Positions 1-46,069 of a stretch of DNA of 46,069 nucleotides are shown here, piece by piece (position 1 is the first letter of the stretch; every line of letters starts with the position of its first letter). Below the pieces are notes generated by a model. The model was not told the DNA's origin. It searched no databases and saw nothing but the letters and a program-made list of their open reading frames with translations. Both the position numbers and the translations under genes were made by a program. Source of the DNA: an uncultured Deinococcota bacterium (GTDB lineage Bacteria > Deinococcota > Deinococci > Deinococcales > Trueperaceae); contig CAMZLP010000057.1 of NCBI GenBank assembly GCA_947311535.1, positions 1-46,069 on the forward strand. The letters are read 5' to 3'.

Positions 1-494
1 AATGATTCATCTAATGGCAAGTCTTCATTGTGCATTACCCCAACTCCTGCATCTAAAACAGCCTGAGCAGTAACCTTAGCATCAGCCAATGAGTGCATTT
101 TGTAATTGCCGCATTGATAGATATTAAGCTCAGGGATATCATCTTCAGAGGGTACTTTTAGGATATCTTCCATGCTCTTTTCCCAAGCTTTGGCAACATC
201 TTTTTCATCTGGTCTGCCTAACAAACTCATATAAAAGCCAGTACGGCAACCCATTGGTGAAATATCAATTATTTCTACGGTATCACCGTTTAAGTGCTCA
301 CGCATGAAACCTGCATAGAGATGCTCGAGCGTATGTATCCCTCTACCACTAAGAGCCCCTTTGTTGGGAGCAATGAATCTCAAGTCAAAAATAGTAATAT
401 CATCGCCTGACTTACTCGTCATAGTTTTGGCTTGTCTCACGGCTGGTGCAGTCATTTGGGTGTGATCTACTTTAAAGCTATCTAATAATGGCAT
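1..494 (-). CDS. luxS: S-ribosylhomocysteine lyase LuxS (3' end cut by window edge)
   Basis: Cleaves S-ribosylhomocysteine to homocysteine and DPD, the AI-2 precursor, in the activated methyl cycle. I translated the minus strand: 164 codons from ATG at 494 ([10 protein letters not shown]) run off the left edge with no stop. The zinc motif HTLEH is at residues 54-58, the catalytic-type Cys83 is in GCRTGFY, and the third zinc ligand Cys128 is in CGNY. The family is usually 155-170 residues, so only the last few are missing. A Shine-Dalgarno AAGGAG precedes the start. Divergent from the class V aminotransferase gene. A GCTCGAGC palindrome lies inside at 323. Confidence 0.97.
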
Positions 495-532
495 TTTTTC
501 TCCTTTGGCTAGCAAAAACTGCTAATGTAATT

Positions 533-561
533 ATTATAGGTTTTCTAAAAAGCTAAAACAA
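533..561 (-). promoter_or_regulatory. sigma70-like promoter of luxS
   Basis: On the minus strand, TTGTTT (556-561) and TATAAT (533-538) are separated by exactly 17 bp. Transcription would start near 526, giving a leader of about 30 nt that contains the luxS Shine-Dalgarno. It is back to back with the plus-strand -10 box at 564-569. Confidence 0.7.
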
Positions 562-563
562 GT

Positions 564-575
564 TATACTAGCCTG
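564..575 (+). promoter_or_regulatory. -10 box for a leaderless GTG start
   Basis: TATACT (564-569) is followed by 5 nt and then the GTG start codon at 575. There is no Shine-Dalgarno. With the usual 6-7 nt spacing from a -10 box, the transcript would begin at or just at the start codon, so the mRNA looks leaderless. Confidence 0.5.
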
Positions 576-1729
576 TGTTAATAACAAAAGCCGATTTTCT
601 TTTAAAGCCTGAAATCACCTTCTTGAACCACGGCTCCTATGGTGCAACTCCTAAAAAAGTATTTGATGTTTATCAGACTTGGCAATTACGCCTAGAACGT
701 CAGCCTGTAGAATTTATAGCTCGAGCCTATCCAAATTTAATCTCTCAGGCAAGGCAGTCCTTGGCTAGCTATCTCAATACCAATAAAGACGACTTAGTCT
801 ATATTCAAAGCCCAACTTATGGCGTGAACTTGGTAATTCATTCTTTAAAACTAAAAGAAAATGATGAGGTTTTAGTATCTAACCATGAATACGGAGCTTG
901 CTTAAACAGTTGGGAATATTACAGCCAAAAAAAGGGCTATAAAATTATAGAACAAGAAATATCTTGGCCAGTAACAAGCAGCAAACAGATTTTAGAAGAC
1001 TTTTGGCAAGGTGTAAATGAAAATACCAAAGTAATTTTTATCAGCCATATTTGCTCGGCAACTGCCTTAAGCATGCCAGTAGAGGCAATTGTAAAGCGAG
1101 CCAGAGCAGCAGGCATTATGACATTTATAGATGGTGCTCATGCCCCTGGGCAAATAGACTTAGACTTGGCAAATTTAGGAGCGGACTTTTATGTAGGGGC
1201 TTGCCATAAATGGCTATGTGCTCCCAAAGGCAGCTCTTTTTTATATGTACGACCCAATATGCAAGAACTCATTGAACCACTGATAGTGAGTTGGGGTTGG
1301 GGTAACCACCGCAGAATGGACTATGGCTCGAGCATGCTCAATAATACTCAATACACCGGCACTAGGGATTTTTCTGAATATTTGGCAGTTAGTGCAGCAA
1401 TTGACTTTCAAAATGAAAATAATTGGCCAGAGATTAGAAATAATTGCACTGCATTGCTCGATGATACTTTGGACCGTGCTAATCAGCTAAAAAATATCAG
1501 TCGGGTTTATCCAAAAAATAAAAACTTGTATCAACAAATGGGTTTATTAGAAATAAATAAAGATATTAATGTTGACGAAATAAAAGAAAAACTCTATCAG
1601 GATTATAATATTGAAGTACCAGTTCATGAATGGAACGGCCACAATTTTATACGAATTTCGATACAGGCCTATAATACCCAAGAAGATTGTGACAATTTTA
1701 TTTCAGCCTTAGCTGAGTTAACTAACTGA
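575..1729 (+). CDS. Class V PLP-dependent aminotransferase (isopenicillin N epimerase / EgtE-like)
   Basis: A fold-type I PLP enzyme of 384 residues. The N-terminal LNHGSYG (17-23) is typical of the isopenicillin-N-epimerase/EgtE branch of class V aminotransferases. DGAHAPGQ (187-194) carries the Asp that contacts the pyridine nitrogen, and HKW (211-213) contains the likely Schiff-base Lys212. The branch includes epimerases, cysteine-desulfurase-like lyases and hercynylcysteine sulfoxide lyases. No ergothioneine genes (egtB, egtD) lie nearby, so the substrate is unknown. The start is GTG, apparently leaderless. pdxH, which makes the PLP cofactor, follows 64 bp downstream with its own -10 box. 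A GCTCGAGC palindrome is at 719 and another at 1326. Confidence 0.85.
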   Translation: MLITKADFLLKPEITFLNHGSYGATPKKVFDVYQTWQLRLERQPVEFIARAYPNLISQARQSLASYLNTNKDDLVYIQSPTYGVNLVIHSLKLKENDEVLVSNHEYGACLNSWEYYSQKKGYKIIEQEISWPVTSSKQILEDFWQGVNENTKVIFISHICSATALSMPVEAIVKRARAAGIMTFIDGAHAPGQIDLDLANLGADFYVGACHKWLCAPKGSSFLYVRPNMQELIEPLIVSWGWGNHRRMDYGSSMLNNTQYTGTRDFSEYLAVSAAIDFQNENNWPEIRNNCTALLDDTLDRANQLKNISRVYPKNKNLYQQMGLLEINKDINVDEIKEKLYQDYNIEVPVHEWNGHNFIRISIQAYNTQEDCDNFISALAELTN

Positions 1730-1781
1730 ATACTACTGGCAAAATGCAATCTTAAACAAGTTTTTTGCTTAGTCAAAAAGC

Positions 1782-1794
1782 TAGAATATAATTA
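1782..1794 (+). promoter_or_regulatory. -10 box for leaderless pdxH
   Basis: TAGAAT (1782-1787) lies 6 nt before the ATG at 1794, overlapping a second match, TATAAT (1787-1792). No Shine-Dalgarno is present and no clear -35 element is seen. Confidence 0.5.
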
Positions 1795-2435
1795 TGAACT
1801 TATCAGATTTACGAAAAGAATATACTCGAGCTGGTATCTCGAAAAAGAATTTAGCCCCTAACCCATTTAAACAGTTTGAAATATGGTTTCAGCAGGCAGT
1901 TGATGGGGATTTGCTCGAGCCTAACGCCATGACTCTCTCTACCGTAGGCCCCGATAATATCCCAAGCGCCCGAGTTGTTTTGCTAAAAGTATTTGACAAT
2001 AATGGTTTTGTGTTTTTTACCAACTACAGCAGCAAAAAAGCCAAAGATATCGCCCAAAACCCAAATGTCGCTCTTCATTTTTATTGGCCAGCCTTTGAAA
2101 GACAATTACGCATTAATGGCATTGCCAAAAAAATAACTGCCAAAGAAAGCTTTGACTACTACAAAACCCGCCCCCGCGGCAGCCAGTTAGGTGCTTGGAT
2201 TTCTGAGCAAAGCTCGGTTATATCTTCACGTAAACTATTAGAAATGCAATTTGGCAAAATCATGGAGAAATTTGCCAAGGGTCAAATCCCCTTACCAGAT
2301 TTTTGGGGTGGATACCGAATAAAGCCAAGCAGTTTTGAATTTTGGCAAGGCCGAGAAAACCGCTTACACGACAGAATCTCTTATAATTTAATTGGCGATA
2401 ATAATAATTGGCAAAAGAATAGGCTAGCACCATAA
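1794..2435 (+). CDS. pdxH: Pyridoxamine 5'-phosphate oxidase
   Basis: FMN-dependent oxidase that converts pyridoxamine or pyridoxine 5'-phosphate to PLP, in vitamin B6 synthesis and salvage. At 213 residues it is full length for the family. RVVLLK (60-65) matches the FMN-phosphate-binding strand, YYKTRPRGSQLGAW (122-135) is a family signature, and the PLP-site motif RLHDR (190-194) and the conserved C-terminal RLAP end are present. Its TAA stop overlaps the ATG of the next gene (TAATG), so the downstream VOC gene is probably translationally coupled. The class V PLP enzyme upstream is a plausible consumer of the product. Confidence 0.96.
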   Translation: MNLSDLRKEYTRAGISKKNLAPNPFKQFEIWFQQAVDGDLLEPNAMTLSTVGPDNIPSARVVLLKVFDNNGFVFFTNYSSKKAKDIAQNPNVALHFYWPAFERQLRINGIAKKITAKESFDYYKTRPRGSQLGAWISEQSSVISSRKLLEMQFGKIMEKFAKGQIPLPDFWGGYRIKPSSFEFWQGRENRLHDRISYNLIGDNNNWQKNRLAP

Positions 2436-2896
2436 TGGCAACAAGATTTGCCCATAGCAATATCATTGCCAAAGATTGGCGTAAACTTGCAGCATTTTAT
2501 ACAGAAGTTTTTGATTGTGTTTACCAACCGCCAGAAAGAAACCAATCAGGTCAATGGTTAGAAGATGCCACCAATGTCAAAAATGCAGAATTACAAGGTG
2601 TTCATCTATTATTACCCGGACATGGCAAAAACGGCCCCACCTTAGAAATATTCAGCTATAAAAATAGCATAGCTGGCCCTGAGAGCGTAGCAAACCTCAC
2701 AGGTTTTGGTCATATTGCCTTTGAAGTGGATGATGTCACAGCCAGTTTGCGAAAAATTATTAGTTATGGTGGTAGCAACTTGGGTAAGATAGTAAGCAAG
2801 CAAATCCAAGGAGCTGGGCTAATTGTTTTCACTTATGCCAAAGATCCCGAAGGGAATATAATTGAATTACAAAATTGGACAAAACACCCTGCTTAA
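2435..2896 (+). CDS. Glyoxalase / VOC superfamily protein
   Basis: A single-module vicinal-oxygen-chelate protein of 153 residues. The N-terminus (FAHSNIIAKDWRKLAAFY) and the C-terminal half (GHIAFEVDDV near 90-100; KDPEGNIIELQNW near 135-148) have the paired beta-alpha-beta-beta-beta pattern with candidate metal ligands His6, His92 and Glu144. This is the layout of lactoylglutathione lyase-like and dioxygenase-like proteins, but the substrate cannot be read from sequence. It overlaps the pdxH stop by one base and the next gene's start by 35 nt. Confidence 0.85.
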   Translation: MATRFAHSNIIAKDWRKLAAFYTEVFDCVYQPPERNQSGQWLEDATNVKNAELQGVHLLLPGHGKNGPTLEIFSYKNSIAGPESVANLTGFGHIAFEVDDVTASLRKIISYGGSNLGKIVSKQIQGAGLIVFTYAKDPEGNIIELQNWTKHPA

Positions 2897-3536
2897 CCAA
2901 TATTTTTACGAAGATAGAGTACCCGCTTTTTTTATGGACATACTCTGGGCCAAAGGCTGGCGGCATTTTGGCAGCTATTTTTATAGATATTCACATCTAC
3001 CCAAAAATGACGTAATTTATTCTGTTTTATCTTTGCGAATAAAACTATCTGAGTTTAAGGCATCTAAAAGCCAAAAACGAGTAATAAACAAAAATAAAGA
3101 CTTAGAAGTTATTTTTAAACCAGCTTTTGTAAACCAAGAAGTAAAAGATTTGTTTGAAAGGCATAAACAAAAATTCAAAGAAAACGTGCCAGACAGCATC
3201 TATGTATTTGTCTCTAAAAAGCCTGCTAGCATTCCTTGTGAGTGCCAGAGTTTATGTATTTATAAAAAAGGTAAATTAATAGCCATTAGCTATTTAGACA
3301 TTGGCGAAACATCAAGCTCGAGCATATACCAGTGTTATGACCCTAACGAGGCCAAACGCAGCTTGGGTGTATTTATGATATTAGAATCAATTAGGCATTC
3401 TAAGGAGCTAAATAAAGACTTTTATTACCCAGGTTACGCTTATAAAGAAGCATCTCATTATGATTATAAAAAACGTTTTGCTGCCATAGAATATTATGAT
3501 TGGGAATCAGATTGGCTGCCGCTTCCAAAATCCTAA
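2862..3536 (+). CDS. Arginyl-tRNA-protein transferase-like protein (C-terminal domain only)
   Basis: 224 residues resembling the C-terminal catalytic half of ATE/Bpt aminoacyl-tRNA-protein transferases, which add an amino acid to protein N-termini for N-degron degradation. Supporting stretches are PECQSLCIYKKGKLIAISYL-like positions 124-145, SIYQCYDP (near 153-160) and the C-terminal YPGYAYKEASHYDYKKRF region (near 193-210). The Cys-rich N-terminal ATE domain is absent. The TTG start at 2862 is chosen because GAAGGG lies 6 nt upstream; it overlaps the VOC gene by 35 nt. No ATG fits before the conserved YFYEDR stretch. The family call is moderate and the donor amino acid is unknown. Confidence 0.6.
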   Translation: MNYKIGQNTLLNQYFYEDRVPAFFMDILWAKGWRHFGSYFYRYSHLPKNDVIYSVLSLRIKLSEFKASKSQKRVINKNKDLEVIFKPAFVNQEVKDLFERHKQKFKENVPDSIYVFVSKKPASIPCECQSLCIYKKGKLIAISYLDIGETSSSSIYQCYDPNEAKRSLGVFMILESIRHSKELNKDFYYPGYAYKEASHYDYKKRFAAIEYYDWESDWLPLPKS

Positions 3537-3597
3537 TAAGCCACAAAAGGGATTAAACCCCAATCTCCAAGTCACTCATACAAAATCACAGCAATGC

Positions 3598-3611
3598 TAA
3601 ACTGTAAAATA
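3598..3611 (+). promoter_or_regulatory. -10 box for leaderless mqnC
   Basis: TAAACT (3598-3603) is 7 nt from the ATG at 3611, with no Shine-Dalgarno between them. The identical arrangement TAAACT-N7-ATG occurs before the M23 peptidase gene at 7269-7282. Confidence 0.5.
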
Positions 3612-4684
3612 TGGATTTAGAAAAAATCGCCTCTGGTGCACGGCTTAGCGTAGTAGACGCAATTAAACTTTATGAATTACCACTTTTTAGCTTGGCTGCC
3701 CTAGCTGACCAAGTTCGCAGACAAAGAACAGAGCCAGAAGTAGTTAGCTATTTGATTGATAGGAATATAAATTATTCCAATATTTGTAATGTTGCTTGTG
3801 CTTTTTGTGGGTTTTATCGCACTCGTAAGCAAGACGATTCATACAGCTTGAGCTATGCAGAAATTAGCCAGAAGATATATGAGCTCGAGCAGGTCGGGGG
3901 TACACGCATACTAATGCAGGGTGGCGTAAATCCATATCTTGATTACAGTTGGTACTTAGAGCTAATGACTCACATCAAAGAAAATCACCCCACAATTCGA
4001 ATAGAAGCCTTTAGCCCCGAAGAAATTAAAGGGCTAGCCAAACTAACTGGCAAAACTAGCCTAACGGTATTAAAAGATTTACAAGCCGCTGGCTTAGACG
4101 GCTTACCCGGTGGTGGCGGCGAAATGCTAGTAGATAACATTCGCAAAGCCAAACATATCTCCCCCGCTCGTATCAGCACAGCTGAATGGCTGCATATAAT
4201 GAGTGAAGCACAGTCTTTGGGGCTTTACACAACTGCCACTATGGTAATTGGCTTTGGCGAAACTCCTGCTCAACGGGTAGAGCATTTTTTGCGTATCCGC
4301 GAGCTACAAGACCAATCTTTATCTAAATACAATAATGCCTTTAGTGCTTTTATTAGCTGGACCTTGCAAACCCAAGGTGTTCGGATTGAAGGCAAAGTAC
4401 CGCAAGCAAGCCCTCATGAATACTTGCAAAATTTGGCAGTCAGCCGCATATTTTTAGATAATATCAACAACTTTCAGGCGAGTTGGCCAACTATGGGTCA
4501 CAAAATTGCCCAAACTGCCTTGCACTTTGGTGCCAATGATTATGGTTCAACTATGTTAGAGGAGAATGTTGTCTCTCAGGCAGGTGCCAAGCACAATAAC
4601 ACCGCCGAAAAAGAAATTATTCGACAAATTAAAGACGCTGGCTACACCGCTAAGCAACGTGACAGCTTATATAATTTTATCTAA
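3611..4684 (+). CDS. mqnC: Cyclic dehypoxanthinyl futalosine synthase MqnC (radical SAM)
   Basis: A radical SAM enzyme that cyclises dehypoxanthine futalosine in the futalosine route to menaquinone. The 357 residues include the [4Fe-4S] motif CX3CX2C at Cys59, Cys63 and Cys66, then GGTRILMQGGVNP (96-108) and the family marker GLPGGGGEMLVD (163-174). FISWTLQTQG (near 249-258) and the C-terminal NDYGSTMLEENVVSQAG fit MqnC rather than MqnE. Other futalosine genes are not in the window. A 46-bp degraded copy of its 3' end lies 140 bp downstream. Apparently leaderless. Confidence 0.95.
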   Translation: MDLEKIASGARLSVVDAIKLYELPLFSLAALADQVRRQRTEPEVVSYLIDRNINYSNICNVACAFCGFYRTRKQDDSYSLSYAEISQKIYELEQVGGTRILMQGGVNPYLDYSWYLELMTHIKENHPTIRIEAFSPEEIKGLAKLTGKTSLTVLKDLQAAGLDGLPGGGGEMLVDNIRKAKHISPARISTAEWLHIMSEAQSLGLYTTATMVIGFGETPAQRVEHFLRIRELQDQSLSKYNNAFSAFISWTLQTQGVRIEGKVPQASPHEYLQNLAVSRIFLDNINNFQASWPTMGHKIAQTALHFGANDYGSTMLEENVVSQAGAKHNNTAEKEIIRQIKDAGYTAKQRDSLYNFI

Positions 4685-4776
4685 CTAAGGACAGTTAAAA
4701 TCAAAAAATGAATACTAGGCTCAAAAAATAGTTCTAAGCTACTATAGATTTTATACTCCCAAGCTAGCTGCCTATT

Positions 4777-4822
4777 ACAATAACACTGCCAAAAAAGAAA
4801 TTATTCGGTAATTTAGAGATGC
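4777..4822 (+). pseudogene. Decayed duplicate of the mqnC 3' end
   Basis: Positions 4777-4822 align without gaps to mqnC positions 4593-4638 with 39 of 46 bases identical by hand count. In the mqnC frame the copy reads NNTAKKEIIR and then TAA where mqnC has CAA, so it cannot be functional. Weaker similarity may extend upstream toward 4720. This is best explained as the remnant of a second mqnC-like gene or of a tandem duplication. Confidence 0.7.
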
Positions 4823-4936
4823 CTGCAATTTCAAATTTCCGTTTGGAGCAAGCCCTAGCCCGCCCTACTAAGGCAGCCCTAGTGGGTAAATAATAGAAAA
4901 TAGCAAATTATACACACATTTATTCTAAAAACATGC

Positions 4937-4955
4937 TAAAATCACAATTAATTAA
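4937..4955 (+). promoter_or_regulatory. -10 box close upstream of the CBS/CorC gene
   Basis: TAAAAT (4937-4942), preceded by TGC, is 12 nt from the ATG at 4955. The implied 5' leader is only about 5-6 nt and contains no Shine-Dalgarno, so the mRNA is nearly leaderless. Confidence 0.4.
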
Positions 4956-6379
4956 TGAAAGAACCTCCTGAACCTCCGAGTTATTTTAAATATTTTGCAT
5001 TTCCTACGATAGTTTTTTGGCTATTATTATCTAATATTGCCTTAGCTCAAGAAAGCTTAAAACCAACTCCCTATCTACAAACAAGCATTATTTTGGTGGT
5101 ATTACTAATAATATCTGGGCTTGTATCTGGTGCCGAGACAGCGCTTACTGCAATTGGTTCTTGGAAAATAAAGCATTTGCAAGAAGAAGGCGAAGATCCA
5201 AATGGGATATTTGCTCTATTAGAGAGTGACCGAACCAGATTTATAACTACCTTGCTAATTGCTAATAACTTAGTAAATATTGCTGCCACTGCCATTGTCA
5301 CTCGTTTGACAATTCAAATAGCCCAAGCATCTGGTTTTAGCGAGTCTTTGGCTTTGGGTTATGCAACTGGGCTTATGACATTTTTGATTTTAATATTTGG
5401 TGAAATCACCCCAAAATCTTTTGCTGTACACAATTCTATTGCCTATGCCAAATTCATTATCAGGCCGGTGCATTTTTTATCGCTGATTTTGTATCCGATA
5501 GGTAAATTTTTTAGCCTGATTACTGGAGTAATTTTACAACTGTTTAAAATTGAAACTAATATTAACCCACTTATTACCGAAAATGAACTGCGCCTAATGC
5601 TACGCAGTGCAGAAGAGCACGGTGTAATAGAAGAGCATGAAGAAGAAATGATCAAAGGGGTAATTGATTTAGAAGAGACGGTAGTCAGAGAAGTTATGAC
5701 TCCAAGGGTTGATATGGTGACGGTTGCTGATACTGATAGTTTGATGGATATGCTCGAGCTTTGCCAAAGTAGCCACTACAGCCGCTTACCTGTCCATCAA
5801 GAAACCGTAGATGATATAAAAGGCATTGTTTATTCTCGCATGCTACTTGACTACGTAAACAACCCTAAGGCCTTAAAAGAGACCACAGTAAAAGACATAA
5901 TGCTCACTCCCGAATACGTACCTGAAACTTTAAGCATCTTGCAGCTAATGCGAAATATGCGTAACCGAAAAAACCACATGGCCATTGTAGTTGACGAGTT
6001 TGGTGGAACCTCGGGGCTAATTACCTTAGAAGATATAATTGAAGAAATAACTGGCGAAATCTATGATGAAACTGACCCCGTAGAAAAAGAAGAATTAAGA
6101 GATTTGGGTGATGGTAAATTTATTATGCAAGCAACTATCAATATTGACGAAGTTGCCGAAGAATTAGCATTGACTATTGAAGACGAGGGTGAATATGACA
6201 CCTTGGGCGGTTTTTTAACTAGTTTGTTTAGTTATATTCCCAAAACTGGTGAGTCGCTGGTTTATCAAGATGCTGAGTTTTATATTACTAATTCTGATGA
6301 ACGCCGAATAATAGAGGTACGGGCAGAAATAAGTAAAAAGCCCGAAGAAGATGAACTAGTAGTAAATAGTTCAGAATGA
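4955..6379 (+). CDS. CNNM/CorC-family membrane protein with CBS domains
   Basis: A 474-residue hemolysin-C/CorC family protein, a group linked to magnesium and cobalt transport or resistance. An N-terminal hydrophobic segment (about 11-32) is followed by a DUF21/CNNM membrane domain (about 38-215) with VSGAETALTAIG and FGEITPKSFA motifs. A CBS pair follows (about 230-365: VREVMTPRVDMVTV, GGTSGLITLEDIIEEI), then a CorC_HlyC C-terminal domain (about 380-460). The layout is complete. It overlaps the sirtuin gene by 4 nt (ATGA), so the two are co-transcribed. A GCTCGAGC palindrome is at 5752, read as Leu-Glu. Confidence 0.92.
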   Translation: MKEPPEPPSYFKYFAFPTIVFWLLLSNIALAQESLKPTPYLQTSIILVVLLIISGLVSGAETALTAIGSWKIKHLQEEGEDPNGIFALLESDRTRFITTLLIANNLVNIAATAIVTRLTIQIAQASGFSESLALGYATGLMTFLILIFGEITPKSFAVHNSIAYAKFIIRPVHFLSLILYPIGKFFSLITGVILQLFKIETNINPLITENELRLMLRSAEEHGVIEEHEEEMIKGVIDLEETVVREVMTPRVDMVTVADTDSLMDMLELCQSSHYSRLPVHQETVDDIKGIVYSRMLLDYVNNPKALKETTVKDIMLTPEYVPETLSILQLMRNMRNRKNHMAIVVDEFGGTSGLITLEDIIEEITGEIYDETDPVEKEELRDLGDGKFIMQATINIDEVAEELALTIEDEGEYDTLGGFLTSLFSYIPKTGESLVYQDAEFYITNSDERRIIEVRAEISKKPEEDELVVNSSE

Positions 6380-7068
6380 ATGTATATAGCTTTAAAGATA
6401 TTGCAGTTCTAACAGGTGCAGGCATTAGTACCGAAAGTAGCATTGCAAGCTTTAGAGGTCAAAATGGTTTATGGAAAAACTATCGACCCGAAGAATTAGC
6501 AACGCCTCAAGCCTTTGCCAAAAACCCCGAGCTAGTTTGGGAATGGTATGCCCTGCGTATTAATACTGTTTTAAAAGCAAAGCCTAATAAAGCCCATTAT
6601 TTATTAGCAGATTTGGAAAAAACAAGAAAACTAACCATAGCCAGCCAAAATGTTGACCAATTACATCAAAGAGCTGGTAGCAAAAATGTGCTCGAGCTTC
6701 ATGGAAATATTAGCCATAGTCGCTGCTTGCAATGTGCTAATTTAGATAAATTAAAAATAGATTTTAAACATCCACCAAAATGCTCAAAATGTAATGAAAA
6801 TACTAGGCCAAACGTAGTTTGGTTTGGTGAAAGCCTACCCCAAAATACCTTTCAAAAAGCAATACAAGCCTTTCAAAATTGTGATCTAGCAATGGTAATT
6901 GGTACATCAGGTGTAGTTGAACCAGCTGCTAGTTTGGCTAATCTAGCTAAGTCTAAAGGGGCTTTTGTTTTAGAGATAAATCCAGAGCTCACTCCGATTA
7001 GCCAGATTGCAAATTTATCGATAAGAGATATTGCTAGTACTGGCTTAGATAATTTGATAAATAATTGA
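6376..7068 (+). CDS. cobB: NAD-dependent protein deacylase, sirtuin family
   Basis: A sirtuin of 230 residues that removes acyl groups from lysine using NAD. GAGISTESSIASFRG (14-28) is the NAD-binding loop, QNVDQLH (91-97) follows, and His109 in ELHG is the catalytic base. A zinc ribbon has Cys117, Cys120, Cys136 and Cys139. Tyr58 and Arg61 (YALR) match the pair that favours succinyl or malonyl lysine in SIRT5 and E. coli CobB, so desuccinylase activity is inferred. The usual SGIP of the NAD loop is SSIA here. Its ATG overlaps the stop of the CBS/CorC gene. It shares the window with three multi-domain acetyltransferases but not their operon. Confidence 0.93.
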   Translation: MNVYSFKDIAVLTGAGISTESSIASFRGQNGLWKNYRPEELATPQAFAKNPELVWEWYALRINTVLKAKPNKAHYLLADLEKTRKLTIASQNVDQLHQRAGSKNVLELHGNISHSRCLQCANLDKLKIDFKHPPKCSKCNENTRPNVVWFGESLPQNTFQKAIQAFQNCDLAMVIGTSGVVEPAASLANLAKSKGAFVLEINPELTPISQIANLSIRDIASTGLDNLINN

Positions 7069-7268
7069 AGCGAATGTTATTAAAATAAACTAAATTTTCT
7101 CCTTTATCCCTTCTCCTTTCCCTTAATTTGATAAAGGACATCTTTCTTGAGTTTGTTATTATGCATCAAAAATAATAAAAGCTATCAAATTAACTTAGCT
7201 AAAATATCTAGGCTCGAGCAATTAAGAATTGTTAACCAAATAATTAAGATAACGATTCACAACTGCCT

Positions 7269-7282
7269 TAAACTTATATTCA
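7269..7282 (+). promoter_or_regulatory. -10 box for the leaderless M23 peptidase gene
   Basis: TAAACT (7269-7274) is 7 nt from the ATG at 7282. No Shine-Dalgarno lies between them. Together with the signal peptide that begins exactly at this ATG, it argues against the longer open frame that begins at 7147. Confidence 0.5.
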
Positions 7283-8307
7283 TGAAGCAAATCACTTTAT
7301 TTACCATCTTTTTGTTAGTACTATCTTATTCACAATCACAAGCATTTTTATCTAGCCCTTTTAGGGGCGATTACAGCTTGCTAGCAACTTTTGACCATGA
7401 GTATCCTATTTATAATCCAGACAGCCAAGGCGCTATCCTGAGCTACTGGGGTGAGCAAATCATGCTAGCTTATGACGGGCACAAAGGCTATGACTGGGCT
7501 TTGCCAAATGGCACAGCTATTTATGCTGCGGCTACTGGCATAGTTACATTTGCAGGCAGTACAAAAGCAACAATTTGCCCAAGCGAAAATAGACGAATTG
7601 CAGGTGGGGTATTAATAGAAATAGAGCACAGCATAAATAATACTGAATATTTAACAAGCTATTTACATTTAGAGAGGGTTTTGGTAACTGAGGGAGCTAG
7701 AGTTAGTAAGGGGCAAATTATAGGTTATTCTGGGCAAACTGGTACTTGTGTAGGACCACATTTACACTTTGAAACAGATAAGCTAGTTAGCGGACGCTGG
7801 ATAGCCGTTGACCCCTATGGTTGGCAAGCTAGTTTTAACGATCCTTGGCAACTTCACCCCGAAGGCACAGCCAGCTCTAATTTATGGCAACAAGACCAGG
7901 CTCCTAAGCTTTATAGAGAATCCAAATACAATATAAATCAATACAATATCCCAATTGTTGTCAAAAAGATTCGTTCGATTGGAGTATTTGATAATCTATA
8001 TCCCAATAATGAATTTTTTGAAATAGAAATACCTAGTAAATACCGCAGGTCATTTGTTGATTTAACTGGCTATTCTATTAATAATAATTTTGGAGAGCTT
8101 TTTAGGTTTAATGATGGGGCTAGGCTCGAGTCAAATCAAACTTTACGTATCTACTCGGGCTATGGCAATAATAATGGCAATACTTTATATTGGAATAGCC
8201 CCAAAGAACTTTGGGGCAACAGTGGATTTTGTCTAACTATTAGGGATAATTTCCAGCAGGTAATTGGCACCTATAGGCACAAAATGCCTAAAACTGCTTG
8301 TAATTAA
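7282..8307 (+). CDS. Secreted M23 metallopeptidase with C-terminal lamin-tail-like domain
   Basis: Predicted exported peptidoglycan hydrolase of the LytM/M23 type, 341 residues. The start at 7282 gives a clean signal peptide (MKQITLFTIFLLVLSYSQSQA). The M23 domain (about 50-175) has HKGYDW (His67, Asp71), SYLHL (His129) and HLHF (His160, His162), the expected zinc and catalytic residues. The remaining C-terminal part (about 235-341) has NEFFEIE, VDLTGYSI, GARLESNQTLRIYSG, LYWNSP and GFCLTIRD, which fit a lamin-tail (LTD) immunoglobulin-like domain. That domain probably anchors or binds at the surface. Two GCTCGAGC-type sites are near: an exact copy at 7212, just upstream, and a variant near 8124. 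Confidence 0.85.
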   Translation: MKQITLFTIFLLVLSYSQSQAFLSSPFRGDYSLLATFDHEYPIYNPDSQGAILSYWGEQIMLAYDGHKGYDWALPNGTAIYAAATGIVTFAGSTKATICPSENRRIAGGVLIEIEHSINNTEYLTSYLHLERVLVTEGARVSKGQIIGYSGQTGTCVGPHLHFETDKLVSGRWIAVDPYGWQASFNDPWQLHPEGTASSNLWQQDQAPKLYRESKYNINQYNIPIVVKKIRSIGVFDNLYPNNEFFEIEIPSKYRRSFVDLTGYSINNNFGELFRFNDGARLESNQTLRIYSGYGNNNGNTLYWNSPKELWGNSGFCLTIRDNFQQVIGTYRHKMPKTACN

Positions 8308-8313
8308 ATTAAT

Positions 8314-9705
8314 TTAAGCTCGGTTTAAGCTCTTTTGCCATTCTTGAGCTTCTTCATTTGATTCTTTGACGTGGTATCTAGCAGCTTTAGGTAGACGAGA
8401 TTTTAGTGATAAAGAATATTGAGAAAAGTGCTCTAAGGCAGTACTAACCGGCTGGCGCAAAAAGAATTCGGCAGCAGCTATTCTTTGAACAATTTGAAAT
8501 GGGCTATGCTCGAGCAAATCCAAAACTTTAAGAATTTCATCACGGCTATAGTCTTCTAGCTGAATATCATCTAAGAAAAATACCGTAAAAGGCTTCATAG
8601 TAGCTAAGCTCTCTAAGACTGCTGAGAACCTACCTCTGGAGCTAATAATATTATGGATTTTTGCCTCAAGGTTTTCAGCGCCTCTTTCAAATAAACCCTC
8701 AGTAGCAAAATGCGGTTCTAAATCAATGGGGCTAATTGCAACTGATTTACTATAATCTACTAGTCTCTGAAATGCTTTCCAAGACCACAAACTTATTCTG
8801 CTAGAATTTGCAGGCGCAGACAAACGTAGCAAATCACGATGATTTGCAAATATAGCTACATAGTCTAAACCTAGGCTCCTACGTTGGTTCATAATCCCAG
8901 CCCAATCGAGGCTCTGGCCCTGTTCTAAAAAATGTACTAAAACAGCATATTTCCTTCTTCCCAAATTAATCTTAAGGCTCATTTTATCAGGGCCTAATAC
9001 CGTTAAGCGGTAACCCATCAGGCGAAAAAAATCTTTCACATTATTATAAGAATGATTATCTGTTTTTACCAAAGGCCTATTGGGCAGATTCTCACTAGCT
9101 TTCAGTTCAATTTGTTTGCTTTGCTCGCTTGCTTGAATTTGCTTTTGTGACTGAATTTGCTCTTTTGACTGATTGCTTCTAATAACTTTTACATTAAAAC
9201 CATCATATTCGTTTATATCTTCTTCCACTTTTAATATTTGCCAACGACCACTTTGATAAATAAAGCGCCCATCAATCAATAGTTTTTTGTGAAGCTTGTC
9301 TGTTTCAGCAATTTTATAAAACTGGCATATTTCAGCTTCTGAACGAGCTTGCCCAGAAAGATACAATTTATCTAAGACCTTATCTAAATCAAGAGTTTTA
9401 TAGTTTGACCTAGGCGATCTGGTACATTTTTCTACTCTTAAGCTATAGCTGCCATCATCATCTAATAAAATAATAATGTAATCATTAACTATTAGGCTAT
9501 TAGCCTCCATAAAGCTTTTAAAACCAAATACTCTTCGCTTATCAATTATTTGGATATTATATTCTTTTGATGAATGGGTATCAATCGCTTTCACTTCTCC
9601 CTCTGCAGGGAAAAGGCCTTTCATACTTGCAGGTAAAATAAGTAGACCACTTTTAAGACAAGTACTACTTAGGCGATATTTATACTCACTTCCTATTTTA
9701 ATCAT
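8314..9705 (-). CDS. Unrecognised two-part protein (conserved-looking, possible DNA-related)
   Basis: 463 residues if translation begins at ATG 9705, where GGAG lies 6 nt upstream; a GTG at 9717 is the longer alternative. I do not recognise the family. The first 90 residues are beta-rich. Residues about 95-165 look like a small helical (possibly winged-helix) domain. Residues 170-210 are a low-complexity Gln/Lys/Ser linker. The C-terminal 250 residues form a globular domain with LGRRKYAVLVHFLEQG, GLDYVAIFANHRDLLRL, SPIDLEPHFATEGLFERG and RGRFSAVLESLA. No signal peptide or membrane segment, so cytoplasmic. Divergent from the M3 peptidase gene, with two inverted repeats in the shared upstream region. 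Confidence 0.75.
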   Translation of the reverse strand: MIKIGSEYKYRLSSTCLKSGLLILPASMKGLFPAEGEVKAIDTHSSKEYNIQIIDKRRVFGFKSFMEANSLIVNDYIIILLDDDGSYSLRVEKCTRSPRSNYKTLDLDKVLDKLYLSGQARSEAEICQFYKIAETDKLHKKLLIDGRFIYQSGRWQILKVEEDINEYDGFNVKVIRSNQSKEQIQSQKQIQASEQSKQIELKASENLPNRPLVKTDNHSYNNVKDFFRLMGYRLTVLGPDKMSLKINLGRRKYAVLVHFLEQGQSLDWAGIMNQRRSLGLDYVAIFANHRDLLRLSAPANSSRISLWSWKAFQRLVDYSKSVAISPIDLEPHFATEGLFERGAENLEAKIHNIISSRGRFSAVLESLATMKPFTVFFLDDIQLEDYSRDEILKVLDLLEHSPFQIVQRIAAAEFFLRQPVSTALEHFSQYSLSLKSRLPKAARYHVKESNEEAQEWQKSLNRA

Positions 9706-9791
9706 TCCCAACTCCACACCCCAGTGAATTAACAGAATTCAAAATTCATCTAAAAAACAAAGCTTAGAATTATGAAATACTAATGTCATAT

Positions 9792-9816
9792 AGTTTGAAA
9801 CTTAGCAATTCAAACT
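9792..9816. promoter_or_regulatory. Inverted repeat, candidate operator
   Basis: AGTTTGAA (9792-9799) and TTCAAACT (9809-9816) are perfect 8-bp inverted arms separated by 9 nt. The repeat lies between the divergent unknown gene (start 9705) and the M3 peptidase gene (start 9872). No T-run follows, so it does not look like a terminator. Confidence 0.45.
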
Positions 9817-9818
9817 CC

Positions 9819-9835
9819 GTTAAACTTAGTTTAAC
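9819..9835. promoter_or_regulatory. Second inverted repeat, candidate operator
   Basis: GTTAAAC, spacer TTA, GTTTAAC: perfect 7-bp arms with a 3-nt spacer, 3 bp downstream of the first repeat. The shape (7-3-7) matches the repeat at 30321-30337 between the epimerase and dienoyl-CoA reductase genes, but the sequence differs. Confidence 0.45.
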
Positions 9836-9871
9836 TTATAAAAGCACTTGCTTGCAAAGGAAAAAGATTTA

Positions 9872-11899
9872 ATGAACCCAATATTAAGCCAAGAATTCAA
9901 AATACCATTTGCAAAAATTACTGCAGATGACATAGAAACCGCCATTCCTGAGATTTTGGATAGCACAAATCTAAAAATTAAAGAGATTGTCAAAAACCCT
10001 GAAATAGCCAGCTATCAAAATACAATTGTAGCTTTGGAGGATAGGCTCGAGCCTATCGACCGAGCTGTAACTATTGTTTATCACCTCAAAAGTGTAAAAA
10101 ATACCGCCTCTATCAGAGAAGCGTTTAATTCGGTTTTAGAGAGCATTTCAAAATTTTATGCAGAATTAGCCCTCAACCAAGAATTGTGGCAAAGGCTAAA
10201 AGAATTTGCTGATAGCCCAGCCGCTCAGGATTTAAAAGGCATAGAAAAAAGACATTTTGAGAAAACTATTAAGAGCTTTGTGCGTAATGGTGCAGATTTA
10301 GACGATCAGGCTCGAGCCAAAATTAAAGCAATTAAGATAGAATTAAGTGAACTCCAAAATAAGTTCTCAGAAAATGTATTAGACTCGAGCAATCAATTTG
10401 AATTAATCCTAACAAGCCCCGAAGAATTATCAGGCTTGCCTCAGTCCGTTTTACAAATGGCAAAAGAAGACGCAGAAAACAAACAAATCTCAGGTTATAG
10501 GTTTAGTTTACAAGCTCCTTATATAGTGCCATTCTTGAAATATTCAAATAACAGAGCCTTACGCAAAAAAATGCACAACGCCTACGAAAACAGAGCAAGC
10601 TCTGGCAAACATGATAATGAAAATCTAATAGATAGGATTTTGCTTCTACGGCAAGAATTAGCCCTTATTTTAGGTTACAAAAACTTTAGCGAGTATCAAC
10701 TTGAAGAGCGTATGCTCAATTCTACTAAAAAAGTAAAAGACTTCCAAGCAGAAGTCTATCAAAAAACCCTCCCTTTTTGGCAAAAAGAACTTGATATCCT
10801 CAAAACTTTTAGCAAAGAGGAACTCCATATAAAAGATTTAAAACCTTGGGATATCTCTTACGCCATAGAAAAACTTAAACTATCTCAATTCTCTTTTGAT
10901 GATGAAGAGTTACGCCCTTATTTTTCTTTAAAAAATGCTCTGGCAGGTCTTTTTGAAATTGTTAACAGATTGTTTGCAATCACAATCAAAGAAGAAGAAA
11001 ATGAAGAGAAATGGCATGAAGATGTACGTTATTACAATATTTTTGCAGAAGATGGCAGTTTTTTGGGAGCTTTTTATACCGACCTGTTCCCAAGAGAAGA
11101 AAAACGCAGTGGAGCTTGGATGAATTCATTTATTACAGGTGGCCCCAAAGAAAATGCCAGCTTTAGCCCTCACTTGGGCTTAATAGTTGCAAATTTTAAT
11201 AAAGCACAAAAAGATACCCCATCATTACTTAGTCACCGTGAATTAGAAACCCTATTCCATGAATTTGGTCATTTGCTCCACCACATGCTTTCTAATGTAG
11301 AAATAAAGTCTTTATCTGGAACTAATGTAGCTTGGGATTTTGTAGAATTACCCTCACAACTTATGGAAAATTGGACTTATGAAAAACAAGCTCTCGACCT
11401 TTTTGCCAAGCATTATAAAACCTCTGAAGCTTTACCTGATGATTTATTGAACAAACTGCTATCGCAAAAACAATTTATGCAAGCTCATTACCAAATGCGC
11501 CAATTGAGCTTTGGAGATATTGATTTAGCACTGCACAGTAATTATTCAAAAGAGGCTGATGGCACAGTAGTGAGTTTTTCAAGTAATATTATGGAAAACT
11601 ATGCTATCAAGCCTGAATTTGCCCATAGTAACTTCATCAAAGCCTTTTCTCATATCTTTTCAGGCGGCTACGCTTCTGGCTATTATAGCTACAAATGGTC
11701 TGAAGTTTTAGAAGCAGATGCATTTACTCGCTTTAAAAATGAAGGAGTATTTAATTCTGAAACTGGTAAGGAATTTAAGGAAAAAATACTATCAAAAGGA
11801 AATAGCGAAGAAGCAAATAAGCTATTTGAAGACTTTATGAATCGCAAACCAAGTATTCAATCTTTATTAGATAGAAATTTAGGAGCCCTAAGCTCTTAA
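9872..11899 (+). CDS. prlC: Oligopeptidase A-like M3 metallopeptidase
   Basis: Cytoplasmic zinc oligopeptidase (M3A; oligopeptidase A/PrlC type) that degrades peptides left by ATP-dependent proteases and signal peptidases. 675 residues from ATG 9872, supported by AAAGGA about 10 nt upstream; an upstream TTG at 9848 would add eight residues. The N-terminus (NPILSQEFKIPFAKITADDIETAIPEIL) is family-typical in layout. The zinc motif HEFGH is at 463-467, with the further conserved LSGTNVAWDFVELPSQLMENW stretch after it (Glu ligand) and the C-terminal GGYASGYYSYKWSEV substrate-binding loop. Full length. It contains an 18-bp palindrome at 10040-10057 encoding DRLEPI and another GCTCGAGC at 10310. 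Confidence 0.95.
   Translation: MNPILSQEFKIPFAKITADDIETAIPEILDSTNLKIKEIVKNPEIASYQNTIVALEDRLEPIDRAVTIVYHLKSVKNTASIREAFNSVLESISKFYAELALNQELWQRLKEFADSPAAQDLKGIEKRHFEKTIKSFVRNGADLDDQARAKIKAIKIELSELQNKFSENVLDSSNQFELILTSPEELSGLPQSVLQMAKEDAENKQISGYRFSLQAPYIVPFLKYSNNRALRKKMHNAYENRASSGKHDNENLIDRILLLRQELALILGYKNFSEYQLEERMLNSTKKVKDFQAEVYQKTLPFWQKELDILKTFSKEELHIKDLKPWDISYAIEKLKLSQFSFDDEELRPYFSLKNALAGLFEIVNRLFAITIKEEENEEKWHEDVRYYNIFAEDGSFLGAFYTDLFPREEKRSGAWMNSFITGGPKENASFSPHLGLIVANFNKAQKDTPSLLSHRELETLFHEFGHLLHHMLSNVEIKSLSGTNVAWDFVELPSQLMENWTYEKQALDLFAKHYKTSEALPDDLLNKLLSQKQFMQAHYQMRQLSFGDIDLALHSNYSKEADGTVVSFSSNIMENYAIKPEFAHSNFIKAFSHIFSGGYASGYYSYKWSEVLEADAFTRFKNEGVFNSETGKEFKEKILSKGNSEEANKLFEDFMNRKPSIQSLLDRNLGALSS
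10040..10057. repeat. 18-bp perfect palindrome centred on GCTCGAGC
   Basis: GATAGGCTCGAGCCTATC, inside the M3 peptidase gene, read as Asp-Arg-Leu-Glu-Pro-Ile. The same hexapeptide from nearly the same bases occurs in the 26-bp palindrome of the ABC-F gene (26868-26893). Confidence 0.9.
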
Positions 11900-11975
11900 A
11901 CAATAAAATAGATGCCCAAAATGTTGAAGATTCCTCTTTAATATCGTTATTAGTTTGCTAATATGTGTAGTAATT

Positions 11976-12476
11976 ATGATTAGAACAGTAATTTTAGCAG
12001 TTAATGATGAGGATTTAGAATCAAAAAGAGTAAAAGATTCTATTTTGGAAATTCGCAAGCTTCTTAACCCAGACTATTTTTCAGAGTCTGAAATTCTAAC
12101 AGTATCAGATCAACAAGCCTTAATACGCTCTATGCTCAGAAAACTATGTGAGAGAAATAATGTAGACCTAATTTTAACCACTGGTGGTACTGGTATGATG
12201 ATAAAAGAACGAGCACCAGAGGCAACTAAAGAAGTAATAGAGCGAGAAGTGCCTGGTTTAGCTGAATATATGCGGATTGTTGGTATGCGCCATAGCCCCA
12301 GATCTTTACTCTTTAGAGGTGTTGCTGGTGTAAGGAATCGCACGCTTATTGTAAACCTACCCGGTGGACCTAAGGGTGTAAAAGATTCGCTTGCCGCCAT
12401 AATTCCTGCAATAATTCCTGCAGTTGATTATTTGCTAGACCAGCAAGGAGCATTACCAGAAGTATTTAATCGTTAA
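11976..12476 (+). CDS. moaB: MoaB/MogA-family molybdopterin adenylyltransferase-like protein
   Basis: 166 residues of the MoCF-binding fold that adenylylates molybdopterin during molybdenum cofactor synthesis. TTGGTG (near 62-67) is the phosphate-binding motif; RAPEATKEVIEREVPGLAEYMR and LIVNLPGGPKGVKD are family markers (most members have LPGSP; here LPGGP). The ATG at 11976 is chosen over an upstream TTG at 11955: the TTG is inside a likely -10 region (TAATAT, 11959-11964), which would give an almost leaderless message. No other molybdenum cofactor genes lie in the window, so MoaB versus MogA cannot be decided. Confidence 0.88.
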   Translation: MIRTVILAVNDEDLESKRVKDSILEIRKLLNPDYFSESEILTVSDQQALIRSMLRKLCERNNVDLILTTGGTGMMIKERAPEATKEVIEREVPGLAEYMRIVGMRHSPRSLLFRGVAGVRNRTLIVNLPGGPKGVKDSLAAIIPAIIPAVDYLLDQQGALPEVFNR

Positions 12477-12705
12477 ATTTTGCAAGAAAATTTTAGATGG
12501 TATTTTTACAAAGCCTTTGTCAATCAAAAATTACTAGAGATAAGAGGCAAGTAGCTTGTATTATAATACCGTGTTGCAACTTAAAGAAGCCAAGTTTAAT
12601 ACAAGTTTTAGAGCTTTAAAGGCCTTTTGGTATTAGCCATAAAAATGCTAAAAGTATCCTACAAACACAACTCAATACTATATTTACTGCATACTTAGAA
12701 GTTAA
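12477..12705. other. Intergenic region between moaB and the DUF456 gene
   Basis: 230 bp, AT-rich. A TATAAT hexamer near 12558 could be a -10 box, but no convincing -35 element goes with it. No hairpin with a T-run, no tRNA-like fold and no open frame was seen. Confidence 0.3.
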
Positions 12706-13185
12706 GTGAATATAACAATCTCATTAATCTTTATAATTTCATACCTAGTAGCAATTCTGGGCATATTTCTACCATTTTTACCAGGTGTACCAATTGCAGC
12801 TCTTGGTACCTTACTCGCAGCATGGCTTGGTCAATTTCAAATAATTAAGCCAATCCATCTAGGAATAGTAATCGGTTTGACTATTTTGTCAATAGTTTTA
12901 GATTACCTTGCTGGAGCGATAGGTGCAAAACACTTTGGCGCTCAAAAAGCAGGGATAATTGGAAGCATTGTAGGCTCGATAATTGGTCTAATATTCTTTC
13001 CACCATTTGGCTTTTTGATTGGTGCCTTAGTTGGTGCAATAGTAGCGGAAATAATTGCTGGTAGAGAGCTAGAAGAAGCGTTTAAGGCTGGCTTTGGAGT
13101 CTTAATAGGTACTTTAGGCGGCATAGTTGCACAGCTTTTTATAGTGATTGCTATTGGCATAGTAATATTACCAACGCTATTTTAA
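12706..13185 (+). CDS. DUF456-like multi-pass membrane protein
   Basis: 159 residues, almost entirely hydrophobic, with about four to five membrane segments (roughly 3-25, 30-50, 55-72, 80-115, 130-158). It has the Gly-rich pattern of the DUF456 family: FLPFLPGVPIAALGTLLAAW (22-41) and DYLAGAIGAKHFGAQKAGIIGS (66-87), followed by glycine-zipper repeats. The function of the family is unknown. The start is GTG with no Shine-Dalgarno. It is 84 bp upstream of lgt, which has its own Shine-Dalgarno; the two may be co-transcribed. Confidence 0.8.
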   Translation: MNITISLIFIISYLVAILGIFLPFLPGVPIAALGTLLAAWLGQFQIIKPIHLGIVIGLTILSIVLDYLAGAIGAKHFGAQKAGIIGSIVGSIIGLIFFPPFGFLIGALVGAIVAEIIAGRELEEAFKAGFGVLIGTLGGIVAQLFIVIAIGIVILPTLF

Positions 13186-13269
13186 ACTAGCACAAGTTGC
13201 ATAAATTAAGATATATTTATATATACTTTAGATAGTTGAGATTACTATCAAAACAGATTGGGAGATAAA

Positions 13270-14142
13270 ATGGATCCAACAATGCTTCAAATTGGGCCTC
13301 TGGCTCTAAAATGGTATGGCTTTCTAATTGCCATGGGAGTTTTAGCAGGTACAATTCTTGGCTTAAAATTTGCAGAAGACCGCAGTTTAGACCCTGAAAA
13401 ACTTCTTGACATGGCAGTGTATTTAGTAATCTCTGGCATAATTGGTGCTCGTTTAGTCTATGTGCTAACAAGCCCTAGTAACTTTTTTGGCCCAAATGGT
13501 GATTTTTTAAGCGTTTTTAAAGTCTGGCAAGGTGGAATTAGTATCCACGGTGGGATTTTAGGCGTAATCTTAGCCACCTGGGGTTATTCTAGAATTCATA
13601 AACTCAATATGCTGGCTTATTTAGATGTAATGGTGCTAATCGGTGCCTTTGGGATTATTGGTGGCCGCATTGGTAATATTATGAACGGTACAGACACTGG
13701 TGGGCGCTTGACCGACTTGGCCATAGGCTTTAACTGGCCCGCACCAGGTACTCAGACATTTGGTAAATTTGGCGAAATTGTTTTTGGTAAAAATCTTTGG
13801 CAGTTTTGGCCGCCAGCTTGTAATGCTAGTATTCCTCAAGGGCAGGCTTGTAGTGTACATTTTACCCAGTTTTATGGGGTAATTATAGGAGTAGTTTTAG
13901 TTGCTCTTATGTACTGGATTCTAAAAACAAATAAAACCCCTGGTTATGCTTTTTTTATGTTTTTGATATGGTACTCAGTTTTAAGAGCTGTTGTCGAAGA
14001 AACTTTCAGAGACAATCCTCTATTTTGGCAAGTTTATTTAAATAATAGTGCAGGTATTGGGTTTTTCACACTGACTCAGTTAGCAAGCATTGTTATAATA
14101 CTAATATCGGTGTACGCCTTATTTACCCTTAAGAGTAAATAG
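13270..14142 (+). CDS. lgt: Prolipoprotein diacylglyceryl transferase
   Basis: Inner-membrane enzyme that transfers diacylglycerol from phosphatidylglycerol to the lipobox cysteine of prolipoproteins. About 290 residues, seven predicted membrane segments. GIIGARLVYVL, GGISIHGGILG and the Lgt signature GGRIGNIMNGTDTGG are all present, as is the C-terminal VHFTQFYGV / RAVVEETFRDNPLFW part. The start at ATG 13270 is set by GGGAG six nt upstream; a TTG at 13258 would add four residues. glmU follows 34 bp downstream, so the two envelope genes are probably co-transcribed. Confidence 0.95.
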   Translation: MDPTMLQIGPLALKWYGFLIAMGVLAGTILGLKFAEDRSLDPEKLLDMAVYLVISGIIGARLVYVLTSPSNFFGPNGDFLSVFKVWQGGISIHGGILGVILATWGYSRIHKLNMLAYLDVMVLIGAFGIIGGRIGNIMNGTDTGGRLTDLAIGFNWPAPGTQTFGKFGEIVFGKNLWQFWPPACNASIPQGQACSVHFTQFYGVIIGVVLVALMYWILKTNKTPGYAFFMFLIWYSVLRAVVEETFRDNPLFWQVYLNNSAGIGFFTLTQLASIVIILISVYALFTLKSK

Positions 14143-14176
14143 GTAACACAAATTAAATTAAATGAATAAGGTTTAA

Positions 14177-15145
14177 ATGTCATTAGCAGTAGTAATTTTA
14201 GCAGCGGGTGAAGGTACTCGCATGAAAAGTAAATACCACAAAGCCATGCAAGAAGTTTCTGGTAGGCCTATACTCGAGCATATCCTAAGAGCAATAGAGC
14301 CACTAAAGCCTGAGAAAACTGTTTTAATAGTTGGCTACGGTGAAAACCAAATACGCAACAGATTTAAAAACGATGAGTCGATTAGCTTTATCACTCAAGA
14401 TTTTGAGCAAGGTTATGGTACAGGTGCGGCATTTATGCAAGCCGCCTCAAAACTAGCAGATTTTGATGGAGATGTTTTAGCTCTTTATGGTGACGGTCCT
14501 TTGCTTAAAACTGAAACTTTAGAAAAACTAAGTTCTGCTCAAAAAACCCACAGTGGCATGTGCTTAGTAACTGCAGTTGTAGCAAACCCAACAGGAATGG
14601 GTCGTATTATTAAAAATGATGATGGTACAATTGCAGCAATTATCGAAGAAAAAGATACTAACTCCGAGCAAAAAGCTATAAACGAAGTAAACCCTAGTAT
14701 TTTTCTTTTTGATAAAGATGTTTTCAATATTGGCAAAAATTTAGATAATAAAAATGCTTCTAATGAATATTATTTGACCGATATGGTTGAGTTATATATA
14801 AAAGCAGGAAAAACTGTCAAAGCAGTAGTTGCCGAAGAAGAAGAAGTATTAAGCGCCAATGATAGAAAAGAATTATTCAATTTAGACAAAATTTTGCGTG
14901 ACCGCATTAGAGACAAATGGCTAAAAGCTGGGGTCACTATGACTAACCCAGAGCAAACCTATATTGACGATACTGTTTTAATTGAGCGTGACGTTGTGCT
15001 CGAGCCTGGTGTAATAATTATAGGAAACACAATCATAAAAGAAGATGCCCGCATTGGAGCTTATTCTCATTTGAAAGATTGCATTGTTAAAAAAGGTGCA
15101 ATTGTCAAAGCCTTTACTATTGCCAGTAATAAAACTTTTATTTAA
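14177..15145 (+). CDS. glmU: GlmU-like N-acetylglucosamine-1-phosphate uridyltransferase lacking the acetyltransferase domain
   Basis: Makes UDP-GlcNAc from UTP and GlcNAc-1-phosphate for peptidoglycan and LPS. The N-terminal pyrophosphorylase domain (about 1-225) is complete: VILAAGEGTRMKSK (6-19), GYGTGAAFM (near 82-90) and the ALYGDGPLL metal site (usually GDVPLL). The left-handed beta-helix begins at about 255 (TYIDDTVLIERDVVLEPGV) but stops at residue 322 after about three turns. Full-length GlmU is about 456 residues, so the acetyltransferase active site is missing. A terminator follows directly, with no continuing frame, so the short form is not a simple frameshift. A GCTCGAGC palindrome is at 14998. 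Confidence 0.88.
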   Translation: MSLAVVILAAGEGTRMKSKYHKAMQEVSGRPILEHILRAIEPLKPEKTVLIVGYGENQIRNRFKNDESISFITQDFEQGYGTGAAFMQAASKLADFDGDVLALYGDGPLLKTETLEKLSSAQKTHSGMCLVTAVVANPTGMGRIIKNDDGTIAAIIEEKDTNSEQKAINEVNPSIFLFDKDVFNIGKNLDNKNASNEYYLTDMVELYIKAGKTVKAVVAEEEEVLSANDRKELFNLDKILRDRIRDKWLKAGVTMTNPEQTYIDDTVLIERDVVLEPGVIIIGNTIIKEDARIGAYSHLKDCIVKKGAIVKAFTIASNKTFI

Positions 15146-15161
15146 AAATATTTCTTTAAAT

Positions 15162-15192
15162 AAAAAAGAGGCAGTTAGGCTGCTTCTTTTTT
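15162..15192 (+). terminator. Rho-independent terminator after glmU
   Basis: AAAAAAGAGGCAG (15162-15174), loop TTAGG, CTGCTTCTTTTTT (15180-15192): a 13-bp stem with one G-T wobble whose second arm ends in a T-run. The A-run on the other side could also serve the converging SprT-like gene, which ends at 15211. Confidence 0.85.
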
Positions 15193-15210
15193 ATTTGGAT
15201 AATAATTAGC

Positions 15211-15675
15211 CTAATCATTAAAGAGCCATTTAAGTAAAAATCGCTCATCTACCCTATTTTTATTGTATTTTTTGCAGCAACTAGCACAATAATAGCGTTT
15301 GCGGCTGCGCCTAAATCGCTTCTGCTCAAAATTGCAATTGGGACAATACAAAATATAGTTTGCTTTGATTCCTTGCACATCTTCCCCACTATATAAACGC
15401 TCTGGTTTTGCCCCTATTTCAAGACATTTGGCTTGCCATTTTTTACCATGGCCATCTTTAGGGCAAAGTGCGTGGGCTATTTCATGCAGAATTGTATCTC
15501 TTACTTCTTCTTCGCTATTAAGCTCTGTTAAATATTTTGAAAGGCCAATAGTTTTTTTACTGTAATTACATACACCAAAACGCCTTTTGGCATAATCGAA
15601 CTTAAAAACCCAATCATATAGACCGTGTTTTTCTATAAGTGAAATAGCTAAATTTTGGGCTTGCTCCAGATTCAT
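15211..15675 (-). CDS. SprT-like zinc metalloprotease domain protein
   Basis: 154 residues of the SprT/Spartan-like family. HEIAHAL (64-70) gives the HExxH zinc motif, with the family's GHGKKWQ (75-81) after it. The C-terminal zinc ribbon has CPNC (111-114) and CASC (130-133) around a basic stretch (KRFRRSRKRY), which suggests nucleic-acid binding. Eukaryotic relatives cut DNA-protein crosslinks; the role of the bacterial proteins is not settled. The ATG at 15675 has no Shine-Dalgarno; TAATCT lies 7 nt upstream, so this gene too looks leaderless. Confidence 0.88.
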   Translation of the reverse strand: MNLEQAQNLAISLIEKHGLYDWVFKFDYAKRRFGVCNYSKKTIGLSKYLTELNSEEEVRDTILHEIAHALCPKDGHGKKWQAKCLEIGAKPERLYSGEDVQGIKANYILYCPNCNFEQKRFRRSRKRYYCASCCKKYNKNRVDERFLLKWLFND

Positions 15676-15688
15676 GTAGTATAGATTA
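15673..15688 (-). promoter_or_regulatory. -10 box for the leaderless SprT-like gene
   Basis: On the minus strand TAATCT (15683-15688) is 7 nt from the ATG at 15675. A second match TATACT (15678-15683) is only 2 nt from the start. No Shine-Dalgarno is present. Confidence 0.4.
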
Positions 15689-15757
15689 ACAATTCTATCA
15701 TAATTTTTAACTTTTCTTTGCTATGCTAGATCTGAAATGATTAAGGAGTTGTTTTAA

Positions 15758-16234
15758 ATGAAAAAAATAATTGTTCTTAGCATCCTTGCTTTATCAATGC
15801 TTTCTATGGCGCAAGATAGTACAAACCCTGTTATTGTGACCTTAAAAACCTTTTTAGTAAATACCATTGACGGGGTTGAGTCTTTTAAAGAATCTACCAC
15901 CGCACGTCCTGGGCAAATTGTTGAGTACCGCCTTAGTATTCAAAATAAAGGTGATGAAGTTTTACCCGCTGGGATTGTTTCTATAGTTGGGCCTATATTA
16001 GAGGGTACAAGCTATGTTATTGATTCTGCAACTCAAAGTAGTAAGCAAGTACTTACAGAGTATTCTACAGATACAGTAAATTTTAGCGGCAAGCCTGTAA
16101 TAGTCGGAGAAGGTGATAGCGGCCATGAGGCAAAGCCAGAAGAATATAAATCTGTTCGTTGGACTATTTTAGAAGATATGGCACCGGGTAAAGAATATAA
16201 TTTTGTTTACCGTGTCAAAATGAATAAGAATTAA
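15758..16234 (+). CDS. Secreted DUF11-like / conserved-repeat domain protein
   Basis: 158 residues with a typical signal peptide (MKKIIVLSILALSMLSMAQ) and one beta-sandwich module. ARPGQIVEYRLSIQNKGDEVLPAGIVSIVGPI (near 48-79) is the pattern of DUF11 or surface conserved-repeat domains, and APGKEYNFVYRVKM near the C-terminus closes it. Probably periplasmic or surface-exposed; no anchor is visible. A strong Shine-Dalgarno (AAGGAG) lies before the ATG, and a strong terminator follows the stop, so it is a single-gene unit. The function is unknown. Confidence 0.75.
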   Translation: MKKIIVLSILALSMLSMAQDSTNPVIVTLKTFLVNTIDGVESFKESTTARPGQIVEYRLSIQNKGDEVLPAGIVSIVGPILEGTSYVIDSATQSSKQVLTEYSTDTVNFSGKPVIVGEGDSGHEAKPEEYKSVRWTILEDMAPGKEYNFVYRVKMNKN

Positions 16235-16250
16235 TAAGCAAAAACCTTTA

Positions 16251-16283
16251 AACAGCCAATCATTTCAGATTGGCTGTTTTTTT
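16251..16283 (+). terminator. Rho-independent terminator after the DUF11-like gene
   Basis: AACAGCCAATC (16251-16261), loop ATTTCA, GATTGGCTGTT (16268-16278), then T-run to 16283. A perfect 11-bp stem. Confidence 0.92.
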
Positions 16284-16474
16284 ATATCAAGAGCTAGTGC
16301 TAGACATAGCAATTTTAGGACATGTAAAACAAAGGCTATTCATATTTCAAAGCTTAGCCATTTACGTATTTCTTAGTCTTCTGGCTTATTAATTCTTAGT
16401 TCTGCTCTTAATCACACTGTTTAAAGCTTTTACCAAATTAATCGCATGTTTTGTAAAAATGCTAATAATACCGC

Positions 16475-16506
16475 TTGCCATACTCTCATCAAAAAAAGCG
16501 TATAAT
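16475..16506 (+). promoter_or_regulatory. Possible promoter of the J-domain gene
   Basis: TTGCCA (16475-16480) and a consensus TATAAT (16501-16506) lie 20 bp apart, which is longer than ideal. Transcription would begin near 16513, leaving a 75-nt leader before the ATG at 16588. The remaining bases of the 354-bp interval 16235-16587 hold only the terminator at 16251-16283 and nothing else I can support. Confidence 0.4.
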
Positions 16507-16587
16507 ATGACTATTGTGAGTATACGGACTCGACTTTGGCACTTACTTAAAGCTGAAATAAAAAGCAATTTAATCTTTATTATCAAA

Positions 16588-16890
16588 ATGGCAAATAGTA
16601 GTAGTTCATCAAAATATCAAAAACAGGCTCGAGCCAAACGCAATTATAGCTATTCCAATAACAATCAAACCGCAACCCCAAACAAAATAAAAAAATATTA
16701 CTCTGCGCTCGAACTCGAGCAAGGGGCTAAGCAAAGCGAGGTAAAAGCGGCTTATATCAAATTGGTAAAAAAATATCACCCTGACAAATTTCAGGATGAA
16801 GAAAAAAAACAACTTGCTACCGAATTATTACAAAAAATAAATGAGGCTTATGCCGAAGTAAACGAGCATTTACTTCAGACGGCAAGCTAG
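16588..16890 (+). CDS. Short J-domain (DnaJ-like) protein
   Basis: 100 residues when started at ATG 16588. A Ser/Lys/Asn-rich basic N-terminal tail (1-35) is followed by one J domain (about 36-97): YYSALELEQGAKQSEVKAAY, the HPD motif at 64-66 that stimulates DnaK ATPase, and a closing helix. The Gly/Phe, zinc and C-terminal domains of DnaJ are absent, so this is a type III J protein that directs DnaK to an unknown client. An open frame reaches back to 16459, but those 43 residues look like translated leader. Two palindrome-type sites are inside: GCTCGAGC at 16627 and ACTCGAGC near 16713. Confidence 0.82.
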   Translation: MANSSSSSKYQKQARAKRNYSYSNNNQTATPNKIKKYYSALELEQGAKQSEVKAAYIKLVKKYHPDKFQDEEKKQLATELLQKINEAYAEVNEHLLQTAS

Positions 16891-16892
16891 TT

Positions 16893-17957
16893 TTATTTAA
16901 AAAGGTAGCCCTGTTTATACGCTGTTAATAAGAGCTTAATATCTCGCGAATAATCTTGATAACCTGCACTTACACCTTGAGTTTTTAAATAACTACCATA
17001 GACTAATACCTGAAAATCTTTAAACCATTGCGGTGCCGAATATTTTTCAAATGGGGCATAAATTGCCTCAATATCTGCTTTTACAGTGGCTGGTAAATTA
17101 TTATAGTGTTTGCTGCGGGCTTCTTTAGCGAGCTTGTTAATTGTAGAAATATAAACTTCTAAGGCAATGCTATAGCGTGCAAAATCATTTGCCCCCCTCA
17201 ACACTGCCAGTTCCGAAACAAACTCAGCATCAGCCTCGCCAGCATAGCCAGCAATATGGGCTAGCTCATGAGCTGCCACCCGAATAAAGAACGTATCTGA
17301 TAGGCCTGAGTCTACATGTGCCTCCAAAAAGAATGGTGAACTCACGCCTGACGAATTGCCAAAACGAATTAGGCTGCCTTTGGGGAAATGCTTGATTTGG
17401 GGTAATATTGGCTTTATATTTGTGACTGCAAAAATAGTTTCTTTTAGGCTTTTATCAATTGAGCTTAGAGCGACGGTTTGGTCTCGGCTAGCATTAAAGT
17501 TTATTAGGATTTGCTCGAGCCTGTCCACAAAACTCTCTATCTCTGCACTAGTCAGCTCAATATTAGCTAAATTAAATTGTTCTTCAACAGATAAACGCTG
17601 ATAATTGGCACCCCAAAGCGTGAAAAATAAAATATAAATTAACAAAATAATGGCAATCAAATTATCTATAGTCCACTGAAACCAAGAAAGAAACGACTTT
17701 CGATTCTTCCAACTAATCAGCAATGAGATAATCAGCCAAATAAAGATTAATATTATAAATAGCAAACTCAAAGAAAATGGAAATCTATCGCTAAAAGGCA
17801 CTAAGACACTAGCAATTTTAGGATAAAGCCCGCGACTATAATGCTGCTCGAACCATTCGGCAGATTGTAAGCGAATAAAAAGAACAAATAAGAAAGCAGA
17901 AGTTAAGATTATTCTTCCAAATAATTTTGTTTTTGCTCGAGCATTTTCAACAGGAAT
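16893..17957 (-). CDS. DUF3810 membrane-anchored metalloprotease-like protein with a non-ATG start
   Basis: The conserved frame continues upstream of the first GTG (17801): it encodes a membrane segment (IILTSAFLFVLFI) and the DUF3810 hallmark EWFEQHYSRGLYP before a stop at 17970-17972. That stretch has no ATG, GTG or TTG. An ATT at 17957 (or ATC at 17960) follows the good Shine-Dalgarno GAGGTGG, so I place the start there, giving about 354 residues, close to the family's normal size. Three membrane segments lie in the N-terminal 120 residues. HELAH (230-234) is a zinc-protease-like motif, followed by GYAGEADAEF. The role of the family is unknown. A GCTCGAGC palindrome is at 17935. Confidence 0.75.
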   Translation of the reverse strand: MPVENARAKTKLFGRIILTSAFLFVLFIRLQSAEWFEQHYSRGLYPKIASVLVPFSDRFPFSLSLLFIILIFIWLIISLLISWKNRKSFLSWFQWTIDNLIAIILLIYILFFTLWGANYQRLSVEEQFNLANIELTSAEIESFVDRLEQILINFNASRDQTVALSSIDKSLKETIFAVTNIKPILPQIKHFPKGSLIRFGNSSGVSSPFFLEAHVDSGLSDTFFIRVAAHELAHIAGYAGEADAEFVSELAVLRGANDFARYSIALEVYISTINKLAKEARSKHYNNLPATVKADIEAIYAPFEKYSAPQWFKDFQVLVYGSYLKTQGVSAGYQDYSRDIKLLLTAYKQGYLFK

Positions 17958-18138
17958 GATTCCACCTCGCTAAGGTATTTTAACAATAATATAGGTCTTT
18001 ATATTAATCTGAAGTCTAATACTGACAGCAACTAATCATTAAAATTGCAGGTTTTAAGGCTCCCGAAAGATTTGTCTTATTTCAAAAACCAGAAAAACCC
18101 TAGTGAAATCCCGAATTAGCTAGCCTGTACTAAATAAG

Positions 18139-19182
18139 CTATTGCTTGCTAAAATATTCCTCCAGTTTCTCGAGCCTAATCTGCCAAACCTGCTCAGCTA
18201 TATAAGGCTCAAATCCCATTGCCTTATTAATTGCCAGCATATGCACATTAGAATCGGCATTACCCGTTTGGATATATTCAACATCTGGTCTAAGTTTCAA
18301 GATTTTTTCTACCATAGCTGCTTTTAACCACTTGCCTAAAGCATGTCCGCGGTATTCTGGTAACACCCCCGTACCACTTTGATAAACAGTCTTCGGATTA
18401 TCCAAATCCCAAAATGTTTCAGTGTAGCCCGCTAATTGACCAGATTGTTTATGCCGAACAAAATATGTCCATCGCTCAGTAGCAGTAATCCGCAAAGACT
18501 CTTCGCCTTGTCTAAGCTGCTCAGGAGTTATTTTAAAATCCTCTATATCTAGATTATCAGTTGGAGCAGTATTCATTACTGCCATCATTTTTGCAATATC
18601 TTCAATCTCATTCTCTGGGTATTCACCTGACCAAAACCCCATTTCAAACTCTCTTGTTCTTGCAGCATTTTTATCTTGCCAAGATTTCATCAAACCTCTA
18701 TCAAGATTTACCAAAGTCAAGCGATTCACATGCTCAGCTAAGCACATTTCAGCCCCGAACTTTTTAGCGAATTCTGCTCCAGCTGGTACTTTATCGATTG
18801 TAAAAGATATCAGCAAAGTTCGCCTATGCTCTTTGGCAATTTCCATGGCTTTTTGTAAAAGCAAGCTGCCTAAACCTCGTCTTCGATAGTTTGCTAAAAC
18901 TCTAAGTTTAAAATCGAGTAAATGCTGATTATCTTCCCGATGAGTAACAATTGTAAATAGTTCGGCAACAATTTTGTTATCAATCCAAATATTCCATAGC
19001 TCAAAAGAAATATCTTTATGCACTTGCCAAGATTTAATACTTTTTATCGATGATTCTAAACTAACGGGTGGATAATCTGGGTACATTTCTACGAGAATAA
19101 TATTTAGAAACTCCAGCCTTGTCTTAAACTGCTCATTTGTAGCCGATTCTGGCTCAAACAGTTTTAGTTCATATTCCATCAT
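18139..19182 (-). CDS. Double-GNAT acetyltransferase (copy 1 of the operon)
   Basis: 347 residues with two GCN5-type N-acetyltransferase domains. The first (about 15-160) has YRRRGLGSLLLQKAMEIA, the acetyl-CoA pyrophosphate loop R-x-x-G-x-G. The second (about 185-340) has YRGHALGKWLKAAMVEK, NVHMLAINKAMGFEPY and ends EQVWQIRLEKLEEY. Tandem GNAT proteins of this kind resemble mycothiol-synthase-like enzymes and aminoglycoside or small-molecule acetyltransferases, but the substrate cannot be assigned. Last gene of a minus-strand operon; its ATG overlaps the stop of the upstream small gene by 4 nt. Confidence 0.85.
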   Translation of the reverse strand: MMEYELKLFEPESATNEQFKTRLEFLNIILVEMYPDYPPVSLESSIKSIKSWQVHKDISFELWNIWIDNKIVAELFTIVTHREDNQHLLDFKLRVLANYRRRGLGSLLLQKAMEIAKEHRRTLLISFTIDKVPAGAEFAKKFGAEMCLAEHVNRLTLVNLDRGLMKSWQDKNAARTREFEMGFWSGEYPENEIEDIAKMMAVMNTAPTDNLDIEDFKITPEQLRQGEESLRITATERWTYFVRHKQSGQLAGYTETFWDLDNPKTVYQSGTGVLPEYRGHALGKWLKAAMVEKILKLRPDVEYIQTGNADSNVHMLAINKAMGFEPYIAEQVWQIRLEKLEEYFSKQ

Positions 19183-19439
19183 TTATTGCTCCTATGTTTT
19201 TTATCCTGTATTGCCTTTGCCAAACGCTCATTACCACGTTTAAAATTACCTGTCATTGTTGCCATAAGTAGCTGAGCATCAAATTTATCTAATGTTTTAA
19301 TTGCTGCCAAAAATTCTTCAGCTTCATTTCCTTTAATCACCTTTACACGCTTAGCTTCCCAAGACAAAAATACTTTCCCCGCTTTTGCTGCTCTATAAGA
19401 AAATGGCTCTTCTACTAATTTATCTCGTTTATCAATCAT
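19179..19439 (-). CDS. Small conserved-looking protein in the GNAT operon
   Basis: 86 residues, charged, with no signal peptide or membrane segment. The N-terminal KLVEEPFSYRAAKAGKVFLSWEAKRVKVIKG suggests a small beta-sheet, and the C-terminus (FDAQLLMATMTGNFKRGNERLAKAIQDKKH) is helical and basic. I do not recognise a function. It overlaps both neighbours by 4 nt (ATGA junctions), so it is translated with the two double-GNAT genes. Confidence 0.75.
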   Translation of the reverse strand: MIDKRDKLVEEPFSYRAAKAGKVFLSWEAKRVKVIKGNEAEEFLAAIKTLDKFDAQLLMATMTGNFKRGNERLAKAIQDKKHRSNK

Positions 19440-20377
19440 TTTGTCAAATCCTTTGCGTAGTCAATACTAGCTGGCTGACGCTTAAAACCCAGTTTGTCAT
19501 TTATGGTTAGCATGCCAATGTTATTAGATTCATTCCAAGTACTAATTACAGCTATTTTGCCATTTTTGGCGTATTCGATGCCACGCAACTTCATAGCTAA
19601 TGCGATGCCTTTTTTACGGTAATTACGCAAAACCCCAGTTAAACCGGTATGCAAAAAATCATCAGCTTTAGAATCATAGAGCTCATGCATGCCTACATAT
19701 TCACCGTTGTGCAAAGCAATCATCGAGCCTTTCAACTTCATGCGCTCATCATCAAAATGGTTTTGTACAAACCTCTCAAAACTCGGTTTAGTATATTCAC
19801 CAACGCCAGGCACATCTAAATCTAAGCTGCAATGTAAATCATATATTTTTCTTTGATAGCCAGTACTTTTTTCTAATTCTTGCCAAGTTTTTATTTCTAT
19901 AGCAGTAGGCAAAGGCAAATCAAAATTATCAAAATCAAAATCTGCAACATCTAAGCGGCTTTCAAATGAACGCTCTACTTCGTAGAAATCCCGCTCCAAT
20001 AAAAATCTATTTTTGCGATGATAGTCTTCCCTAGCCCAAGAGATTATTTCAATTGCATCAAACTCTTTTAGAGCCTCAAGAGCATGAAGATAAAGAGCTT
20101 TGCCAATACCTTGTCCCTGATAATCAGGCAAAACTGCCAAAGTTAAATAAAACTTTTTGGGGTGAAAGTTGCTTTCACCATTTATAAAAACCACAAAACC
20201 GGCATCTTTTCCATTATTTTTGGTAATAAATCGCCTGTATTTTATGTGCTTGGGTCGGTTTTTGTCGTCTTTTTCTAATTCTTTGGCTGCTATTGGTTCT
20301 TCTGGGTGAGATTGATTCCAAATATTTTCAATTGATTGATAGTCTTTTTTAGTTTTCTTAGCTTCTCTAATTTGCAT
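19436..20377 (-). CDS. Double-GNAT acetyltransferase (copy 2)
   Basis: 313 residues. The N-terminal GNAT domain (about 1-150) keeps a good acetyl-CoA loop, YQGQGIGKALYLHALEAL. The C-terminal domain (about 165-313) has YRKKGIALAMKLRGIEYA, NNIGMLTINDKLGFKRQPASIDYAKDL. It is paralogous to copy 3 and copy 1; the C-terminal domains are the most alike. Start ATG at 20377 shares one base with the stop of copy 3. Substrate unknown. Confidence 0.85.
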   Translation of the reverse strand: MQIREAKKTKKDYQSIENIWNQSHPEEPIAAKELEKDDKNRPKHIKYRRFITKNNGKDAGFVVFINGESNFHPKKFYLTLAVLPDYQGQGIGKALYLHALEALKEFDAIEIISWAREDYHRKNRFLLERDFYEVERSFESRLDVADFDFDNFDLPLPTAIEIKTWQELEKSTGYQRKIYDLHCSLDLDVPGVGEYTKPSFERFVQNHFDDERMKLKGSMIALHNGEYVGMHELYDSKADDFLHTGLTGVLRNYRKKGIALAMKLRGIEYAKNGKIAVISTWNESNNIGMLTINDKLGFKRQPASIDYAKDLTK

Positions 20378-21324
20378 TAATTATTAATCTCCTTTTTTAA
20401 ATAAACCCAAGCAGGCTCTTTTTCAAAGCCCATAGCTTCATTAATTGATAACATTGGCCTGTTTATTGAGTGATTACTGGTGGTAATTTTGGCAAAACCA
20501 TGGTCTAGCGCATATTTTGCAGCTTGTAACTTTAGAGCCTGAGCAATGCCTTTGCGTCGATAGTTCTTCTTTACACCGGTTAGGCCTGTACCCATGGCAT
20601 CAGCTGCCCTGCCCTTTAAAAGCATGCTTAGCCCTACCGCTTGCTTACCATCAAAAGCTAAGAACATGCTTTCATCAATTCGCAAATTACCTTTCCAAAA
20701 ACGCTCTAACCAAAGTTCAAATGGCCAAATTTCCAATTCCTCTCCATGGGGAACATCAGCTAACAATTCGCTGACTAAGTCATAAATCATACGCTGACTT
20801 GCTTCGTTGTCTTCAAAATCTGCCAGTGTTTTAAAGCTAATACCGTTTGCCAAAGCTTTAGGCTCTGCCCAATCAAAAGCCTTGGGGTCAAAACTACTTA
20901 AATCAAGCCAAGACTCCCACATACGCTCAATTTCCACAAAGCCATTTTGCAAATAAAAATCAAGCTCATGCTGCCAATTCTCTCGGACTGAGGTTTTATA
21001 ATAATCCGGCTTATGTTTTTGAGCTTTTTTTAATAATTCGGTAAATAGGATTTTTTCAAGATGCTGATATTCTGGCTCAATTATCATATTGACAATTATC
21101 CCAACAACTGAGCTTTTATTTAAATCTTGTTTTAAGCTAGTTGCTGCAATTAGCTCATTATCTGAATAAAGCAGATAACGCTCCATAAATGCTCCAGCGC
21201 TGTATCTTCCTTCAGTCTCTTTCAAAACTTCTAAGCCGAGCTGATTATCTGGGTGAACTCGATTATAAAATTCTAAGTATTCTTGATAATTTTTATTTTC
21301 GAATTTTTGCAAATTTACTTCCAT
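20377..21324 (-). CDS. Double-GNAT acetyltransferase (copy 3)
   Basis: 315 residues. Only the C-terminal GNAT domain keeps a canonical acetyl-CoA loop (YRRKGIAQALKLQAAKYA, followed by NRPMLSINEAMGFEKEPAWVYLKKE). In the N-terminal domain the corresponding stretch reads PEYQHLEKILFTELLKKA, without R-x-x-G-x-G/A, so that half is probably not catalytic and may be structural. AAAGGA lies about 8 nt before the ATG. The start overlaps a 26-codon remnant of a fourth copy by 10 nt. Confidence 0.85.
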   Translation of the reverse strand: MEVNLQKFENKNYQEYLEFYNRVHPDNQLGLEVLKETEGRYSAGAFMERYLLYSDNELIAATSLKQDLNKSSVVGIIVNMIIEPEYQHLEKILFTELLKKAQKHKPDYYKTSVRENWQHELDFYLQNGFVEIERMWESWLDLSSFDPKAFDWAEPKALANGISFKTLADFEDNEASQRMIYDLVSELLADVPHGEELEIWPFELWLERFWKGNLRIDESMFLAFDGKQAVGLSMLLKGRAADAMGTGLTGVKKNYRRKGIAQALKLQAAKYALDHGFAKITTSNHSINRPMLSINEAMGFEKEPAWVYLKKEINN

Positions 21325-21395
21325 TTTAAATCCTTTTTAAAGCCAATCCAAGCGGGTTGTTTTAGAAATCCAATTTTTACATCTTCTAATTTCAT
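21315..21395 (-). pseudogene. 26-codon stub of a fourth GNAT gene (internal deletion)
   Basis: From ATG 21395 the minus strand encodes MKLEDVKI, then GFLKQPAWIGFKKDLK, WK and stop. The second part matches the C-terminal ends of copy 3 (GFEKEPAWVYLKKE) and copy 2 (GFKRQPASIDYAKDLTK); the first part looks like a GNAT N-terminus. A Shine-Dalgarno (AAAGGAG) still precedes the ATG. The simplest reading is a fourth tandem gene reduced by an in-frame deletion to its two ends. It may still couple translation into copy 3. Confidence 0.75.
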
Positions 21396-22039
21396 TTTAC
21401 TCCTTTAAAATATATCTAATAAAATAGCTCAAAAAAATTTAAGGCAATGCCCCAATAAACTGGCTCAAGCTTTTATCTATGGTTTTCCTATTGATTTGTT
21501 TTTGGGTTACTTAGAAAGTGCTAAAGCACAAAACAAAACATAGACATTTGCAAAATCGCATCATAGTTGGAGGGCATTATTTTTATTCTATTATTCATTA
21601 ATAAAACCCCCTTTCAAAGATTTAGCAGATTCTCATCTACGCTTAATAAAAATGACAATAGCATAAGACATTCTTTTTTACAAGCTTTTAGAACGAATTT
21701 AAAGGATTTTAGACTTTCATTTTTGAGGTAAACGCAATTATAAAACAGGGATTGCATACAAGCTTATTATCTCAATGCAAGAAAAAACTCCTTAATCCAG
21801 TAGACAAAGGAGTTTATATAAATAGATTTACAAACTTAATGCTTATATTAGAGGTTCATATCTCACAATCATACAAGTATTTTAAATTTACTATTCATCC
21901 TTGGCGGAGCACTGTGCAAAAGATAAACATGCTTCACACGTTGCCAACAGTCTTTTTGTAATACCATTCTCAATATAATAACAATCACCTTATCTGTCTA
22001 ACTAATTAATCCCTTAAGTAATAATTCGGTATATAACTC
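21396..22039. other. 645-bp gap with no supported gene
   Basis: A very AT-rich interval between the GNAT operon and the sortase gene. A plus-strand frame of 44 codons without a usable start (21409-21543, ending YGFPIDLFLGYLESAKAQNKT) may be a decayed gene end. A 69-codon plus frame at 21752-21961 has no Shine-Dalgarno, no -10 box and no protein-like composition, so I do not call it. No tRNA-like fold or terminator was seen here. The GNAT operon promoter must lie at its left end, but I could not pick it out. Confidence 0.4.
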
Positions 22040-22071
22040 AAAAAAATATCCACTCGACTAATCAAGTGGAT
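22040..22071 (-). terminator. Rho-independent terminator of the VIT-sortase operon
   Basis: On the minus strand ATCCACTTGA, loop TTAG, TCGAGTGGAT (22048-22071) forms a 10-bp stem with one G-T wobble, followed by a T-run (22040-22046). It lies 33 bp after the sortase stop. Confidence 0.88.
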
Positions 22072-22103
22072 AAAAGGAAGGAGGTAGAGTATCTTAGGAG
22101 CTA

Positions 22104-22697
22104 TTAAAAATTAGCGGCTGCTAGATTTGGTTCTGCACGCAGCACGTAGCGCAAGGGGCCAGTCGGGGCAATTACATTAAATGGATAACAAGTTACTAAT
22201 ATCAAATTGCCATGATTGGCTTCTAGTTTTAAAGAGGTTTTTCGGGTATCAGCTACCTCACCTTGCATGATTGTGTAGCTGAATTTTTGACCATCTGGGG
22301 TTTCTAAAATTATCTGATCACCAAGGTTTAAATCTTGTAAAAACTCAAAATGGGTATCACGATGTCCGCTTATTACCGATGTTCCACCTTGCCCGGGTAA
22401 GTTGCTAGCCAGCATAAAACCTGGTCCAAAAGCAAGAGTTCTGCCGCTGGCACCCTCGAGCACAATCTGCTCAATACCTAAGCTAGGTACGCTCAATTTC
22501 ATAATTGCTTTGGTATCTGCCCAAGGCCAAGGCTTAGCATTATCAGCACCGTTTTGAGTTTTTACCCAAGAGCGTTCTAATAATTCTTGTGCCAAAATTG
22601 CTTTTAAGTGGATATAGGCACCACTAGAGAATTGCCAAACTGCTAAGGAAAGCGCCATAACAATACCGATGTTCATAATAACTATTGATGGCTTCAT
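22104..22697 (-). CDS. Sortase, class GN type
   Basis: Membrane-anchored transpeptidase of 197 residues. One N-terminal membrane segment (about 5-27) is followed by the sortase beta-barrel with the full catalytic triad: His112 in GHRDTHFEFL, Cys170 in ILVTCYPF and Arg184 in GPLRYVLR. Its ATG overlaps the stop of the VIT/vWA gene by 4 nt. That pairing is the known arrangement of the Gram-negative sortase family, which is dedicated to one VIT/vWA substrate. It would join that partner to an envelope acceptor; the acceptor is unknown. Confidence 0.92.
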   Translation of the reverse strand: MKPSIVIMNIGIVMALSLAVWQFSSGAYIHLKAILAQELLERSWVKTQNGADNAKPWPWADTKAIMKLSVPSLGIEQIVLEGASGRTLAFGPGFMLASNLPGQGGTSVISGHRDTHFEFLQDLNLGDQIILETPDGQKFSYTIMQGEVADTRKTSLKLEANHGNLILVTCYPFNVIAPTGPLRYVLRAEPNLAAANF

Positions 22698-24934
22698 GCT
22701 TTTAACCGCTCTTGTCTACGCTTTATAAATAAGACTATTGCAAATAAGAAGCTAATTAAGCTAATTAGCAAATTTACTGAAGCCGAAGTTGCTGTATTTG
22801 GGTAACCTAAAGCTTGGTTTGAGTTTCCTATTGTCACAGTTTTACTCATAACCATTGGGGCATTTGCAGCAGCAGAGCCAGCAGGGCTTGGGCTTACGGC
22901 ATCAAATGAAGCTGTAACCGCCTCGGTCGCTGGTAGCATTATTTCATCGTCAACAGTTTGCCCTGCAGGAACTTCTAGGGGTAAATCTTCGCTAACTAAG
23001 CCTTCTTCGGCAGGGCGAGCAGGAGTTTTATCTACGGCAACTAGGCTAGTATAGTCAGTTATCAAATGATGTTTTAGGGCTAGTTCAGTAATAGCTTTTT
23101 CTATTCTAGAATAATCAGCACCACGAATCATCTCATCGTTTAGGCTTTCAATTTTTGCCCTTGCCCAAACTTGAGCAACTTCACCGTTGGCTGCATTTGC
23201 AAGGTTTACACTACGTGACCATGTTTTGCCAGCAATATTACCACTAATTTTTACCTGACCATTTGGCTTTGCTAGCTTAATGCTTAATATAACAGGCTCT
23301 GCAGCATATAAATTAGGAACTATCTTAGGATAAACTTCGCTACCTTGTGGCAGCTCTAAATCAACATTTGTTAGCACTGGTTTTTCTAGCTTTTCAAATA
23401 GCTTTGCCATTTTTTCTTTTACCTCGGCAACATCGCTGATGTATACAAAGCTACCTCTGCCAAACTCAGCCGCTTTACGCATAAAGTAGCTATTTGGGGC
23501 CGAACCTATGGCTACGGTAAATAAATTTGCATCTTTTAGTTTTCTTTCTATTAATTGAAAGAGCTCAGTTTCATTGCCAACGCTGCCATCGGTTATAAAG
23601 ACTACTTGGCGTAAAAAGCCAGTGGCTGTTTTATTTTTAAGAGCAAGGTTTAAAGCAGGCACCATTTCTGTACCGCCATCAGCTTGTAATGATTTAACAA
23701 ATTGATGGGCTCGAGCCAAATTTCGGGCATTAGCCTTCTGGCTTTCGGCAAATAACTCTGTTGCAGTTGAGTTAAATTCGATAATATTAAATCTGTCTCG
23801 GCTATTTAAGCGGTTCAAAGCTAATGCTAAAGAATCTTTTGCTTGCCTCATAGACGTACCAGACATAGAGCCAGAGGTATCAATTATAAATATCATCTCA
23901 CGAGCAATAGTAGATTGAATATTTTCTAGCTTTGGTGGTACAAGCATTACAAGTGCATAACTTTGACCATTAATAATCTCAGTAAATACTGCAGCTCCAG
24001 GCTCATTGCCTAGTTTTGGAAGCCAATAAATTTCAAAATCTTTATCACTTGGGTTAGTCTCCAAATCAATACTATATTTATTTTCATTTTGCAAAATTCT
24101 TACGTCATGATAGCGACTCTCTAGCAAATCTAAAGGAAAACCAGCGTCTAATTCAATATGTATTTTTATAGGATTTACCGTAGCATTACTATAATAAGGA
24201 GTAATTTTAGAAGCATCTGGCACTTGGTCTGTATTAGCAGCCCAACCATTAGCAGTATTTTGATAATTTATATTTTCTTCGCCAAGAAGCTTAGCTCCTG
24301 GAATATAGCGTGGGGTAATTGCTAATGGAAAGCGCATACTAAAGCTATCGTCCTTTAAGGTCAAAGTTTCTATATAGCTAATTTCTATGATTATTGTTTG
24401 CCCTGGAGCAATGTTTGCAACTGAAGTTGTAAACATGTTTGGTCTTTGCTGCTCTACCAAACTGGTCTGATAACCTGCTTCTTTTGCTGCTTCATAAGTC
24501 TCTTTGGCTTGTTCTTTCTCTTGGATTTCACCAATTATTACTCTATCACCGATTATCATTTTTAGGCTGTCCACCGCAGCATCTTCTGGTAATGGAAATA
24601 CGTATAGTGCTTCTGTCCAATTACTACCCGTATTTATAAAGCTTTGCTTTAAACTAACCCGAGAAACCATGCCAGATATTTTCATATCAACTACGGTGCT
24701 TAGTTTAGTAGCCGGTAAAAACTTACCCGGCGTATCCGTATAAAAAACCAATTCCCCAGAGCTAATATCATCAATATTAACTAAAGCTGATGCTGCCTCT
24801 TCTGCTCTTGTAAGGCTAAAGAGCAAAAGAGGAATCAGAATTATCTCCAAGGGGTTGAGATATTTAAAGATATTAAGTCGTTCAAAAAACTTGACTTCTG
24901 GCTTGAGGGCTTTAAGGCTTTTAGTTTGTAGCAT
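22694..24934 (-). CDS. VIT and von Willebrand A domain protein with a sortase-sorting signal
   Basis: 746 residues, exported (hydrophobic stretch about 28-44, cleavage near TRAEE). A VIT domain (about 75-195) has the family's EALYVFPLPEDAAVDSLK and EAAKEAGYQTSLVEQQRPNMF. A vWA domain (about 345-510) has an intact MIDAS motif DTSGS (352-356), TDGS and GGTEM. A Pro/Ala-rich spacer precedes the C-terminal sorting signal: YPNTA (711-715), a hydrophobic segment (about 719-737) and a KRRQER tail. The motif departs from LPxTG. Matches the known target of class GN sortases. AAAGGAG precedes the ATG. A GCTCGAGC palindrome is at 23709. Confidence 0.92.
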   Translation of the reverse strand: MLQTKSLKALKPEVKFFERLNIFKYLNPLEIILIPLLLFSLTRAEEAASALVNIDDISSGELVFYTDTPGKFLPATKLSTVVDMKISGMVSRVSLKQSFINTGSNWTEALYVFPLPEDAAVDSLKMIIGDRVIIGEIQEKEQAKETYEAAKEAGYQTSLVEQQRPNMFTTSVANIAPGQTIIIEISYIETLTLKDDSFSMRFPLAITPRYIPGAKLLGEENINYQNTANGWAANTDQVPDASKITPYYSNATVNPIKIHIELDAGFPLDLLESRYHDVRILQNENKYSIDLETNPSDKDFEIYWLPKLGNEPGAAVFTEIINGQSYALVMLVPPKLENIQSTIAREMIFIIDTSGSMSGTSMRQAKDSLALALNRLNSRDRFNIIEFNSTATELFAESQKANARNLARAHQFVKSLQADGGTEMVPALNLALKNKTATGFLRQVVFITDGSVGNETELFQLIERKLKDANLFTVAIGSAPNSYFMRKAAEFGRGSFVYISDVAEVKEKMAKLFEKLEKPVLTNVDLELPQGSEVYPKIVPNLYAAEPVILSIKLAKPNGQVKISGNIAGKTWSRSVNLANAANGEVAQVWARAKIESLNDEMIRGADYSRIEKAITELALKHHLITDYTSLVAVDKTPARPAEEGLVSEDLPLEVPAGQTVDDEIMLPATEAVTASFDAVSPSPAGSAAANAPMVMSKTVTIGNSNQALGYPNTATSASVNLLISLISFLFAIVLFIKRRQERLKA

Positions 24935-24963
24935 TTCTAACTCCTTTTGTGCTTCTTAAGTTA

Positions 24964-24981
24964 TTTACACACTTTACACAC
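24964..24981. repeat. Tandem 9-bp direct repeat over the VIT operon -10 region
   Basis: TTTACACAC twice in a row (24964-24972 and 24973-24981; GTGTGTAAA on the transcribed strand). The two units cover the -10 box and the expected transcription start of the VIT-sortase operon, which is where a repressor would act. Confidence 0.55.
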
Positions 24982-24999
24982 TATACTCTCTTTTGTCAA
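24971..24999 (-). promoter_or_regulatory. sigma70-like promoter of the VIT-sortase operon
   Basis: On the minus strand a consensus TTGACA (24994-24999) and TAAAGT (24971-24976) are 17 bp apart. Transcription would begin near 24964, about 30 nt before the ATG at 24934 with its AAAGGAG. A 14-bp palindrome TAGGCTCGAGCCTA (25011-25024) lies just upstream of the -35 box. Confidence 0.8.
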
Positions 25000-25010
25000 G
25001 AGCATATGCT

Positions 25011-25024
25011 TAGGCTCGAGCCTA
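25011..25024. repeat. Intergenic 14-bp palindrome centred on GCTCGAGC
   Basis: TAGGCTCGAGCCTA. This copy of the iterated palindrome lies outside any gene, 12 bp upstream of the -35 box of the VIT-sortase promoter, and shows that the motif is not confined to coding sequence. Confidence 0.85.
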
Positions 25025-25168
25025 TATTAATCAACTCAAGGTCAAAACCCCCAATAAATCCGTAATATATCGACTTAATTTGACAAGCCTTTAGTTTCTT
25101 TTTAAGCAAATATTGTTATGCTCTAATTGGTTAGCAAATTGCTGTAAAATATCTAAAGGAGAATTAAA

Positions 25169-25621
25169 ATGAAAAAAATAATATTTTTATTAATAATATT
25201 ATCAGCATCAATTCCCACAGCCTACGCCCAAGAAAGCTATTTTGGAATAACTGCATCAGCAATTATCAGCCCTGTTGGTATTATCCCATTACCTGGTTTG
25301 CAATATGGAGGCAAAATCGATAATAACTTAGAATTTAGAGTTTCTTTTGAAAGTTTAATAGCCGTTAGTTCACTCAGTACCGATATTTTATATATAGAAG
25401 CACTAGCTGAAAACAATTCTCGCTATTATTTGGGTGGCGGAGGAGATATTTTAATTTTAGTCATCCCTTGGATTAGTGGAGCATTGCCGATTGCTATTCA
25501 TGCAACTGCTGGCTACGAGCAGCTTTATGACAAGACAGGAGTTTTTGCCGAACTGCAACCGCTTATTACATTTGGTGGTATTGCCCTAAAAACTAAAGCG
25601 GGCATAAACTTTCATTTTTAA
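25169..25621 (+). CDS. Small exported protein, outer-membrane-barrel-like
   Basis: 150 residues with a signal peptide (MKKIIFLLIILSASIPTAYA, cut after AYA). The mature part alternates hydrophobic and polar residues in strands of 9-11 and ends in HFHF-like NFHF, with the terminal aromatic residue expected of outer-membrane beta-barrels. About eight strands would fit. That supports an outer membrane. AAAGGAG precedes the ATG. It converges on the ABC-F gene with 14 bp between the stops and no visible terminator. Function unknown. Confidence 0.65.
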   Translation: MKKIIFLLIILSASIPTAYAQESYFGITASAIISPVGIIPLPGLQYGGKIDNNLEFRVSFESLIAVSSLSTDILYIEALAENNSRYYLGGGGDILILVIPWISGALPIAIHATAGYEQLYDKTGVFAELQPLITFGGIALKTKAGINFHF

Positions 25622-25635
25622 CTATGCCAAGAAGC

Positions 25636-27762
25636 TTATTTAATAAAGCCCTCGATCTTTTCATATTTACGCCTAGAAATTACCCACCAATTAGCAGAGT
25701 TTTTAACAAATTTAGTAGTAATATTTTCTTTGCTATAAAACTGCAAGATATTTAAATCTAGGTATAAAAAGCTCAGATCAATTATTAAATCAAGCAAAAT
25801 ATCTCTTGCCCATTTCAGTAAACAAGCATTTTCATCTTGCTTTAAAATTAAATGCCCTAACTTATCTTTAATTATTATATGGATAGTGATTGGCAAATTG
25901 CTAGTAATTTGACCATCTGCCCCCAACTTATCTGCATATAGTTCTATGCTTTTATTCTTTAGTATGTAACGAGCTAGTTGTTGGGCTTGCTCGTTGTTGT
26001 ATAATAATGACAGTTCATTTAATATTTCAAAATAACGTTCTTTTATTCTTACTAGCTCACGTTCAGAAAAACGCAAAGGATCAAGCAAATCATCATCTAT
26101 TTGGATAAGCTCGAGCTCATAGTTTTCAATAAGTTCCTGAGTACTTGGCTCCTTAGCTACAAGTTCTGGCTCAATAAAAGCTTCTCTGCTAATTAGCTGT
26201 TTCTTATAATAGCCTTTTAAAGCAGCCTGATAGCTGAGTATCTTGGCATCTTTTATTGAGCAAACCTGAGTTGCAATATTATTTATAAACTCAGCATCAT
26301 GGCTAGCAAAAATAATTGATATATTGGAGTCTTTTAAAGCTTTTTCCAAAAGAGTAATCATTTCTAAATCCAAATCATTTGTTGGCTCATCTAGTATTAA
26401 TAAATTAGCTTCTGAGGCAATAATTATAGCAATAGCAAGCCGCATTTTCTCGCCACCTGATAGAATTTGTGGGTTCTTTTGCCAATTTTCAAAAGGGATT
26501 TTTACAAGAGATAAAAGCATTTCGGCTCTTTGCTTAGTCACATAGTTTGTTAGCTGATTTATGATTGGTATTTTGGCCTCTAAACCACGATTTTTTTGGT
26601 CAATATAGAGTAGTTTGCTTTCTTTAGCCCAATATGTTTCTCGTTTGGGGTTATCAGATTCGATTAAACCAGCAATCATTTTAAATAGGCTGGATTTACC
26701 ACTAGCATTTAAGCCTACAAATGCAATTTTGTCGCCCTGATATAGGCTAAAAGAAATATTATCTAGTATTTGTTTTTGTCCATATGATTTAGAATAGTTT
26801 TTTATTTTTAATACTAAGTACTTAGACCTACTAGCCTTTAGTAAGATTGGTTTCTGGTTTTTCTCATTTTGGATAGGCTCGAGCCTATCCAAATCCCGCT
26901 GCAATCTTCGGCGTTGGGCTTGAACCTTAGTTGTAGCAATCTCTCTTAATTTTTGTTCTTGGGCTTTTAGTTTTTTTGCTTGTTTTCTGTTTAATAAGTT
27001 TTGTTTTATTTTGGACTGGGTTTTTTGATTTTTTTGTTTTAAGTAGCTATTATAATTGCCCTTATATCTGTCTAATTTTCCCTCGTTTAGCTCGAGCACC
27101 GCCCCAACAACCCCTAATAAATCTCTATCATGCGAAACAAGCAAAAACGCAGCATTAAGTTTTTGTAAACGTTTTTTTAAATACTGCCTCATTTCAATAT
27201 CCAAATGATTTGTAGCTTCATCAAACAAATATAAATCAGCTGGGCTAGCCAAAACCTTTACTAATTTTAAACGAGCCTTTTCTCCACCAGATAGTGTCTT
27301 TAAGGTTTTATAGTAGTCTTTTTCAAAAAAGCCAAAAGCTTCTAGCTCTTTCTTCAAATTATTTTCAGCTTTATAAGCGTCTAAATCCTCAAATCTAGTT
27401 CTAAGCTTGGCATATTCAATCAGCTTTTCTGGGCATTCTAAATCTTTTTCAAGTTCTCTAATATTTTTTTCTAAGTTATCTATTTCATCAAGTGCTGCTC
27501 GAGCATATTCCCAGACAGTAGAATCATCATTTAATGTTTCATTTTGTTTTAAATAGGCTATTTTTAAACCCGGAGTAGTTTTGATTACCCCCAGCTCGGT
27601 ATTAATATTTTGAGCGATATGCTCGAGCAAAGTTGATTTACCAGCTCCATTAGAAGCAATCAAAGCTAAGCTTGCATCTTGCTCTATAGACATAGATAAA
27701 GCAGTAAAAAGAGATTTTCCTGCTATGCTAAAACTTAGTTTATCAATTCTTAGTAATTCCAA
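25636..27762 (-). CDS. ABC-F family ATPase with a long C-terminal extension
   Basis: 708 residues, larger than usual for ABC-F (about 530-650), ribosome-associated translation or antibiotic-resistance factors. No membrane domain. ABC 1: Walker A ASNGAGKST (36-44), LSGGE (157-161), Walker B followed by DEATNHLD (181-188), where DEPTNHLD is usual. A basic linker (about 240-300) then leads to ABC 2: GLNASGKSS (350-358; a Gly of Walker A replaced by Ala), LSGGE (434-438), DEPTNDLD (458-465; usually NHLD). Both catalytic Glu are present. Residues about 530-708 are an extension with no similarity I recognise. The start TTG 27762 is uncertain. A 26-bp palindrome encodes DRLEPI in the linker. Confidence 0.85.
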   Translation of the reverse strand: MELLRIDKLSFSIAGKSLFTALSMSIEQDASLALIASNGAGKSTLLEHIAQNINTELGVIKTTPGLKIAYLKQNETLNDDSTVWEYARAALDEIDNLEKNIRELEKDLECPEKLIEYAKLRTRFEDLDAYKAENNLKKELEAFGFFEKDYYKTLKTLSGGEKARLKLVKVLASPADLYLFDEATNHLDIEMRQYLKKRLQKLNAAFLLVSHDRDLLGVVGAVLELNEGKLDRYKGNYNSYLKQKNQKTQSKIKQNLLNRKQAKKLKAQEQKLREIATTKVQAQRRRLQRDLDRLEPIQNEKNQKPILLKASRSKYLVLKIKNYSKSYGQKQILDNISFSLYQGDKIAFVGLNASGKSSLFKMIAGLIESDNPKRETYWAKESKLLYIDQKNRGLEAKIPIINQLTNYVTKQRAEMLLSLVKIPFENWQKNPQILSGGEKMRLAIAIIIASEANLLILDEPTNDLDLEMITLLEKALKDSNISIIFASHDAEFINNIATQVCSIKDAKILSYQAALKGYYKKQLISREAFIEPELVAKEPSTQELIENYELELIQIDDDLLDPLRFSERELVRIKERYFEILNELSLLYNNEQAQQLARYILKNKSIELYADKLGADGQITSNLPITIHIIIKDKLGHLILKQDENACLLKWARDILLDLIIDLSFLYLDLNILQFYSKENITTKFVKNSANWWVISRRKYEKIEGFIK
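26868..26893. repeat. 26-bp perfect palindrome centred on GCTCGAGC
   Basis: The arm TTTGGATAGGCTC (26868-26880) and its reverse complement are contiguous, so there is no loop. On the gene strand the inner 18 bp read Asp-Arg-Leu-Glu-Pro-Ile, as in the M3 peptidase palindrome. It lies in the inter-domain linker of the ABC-F protein (residues about 290-298), where insertion would be tolerated. Confidence 0.9.
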
Positions 27763-27799
27763 AACAAAAGCTACTGCCTAATTCTTATTAAGAGCAATC

Positions 27800-28444
27800 C
27801 TATCTGGCTTCATGGTATTTATAGCCTATTTTTTTAACAGCTTGTTCAGCCAACAATTTATCTTTAGTTCTATGGATAAAAATCACGTATTCATCAGATT
27901 GAGTGTCAATAAATCCAATCTGAAGACCGTACTTCCGTAAGGCCTTATCATAATCCAAAAAAACATCCTTGCTAGAAATACTGGCACTATCTGGATAACT
28001 ACCAAGACCCGCTTCTATAAAATCAAAATCAATATCAAAATTTAAATCTAAGGCAAGTATAATACTTAATCGCAATTCCTCAATTTCCTCTTTCCAATCA
28101 AGTGCTGTTAATAGTTGAATATTGGTATTTTCCAAATGCTCTAATAGATAATTTAAGCTAGTCATATAATAGTCATCATTGCTAAAATCCTTTAGAGAAT
28201 TAATACTCTCAATTAGATTTTTATGATAGCCTTCAGGTAAGCATATTTTTACCAACTCTCTAAAACCTTGTTTTTGAATTTCTGGCAAATCTGGCAGCTT
28301 TGCAGTAATATCTTCTTCATTTAGTTCCAGTTTTTGCTTAAATCTATTATAAGGGCTTTTAGGAGATTCATTTGGCCCCGATTTAATTTTTAGGAAAATT
28401 GCCCAAACAATCAAAACGATTAATACAACTAGCATAATATACAT
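27800..28444 (-). CDS. Unrecognised membrane-anchored protein
   Basis: 214 residues. A membrane segment at the very N-terminus (MYIMLVVLIVLIVWAIFLKI) is followed by an acidic, helix-rich soluble part with no cysteine pattern, nucleotide motif or repeat that I can identify. GGAG lies about 8 nt before the ATG. Its end is 38 bp from the ABC-F start, so the two could be co-transcribed. I cannot assign a function. Confidence 0.65.
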   Translation of the reverse strand: MYIMLVVLIVLIVWAIFLKIKSGPNESPKSPYNRFKQKLELNEEDITAKLPDLPEIQKQGFRELVKICLPEGYHKNLIESINSLKDFSNDDYYMTSLNYLLEHLENTNIQLLTALDWKEEIEELRLSIILALDLNFDIDFDFIEAGLGSYPDSASISSKDVFLDYDKALRKYGLQIGFIDTQSDEYVIFIHRTKDKLLAEQAVKKIGYKYHEAR

Positions 28445-28537
28445 AATTTGCTCCTAATCTATAACTCTTACACAATTTTAAACTCTTCAATCATCTTTCA
28501 ATTCATATATCTAGTCAACTGCTACGGTCAATATTTG

Positions 28538-28807
28538 TTAAGCAGATATTGACTCGACATCCCAAGGCTGTGATAAATCAATAACCATCAATTCAGTGTT
28601 TTGCTCTATCCTTTTTCCAGTAACCCTACAGTCTATAAAACCAAGCTGTGGATATTTTGAATCTTCGTTTAATTCCAAACTACTAACAACAGGTAATTTT
28701 TCATTAATAGTCCAAGTTGCATTATAGGCATCTTCAAACTTACATTCTACCCAGCCAAATTGGCTCGAGTCTAAATATTTAGTAATCCAAATTTTAAGAG
28801 CTATCAC
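28538..28807 (-). CDS. Unrecognised small protein
   Basis: 89 residues from a GTG start at 28807. TATAAT lies exactly 6 nt upstream and there is no Shine-Dalgarno, which supports a real leaderless gene rather than a chance frame. The sequence looks like a small mixed alpha-beta domain (GWVECKFEDAYNATWTINEKLP ... LGFIDCRVTG). Its shape is reminiscent of small immunity proteins, but this is only an impression. A GCTCGAGT variant of the palindrome is near 28772. Confidence 0.6.
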   Translation of the reverse strand: MIALKIWITKYLDSSQFGWVECKFEDAYNATWTINEKLPVVSSLELNEDSKYPQLGFIDCRVTGKRIEQNTELMVIDLSQPWDVESISA

Positions 28808-28819
28808 AATTAGATTATA
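28805..28819 (-). promoter_or_regulatory. -10 box for a leaderless GTG start
   Basis: On the minus strand a consensus TATAAT (28814-28819) lies 6 nt before GTG (28807). No -35 match and no Shine-Dalgarno. Confidence 0.5.
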
Positions 28820-28981
28820 TTGCTATTTATTATTTACGCTTGTTCTTTTAAATTATAGCCACTCATCTTCGCTATAAAGCACTCCGAACTATGGACCAAC
28901 AGATTTCTAAAATCTACTTATTGCTCCTAAAGAATCAAATTGGATTTGCAAACTACCAGAAGCTTTAAGCAGCATATAGTC

Positions 28982-29212
28982 TCAACCCCAAAGCTCTCGT
29001 CTTTCAACATCATAGTCATGGCTCCACAAATTATGCCCTAAAAGCCTTAATTCTTCAATGACAGCTAGGCTTTTTGAGCAGTATTTTCCCCAATCATCTT
29101 TATAGTTTTCTAGTCTTTCAGATAATAAAGGTTCTAAATCTTTTAAAGCTATAGCTCTTTCTAAGTCATCTAACAATTCAAGTCTTTTTCGAGAAAATTC
29201 TTTTATATCCAT
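28982..29212 (-). CDS. Unrecognised small helical protein
   Basis: 76 residues, highly charged and almost wholly helical by pattern (MDIKEFSRKRLELLDDLERAI ... SKSLAVIEELRLLGHNLW), with a Trp-rich C-terminus. No Shine-Dalgarno or -10 box is clear, so the gene is less secure than its neighbour. The 175 bp that separate it from the next gene hold nothing I recognise. Confidence 0.5.
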   Translation of the reverse strand: MDIKEFSRKRLELLDDLERAIALKDLEPLLSERLENYKDDWGKYCSKSLAVIEELRLLGHNLWSHDYDVERRELWG

Positions 29213-29326
29213 TTTTTAAGCGGCTAATCAATGCAATAAGACCCAGAATAAGTGAGTAATAATTTTGCTACGGCTCGAGCCATCTCAATTTGTAGATTTG
29301 TGATAACAGTGAACACTCAGATACAA

Positions 29327-30301
29327 TTATATGTTCTTATATTTCCCATCATCAGGGTTACTCAAAAAACCATTTTTAATAATATAATTTATTTCTCTTA
29401 TCCCATCAGGCACAGTCTTTGTAATTTCAAAACCAAGTTTTTCTTTGATTTTTTCAAATGCAACCCGATAATCCCTAGGGTCTTCGTCTTTCTTTACATA
29501 GCTAATTTTAGCCTCAGGGATTTCTTTTTTAATAAGCTCTACCAAAGTCTGCTTCTGGTAATTTTCGTTGCTATCGCCAACATTAAAAACATCAAATGCT
29601 ACTTTTTCTGGCGCAGACTTTAATACCAATACCGCTGAACGCGCTAGATCTTCAACATGGCAATAGGGTCGCCAAAATTGCTCTCCAAAAACTACTAATT
29701 CTTTGCCCATTGCTAAATCTTTAGTAAATTCATTTACGGTTAAATCAAATCTCATTCTTGGTGACAAACCATAAACTGTAGAATAGCGTAAACATGTCGG
29801 CTTAGAATTATTATCTTTTGCTTGCCCTAACAAAAACTTCTCAAATTCTACTTTTGTTTCGGCATACAAAGAAACTGGTTGTAATGCTGATTCTTCGTTT
29901 ACAAAGCCGTCAGCGTTTTTCATTTTGCCATAATTAGAACAAGTGGATGCAAAAACAAAACGCTCTACCGCTGCCTTTTCAGCTAGCTCATATAAAGCTT
30001 TAGCAGCATCTAAATTAATCTCTTTAGTTAGATCTGGTTCTTTAGCGCAAGCTGGATCACCAACAATTGCAGCTAAATGCACTATCCCCCAAACATCTTT
30101 TACAGCTTCATTCATCGCTATTTCATCACGAACATCTGCCTTAATAAATTCAAAGTTTTTATTGTCTAGTAAATCAATTAAAGATTCACCACCAAAGCGC
30201 AAATTATCAACTACTCGAACCTTAAAACTATCATTTAAAAGTTGCCTTACCAATACCGAACCAATATAGCCCGCTCCACCAGTTACTAGTACACGTCTCA
30301 C
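29327..30301 (-). CDS. NAD-dependent epimerase/dehydratase (extended SDR)
   Basis: 324 residues. The Rossmann motif TGGAGYIGS (7-15) binds NAD(P), and YAETK (146-150) is the catalytic Tyr-x-x-x-Lys, with STCSNYG (119-125) as the Ser/Thr region. The sequence is most like nucleotide-sugar epimerases and dehydratases (UDP-glucose 4-epimerase-like), so a role in surface polysaccharide or LPS sugar supply is likely. The sugar cannot be named. The start is GTG at 30301. Divergent from the dienoyl-CoA reductase gene across an 85-bp gap with an inverted repeat. Confidence 0.88.
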   Translation of the reverse strand: MRRVLVTGGAGYIGSVLVRQLLNDSFKVRVVDNLRFGGESLIDLLDNKNFEFIKADVRDEIAMNEAVKDVWGIVHLAAIVGDPACAKEPDLTKEINLDAAKALYELAEKAAVERFVFASTCSNYGKMKNADGFVNEESALQPVSLYAETKVEFEKFLLGQAKDNNSKPTCLRYSTVYGLSPRMRFDLTVNEFTKDLAMGKELVVFGEQFWRPYCHVEDLARSAVLVLKSAPEKVAFDVFNVGDSNENYQKQTLVELIKKEIPEAKISYVKKDEDPRDYRVAFEKIKEKLGFEITKTVPDGIREINYIIKNGFLSNPDDGKYKNI

Positions 30302-30320
30302 ATCTTATATCATGGCCCAT

Positions 30321-30337
30321 TTACTAATGTTTAGTAA
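30321..30337. promoter_or_regulatory. Inverted repeat between divergent genes, candidate operator
   Basis: TTACTAA (30321-30327), spacer TGT, TTAGTAA (30331-30337): perfect 7-bp arms with a 3-nt spacer. It lies between the epimerase start (30301) and the dienoyl-CoA reductase start (30387). Confidence 0.45.
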
Positions 30338-30386
30338 TAGCAATAATCACATATTTTTTTGATAATATAAATATAAGGAGAATTTA

Positions 30387-31232
30387 ATGTTTAAAGATAA
30401 TTTATTGTTAGGAAAAACCATTTTAGTAACAGGTGGTGGCAGTGGCTTAGGTCGTTCAATTGCCAAAAGATATTTAGAACTAGGCGCAAAAGTTGCTATT
30501 GCAAGCAGAAGAATCGATATGTTAAGAGAAGAAGCCGAAAAGCTAAGCAAGGAAACCGGTGGGCAAGTTTACGCAAGCCAAGTTGATGTCCGTAATCCAG
30601 AACAAGTTATAGATATGATTGAAGACATAGAAACTAATTTTGGCAAAATAAATGTGCTGCTCAATAATGCAGCAGGCAATTTTATATCACCAACTGAAAG
30701 ACTATCTCATAGAGCCGTAGATGCAGTTTTAGGAATAGTATTACATGGAACGTTTTATACAACTTTAGAACTTGGTAAGCGTTGGATAAACCGAGAGCAG
30801 TCTGGCAGTATTTTAAATATAGCTGCTACCTATACCCAAAATGGCTCAGGCTATGTTGTGCCCTCTGCAGTTGCCAAAGCAGGTGTAGTTAGCCTAACTA
30901 AGTCTTTAGCTGCCGAATGGGGTAAATATGGTATTAGATTAAATGCAATTGCCCCAGGACCATTCCCAACCGAAGGTGCATGGTCTAGACTTATGCCAAC
31001 TCCAGAAATAGAGCAATTATTTATGGACCAAATCCCATTAGGTCGGGTTGGCAAGCATATAGAACTAGCAAACTTAGCTAGTTATTTAGTTTCTGATATG
31101 GCTGCTTATATAACAGGTGATTTAATTACTATAGATGGTGGTGAAACCGTCTGGAACGCTGGTGAATTTAATATCCTGGATAAAGTCACAAAAGAACAGT
31201 GGGATATGCTTAGTCAAATGCGAAAAAAATAA
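30387..31232 (+). CDS. 2,4-dienoyl-CoA reductase, DECR-type SDR
   Basis: 281-residue NADPH-dependent SDR that reduces 2,4-dienoyl-CoA during beta-oxidation of unsaturated fatty acids. TGGGSGLG (15-22) is the cofactor loop; NNAAG (93-97) is the conserved Asn region. The classical YxxxK is altered: the catalytic Tyr is Tyr149 (AATYTQNGSG) with Ser160 and Lys164 in VVPSAVAKAG, as in the mitochondrial DECR1 enzyme. The KSLAAEWGKYG, IDGGETVWNAGEFN and VTKEQWD stretches also match DECR1. This is the single-domain SDR form, unrelated to the iron-sulfur FadH of enterobacteria. AAGGAG precedes the ATG. Confidence 0.9.
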   Translation: MFKDNLLLGKTILVTGGGSGLGRSIAKRYLELGAKVAIASRRIDMLREEAEKLSKETGGQVYASQVDVRNPEQVIDMIEDIETNFGKINVLLNNAAGNFISPTERLSHRAVDAVLGIVLHGTFYTTLELGKRWINREQSGSILNIAATYTQNGSGYVVPSAVAKAGVVSLTKSLAAEWGKYGIRLNAIAPGPFPTEGAWSRLMPTPEIEQLFMDQIPLGRVGKHIELANLASYLVSDMAAYITGDLITIDGGETVWNAGEFNILDKVTKEQWDMLSQMRKK

Positions 31233-31265
31233 AAAAAGCCCAGAAGCAGTATTTGCTTTTGGGCT
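31230..31265 (-). terminator. Terminator of the ribosomal operon (possibly bidirectional)
   Basis: On the minus strand AGCCCAAAAGCA (31254-31265), loop AATAC, TGCTTCTGGGCT (31237-31248), then a T-run (31230-31236). A 12-bp stem with one G-T wobble, 15 bp after rplQ. In the plus direction it lies right after the dienoyl-CoA reductase stop but is followed by few Ts. Confidence 0.9.
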
Positions 31266-31279
31266 AATTTCCAAACATT

Positions 31280-31639
31280 TTAAAGCCAGTCTACAAGCTC
31301 AATATATGCTTCTTGGGTATTATCACCACGTCTATGTCCTAGGCGGTATATTCTAGTATATCCGCCAGCACGATCAGCATATTTGGGACCAATTTCAGCA
31401 ATTAATTTAGCTGCAATTTCATTGTCCTGGATTTCTTTGCCAACCAAACGTCTTGCGTGCAAATCGCCACCCTTTGCTGTTGTAATCAATTTTTCAGCAT
31501 AAGGTTGCAGGTTTTTAGCCTTTACAAGTGTTGTTTTAATGCGGCCATGGCGAAACAATGAAGTTGCTTGGCTACGCGCAAGAGCCTTACGGTGGCTACT
31601 ATTACGGTTTAATTTTCTTCCACTTTTTAAGTGTCTCAT
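31280..31639 (-). CDS. rplQ: Large-subunit ribosomal protein bL17
   Basis: 119 residues, the size of bacterial bL17. [20 protein letters not shown] is the family N-terminus, [13 protein letters not shown] (31-43) follows, and the C-terminus ends in the usual acidic [10 protein letters not shown]. Last gene of the operon, 4 bp after rpoA and directly before the terminator, the normal position next to rpoA. Confidence 0.97.
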
Positions 31640-31643
31640 TAAA

Positions 31644-32585
31644 TTACTCCTTTAACTTAAAGCCCTGCGAGCCTAAAGTCTCCTCGATCTCTCGTAAAGA
31701 CTTTTCACCAACTCCGCCGACTTTCTTCAAATCATTGCGTGACAATGCCAAAAGAGCATTAACAGAATCAATTCCTTCTTCTTGCAATGAATGCAGCACC
31801 CGACTAGACAAATTTAAGTTATCTAAACTAATATGTACAGCAGGTCCAGCATCAAAATCATTGGCTTCTGCTGAGCCAAGCTCATCTGCATCATCACTAC
31901 CGTCTTCAGCTCTAATTTCACTACCAAATACAGTGAGCTGTTCACGCATAATCTCAACAGCGGAACCAAGAGCTTCTTTTGGGTTAACACTCCCATCAGT
32001 CCAAACTTCTAATACTAAGCGATCCAAATCAGTCTTTTGCCCAACTCGAGTATCTTCAACTCTATAAGCAACCCTTTTTACAGGAGTATAAATTGCACTA
32101 ACGGGTATCGAGTTAATTCTATCTTTAGTATTATGAACCTCAGCAGGAACATAGCCAATACCTGGCTCTACTCTTACTTCCATAACTAATTTACCCTTTG
32201 CAGTAAGTGTAGCAATATGCAATTCAGGATTAACAATTTCAACATTTGGAATATTATCAAAGTTTTTAGCTGTTACGTTAGTTTCACCTTCACTACGCAG
32301 GGTTAAAGTAACTGGTTCATTATCATGTAATTTGACTACTAATTCTTTTAAATTAAGAATTATTTCCATTACATCTTCTTTAATACCCTCAATTGTCGAA
32401 AATTCATGAAGAACATCTTCAATATATACACTTGTTACAGCAGTGCCAGGGATAGAAGATAGCAAAATTCGTCTTAATGGTGTACCTAAAGTTTGGCCAA
32501 AACCTCTAACTAGAGGTTCGACAATAAACTCACCATAGGTTTCCGTTGTTTTCTCGGCTTTAAATTGTGCAATAGCTGATACCAT
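31644..32585 (-). CDS. rpoA: RNA polymerase alpha subunit
   Basis: 313 residues. The N-terminal dimerisation domain (about 1-230) begins with [28 protein letters not shown] (near 20-47), the alpha signature. An acidic linker ([19 protein letters not shown], about 230-248) leads to the C-terminal domain (about 250-313) with the helix-hairpin-helix [34 protein letters not shown] that binds UP elements and activators. Complete. It sits 2 bp after rpsD, in the usual alpha-operon place. Confidence 0.98.
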
Positions 32586-32587
32586 AA

Positions 32588-33208
32588 TTACCTCGAATAA
32601 TACTCAATTATGTATAAAATATTAACAGGTACGTTTAAATCTTCAGTTGCAGGCAAAGACATAAATTTACCTTTCATATCATCTGAATTAAACTCTAACC
32701 AAGGTAAAACTTTGCCTCGCCTAGAAGCCTCGATATTATTTTTAATAATTACATTGCTCTTACTACGTTCTACAACCTCAATTGTATCACCAGGATTAAT
32801 TCTGTAAGATGGAATATCCAAAACTTTTCCATTAACTTTAATATGCCCATGAACAACTAACTGCCTAGATTGACGACGAGTATAAGCAATACCAAGACGA
32901 TATACTACATTGTCAAGCCTTGACTCTAGCAATTGTAAAAATACTGTTCCTGATGCACCTTCTTTAGCAACAGCCTCAGCAAACAAACGAGAAAACTGTT
33001 TTTCGCTAACGTTGTAATAAAAGCGTAGTTTTTGCTTTTCGCGTAAACGTACACCATAGTCACTACGATTGCCGCGTCTACGGCGTTGACCATGTTGCCC
33101 AGGTGGATATGGACGACGTTCTAAATAACGCTGAACTTTTGGTGTTTCACTTAAGTTAACACCTTCACGACGGCTAATTTTTACTGCAGGACCTCTATAA
33201 CGACCCAT
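32588..33208 (-). CDS. rpsD: Small-subunit ribosomal protein uS4
   Basis: 206 residues. [19 protein letters not shown] is the N-terminus of the zinc-free type: the Cys-x-x-Cys region of zinc-binding S4 is replaced. The S4 RNA-binding domain is at about 98-160 ([34 protein letters not shown]). S4 nucleates 16S assembly; its alpha-operon place fits the family's translational feedback role, but no leader pseudoknot was examined. Confidence 0.97.
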
Positions 33209-33222
33209 ATTGTCTCCTTAAA

Positions 33223-33618
33223 TTATGCATTACGCTTACGACTTTTTAAACGGCAACCATTGTGTGGTGTTGGGGTATCATCAACAATAGAGCGTACATT
33301 TATACCAGTTGCCTGAATCGAGCGAATTGCCTGTTCACGCCCAGTACCAGTACCTCTTAAAATTATATCAAGCTGTGACATACCAACATTTTGAGCTTTT
33401 CTAGTAGCATCAGCTGCTGCAAGTTGAGCAGCATAAGGCGTGCCTTTTTTAGAGCCTTTATAACCAATAAGACCTGAACTAGACCAAGCAACAGTATTCC
33501 CATCTAAATCGGTAATAGTTATAATTGTATTGTTATAGCTTGCATGAATAAAAGCTTTTCCTTCAGGAATATTACGCTTACCACGCTTTTTCTTAGTTGT
33601 TTTTTTAGCTTTAGCCAT
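33223..33618 (-). CDS. rpsK: Small-subunit ribosomal protein uS11
   Basis: 131 residues. AFIHASYNNTIITITDLDGN (23-42) and the C-terminal signature TPTPHNGCRLKSRKRNA are typical of uS11, a platform protein near the anticodon of the E-site tRNA. A lysine-rich N-terminal tail (AKAKKTTKKKRGKRN) is present. 9 bp after rpsM. Confidence 0.97.
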   Translation of the reverse strand: MAKAKKTTKKKRGKRNIPEGKAFIHASYNNTIITITDLDGNTVAWSSSGLIGYKGSKKGTPYAAQLAAADATRKAQNVGMSQLDIILRGTGTGREQAIRSIQATGINVRSIVDDTPTPHNGCRLKSRKRNA

Positions 33619-33627
33619 AATATCCCT

Positions 33628-34008
33628 CTATTTCCTTGGTGCTTTCTTTTTACCCGCTACTGTACGACGAGGTCCTTTACGGGTACGTGCATTAGTTTTA
33701 GTCTTTTGACCGCGTACAGGCATACCTCTACGATGTCTTATGCCTCTATAACAACCAATATCCATCAAACGTTTAATATTCATTAGAACTTCACGTTTTA
33801 GGTCACCTTCAACTTTAAAATTCTGATCAATATAAGCACGGATTTTTTGTGCTTCTGCCTCTGTTAAATCCTTAACTCTAATATCAGGATCAACTTCTGT
33901 AGCTGCTAATATTTCTTGTGAGCGGCTTAAGCCTAGACCATAAATATATGGGAGAGCATATTCAATACGCTTATTTCTAGGTAAATCTACTCCAGCAATT
34001 CTTGCCAT
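33628..34008 (-). CDS. rpsM: Small-subunit ribosomal protein uS13
   Basis: 126 residues, from [26 protein letters not shown] to a basic C-terminal tail ([12 protein letters not shown]) that reaches the P site. [20 protein letters not shown] (88-107) is the family signature. It follows rpmJ by 2 bp, as in the usual infA-rpmJ-rpsM-rpsK block. Confidence 0.97.
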
Positions 34009-34010
34009 AT

Positions 34011-34127
34011 CTAACCTTGCCTCTGCTTATGTTTTGGATTAACTGAACAAATGACAAAAATTTTGCCATGTCTTTTAATTACCTTACATTTATCACACAT
34101 CGGTTTTACAGATGCTCTTACTTTCAT
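34011..34127 (-). CDS. rpmJ: Large-subunit ribosomal protein bL36
   Basis: A short gene, found by translating the gap between infA and rpsM: 38 residues, [20 protein letters not shown] to NPKHKQRQG. Cys11, Cys14, Cys27 and His33 form the zinc-binding C-C-C-H set, so this is the zinc-containing form. The stop is TAG, which shows that TAG is a normal stop in this genome. Confidence 0.95.
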
Positions 34128-34135
34128 CAAACAAC

Positions 34136-34423
34136 CTACTTCCTATAAACAATCCGACCCTTTTCAGGGTCATAAGTACTAATTTCGACAACTACCCTAT
34201 CTCCAGGTAATATTCTTATATAGTGACGTCTCATTTTACCACCAACATGAGCCAAAATTTCAGGACCAGCGTCAAGTTTAATAAAAAAGGTAGTATTTGG
34301 ACGTGCTTCTAAAACAACTCCTTCAGTACGAATAACATCCTGAGTTGTCTCTTCAGGGCGCTCTTTACGTTCATTTTCAACACGCATTGGTCGTCCTTTT
34401 CGTTTTATTTTACGCTTTGCCAC
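34136..34423 (-). CDS. infA: Translation initiation factor IF-1 with N-terminal extension
   Basis: 95 residues, against about 72 in most bacteria. The S1-like OB fold (about 26-95) is complete: [43 protein letters not shown] and the C-terminal [13 protein letters not shown] basic and acidic extension of about 25 residues ([20 protein letters not shown]) precedes it. The ATG at 34423 overlaps the end of map by 14 nt. I recall extended IF-1 in Deinococcus but could not check. Confidence 0.93.
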
Positions 34424-35204
34424 TAAAACCTCCTACCGAAGCCAAACTAAAAACAGGTTGACCTTTTTTAGTTAATATCTTAGGTCCCTCTTTAGTAATA
34501 GCTACAGTATGCTCATAATGAGATGCAAGAGAGCTATTTGTTGTTACTGCCGTCCAGCCATCAGCCAAAATTTCAACAGCTGTCTGGCTTTGGGCTACCA
34601 TTGGCTCTATTGCTAAAACCAATCCTTCTCTTAAAACAGGACCAGTTCCTGCTTTACCAAAATTTGCTACCTCGGGTCCTTCATGAAATTTTCTACCAAT
34701 TCCATGTCCTACAAATTCACGAACAACCCAATAACCAGCATCTTCAACATGCTTTTGAATAGCAGCAGAAACATCACCTAATCTATTTCCTACCTGAGCT
34801 TGTTCTAAACCCACATAAAAAGACTTTTCAGTCACATCGATTAAGCGTGCAGCTTCTTGAGAAATATCACCCACAGAGTAAGTTTTCGCCATATCAGCTG
34901 CATAACCTTTATAAAAAGTTCCTATATCAACTGAAACTATGTCTCCAGATAATAATATTCGAGAACTTGGGATACCATGTACAACAACCTCGTTAATTGA
35001 TGTTATCAAAGTCTTAGGATAATTGTACAATCCTTTAAAAGCGGGCTTAGCGCCCTTTGAGAGGATAGCATCTTCTGCAATTTTGTTCAACTCTAAAGTA
35101 CTAACTCCAGGTCGAATACTTGCAGCAACAAGTTCCAAAGCTTCACGATTGATATCTGCAGCTTCGGCCATAATAGCTATCTCGGTAGGTCGTTTTAAAA
35201 TCAA
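34410..35204 (-). CDS. map: Methionine aminopeptidase, type I
   Basis: 264 residues; removes the initiator methionine from nascent proteins. The five metal ligands of the pita-bread fold are all visible: Asp93 (SVDIG), Asp104 (AADMAKTYS), His167 ([10 protein letters not shown]), Glu200 (AIEPM) and Glu231 (YEHTVAIT). No N-terminal zinc-finger extension, so type Ia. Its start overlaps the adk stop by 4 nt and its end overlaps infA. Confidence 0.97.
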
Positions 35205-35782
35205 GCCAAAACCTCTGAAATAGTTTTTGCGACTTCTTCTACAGTGCCCGATCCATTGATAGAAACAAGTTTATTTTGCCCTTGATAGTATTCAATCAGT
35301 GGCTTAGTTAACTCATGGTATACTTTCATTCGATTTCTAATTACTTCTTCATTATCATCGCTTCTACCTAATTCAGTAGCTCTATTTAATAAACGAGAAA
35401 TTAATTCTTCTTCATCTACTTCTATTAGTATAGTAGAGCTTATATCAGTAGACATCTCTTCTAAAAGTTTATCTAAGGCAATTGCTTGGGCGGTAGTACG
35501 AGGGAAACCATCTAACAAGAGGCGTATAATTTGCATAGACTCGAGCTCAGACCTAACCATAGCAACAATTAAATCATCAGATACTAAATTTCCTGCATCC
35601 ATAATAACTTTTGCTTTTTTACCTAAGTCTGTATCTCTTTTTACATGATCTCTTAACATATCGCCAGTTGAGAGCTTTCTAAGAACTCTAGAGTTAACTA
35701 AAATATCAGCCTGAGTACCTTTACCAGCACCAGGAGGGCCCATAAGCAATACAATTTCTGAACATGAGCACTCGTTAGACAT
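35201..35782 (-). CDS. adk: Adenylate kinase, short-LID form
   Basis: 193 residues from ATG 35782 (MSNECSCSEIVLL), chosen because GGAAGGAG lies 8 nt upstream; a GTG at 35800 would add six residues and overlap secY. P-loop GPPGAGKGTQ (15-24), NMP-site KLSTGDMLRDHVK and the LLLDGFPRTTAQA motif are intact. The LID is short (NRATELGRSDDNEE) and lacks the zinc cysteines. Interconverts AMP, ADP and ATP. It contains an ACTCGAGC near 35539. Confidence 0.96.
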   Translation of the reverse strand: MSNECSCSEIVLLMGPPGAGKGTQADILVNSRVLRKLSTGDMLRDHVKRDTDLGKKAKVIMDAGNLVSDDLIVAMVRSELESMQIIRLLLDGFPRTTAQAIALDKLLEEMSTDISSTILIEVDEEELISRLLNRATELGRSDDNEEVIRNRMKVYHELTKPLIEYYQGQNKLVSINGSGTVEEVAKTISEVLA

Positions 35783-35783
35783 T

Positions 35784-37094
35784 TTAGAAACTCCTTCCAC
35801 GACCGCGAATACGACCCTTACTTACAAAACCTTCATAGTGACGCATAGTCAATTGGCTTTCAACTTGACGCAAAGTATCTAAAGCAACCCCTACCATAAT
35901 TAGTAAGCCTGTACCAGAAAAAACAAAAGGTAAATTACCAGTATTGGTAATCCATGCAAATATTTGTGGAACTGCATTTACTAAACCAAGAAACAAAGCA
36001 CCCCACAAAGTAATACGATTTAGTATTTTCTGTAGATGATCAACAGTTTGTTGTCCAGGACGTACTCCCGGAATAAATGCACCTTGTTCACGAAGTTGTT
36101 CACCAATTCTTCTTGGGTCATAAGTGATTTGGGTATAAAAGAATGTAAATGCAACAATTAGCAATGTGCTAATAATCAAACCACGAGGATCTCGCTGATT
36201 AAACCAAGGAGATAACGACTGTAACCAAAGCACGTTAGGAAATGCGCCAATTATTGTTGGTGGCAAAATTAAGATTGATACTGCAAAAATAATTGGAATC
36301 ACACCAGCAGCATTTAGGCGCATAGGGATATAAGTAGTTTGACCGCCCATCACTCTGCGTCCACGAACTTGCCGCGCATACTGAATCGGAATTCTTCGCT
36401 CAGCTTGCTGAACAAGTACCATACCAGCGATTGCAATTACTAAAAGTACTAAGTAAATAATTAAACTAAATATATTGCCTTGTCCTTGATTTATTAAGAC
36501 AAACTGCTGTACAAGAGCTCCAGGGAAAGCAACTACAATACCCGCATAAATAATTAGCGAAATACCGTTACCTACTCCAAACTCCGTAATTTTTTCACCA
36601 AGCCACATTACCAAAGCAATACCGGCAACCTGAGTAACTACAACAATAAACCAAAAGAATGGTCCATTATTCCAACCTGGCTTAAGTACATTACCTAATA
36701 GTGCAATAGCTAAAAACACTGATTGGATTGCACCCAATGCAATTGCTGCGTAGCGAGTATATCGGGCAATTTTACGCGTACCTTCTTGTCCTTCTTTTTG
36801 TAACTTTTCCAAAGGAGGATAAATAGAAGTAAGCATTTGAAAAATGATACTAGCCGTAATATATGGAATAACCCCTAAGGCTGCGATAGAAAATACACTA
36901 AAGTTACCGCCAGAAATAAAGTTCAAAAGTGTAAAAACACCATTATCCAAAGCACCACCGCGTAGCGCATCTATATTAATCCCTGGCGTAGGCACAAAGT
37001 TAAGTAGGCGATAGACAGCTAATAAGCCTAGGGTAATGAACAACTTATTCCTTAAATCAGGAATAAGAAGTGCATTACGAAATGCCTTTAACAT
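35784..37094 (-). CDS. secY: Protein translocase subunit SecY
   Basis: 436 residues with ten membrane segments, the channel of the Sec translocon. RNALLIPDLRNKLFITLGLLAVYRL begins TM1; LGVIPYITASIIFQMLTS (near 74-91), GNGISLIIYAGIV (near 176-188) and the cytosolic loop GGQTTYIPMRLNAAGVIPIIFA (near 250-271) are SecY signatures. The plug region GGALDNGVFTLLNFISGGNFS is present. Its GTG/ATG junction overlaps rplO by one base. Confidence 0.97.
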   Translation of the reverse strand: MLKAFRNALLIPDLRNKLFITLGLLAVYRLLNFVPTPGINIDALRGGALDNGVFTLLNFISGGNFSVFSIAALGVIPYITASIIFQMLTSIYPPLEKLQKEGQEGTRKIARYTRYAAIALGAIQSVFLAIALLGNVLKPGWNNGPFFWFIVVVTQVAGIALVMWLGEKITEFGVGNGISLIIYAGIVVAFPGALVQQFVLINQGQGNIFSLIIYLVLLVIAIAGMVLVQQAERRIPIQYARQVRGRRVMGGQTTYIPMRLNAAGVIPIIFAVSILILPPTIIGAFPNVLWLQSLSPWFNQRDPRGLIISTLLIVAFTFFYTQITYDPRRIGEQLREQGAFIPGVRPGQQTVDHLQKILNRITLWGALFLGLVNAVPQIFAWITNTGNLPFVFSGTGLLIMVGVALDTLRQVESQLTMRHYEGFVSKGRIRGRGRSF

Positions 37095-37558
37095 TAGTCT
37101 TCACCTTCGGATTTAGCAATAAGCACTGAACCAGCCGCAGCTTCAATAGCTTTTATAGCTGTTTTACTATAAGCATCTAAGCTAAGTTTTAAACCCTTAA
37201 CTGATAATTCACCATTAGCTAAAAGCTTAACTGGCTTTCTAAAATTCTTAATTAAACCCATTGATTTTAGAGCTTCAGAATCTACAGTTGCACCTTCAGA
37301 AAATCTATTAAGGTCACTCAAATTAATAACATAATAGTCAAGGCGATATCTATTGTTATTAAAACCACGTTTTGGTAAACGCATGATTAGTCTAGAGCGT
37401 CCACCTTCCCAGCCTGGGCTTTGACTAAAACCACTACGGCTCTTTTGTCCTTTTTGTCCACGACCAGCAGTTTTGCCAGTTCCGCTACCAGTTCCACGTC
37501 CTACGCGTCTTCTGGCCTTTTTTGAACCTTTGGCAGGTCTTAAATCATTTAATTTCAT
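37094..37558 (-). CDS. rplO: Large-subunit ribosomal protein uL15
   Basis: 154 residues. The Gly/Lys/Arg-rich N-terminus (MKLNDLRPAKGSKKARRRVGRGTGSGTGKTAGRGQKGQ) that threads through the 23S core is followed by the globular domain (about 55-150). One base overlap with secY and 2 bp after rpmD, the standard order. Confidence 0.97.
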   Translation of the reverse strand: MKLNDLRPAKGSKKARRRVGRGTGSGTGKTAGRGQKGQKSRSGFSQSPGWEGGRSRLIMRLPKRGFNNNRYRLDYYVINLSDLNRFSEGATVDSEALKSMGLIKNFRKPVKLLANGELSVKGLKLSLDAYSKTAIKAIEAAAGSVLIAKSEGED

Positions 37559-37560
37559 AT

Positions 37561-37728
37561 TTAATCTTCTACCTTCAAAAGAAAAGAGACTTTGTTAACC
37601 ATACCTCTAACATCTCTAGTATCTTTAACCTCGCGCGAGCTACCTCTTTTACGTAAACCCAAGGCATAGACTGTATTACGCTGGTCTTTTTTTACACCAA
37701 TTAGGCTACGCACTAAAGTTATCTTCAT
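37561..37728 (-). CDS. rpmD: Large-subunit ribosomal protein uL30
   Basis: A short gene found by translating the gap between rpsE and rplO: 55 residues, [20 protein letters not shown] to [31 protein letters not shown] (24-44) fits uL30 (usual SLIGRxxxQ... LGL signature). The ATG overlaps the TGA of rpsE by 4 nt. Confidence 0.95.
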
Positions 37729-38192
37729 TGTGCTGCCTCACGTTCAGCGACTGACTCTTCGTAGGTTTTTAGTTGTTTTAGGCCGTTTATAACAGCATAA
37801 GCAACATTTGTTTCATTGCGTGAACCCAGTTCTTTTGTTAAAAGATTACGATAACCTGCTAATTCTAATATAGCCCTTGGAACACTGCCAGCAATAATAC
37901 CTGTAGCTGCACCAGCTGGCTTAATCATTACATTACTAGTTCCATGAACTCCAACTACACCATGAGGTACAGTACCTGGCTCTTCAATTGGTACTTCAAT
38001 GACATTTCTCTTTGCCATATAGTTACCCTTTTGAATTGCAACTGGAACTTGTTTAGCTTTTCCTAAACCTACCCCAACACGCCCATTGCCGTCACCGACG
38101 GCTACCATTGCTCCAAAACGAAAGCGACGACCACCTTTATAAGTCTTGGCAGTTCGGCGAATAAATAAAACCTTATCTTCGAAATCTTCCAT
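37725..38192 (-). CDS. rpsE: Small-subunit ribosomal protein uS5
   Basis: 155 residues. The N-terminal double-stranded-RNA-binding domain has [37 protein letters not shown] (3-39), and the C-terminal domain [36 protein letters not shown] (77-112) carries the S5 signature. Contributes to decoding fidelity. One-base overlap with rplR, 4-nt overlap with rpmD. Confidence 0.97.
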
Positions 38193-38539
38193 TAGAAGTT
38201 CAAGCCTCCTTCACGTGCACCTTCGGCCAAAGCTTTTACGCGACCGTGGTAACGATATGCTGCCCTATCAAAGATTACATCTTTAATACCAGCAGCCAAA
38301 GCTCTCTCAGCTAATAGTTTTCCAGCAGCTCGAGCCTGTTCTTTTTTATCCCCATCTAATTTTAGAGCTTTTGTATTGGCTTCAGCCAATGTAACACCCT
38401 GACGAGAATCAATAATTTGAGCATAAATAAATTTATTACTTCTAAATACACTTAGACGCATACGACCATTATCAACTGGACGCTTTAAGCGACGCTGAGT
38501 ACGGAATTTACGTCTAGTTTGACGAGATAATCTAGCCAC
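38192..38539 (-). CDS. rplR: Large-subunit ribosomal protein uL18
   Basis: 115 residues; binds 5S rRNA. The basic N-terminus ([19 protein letters not shown]) and [16 protein letters not shown] (29-44) and the C-terminal [21 protein letters not shown] are typical. A GCTCGAGC palindrome at 38328 reads Ala-Arg-Ala ([17 protein letters not shown]). Confidence 0.97.
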
Positions 38540-38548
38540 AATTCCTCC

Positions 38549-39094
38549 TTAACCTGCAGCCGCAGCGGCTTTACCCGGCTTGAGTCTAATATGTTCGCCT
38601 TCATAGCGAACACCCTTACCATGATAAGAATCTGGTGGACGCTTAGCACGGATATTAGCAGCAACTTGACCAACTACTTGCTTATCTATGCCAGTTATGA
38701 CGATTTTAGTTTGTTCTGGTGTTTCTATGGTTACACCCTCTGGTGCAGTTACCAAAACAGGATGAGAAAAGCCTAGGCTTAAATCAACAACATTATTCTT
38801 AGCATTAGCACGATAACCTACACCACGTATTTCTAAATTACGAGTATAGCCTTGGCTAACACCGATAACTGCATTATTTATCAAGCTTCTTGCCAAACCA
38901 TGCTGGGCTCTATCATCACGATGATCGCTTGGACGCTCTACAGTTAAACTGCCATCTTCAATTTTTACAGTTAGTCTCGAGCTAATAGGAAACTCTAGTT
39001 GCCCTTTAGGGCCTTTAACTTTAACAATAGAATTATTGACACTAACTTCCACTCCAGCAACAATATCAACTGGTGCTCTACCTATTCTTGACAT
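38549..39094 (-). CDS. rplF: Large-subunit ribosomal protein uL6
   Basis: 181 residues from ATG 39094, which overlaps the rpsH stop (TAATG); two further codons upstream (TTG, GTA) are probably not used. MSRIGRAPVDIVAGVEVSVN begins the first of two duplicated domains, and KRPPDSYHGKGVRYEGEHIRLKPGKA closes the second with the uL6 signature. An Ala/Gly tail follows. Confidence 0.97.
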   Translation of the reverse strand: MSRIGRAPVDIVAGVEVSVNNSIVKVKGPKGQLEFPISSRLTVKIEDGSLTVERPSDHRDDRAQHGLARSLINNAVIGVSQGYTRNLEIRGVGYRANAKNNVVDLSLGFSHPVLVTAPEGVTIETPEQTKIVITGIDKQVVGQVAANIRAKRPPDSYHGKGVRYEGEHIRLKPGKAAAAAG

Positions 39095-39489
39095 TACCAA
39101 ACCTCACAAACGACTTCGCCACCAATATTTTGGCGACGAGCATCTCGGTCAACTAAAATTCCTTTTGATGTTGAAATTAAAGCAATGCCTAAACCACCAC
39201 GTACTACAGGAATTGCATCAGATTTAACATAAAAACGTCTACCTGGTTTAGAAATACGGGTAATTTTATTTATTATTGACTTACGCCTTGGTCCATATTT
39301 TAGCCCCATACGTAAGAACGGTTTTCCATCTACATCTACGGTATCAACTGATTTTATATAGCCTTCTTTGACTAATACATCAGCTAGTGCTTTTTTAAAT
39401 TTGCTGGCTGGTACATCAACATCCGGGTTTGCAATTGCAGCTGCATTACGAATGCGTGTAAGCATATCAGCGATAGGGTCTGTTAACAT
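39094..39489 (-). CDS. rpsH: Small-subunit ribosomal protein uS8
   Basis: 131 residues. DPIADMLTRIRNAAAIANPDVDVPASKFK (4-32) and the C-terminal IALISTSKGILVDRDARRQNIGGEVVCEVW match uS8, which binds the central 16S domain. In E. coli it is the spc-operon repressor. It is 55 bp after rpsZ, the largest gap inside the operon. Confidence 0.97.
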   Translation of the reverse strand: MLTDPIADMLTRIRNAAAIANPDVDVPASKFKKALADVLVKEGYIKSVDTVDVDGKPFLRMGLKYGPRRKSIINKITRISKPGRRFYVKSDAIPVVRGGLGIALISTSKGILVDRDARRQNIGGEVVCEVW

Positions 39490-39544
39490 TTTATTTCGAG
39501 AGCGGTATCAAATTCTTGACCGTACTCCCTAACCTCCTTCAAGA

Positions 39545-39730
39545 TTACCAACTGGCTTTTTTTACTCCTGGTAAATAACCCTTATGGGCCATTTCACGTA
39601 AACAAATTCGGCAAAGCCCAAAGTCACGTACGTAGGCACGTGGACGACCACAATTCTGACAACGGTTAATTTGCCTTACTTTGAACTTTGGTGTGCGTTT
39701 GGTCTTTGCAATATGTGCTTTAGATGCCAC
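39545..39730 (-). CDS. rpsZ: Small-subunit ribosomal protein uS14, zinc type
   Basis: 61 residues, the short S14Z form. [21 protein letters not shown] (24-44) supplies two CxxC pairs for zinc, followed by [17 protein letters not shown]. Most bacteria with an ancestral spc operon carry this type. 10 bp after rplE. Confidence 0.97.
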
Positions 39731-39740
39731 TATTACTCCT

Positions 39741-40289
39741 TTATTTCTTAAACGGCATGCCTAAAAGCTCAAGTAAGCTTTTAGCTTCTTCGTCTGACTT
39801 AGCAGTAGTGACGATAGTAATATCCATACCACGCGCACTATCAACTTGATCGTAACTTAATTCTGGAAAAACCAGCATCTCTTTAATACCTAAACTGTAA
39901 TTACCTCGGCCATCAAAACTTTTTGTTGGAACTCCTCGAAAATCTCGAACTCGAGGCAAAGCAATATTAACTAATTTTTCTAAAAATATCCACATTTTAT
40001 CGCCACGAAGAGTAACTTTTACGCCAATTGGCATACCTTCACGGATTTTAAAATTAGAAACAGACTTTTTAGATTTAGTTATAACAGGTCGCTGTAAACT
40101 AATTTGGGCAAGGTCTTTAGCTGCTTTTTCGACTACTCGTGAGTCATCTTTAGCTTCGCCAACACCCATATTAAGCACTATTTTTTCAAGCTTAGGCACA
40201 GCCATTACATTAGGATAGCCATGACGCTTTATCATTTCAGGGACAGCTTTTTCTTTATAAGAGTTTCTTAAATTTACATTAATTCCCAT
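39741..40289 (-). CDS. rplE: Large-subunit ribosomal protein uL5
   Basis: 182 residues. Contacts 5S rRNA and P-site t[16 protein letters not shown] (34-46), [25 protein letters not shown] (73-97) and the C-terminal [23 protein letters not shown] are uL5 markers. 7 bp after rplX. Confidence 0.97.
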
Positions 40290-40296
40290 AATTTAC

Positions 40297-40632
40297 CTAG
40301 TCCTCGAACCTAACACCGCTTTTTGCACTCACACGGTATTTGCCTACTTCGTCAAACTTATAAGCGACTCTGGTAACTTCAGATGTTTTAGGATCGATAA
40401 TTTGTACATTACTGACATGGATTGGTGCTTCAATTTCTATAATTCCACCTTGTGGATTGTTTTGTGTAGGTCGCTGAGCTTTTTTAATGATATTAGCACC
40501 CTCAACAATCACTCGGCCAGTTTCACGAAATACAGATAATATTCTACCTTCAACACCTTTTGAGCGACCAGATATGACTTTTACTCGGTCACCTTGTCTT
40601 AGTCTTATTTTCATTGTATTAGGTTTAGCCAC
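40297..40632 (-). CDS. rplX: Large-subunit ribosomal protein uL24
   Basis: 111 residues with a KOW motif near the N-terminus (IRLRQGDRVKVISGRSKGVEGRILSVF, 9-35), which starts 50S assembly. KKAQRPTQNNPQGGIIEIEAPIHVSNV follows. One-base overlap with rplN. Confidence 0.97.
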   Translation of the reverse strand: MAKPNTMKIRLRQGDRVKVISGRSKGVEGRILSVFRETGRVIVEGANIIKKAQRPTQNNPQGGIIEIEAPIHVSNVQIIDPKTSEVTRVAYKFDEVGKYRVSAKSGVRFED

Positions 40633-41000
40633 TATAATACCTCCGGTGCAAGAGATAATATTCTCATATATTTCTTGTTCCTAAGTTCTCTAGCAACTGG
40701 CCCAAAAACCCTAGTACCTCGGGGTTCATTATTATTATTTAATAAAACTGCGGCATTACTATCAAAACGAATTGCTGAACCGTCTTTACGTTTAATTTCT
40801 TTTTTAGTTCTCACAATTACAGCCTTAATTACTTCGCCTTTTTTTACTCCAGAATGCGGGATAGCCTCTTTAACAGAAGCAACTACCACATCACCTACAG
40901 AGCCAAATATTTGACGACCAGTTCCTAAAACTCTAATAACTTGTATTCTACGAGCTCCAGAATTATCAGCAACTTCTAGATAAGATTCTTGTTGAACCAT
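40632..41000 (-). CDS. rplN: Large-subunit ribosomal protein uL14
   Basis: 122 residues, the exact family length. [25 protein letters not shown] (2-26) and [28 protein letters not shown] at the C-terminus are diagnostic. Lies at the subunit interface and binds uL19. Confidence 0.98.
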
Positions 41001-41004
41001 AAGC

Positions 41005-41250
41005 CTAGCCTCTTGCCTTTTCTATGAGCTTAGTTACTTTAAAGTTCTTTCTTTTACTAATTGGTCGTGTAGAGACTATCTCAACAAGGTCGCCAGTATC
41101 AATATCATTGGCTTCATTATGAGCAAGATATTTTTTACTTTTGGTCATAACCTTGTTATAAAGTGGGTGCTTAAAACGACGTTCTATCAGAACAGTCACA
41201 GTTTTATCAGCCTTATCACTTACTACACGCCCTTGTAAGATTTTTTTCAT
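41005..41250 (-). CDS. rpsQ: Small-subunit ribosomal protein uS17
   Basis: 81 residues. An OB-fold protein: [42 protein letters not shown] (5-46), then [22 protein letters not shown]. 4-nt overlap with rpmC. Confidence 0.97.
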
Positions 41251-41453
41251 TGTGCTTTTACCTCTTCTTGGGCTATTGTCAAAAGTCTAGCAATCTGACG
41301 TTTTTTAGCAGATATTTCTTTAACATTGCTAAGCTGACTAATTTTGGCAGTGAATCTTAATTCTCTGATACTTTGGCGCAATTCTGCAACAGCTTGGCTT
41401 ATTTCGTCAGGGCTTAGACTACGAATCTCGTTTGGACTACTGAGCTTCATCAT
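41247..41453 (-). CDS. rpmC: Large-subunit ribosomal protein uL29
   Basis: 68 residues, two antiparallel helices: [30 protein letters not shown] and [19 protein letters not shown]. Lies at the exit tunnel, where SRP and trigger factor dock. Overlaps rplP by 17 nt. Confidence 0.95.
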
Positions 41454-41862
41454 AGACCTCCCGCTTAATCATTTTTGTTCTTACCGGAAGCTTGTGGCTT
41501 GCTAGACGAAATGCTTCTTTAGCCATCTCTTCAGAAACATTACCAACTTCAAATAAAATACGACCAGGTTTTACAACTGCCACCCAATATTCTACAGCAC
41601 CCTTACCTTTACCCATTCGAACTTCTTGAGGTTTTTTAGTAACTGGTTTATCTGGGAATATCCGAATATAAATTTTACCACTGCGTTTAAAATAACGACT
41701 CATAGTAATACGACAAGCCTCAATTTGGTTTGATTTAATCCAAACAGGCTCGAGCGCAATCAATGCATAATCACCAAAAGCGATATAATCTCCACCTTTA
41801 GTAGCGCCTTTCATACGTCCGCGCATTTGTTTACGATGCTTTACACGTTTAGGAATAAGCAT
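41437..41862 (-). CDS. rplP: Large-subunit ribosomal protein uL16
   Basis: 141 residues. [24 protein letters not shown] begins the family; the signature is [41 protein letters not shown] (66-106). Organises the A-site tRNA region. Starts immediately after the rpsC stop. A GCTCGAGC palindrome at 41748 lies inside the codons for Ala-Leu-Glu-Pro. Confidence 0.97.
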
Positions 41863-42657
41863 TTAACTCTTCCCCCTTGGTGGCCTATTATTACCGCCAG
41901 AAGCAGCACGCGATTGTCCGCCAGCACCTGGGCCAGAACGACGTCGCTGAGGGCGACGGCGGCGTTTATTCTTTTTAACATCCTCACGACTTTTAGAAGA
42001 AATTGTCGCCGCAGATCTTTGTTTATCACCAACAACTTCACCATGAAAAACCCATGCTTTTACACCGATTTTACCATACTGTGTTGCTGCTTCTGCTGTA
42101 CCATAATCAATATCAGCACGAATAGTTTGCAGTGGAACCCGACCATCACTAAAGTGTTCGGCTCGAGCCTGTTCTGCACCATTTAAACGGCCTGAACAAC
42201 GAATTTTACAGCCTTGCGCACCTGATTCCATAGCACGCTGAATTGCTTGCTGCATGGCACGCCTAAATTGAAATCTACGCTCTAGTTGCTCTGCGACTTT
42301 AACTGCAATTAATTGGCCACTAATATTAGGATTAGGAACCTCTTGTACATTTAAAGAAATATTACTACCTGAGATAGATTTTTCTAGCTGACTACGCAAA
42401 GCTTTAATAGTTTCGCCACCACGCCCAATTACCACACCAGGTTTAGCAGTTCTTACTGTTACGCTAATGCTTTGAGCAGCGCGTTCAATACTAATACGCT
42501 CAATACCTGAATGTCCGACTTCTTTTTGAATAAGTTCACGAATAAGCCCATCTTCGGCAAGATAGCGAGGATAGTCTTTGAAATTAGCATACCAACGTGC
42601 AGAAGGCTCTTTGATAATTCCTAAACGAAAACCTAATGGATTGACCTTATTACCCAT
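41863..42657 (-). CDS. rpsC: Small-subunit ribosomal protein uS3 with a long basic C-terminal tail
   Basis: 264 residues, longer than the usual 210-235. The KH domain is at about 40-110 (VRTAKPGVVIGRGGETIKALRSQLEKS holds the GxxG loop) and the C-terminal domain at about 110-210 ends VFHGEVVG. The last 55 residues are a low-complexity Arg/Lys/Gly/Pro tail (KKNKRRRRPQRRRSG ... NNRPPRGKS). A GCTCGAGC palindrome at 42161 reads Ala-Arg-Ala. Confidence 0.97.
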   Translation of the reverse strand: MGNKVNPLGFRLGIIKEPSARWYANFKDYPRYLAEDGLIRELIQKEVGHSGIERISIERAAQSISVTVRTAKPGVVIGRGGETIKALRSQLEKSISGSNISLNVQEVPNPNISGQLIAVKVAEQLERRFQFRRAMQQAIQRAMESGAQGCKIRCSGRLNGAEQARAEHFSDGRVPLQTIRADIDYGTAEAATQYGKIGVKAWVFHGEVVGDKQRSAATISSKSREDVKKNKRRRRPQRRRSGPGAGGQSRAASGGNNRPPRGKS

Positions 42658-42988
42658 TACGCTCCTCCAATGTAATGTTGATATGGCTTGTGCGCTTACG
42701 CATTACATCAGCGCTACCACGAGCACGTGGTAAAAAACGCTTAATAGTAGTACCCTCATCAACTCTGATTTCTGAAATAAATAAGCTGTCTTCAAACATA
42801 TCATGATTGTTTACAGCATTTGCTTTAGCACTTTGTAATAGTTTTAAGATAGGCCCAGAAGATCTCCTGTTTGTAAAACTCAAAATATTCTCAGCTTCAG
42901 AAACACTTTTACCTCTAATTAAATCAGCTACCAAACGTGATTTCCTAGGGGCAACTCTTAACATAGTTAATTTAGCTTTTGCCTTCAT
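42650..42988 (-). CDS. rplV: Large-subunit ribosomal protein uL22
   Basis: 112 residues. RVAPRKSRLVADLIRGKSVSEAENIL (11-36) and the C-terminal PRARGSADVMRKRTSHINITLEE, the beta-hairpin that lines the exit tunnel, identify it. Overlaps rpsC by 8 nt and rpsS by one base. Confidence 0.97.
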   Translation of the reverse strand: MKAKAKLTMLRVAPRKSRLVADLIRGKSVSEAENILSFTNRRSSGPILKLLQSAKANAVNNHDMFEDSLFISEIRVDEGTTIKRFLPRARGSADVMRKRTSHINITLEERNG

Positions 42989-43254
42989 TATTGCCTATCT
43001 CCAGAGTGTCCACGAAATGTTCTTGTTGGTGAAAACTCACCAAGTTTATGACCTACCATGTTTTCTTGAACAAAAACAGGTACATGCTGACGACCATTAT
43101 AAACACCTAAAGTCAGACCTACCATTTCTGGTACTATCGTACTTCTACGACTCCAAGTCTTAATAACTTTACGATCACCTTCATCATTTGCCTTGTCAAC
43201 CTTGGCAAGCAAATGTTCGTCAACAAAAGGTCCTTTTTTAATACTACGTCCCAT
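42988..43254 (-). CDS. rpsS: Small-subunit ribosomal protein uS19
   Basis: 88 residues. [19 protein letters not shown] begins the family, and [33 protein letters not shown] (52-84) is the signature. Head protein near the A site. One-base overlap with both neighbours. Confidence 0.98.
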
Positions 43255-44090
43255 TATTTCCTACCTTTTCTTCGGCGGACAATGAACTTAGAACTAGTTT
43301 TACGCTTACTTCTAGTTTTTAAGCCTTTAGCTTGTTGTCCCCAAGGGCTAACAGGAGGGCGACCACCTGATGAACGACCTTCACCACCACCATGAGGGTG
43401 ATCAACGGCATTCATTGAGCGCCCTCTTTGATGAGGTTTACGCCCCATCCAACGAGTACGTCCTGCTTTACCAATAGTCAAGTTCTTATGTTCAGCATTG
43501 CCAACAGAGCCAATTGTGGCATAGCATTCACCATGAATACGTCTTAGTTCGCCAGAAGGCAACCGTAAGATAACGTAATTACCATCACGACCTTGAATTT
43601 GCACTCTTGTTCCTGCACTTCTTGCAATTTGAGCACCTTTATTAGGTACCAATTCTACGTTATGAATAATAGCTCCAATAGGAATAAATCTAATTGGCAT
43701 AGCATTACCAACAACAGGCTCAGCATCAGGACCGCTTACAATTCGAGCATCTACTTTTAACCCCTCAGGAGAAATTATATAGCGCTTTTCACCATCAGAA
43801 TAATTTAGTAAAGCAATATTTGCACTACGATTTGGATCATACTGAATACTGGCAACTCTTGCAACTACTCCTTCTTTATCACGACGTCGAAAATCAATAA
43901 GGCGATAACGGCGTTTGTGACCACCACCACGAAAACGTGAGGTGATACGACCACGGTTATTTCTTCCACCACTCTTCTTTATCGGCCTCAACAATGATTT
44001 CTCTGGCTTAGAGCTTGTAATCTCCGCAAAATCCGAGGTAGTCATAAAACGACGAGAAGGTGTATATGGACGATATTTTTTTACTGGCAT
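43254..44090 (-). CDS. rplB: Large-subunit ribosomal protein uL2
   Basis: 278 residues. [12 protein letters not shown] at the N-terminus, the SH3-like and OB domains in the middle, and the peptidyl-transferase-proximal signature [30 protein letters not shown] (222-251) with the functionally important His at VDHPHGGG. Basic C-terminus. The most conserved protein in the window. Confidence 0.98.
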
Positions 44091-44102
44091 TCCAAACCTC
44101 CT

Positions 44103-44390
44103 TTAGGCTAGGCCTTCGAGCTCTTGAATACGCTGCCCGGGCTTAAGCGTTACGATTGCTTTTTTACGCTTCGGGCTACGACCTGAGTGACGACCCATTG
44201 TTTTTACTTTTCCACGTAGATTCTGCAAATTGATTTTTATAACATCAACATCAAAAACAATCTCAATTGCATCTTTAATCTGAGTTCTATTAGCTTCTGG
44301 ATGAACATAAAAGGCGTACTTACCAATCTCTATATCCATCAAACCTTTTTCGCTCATAACAGGTGACATAACAACATCATAAGGGCTCAT
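44103..44390 (-). CDS. rplW: Large-subunit ribosomal protein uL23
   Basis: 95 residues from ATG 44390 (MSPYDVVMSPVMSEKG), set by GGGGAGG upstream. An open frame reaches 44435, but those 15 residues would overlap rplD and match nothing. PVMSEKGLMDIEIGKYAFYVHPEANRTQIKDAIE is the family pattern. Part of the exit-tunnel rim that docks trigger factor. Confidence 0.96.
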   Translation of the reverse strand: MSPYDVVMSPVMSEKGLMDIEIGKYAFYVHPEANRTQIKDAIEIVFDVDVIKINLQNLRGKVKTMGRHSGRSPKRKKAIVTLKPGQRIQELEGLA

Positions 44391-44391
44391 G

Positions 44392-44988
44392 CTAAGCCTC
44401 CCCATTCTGACCATCAAAAATAGCGGCATCTGCAATTAGATGATCGTAACGCAAAATATCGTAAACGTTTAAACCACTTTGTGGTAAGACACCAACCCAA
44501 GGAAGGTTACGTGCAGCACGTCTTGCAAGCTCATCATCAGTGACTAACAAAACTCTTTCTTTGCCATCAAAACCATTAGATTTTGCCCAACTGACAAATT
44601 CTTTAGTTTTTCCATTAACATCAAATTTATCTACTAGAGTAAGTTTATCTGCGTTAGCTCTTGCTGAAAGAGCCATTTGTAAACCTAATTTGCGTATCTT
44701 TTTAGGTAAGGTATATTCATAAGTTCTTGGTCTTGGCCCAAAAGCTTTACTACCACTTCTAAAGATAGGAGCTTTACGATTACCGTGACGAGCACGACCA
44801 GAGCCTTTTTGTGGATAGATTTTAGCATTTGAGCCAACAATTTCGGCTCTAGTTTTAGCATGAGCAGTACCGCGGCGACGTTTAGAAAGCTGCCAGCTAA
44901 CAACTTCATGTAATAAAGTTTCTTTTGGTTCTGGTAAATCAACCGTTACAGTACGACTTGAACCAAGCACATTTAAGGTAACCGACAT
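44392..44988 (-). CDS. rplD: Large-subunit ribosomal protein uL4
   Basis: 198 residues. The extended loop (KRRRGTAHAKTRAEIVGSNAKIYPQKGSGRARHGNRKAPIF, about 36-77) reaches the tunnel constriction; PRTYEYTLPKKIRKLGLQMALS (81-103) is the signature. In E. coli L4 represses the S10 operon. The stop is TAG, one base before rplW. Confidence 0.97.
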   Translation of the reverse strand: MSVTLNVLGSSRTVTVDLPEPKETLLHEVVSWQLSKRRRGTAHAKTRAEIVGSNAKIYPQKGSGRARHGNRKAPIFRSGSKAFGPRPRTYEYTLPKKIRKLGLQMALSARANADKLTLVDKFDVNGKTKEFVSWAKSNGFDGKERVLLVTDDELARRAARNLPWVGVLPQSGLNVYDILRYDHLIADAAIFDGQNGEA

Positions 44989-45608
44989 TAGTTTACCTTC
45001 CTTCGAGATTCTTTAACAATTACCATGGAACCATTAGAACCAGGAATTGAACCTTTGATTAAAATTAGATTATCATCATTTCGAACTTCAATAAGCTCGA
45101 GCCCAATCGTAGTAATACGTTCTTGACCATAGTGACCTGCCATACGCTTACCTTTATAAACTCGACCAGGAGTTTTACTTTGCCCAATAGAACCAGGGCT
45201 TCTATGCTTTTTCTTAACACCATGGCTAGCAGGCATACCAGAAAAATTCCAACGCTTCATAACACCTGCTGTGCCTCTACCTTTTGAAAGCCCAGTAACA
45301 TCTACTTTTTTGACTTCCTCAAAGATATTAACACTAACTTCGTTAGCCTCAAAGTCAAAATCTCTAAACTCAACCAATCGTTTTTGTGGTTTAACCTTGG
45401 CTACTTTAACATGGCCTAATTCTGGCTTGTTAGCGCTTTTTAATCTTTTTTCTTGCCAACCAAGCTGGATAGAATTATAGCCATCTCTTTCTTCGGTTTT
45501 GCGTTGTACAACAGGGCACGGACCTGCTAAAACAACCGTTACTGGTATTAGCTTGTCTCCTTGCCAGACTTGGGTCATCCCAATCTTTGTACCTAATATG
45601 CCTTTCAC
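44988..45608 (-). CDS. rplC: Large-subunit ribosomal protein uL3
   Basis: 206 residues from a GTG start that shares one base with the rpsJ stop (TAGTG). KGILGTKIGMTQVW (2-15), the central extension GRGTAGVMKRWNFSGMPASHGVKKKHRSPGSIGQSKTPGRVYKGKRMAGHYG (about 125-176) and the C-terminal GSIPGSNGSMVIVKES are family markers. A GCTCGAGC palindrome is at 45095. Confidence 0.97.
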   Translation of the reverse strand: MKGILGTKIGMTQVWQGDKLIPVTVVLAGPCPVVQRKTEERDGYNSIQLGWQEKRLKSANKPELGHVKVAKVKPQKRLVEFRDFDFEANEVSVNIFEEVKKVDVTGLSKGRGTAGVMKRWNFSGMPASHGVKKKHRSPGSIGQSKTPGRVYKGKRMAGHYGQERITTIGLELIEVRNDDNLILIKGSIPGSNGSMVIVKESRRKVN

Positions 45609-45931
45609 TAGCGTCCTCCAACAGTCTTAATTTCAATATCAACCCCATTAGGGAGATCTAAATGCATAAGGCTATCGATAGTACTTTTAGTAGGCATTTT
45701 AATATCTATTAAACGCTTGTGAGTTCTAATTTCAAAATGCTCACGGCTATCTTTATAGACAAAAGGACTGCGCAAAACGCAATATCTACGAGTCTTAGTT
45801 GGCTATGGGACTGGCCCAGCAACCTTAGCTCCTGTACGTCTTACCGTATTTACTATTTTAGAAGCTGAACTATCTAAGCTCTTATGGTCAAAACCTTTTA
45901 ATTTTATACGTATACGTGGTGATGCTGCCAT
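45608..45931 (-). CDS. rpsJ: Small-subunit ribosomal protein uS10, interrupted by an in-frame TAG
   Basis: I translated the gap between tuf and rplC. From ATG 45931: [20 protein letters not shown] ... [13 protein letters not shown], then TAG at 45805-45803 (codon 43), then [20 protein letters not shown] ... [14 protein letters not shown] to the true stop at 45608. Everywhere else the reading is intact and the total (107 codons) is normal. The interrupted position is the conserved Leu of GP-x-P-L-P-T, so TAG is one base from the expected TTG. S10 is essential. The cause could be a base-call or assembly error, real nonsense with suppression, or a second rpsJ elsewhere. Confidence 0.9.
45803..45805 (-). 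other. In-frame TAG codon inside rpsJ
   Basis: Codon 43 of rpsJ. On the given strand it reads CTA in the context GGCTATGGGA. TAG also ends rpsJ, rpmJ and rplD here, so it has not been reassigned wholesale. Confidence 0.9.
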
Positions 45932-45934
45932 AAT

Positions 45935-46069
45935 TTATTCAAGAACCTCAGCAACAACACCAGCACCAACAGTACGACCACCTTCGCGAATAGCGAATCT
46001 TAAACCTTGCTCCATAGCAATTGGTTTAATAAGGTTAACTGTCAATTCAACATTATCACCAGGCATAAC
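45935..46069 (-). CDS. tuf: Elongation factor Tu, 3' end (5' part beyond the window)
   Basis: The last 44 codons of EF-Tu, domain 3: [40 protein letters not shown], then TAA at 45937-45935. The sequence matches the end of bacterial EF-Tu exactly in pattern. It precedes rpsJ by 3 bp, the usual fus-tuf-rpsJ arrangement, so it is first in the part of the str/S10 operon visible here. Confidence 0.97.

Follow-up and report, generated by a model that had tools for sequence, protein, structure and literature searches.

A probable core DNA-binding protein of the Deinococcota resembling a restriction enzyme stripped of its cutting site

The locus and its annotation

The gene discussed here, which we call Q, lies in the window, a stretch of 46,069 nucleotides (37% GC) from a 2.7-Mb, 191-contig assembly of an uncultured Deinococcota bacterium. 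Its coding sequence occupies positions 8314 to 9705 of the minus strand, from an ATG at 9705 to a stop ending at 8314, and encodes the 463 residues that a preliminary description of this DNA had claimed; an alternative start, the GTG at 9717, gives 467. The three motifs quoted in that description are all found in the translation. Divergent from Q, as had been noted, is an oligopeptidase gene, here confirmed as encoding an M3 family enzyme (9872 to 11899, plus strand; Pfam Peptidase_M3, E = 3.2e-135) with a likely ATG at 9872. The spacer between the two genes holds two previously described repeats: an inverted repeat, AGTTTGAA-N9-TTCAAACT, at 9792 to 9816, and a palindrome, GTTAAACTTAGTTTAAC, at 9819 to 9835. 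The latter had been written as GTTAAAC-TTA-GTTTAAC; its arms are in fact 8 bp long and flank a single central base.

The protein had been called impossible to place, and library searches bear this out, with no significant match in Pfam, NCBIfam, PADLOC, or PHROGs. Against Pfam, the B3 family (PF02362) appeared only below threshold (E = 0.065; 13.6 bits versus a cutoff of 30.1), together with a weak match to DUF7482 (E = 0.073); NCBIfam returned nothing, PADLOC had no family matched by window Q or by five relatives, and PHROGs gave one weak match to a family of unknown role (E = 0.18). Pfam B3 reached an E value of ≤1 in 4 of 21 members (best, 0.038) and exceeded its cutoff in 0 of 61 genomes. 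On the strength of the models described below, we file the Q N terminus as a predicted structural relative of B3 that stands outside Pfam B3 membership. Searches of PDB sequences produced no match for the full-length family alignment and two chance-level matches for window Q alone (E = 0.55 and 1.3). The N-terminal alignment did return Tako8 in a PDB profile search (E = 2.8e-8), but no single stretch passed alone and Tako8 is a designed repeat protein; the match was therefore treated as a repeat artifact and rejected. No paper describing the Q protein was among those listed by literature searches. What can be offered at this point is an architecture for a protein that all four libraries miss.

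Predicted architecture

A scan of contigs with two narrow peptide patterns found 23 loci, all assigned to Trueperaceae, Truepera, Deinococcales, Deinococci, or Deinococcota and none to Thermus or Meiothermus; these relatives are metagenome-assembled Trueperaceae and other Deinococcota. Twenty-one of these loci entered the fold alignments (L088 and L092 were left out). The alignment used for residue counts has 21 rows from five families, the Trueperaceae and those designated f2 to f5; our guess, based on genome sizes, GC, and synteny, is that f2 is Deinococcaceae, f3 Marinithermaceae, and f4 Thermaceae. AlphaFold2 models were made for two query proteins, window Q and a Trueperaceae relative at locus L077, with the same 22 sequences. 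Both models have the same order of parts: a B3 fold, a probable winged helix, a disordered linker, a PD-(D/E)XK-like fold, and a winged helix. The earlier picture of a two-domain protein was too simple, given that the models contain four folded units and a linker. The window model has a mean pLDDT of 75.4, with no more than moderate confidence in its B3 part (56 to 82 in blocks from 11 to 100), and the L077 model is the more confident of the two (block-mean pLDDT of 79 to 92 over residues 1 to 90).

The B3 DNA-binding fold spans residues about 4 to 96 (9418 to 9696, minus strand) and is assigned from the AlphaFold2 models, VIA comparison, and the subthreshold Pfam match. Its elements in the L077 model are strands at 4 to 8, 18 to 20, 33 to 39, 45 to 50, 55 to 57, 73 to 78, and 84 to 89 and helices at 11 to 16 and 60 to 65, which are the seven strands and two short helices of a B3 pseudobarrel. 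Apart from the DNA readers of bacterial restriction enzymes, B3 domains are known chiefly from plant transcription factors. The best scores are to plant proteins: FUS3 (Z = 13.6; 1.7 Å over 91 residues) and VAL1 (12.8; 2.1 Å over 91) for the L077 model and VAL1 (10.3; 1.8 Å over 86 residues) for the window model. Across FUS3, VAL1, ARF, LEC2, NGA1, and TEM1, the fold is the same, with Z scores of 10.9 to 13.6 (1.7 to 2.2 Å, 88 to 92 residues) for L077 and 8.2 to 10.3 for the window; however, identity is 15 to 22%, and, unlike the plant proteins, Q is a bacterial core gene product in which B3 is joined to a nuclease-like fold and the arm residues vary. The B3 domains of bacterial restriction enzymes share the fold as well and also match the L077 model (LlaJI.R1, Z = 11.2, 2.5 Å, 93 residues; BfiI, 8.7, 2.5 Å, 92; NgoAVII R protein, 7.7, 2.6 Å, 89; UbaLAI, 7.6, 2.7 Å, 90). 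The Q domain model is closer in score to the transcription factor domains than to the restriction enzyme domains, although Z scores alone show no ancestry.

For ABI3 (PMC8398556), sequence-specific DNA binding is described as running through the N-arm and C-arm of B3. In Q, most rows of the Trueperaceae, f2, and f5 have R at arm position 14, but those of f3 and f4, like window Q, have S; an arm that varies across the phylum in this way is a poor fit with one conserved target site.

The second unit (residues about 105 to 157; 9235 to 9393, minus strand) is a probable winged helix, read mainly from the order of its helices and strands (three and two, respectively, in each model). It is present in the Trueperaceae rows and missing from all eight f2 to f5 rows of the 21-row alignment. 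Pfam WHD_MCM8 matched somewhere along the protein in 2 of 21 members (lowest E value, 0.00074). The linker that follows (residues 161 to 214; 9064 to 9225, minus strand) is predicted to be disordered (pLDDT < 50). A motif, V(T/S)PYP(K/R)xx(L/M/I)(F/Y)P, occurs there in 10 of the 21 aligned proteins, window Q being one of those that lack it. The form VTPYP(K/R)xVLFP is kept across families amid this disorder, for example, in L034, L047, and L055, and may be a partner-binding motif.

The third unit (residues about 209 to 354; 8644 to 9081, minus strand) is assigned by VIA and alignment to the PD-(D/E)XK restriction endonuclease-like fold. The window model runs helix 217 to 229, strands 233 to 236, 241 to 247, and 252 to 259, helix 268 to 278, and strand 282 to 287, the alpha-beta-beta-beta-alpha-beta order of that core. 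It matches Nt.BspD6I (Z = 10.3; 4.7 Å over 142 residues), HindIII (8.7; 3.1 Å over 133), and AF1548 (8.0; 3.2 Å over 101), and the L077 core scores higher against each (11.4, 3.9 Å over 137 residues; 9.8, 2.7 Å over 130; and 9.4, respectively). FokI scores 10.1 to 10.5 but at 18.7 to 18.8 Å, because several domains were aligned at once. The C-terminal winged helix (residues about 357 to 417; 8455 to 8637, minus strand) was identified by VIA and has Z scores of 6.9 to 8.0 to many winged helices in the window model; in the L077 model, it matches the winged-helix domain of DpnI (Z = 9.0; 1.8 Å over 58 residues). DpnI, which cuts methylated DNA, likewise consists of a PD-(D/E)XK domain followed by a C-terminal winged helix. 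Neither EcoRII nor the nuclease part of DpnI was among the fold matches listed, and the absence of EcoRII carries no meaning. In total, the fold assignment is well supported, and the function proposed below is inferred.

A nuclease-like core that has probably lost its activity

Can such a protein cut DNA? The catalytic residues of PD-(D/E)XK enzymes follow the pattern D ... (D/E)xK. Residue counts over the core were made on the 21-row alignment, which spans five families, and strand 3 carries (D/E)xK in 0 of 21 rows, which sets Q apart from FokI, Nt.BspD6I, and HindIII and, in the missing catalytic motif, from DpnI as well. Outside strand 3, only 3 of 21 rows have a string of this kind between columns 238 and 268, at scattered positions, and no acidic residue at the start of strand 2 is common to the rows. 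Because the (D/E)xK pair is missing from strand 3 throughout, the core is probably nuclease dead. Its other conserved features are basic, namely, an LGR(R) turn (R250 in 20 of 21 rows; R at 251 in 16) and an RRR helix (position 275 is R or K in 19 of 21 rows, and position 276 is R in 17 of 21), and the dead core may still hold DNA.

Could Q instead cut DNA through an atypical active site, as a restriction-like or structure-specific enzyme? The fold is matched to active enzymes, and two positions are often acidic: 247 (12 of 21 rows) and 267, where the next helix begins (D in 17 rows and E in 2, together 19 of 21). However, position 267 is off the expected site of the catalytic motif, the counts for strands 2 and 3 speak against activity, and no DNA methyltransferase was recognized among the neighbors examined, a subset of the genes across the loci; the single methyltransferase seen near Q, at L038, is of the UbiE type. 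We consider an active enzyme improbable.

In the studies cited here, the B3 domains of bacteria serve restriction enzymes as DNA readers (PMC4081073, PMC4267653), and the BfiI reader domain resembles plant B3 factors (PMC4081073). NgoAVII and BfiI are described there as recognizing their site through B3 domains acting as monomers while the nuclease domains dimerize and cut (PMC4267653). Like Q, both combine a B3 reader with a nuclease-type fold within one protein, but their nuclease, according to the same studies, is of the phospholipase D type (PMC4081073, PMC4267653) rather than the PD-(D/E)XK fold of Q. Unlike the B3 restriction enzymes, Q has no cutting motif and no recognized methyltransferase nearby, and it is a chromosomal core gene and not part of a defense cassette. 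A restriction system was considered and rejected: no methyltransferase or motor subunit was recognized among the neighbors examined, no PADLOC family matched, and plasmid and phage records gave no match. The suggestion that Q is a regulator or a nuclease-like factor therefore survives in part: the C-terminal half has a restriction enzyme-like fold (Nt.BspD6I, HindIII, and FokI) and the N terminus is B3, but the missing motif in strand 3 leaves the nuclease reading unsupported.

Distribution across the phylum

A profile search with the C-terminal half of Q found it in 100 of 111 Deinococcota genomes, in 82 of the 85 good ones (completeness of ≥90% and contamination of ≤5%), and in 31 of 31 genera. 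This count supersedes one made with the full-length alignment (103 of 111 genomes; 84 of 85 good ones) and was made because G018, G024, and G028 matched only in the B3 part. These three (G018 and G024 good, G028 fair; Trueperaceae genus g7) have B3-type matches only, like the B3-only paralog described below. Good genomes without the C-terminal half are G018, G024, and G021, and with 11 of 111 genomes lacking it, Q is not strictly universal.

A maximum-likelihood tree was built from 38 rows after loci that lacked the N-terminal motif or had fewer than 340 amino acids (L061, L069, and L070) were dropped. The 18 Trueperaceae rows fall into a single supported group, and f2, f4, and f5 make up one group each; f3, to which L050 belongs, and f4 are united in a group whose internal branching is resolved in part. 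The branch of window Q is long (1.42). There was no match in 72,556 plasmid records, queried with two relatives, or in 50,697 phage records, queried with window Q. The patchy, mobile distribution typical of restriction-modification is thus not what is found, considering the presence in 82 of 85 good genomes, a tree that follows families, and the empty plasmid and phage searches.

The possibility that Q is a decayed restriction-modification remnant with no present role has to be weighed at this point. The architecture recalls B3-plus-nuclease restriction enzymes, the catalytic residues are lost, and the window branch is long. In contrast, a gene present in nearly all good genomes, with conserved motifs, would hardly have been kept so long in five families without a role, and we regard the remnant as very unlikely indeed. 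Since its fold is B3 plus restriction enzyme-like and nearly every well-sequenced genome searched carries it, Q is probably a core DNA-binding factor.

A paralogous family occurs at nine Trueperaceae loci (L112, L113, and L117 to L123, two of them cut by contig ends; e.g., L119:2609-3529 and L112:1646-2938). Its members combine the B3 part with a long low-complexity linker and lack the nuclease-like core, and their C-terminal segment, read by eye, looks winged-helix-like. Pfam found nothing in the two members searched. At L120, an RNase_T-type exonuclease (E = 7.6e-16) adjoins the paralog.

The repeats in the spacer

Based on the two repeats, it had been proposed that Q acts on the sites between the divergent genes. 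How unusual are they? Among 5,000 dinucleotide shuffles of the 166-bp intergenic region, 10.4% held one or more inverted repeats (arms of ≥8 and spacer of ≤20), and 0.34% held two disjoint ones; of 554 overlapping 166-bp slices of the window, 1 held two. The pair is mildly beyond chance, and one repeat alone is not unusual. Neither pattern is enriched in the genome: AGTTTGAA-N9-TTCAAACT matched at 52 places when as many as 3 mismatches were allowed (reversed control, 47), and GTTAAACTTAGTTTAAC matched at 13 when as many as 2 were allowed (control, 43), with only one perfect copy of each among the genome matches listed.

The pairing of Q with an M3 peptidase gene recurs only in L052 and L054 among 40 loci, that is, in two genomes of one genus, and the spacers there contain no inverted repeat with arms of at least 7. 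The repeats are thus not conserved with the gene pair, and an action of Q on them is not supported. A local transcription factor that binds 9792 to 9835 and thereby regulates both its own gene and that of the oligopeptidase would suit the two disjoint repeats and the B3 and winged-helix folds, which are common among regulators, but the lack of enrichment, the repeat-free L052 and L054 spacers, the rarity of the gene pair, and the failure to find a sigma-70-like promoter in 9600 to 9960 all count against it, and it seems to us slightly less probable even than an active nuclease. The repeats may be operators for some other factor or may be due to chance; on all observations made, nothing links them to Q. 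The L052 and L054 spacers have a block in common, GTGTGAAGTTTGTTACACTT, which differs from the window repeats and could be a conserved promoter or operator.

Gene neighborhoods

In f3, f4, and f5, the gene just before Q, on the same strand, encodes a DEDDh 3'-5' exonuclease (Pfam RNase_T) and is itself preceded by an amidase gene; exonuclease and Q frames mostly touch or overlap in the loci read. A high-scoring ortholog is present in 20 of 61 genomes searched, namely, in every f3 to f5 genome among them, and always (20 of 20) directly before Q on the same strand; weaker, unlinked matches occur in four other genomes. Residues D85, E87, D169, H224, and D229 are invariant in 14 rows, and with all five DEDDh residues kept, the exonuclease is probably active. 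Its N-terminal segment ends in an invariant DGRF motif (e.g., L047:4870-5610). A transfer of the Trueperaceae Q winged helix onto the exonuclease N terminus in the other families was considered but not adopted, with an hhalign probability of 24.6% (E = 0.0008).

The other families have other neighbors. In f2, Q is divergent from cdaA, the c-di-AMP cyclase gene, at 3 of 3 loci (L038, L042, and L048). Of 20 Trueperaceae loci compared, two end at Q and are untestable for RNase R; in 13 of the remaining 18, RNase R precedes Q by no more than about 0.7 kb and shares its strand, and carB faces Q in 19 of 20, the contig of the last ending just after Q (the identities of RNase R and carB were Pfam checked on L060 only). 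With cdaA in f2 and RNase R and carB in the Trueperaceae, no partner is universal.

The tight linkage in three families suggests a role of Q around the 3' ends of DNA. Does this make Q an accessory factor that recruits or restrains 3'-5' exonucleases (DEDDh in f3 to f5 and RNase R in the Trueperaceae) at nucleic acid 3' ends, with sequence reading secondary? The unbroken DEDDh linkage, the frequent RNase R upstream of Trueperaceae Q, and the RNase_T-type exonuclease beside the paralog in L120 are consistent with such a role. However, f2 has cdaA as the neighbor in place of an exonuclease at all three loci, window Q adjoins the M3 peptidase, RNase R is mostly 0.1 to 0.6 kb away and may be only codirectional, and carB is the more constant Trueperaceae neighbor. 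We see the accessory factor as the strongest of the competing explanations but still unlikely.

A working model

In total, the observations outlined above are best explained if Q is a vertically inherited, core DNA-binding protein of the Deinococcota, resembling a restriction enzyme in build but no longer able to cut, a reading to which we assign a probability of just under 0.6; most likely, it is a nuclease-dead, DNA-binding scaffold or chromosome regulator. We posit that the B3 domain would read a specific double-stranded DNA site and that the flexible linker would join it to the presumably dead PD-(D/E)XK core and winged helix, which, by analogy with the B3 restriction enzymes, would grip DNA through the conserved basic LGRR and RRR motifs or hold a Q dimer together. 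Q would then act at chromosomal sites as a scaffold or regulator that leaves the DNA uncut, and in the three exonuclease-linked families, it might position or control the processing of DNA 3' ends, with the exonuclease as its putative partner. More tentatively, and with a good deal less confidence, we speculate that the Deinococcota hold a core, nonrestriction lineage of B3 proteins, including the B3-linker-winged-helix paralog of the Trueperaceae, that serves as a chromosome-wide reader of DNA sites, possibly in DNA maintenance with 3'-5' exonucleases.

If this reading is true, Q would be a free-living bacterial counterpart of the B3 regulators of plants and, at the same time, a restriction enzyme that lost its nuclease function and took on a housekeeping one. 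A nuclease-dead B3 protein in nearly all of the Deinococcus-Thermus phylum would represent a new housekeeping use of the B3 fold, bears on the origin of plant B3 domains, and is a testable candidate for chromosome maintenance in the Deinococcota.

The f2 arrangement deserves a further remark. The Deinococcus radiodurans CdaA homolog DR0007 is placed in a predicted operon with DR0008, a CdaR homolog, and DR0009, and deletion of DR0007 or DR0008 lowers survival of gamma rays (PMC4401554). The f2 Q/cdaA locus is the kind of c-di-AMP locus that this study implicates in radiation survival in D. radiodurans. If the f2 gene order holds there, DR0006, on the other side of DR0007, would be the Q ortholog; a literature search for DR0006 with Deinococcus found no paper. 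At L048, one of the f2 loci, a YbbR-domain gene follows cdaA.

Follow-up and report, generated by a model that had tools for sequence, protein, structure and literature searches.

The palindromes that recur in unrelated genes of the 46,069-nucleotide stretch of DNA analysed here (the window) are extended copies within a genome-wide, HIP1-like array of the octamer GCTCGAGC, which consists of a strict CTCGAG hexamer with an outer G and C. At about 5% of the sites, the octamer is bordered by perfectly complementary arms, far above what chance would give, and we infer from the statistics of this one genome that the copying of one arm onto the other by short replication template switches is the best explanation. 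The host appears to be a low-GC (37%) member of Deinococcota; the ribosomal protein L2 and SecY encoded in the window match one distinct group of PDB chains well ahead of those of other bacteria, a group that we take to be that of Thermus and Deinococcus. The genome comprises 2,717,585 bases in an assembly that is 92% complete, and site statistics were read from a sample of 1.16 Mb (approximately 43% of the genome), with genes called by a simple longest-frame rule.

Three palindromes drew attention to the array. The longest perfect palindrome of the window, the 26-bp TTTGGATAGGCTCGAGCCTATCCAAA at 26868-26893 (core GCTCGAGC at 26877-26884, arms of 9 bases), lies within a gene for an ABC-F family ATPase (25636-27762, minus strand), where it falls at about residues 291-298 of 708, in the linker between domains in which the preliminary description had placed it. 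An 18-bp perfect palindrome, GATAGGCTCGAGCCTATC (10040-10057, core 10045-10052, arms of 5), occupies codons 65-70 of a gene for an M3 peptidase of the oligopeptidase A family (9848-11899, plus strand), and the 14-bp perfect palindrome TAGGCTCGAGCCTA (25011-25024, core 25014-25021, arms of 3) is intergenic. All three share the centre GCTCGAGC, and their sequences and positions are exactly those first described, as is the equal codon phase of the two genic copies, which are read as LDRLEPIQ on the minus strand of the ABC-F gene and as DRLEPI on the plus strand of the peptidase gene. The peptide common to the two genes is nevertheless a trivial result of identical palindromic DNA read in one phase and carries no independent evidence, since a palindrome is identical on both strands and codon phase alone decides the peptide. 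The phase in question, which gives Leu-Glu, holds 60% of all coding copies of GCTCGAGC (412 of 681). A search of the 1.16-Mb sample (43% of the genome) with peptides sorted by phase, as the preliminary description had proposed, found DRLEPI at 5 of the 24 TAGGCTCGAGCCTA sites in the Leu-Glu phase.

The octamer occurs 28 times in the window, where mononucleotide composition predicts 0.18, and places within three mismatches of TAGGCTCGAGCCTA number 26, compared with 1.4 in shuffled sequence. Besides the three sites above, copies are found at 323-330, 719-726, 1326-1333, 1913-1920, 3316-3323, 3883-3890, 5752-5759, 6690-6697, 7212-7219, 14998-15005, 17513-17520, 27090-27097 (within the ABC-F gene), 38328-38335, 41748-41755 and 45095-45102; the right flank of the copy at 719-726, CTATCCAAA, matches the arm of the 26-bp palindrome, and its left flank does not. 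Further copies are extended to palindromes of 10 bp, at 8508-8515 (palindrome 8507-8516), 10310-10317 (the second copy in the M3 peptidase gene), 16627-16634, 17935-17942, 23709-23716, 29273-29280 and 42161-42168, and at 26109-26116, 27497-27504 and 27621-27628 within the ABC-F gene. Across the genome there are 1,592 copies of GCTCGAGC, or one per 1.6 kb, compared with 41 copies of the reversed control, and in the 1.16-Mb sample the octamer stands at 61 times its order-2 Markov expectation. Longer forms are much rarer, with 65 exact copies of TAGGCTCGAGCCTA in the genome and 4 of GATAGGCTCGAGCCTATC, 2 of which lie in the window.

Copies of GCTCGAGC are found in every codon phase and between genes. 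Variants that differ by one outer base are enriched as well (ACTCGAGC 9.0-fold, CCTCGAGC 6.2-fold and TCTCGAGC 3.5-fold), whereas those with one change within the hexamer are as frequent as expected or rarer (0.1- to 1.1-fold), and the same outer-base pattern was reported for one-off variants of HIP1 (Elhai 2015, PMC4390886). In the same 1.16-Mb sample, CTCGAG as such was counted 1,021 times against 97, and TCGA is depleted in most other contexts (TTCGAA, 56 versus 229; ATCGAA, 116 versus 217).

The flanks of the octamer follow a loose symmetric consensus, GNNTAG-GCTCGAGC-CTANNC, which was looked for in relatives and is seen in this genome only. Its extensions keep the palindrome, the preferred bases standing on either side of the octamer both within and between genes (d1 G 0.51, d2 A 0.52, d3 T 0.64 and d6 G 0.49). 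Wobble positions show the consensus most strongly (+1 C, 0.87 versus a wobble background of 0.147; -3 T, 0.82 versus 0.384), and TAG and CTA together flank 10 of 39 intergenic sites compared with 39 of 681 genic sites. As the consensus is strongest at the bases left free by the protein and commoner between genes, the flank preference acts at the level of DNA and is restrained by the encoded proteins.

A subset of sites goes well beyond this consensus. At the 720 sites with full flanks, whole right flanks were shuffled among sites of the same class in 5,000 trials; with arm-length thresholds that were examined together and not set in advance, but with wide permutation margins, arms reaching at least 4 bases beyond the octamer were observed 51 times (shuffled mean 18, maximum 34) and arms of at least 6 bases 16 times (mean 3, maximum 10). 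Shuffles confined to coding DNA and to the same phase gave a similar picture, the excess increasing as the arms lengthen, with 46 arms of at least 4 bases versus 15.8, 23 of at least 5 versus 4.8, 14 of at least 6 versus 2.4 and 6 of at least 8 versus 0.3. The two longest arms, of 9 bases, belong to the ABC-F copy in the window and to a site elsewhere in the genome (L112:13218-13243). Long arms as a property of any 8-bp palindrome can be rejected, given that 4,102 other such palindromes in genes show only a slight excess (36 versus 28.7 and 14 versus 8.9). With the perfect-arm excess strong next to this core only, the earlier suggestion that some copies go beyond independent point mutations and are related to hairpins is upheld.

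The complementarity is all-or-none. All six flank pairs are complementary at 16 sites versus 3.1, and five of the six at 21 versus 17.5; the excess vanishes where the first flank pair mismatches or where TAG is present in one arm only, and past the first mismatched pair the flanks are no more complementary than background (0.24 versus 0.29). The complementarity adjoins the core in a contiguous block with a sharp end. The arms also appear to overwrite residues that are otherwise conserved: at extended sites in the Leu-Glu phase, arm-encoded residues are 22% identical to those of relatives, compared with 51% nearby (10 sites), while at short-arm sites the values are 43% and 47% (59 sites; P = 0.012 for the difference between extended and short-arm sites).

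No comparable excess was found in two relatives with the same core (genome G011, 297 sites, 4 versus 2.0; genome G017, 130 sites, 0 versus 1.0) or on two plasmids of cyanobacteria (193 HIP1 sites), and long arms are therefore not general to such motifs, which points to a factor specific to this genome. The sole long-armed site among the 193, on a plasmid of Gloeothece citriformis PCC 7424 (one of L250 and L253-L257), reads ggatataa GCGATCGC ttatatcc, with perfect arms of 8 bases.

For this HIP1-like array, whose sites arose by length-conserving change, we lean on balance towards a reading in which a CTCGAG-specific orphan methyltransferase or repair process maintains the core and template switching copies the arms. 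The core array would be kept by an orphan DNA methyltransferase that recognizes CTCGAG, or by a linked repair process, as has been proposed for HIP1, and the self-complementary, GC-rich core would offer a landing place for the nascent strand. A nascent 3' end finishing within the core could fold back or anneal to the opposite strand, copy a short run of the arm it has already synthesized and rejoin its template, whereby the far arm would become the reverse complement of the near arm. The 26-bp palindrome of the ABC-F gene and the 18-bp palindrome of the M3 gene would then be products of template switching on top of the flank consensus. Template switching is reported to homogenize the arms of inverted repeats and to cause multi-residue protein changes (PMC8604942), one such event can make perfect stems (PMC8794818), and in Escherichia coli methyltransferase–DNA complexes trapped on DNA stimulate template switching (PMC6357072). 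Against this reading, a general process of template switching should act at other palindromes too, where the excess is slight; the relatives compared are distant, the nearest having an M3 protein of approximately 54% identity. A more specific proposal, which we put forward only tentatively, is that an iterated palindrome linked to a methyltransferase may act as a site-specific trigger of template switches, such that a DNA process repeatedly rewrites neighbouring codons in unrelated genes (as with DRLEPI) without selection on the protein.

The main rival to template switching is selection for hairpins or cruciforms at a subset of sites, with the arms co-evolving for a structure in DNA or mRNA that serves, for instance, in pausing, repair or binding. 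The arms do covary while varying in sequence, contiguous stems would be expected under such selection too, and a single strand of the 26-bp copy has a favourable fold (-10.4 kcal/mol, z -5.5). However, the sites are spread along genes with no clear end bias, a search for a terminator-like site at the intergenic copy (25011-25024) found none, and the excess concerns perfect stems only, with none for near-perfect ones. The arms moreover alter amino acids and not silent positions alone, a cost that a minor structure would rarely repay, and we regard this explanation as rather unlikely.

Less probable still is that the arms reflect nothing but an extended recognition consensus, with point mutations drifting towards GNNTAGGCTCGAGCCTANNC as preferred by a methyltransferase, a repair factor or a DNA-uptake receptor, and with the long palindromes being merely the sites nearest to that consensus. 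The flank consensus is real, extends over all phases and intergenic DNA, and many of the long arms read ATAG or TTAG and so resemble it. Yet whole arms were kept in the shuffles, so the shuffled values already include preferences common to the sites; an excess is left even so, both in arms without TAG and past the positions of the consensus. When the sites are split into those that share TAG and CTA and the remainder, the excess persists in each group (P about 0.003 and about 0.007, respectively), and neither site heterogeneity nor a common consensus is tenable as the sole cause of the long arms in the light of these stratified tests.

A palindromic DNA-uptake sequence, gathered through biased uptake during transformation, would fit a density of one site per 1.6 kb, occurrence in all phases and extended flanks, and natural competence is known in members of Deinococcota. 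Uptake sequences usually have enriched near-matches, however, and inner one-off variants are not enriched here; what is conserved in some relatives, furthermore, is the hexamer CTCGAG, which resembles the site of an enzyme. We consider this origin very unlikely.

The insertion of a small mobile palindromic unit, of the kind of Rickettsia palindromic elements, REP- or MITE-like sequences or the small dispersed repeats of cyanobacteria, which the preliminary description had raised for some copies, is barely credible. Long copies do recur with similar arms (TTTGGATAG and TTGATTAG), and the ABC-F copy does sit in a tolerant linker, but orthologues lack an insert-sized gap at either of the coding sites first described. 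At the M3 site, 29 relatives align through with no gap, and at the ABC-F site the closest orthologues, of the same length, show no more than 3 differing residues; in more distant ABC-F paralogues the linker is longer and varies. Over 14 extended sites (72 alignments), the rate of gaps near the site was 8.3%, close to that of control positions (7.1%) and of short-arm sites (5.7%), and no gap of at least 6 residues occurs among the best alignments listed. Arm sequences also vary, with no fixed unit longer than the core, and there is no leftover complementarity beyond the perfect arms, whereas decaying inserts should leave some. The preliminary description had held that orthologues with the same residues and no gap would speak against insertion; the gap is indeed absent, whereas the residues encoded by the arms differ in relatives. 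On these alignments, the extended sites are length-conserving replacements of existing sequence and not inserts. Rickettsia palindromic elements, whose inserts are visible as gaps in orthologues, are alike in that palindromic DNA encodes similar peptides in unrelated genes, and differ in that no such orthologue gap is found here. Finally, a role as terminator or gene end was rejected, the copies being spread through genes with no terminator match.

Enrichment of the core extends to several genera of the family and the order, as the strict octamer in G011 (32-fold) and as the broader CTCGAG in G017 and in two other families, the other families of the order having been examined on short loci only. 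In six genomes from other families of the order (G040, G044, G045, G048, G049 and G052), a strong avoidance of the reversed octamer accompanies the enrichment of GCTCGAGC, with CGAGCTCG present 0-3 times in 1.9-4.6 Mb and GCTCGAGC 1,800-3,800 times.

As a lead to the cognate enzyme, relatives encode a candidate (A1) that is a gamma-class adenine methyltransferase of about 560 residues with PF02384 and PF22837 domains and the motif NPPF. Among 37 genomes of the family, 9 encode A1, which has no obvious restriction enzyme alongside within the short flanks seen and keeps constant neighbours in several genera, with a V-ATPase subunit I-like gene (a weak family match) on one side and another common gene on the other. 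Its presence goes with enrichment of the motif (Mann–Whitney P = 1.2e-4, kinship ignored). A1 is absent from the present enriched genome (92%-complete assembly) and from the enriched genome G009 (67% complete), and a search of the present genome for a CTCGAG methyltransferase found none, with no match to PF01555. A cytosine methyltransferase was rejected as the cognate enzyme, as this genome holds only a C-terminal fragment of one, presumably of HaeIII type, at a contig edge. An orphan CTCGAG methyltransferase is known from Nocardia (Blow et al. 2016, PMC4752239). Elsewhere in the genome, an 899-residue frame of an MmeI/Eco57I-type methylase (L132, G000:C40, 191-2890, minus strand) carries, between the methylase motifs, a REP-associated tyrosine (Y1) transposase domain read in the same frame (about residues 581-708).

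Other repeats and genes were observed alongside the array. Palindromes of the form GTAGAGACGCG...CGCGTCTCTAC, similar to repeats of cyanobacteria, recur at L118:7312-7337, L143:8708-8739 and L151:2357-2380, and a repeated palindrome with TCCAAGGGGTTTAAACCCCTTGGA occurs in four places (L132:917-940, L132:3017-3040, L103:907-930 and L121:9728-9759). A perfect inverted repeat of 142 bp lies at the end of a contig (L169:4636-4777) and is probably an assembly artefact. In the window, the frame at 22694-24934 (minus strand) matches the model 'marine proteobacterial sortase target protein' (TIGR03788; 752 bits, above the cut-off). The GlmU-like gene at 14177-15145 (plus strand, 322 residues) matches the 452-position bifunctional model only as far as about position 315, and its product is therefore probably a pyrophosphorylase-only form.

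Among known systems, the array is closest to HIP1 (GCGATCGC) and the alternate HIPs (PMC4390886), with which it shares a GC-rich palindromic octamer that occurs several hundred times per Mb and is present in genes, a strict inner hexamer with a variable outer base and palindromic extensions, and, in relatives, candidate orphan methyltransferases that track enrichment. It differs in its core (CTCGAG here, CGATCG in HIP1), in its host (Deinococcota-like, whereas HIP1 ranges over Cyanobacteria), in the subset of sites whose mutually complementary arms reach well beyond a fixed extension, and in the absence of a detected cognate methyltransferase from this genome. The Nocardia system (PMC4752239) has the same hexamer and an enriched motif, but its motif clusters beside dnaA, whereas the sites here are spread genome-wide and their methylation is only putative. 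Quasipalindrome correction and template-switch mutations (PMC8604942, PMC8794818, PMC6357072) likewise homogenize arms contiguously, conserve length and change several adjacent amino acids, although here the process is deduced from the statistics of one genome and is concentrated at one iterated motif. The novelty lies in the homogenized arms; as a HIP, the array adds one more member to a known class.

HIP1 has been known from cyanobacteria for a long time but still awaits an explanation. An array that is independent of HIP1, built on a different core and found in a second phylum, together with a conserved, putatively orphan methyltransferase that some of its genera have and others lack, offers a natural comparison for models based on methylation and repair. 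If the arms were indeed copied, they would document a mutational process that targets particular sites and alters proteins several codons at a time, and the outcome could pass for selection or for convergent peptide motifs.
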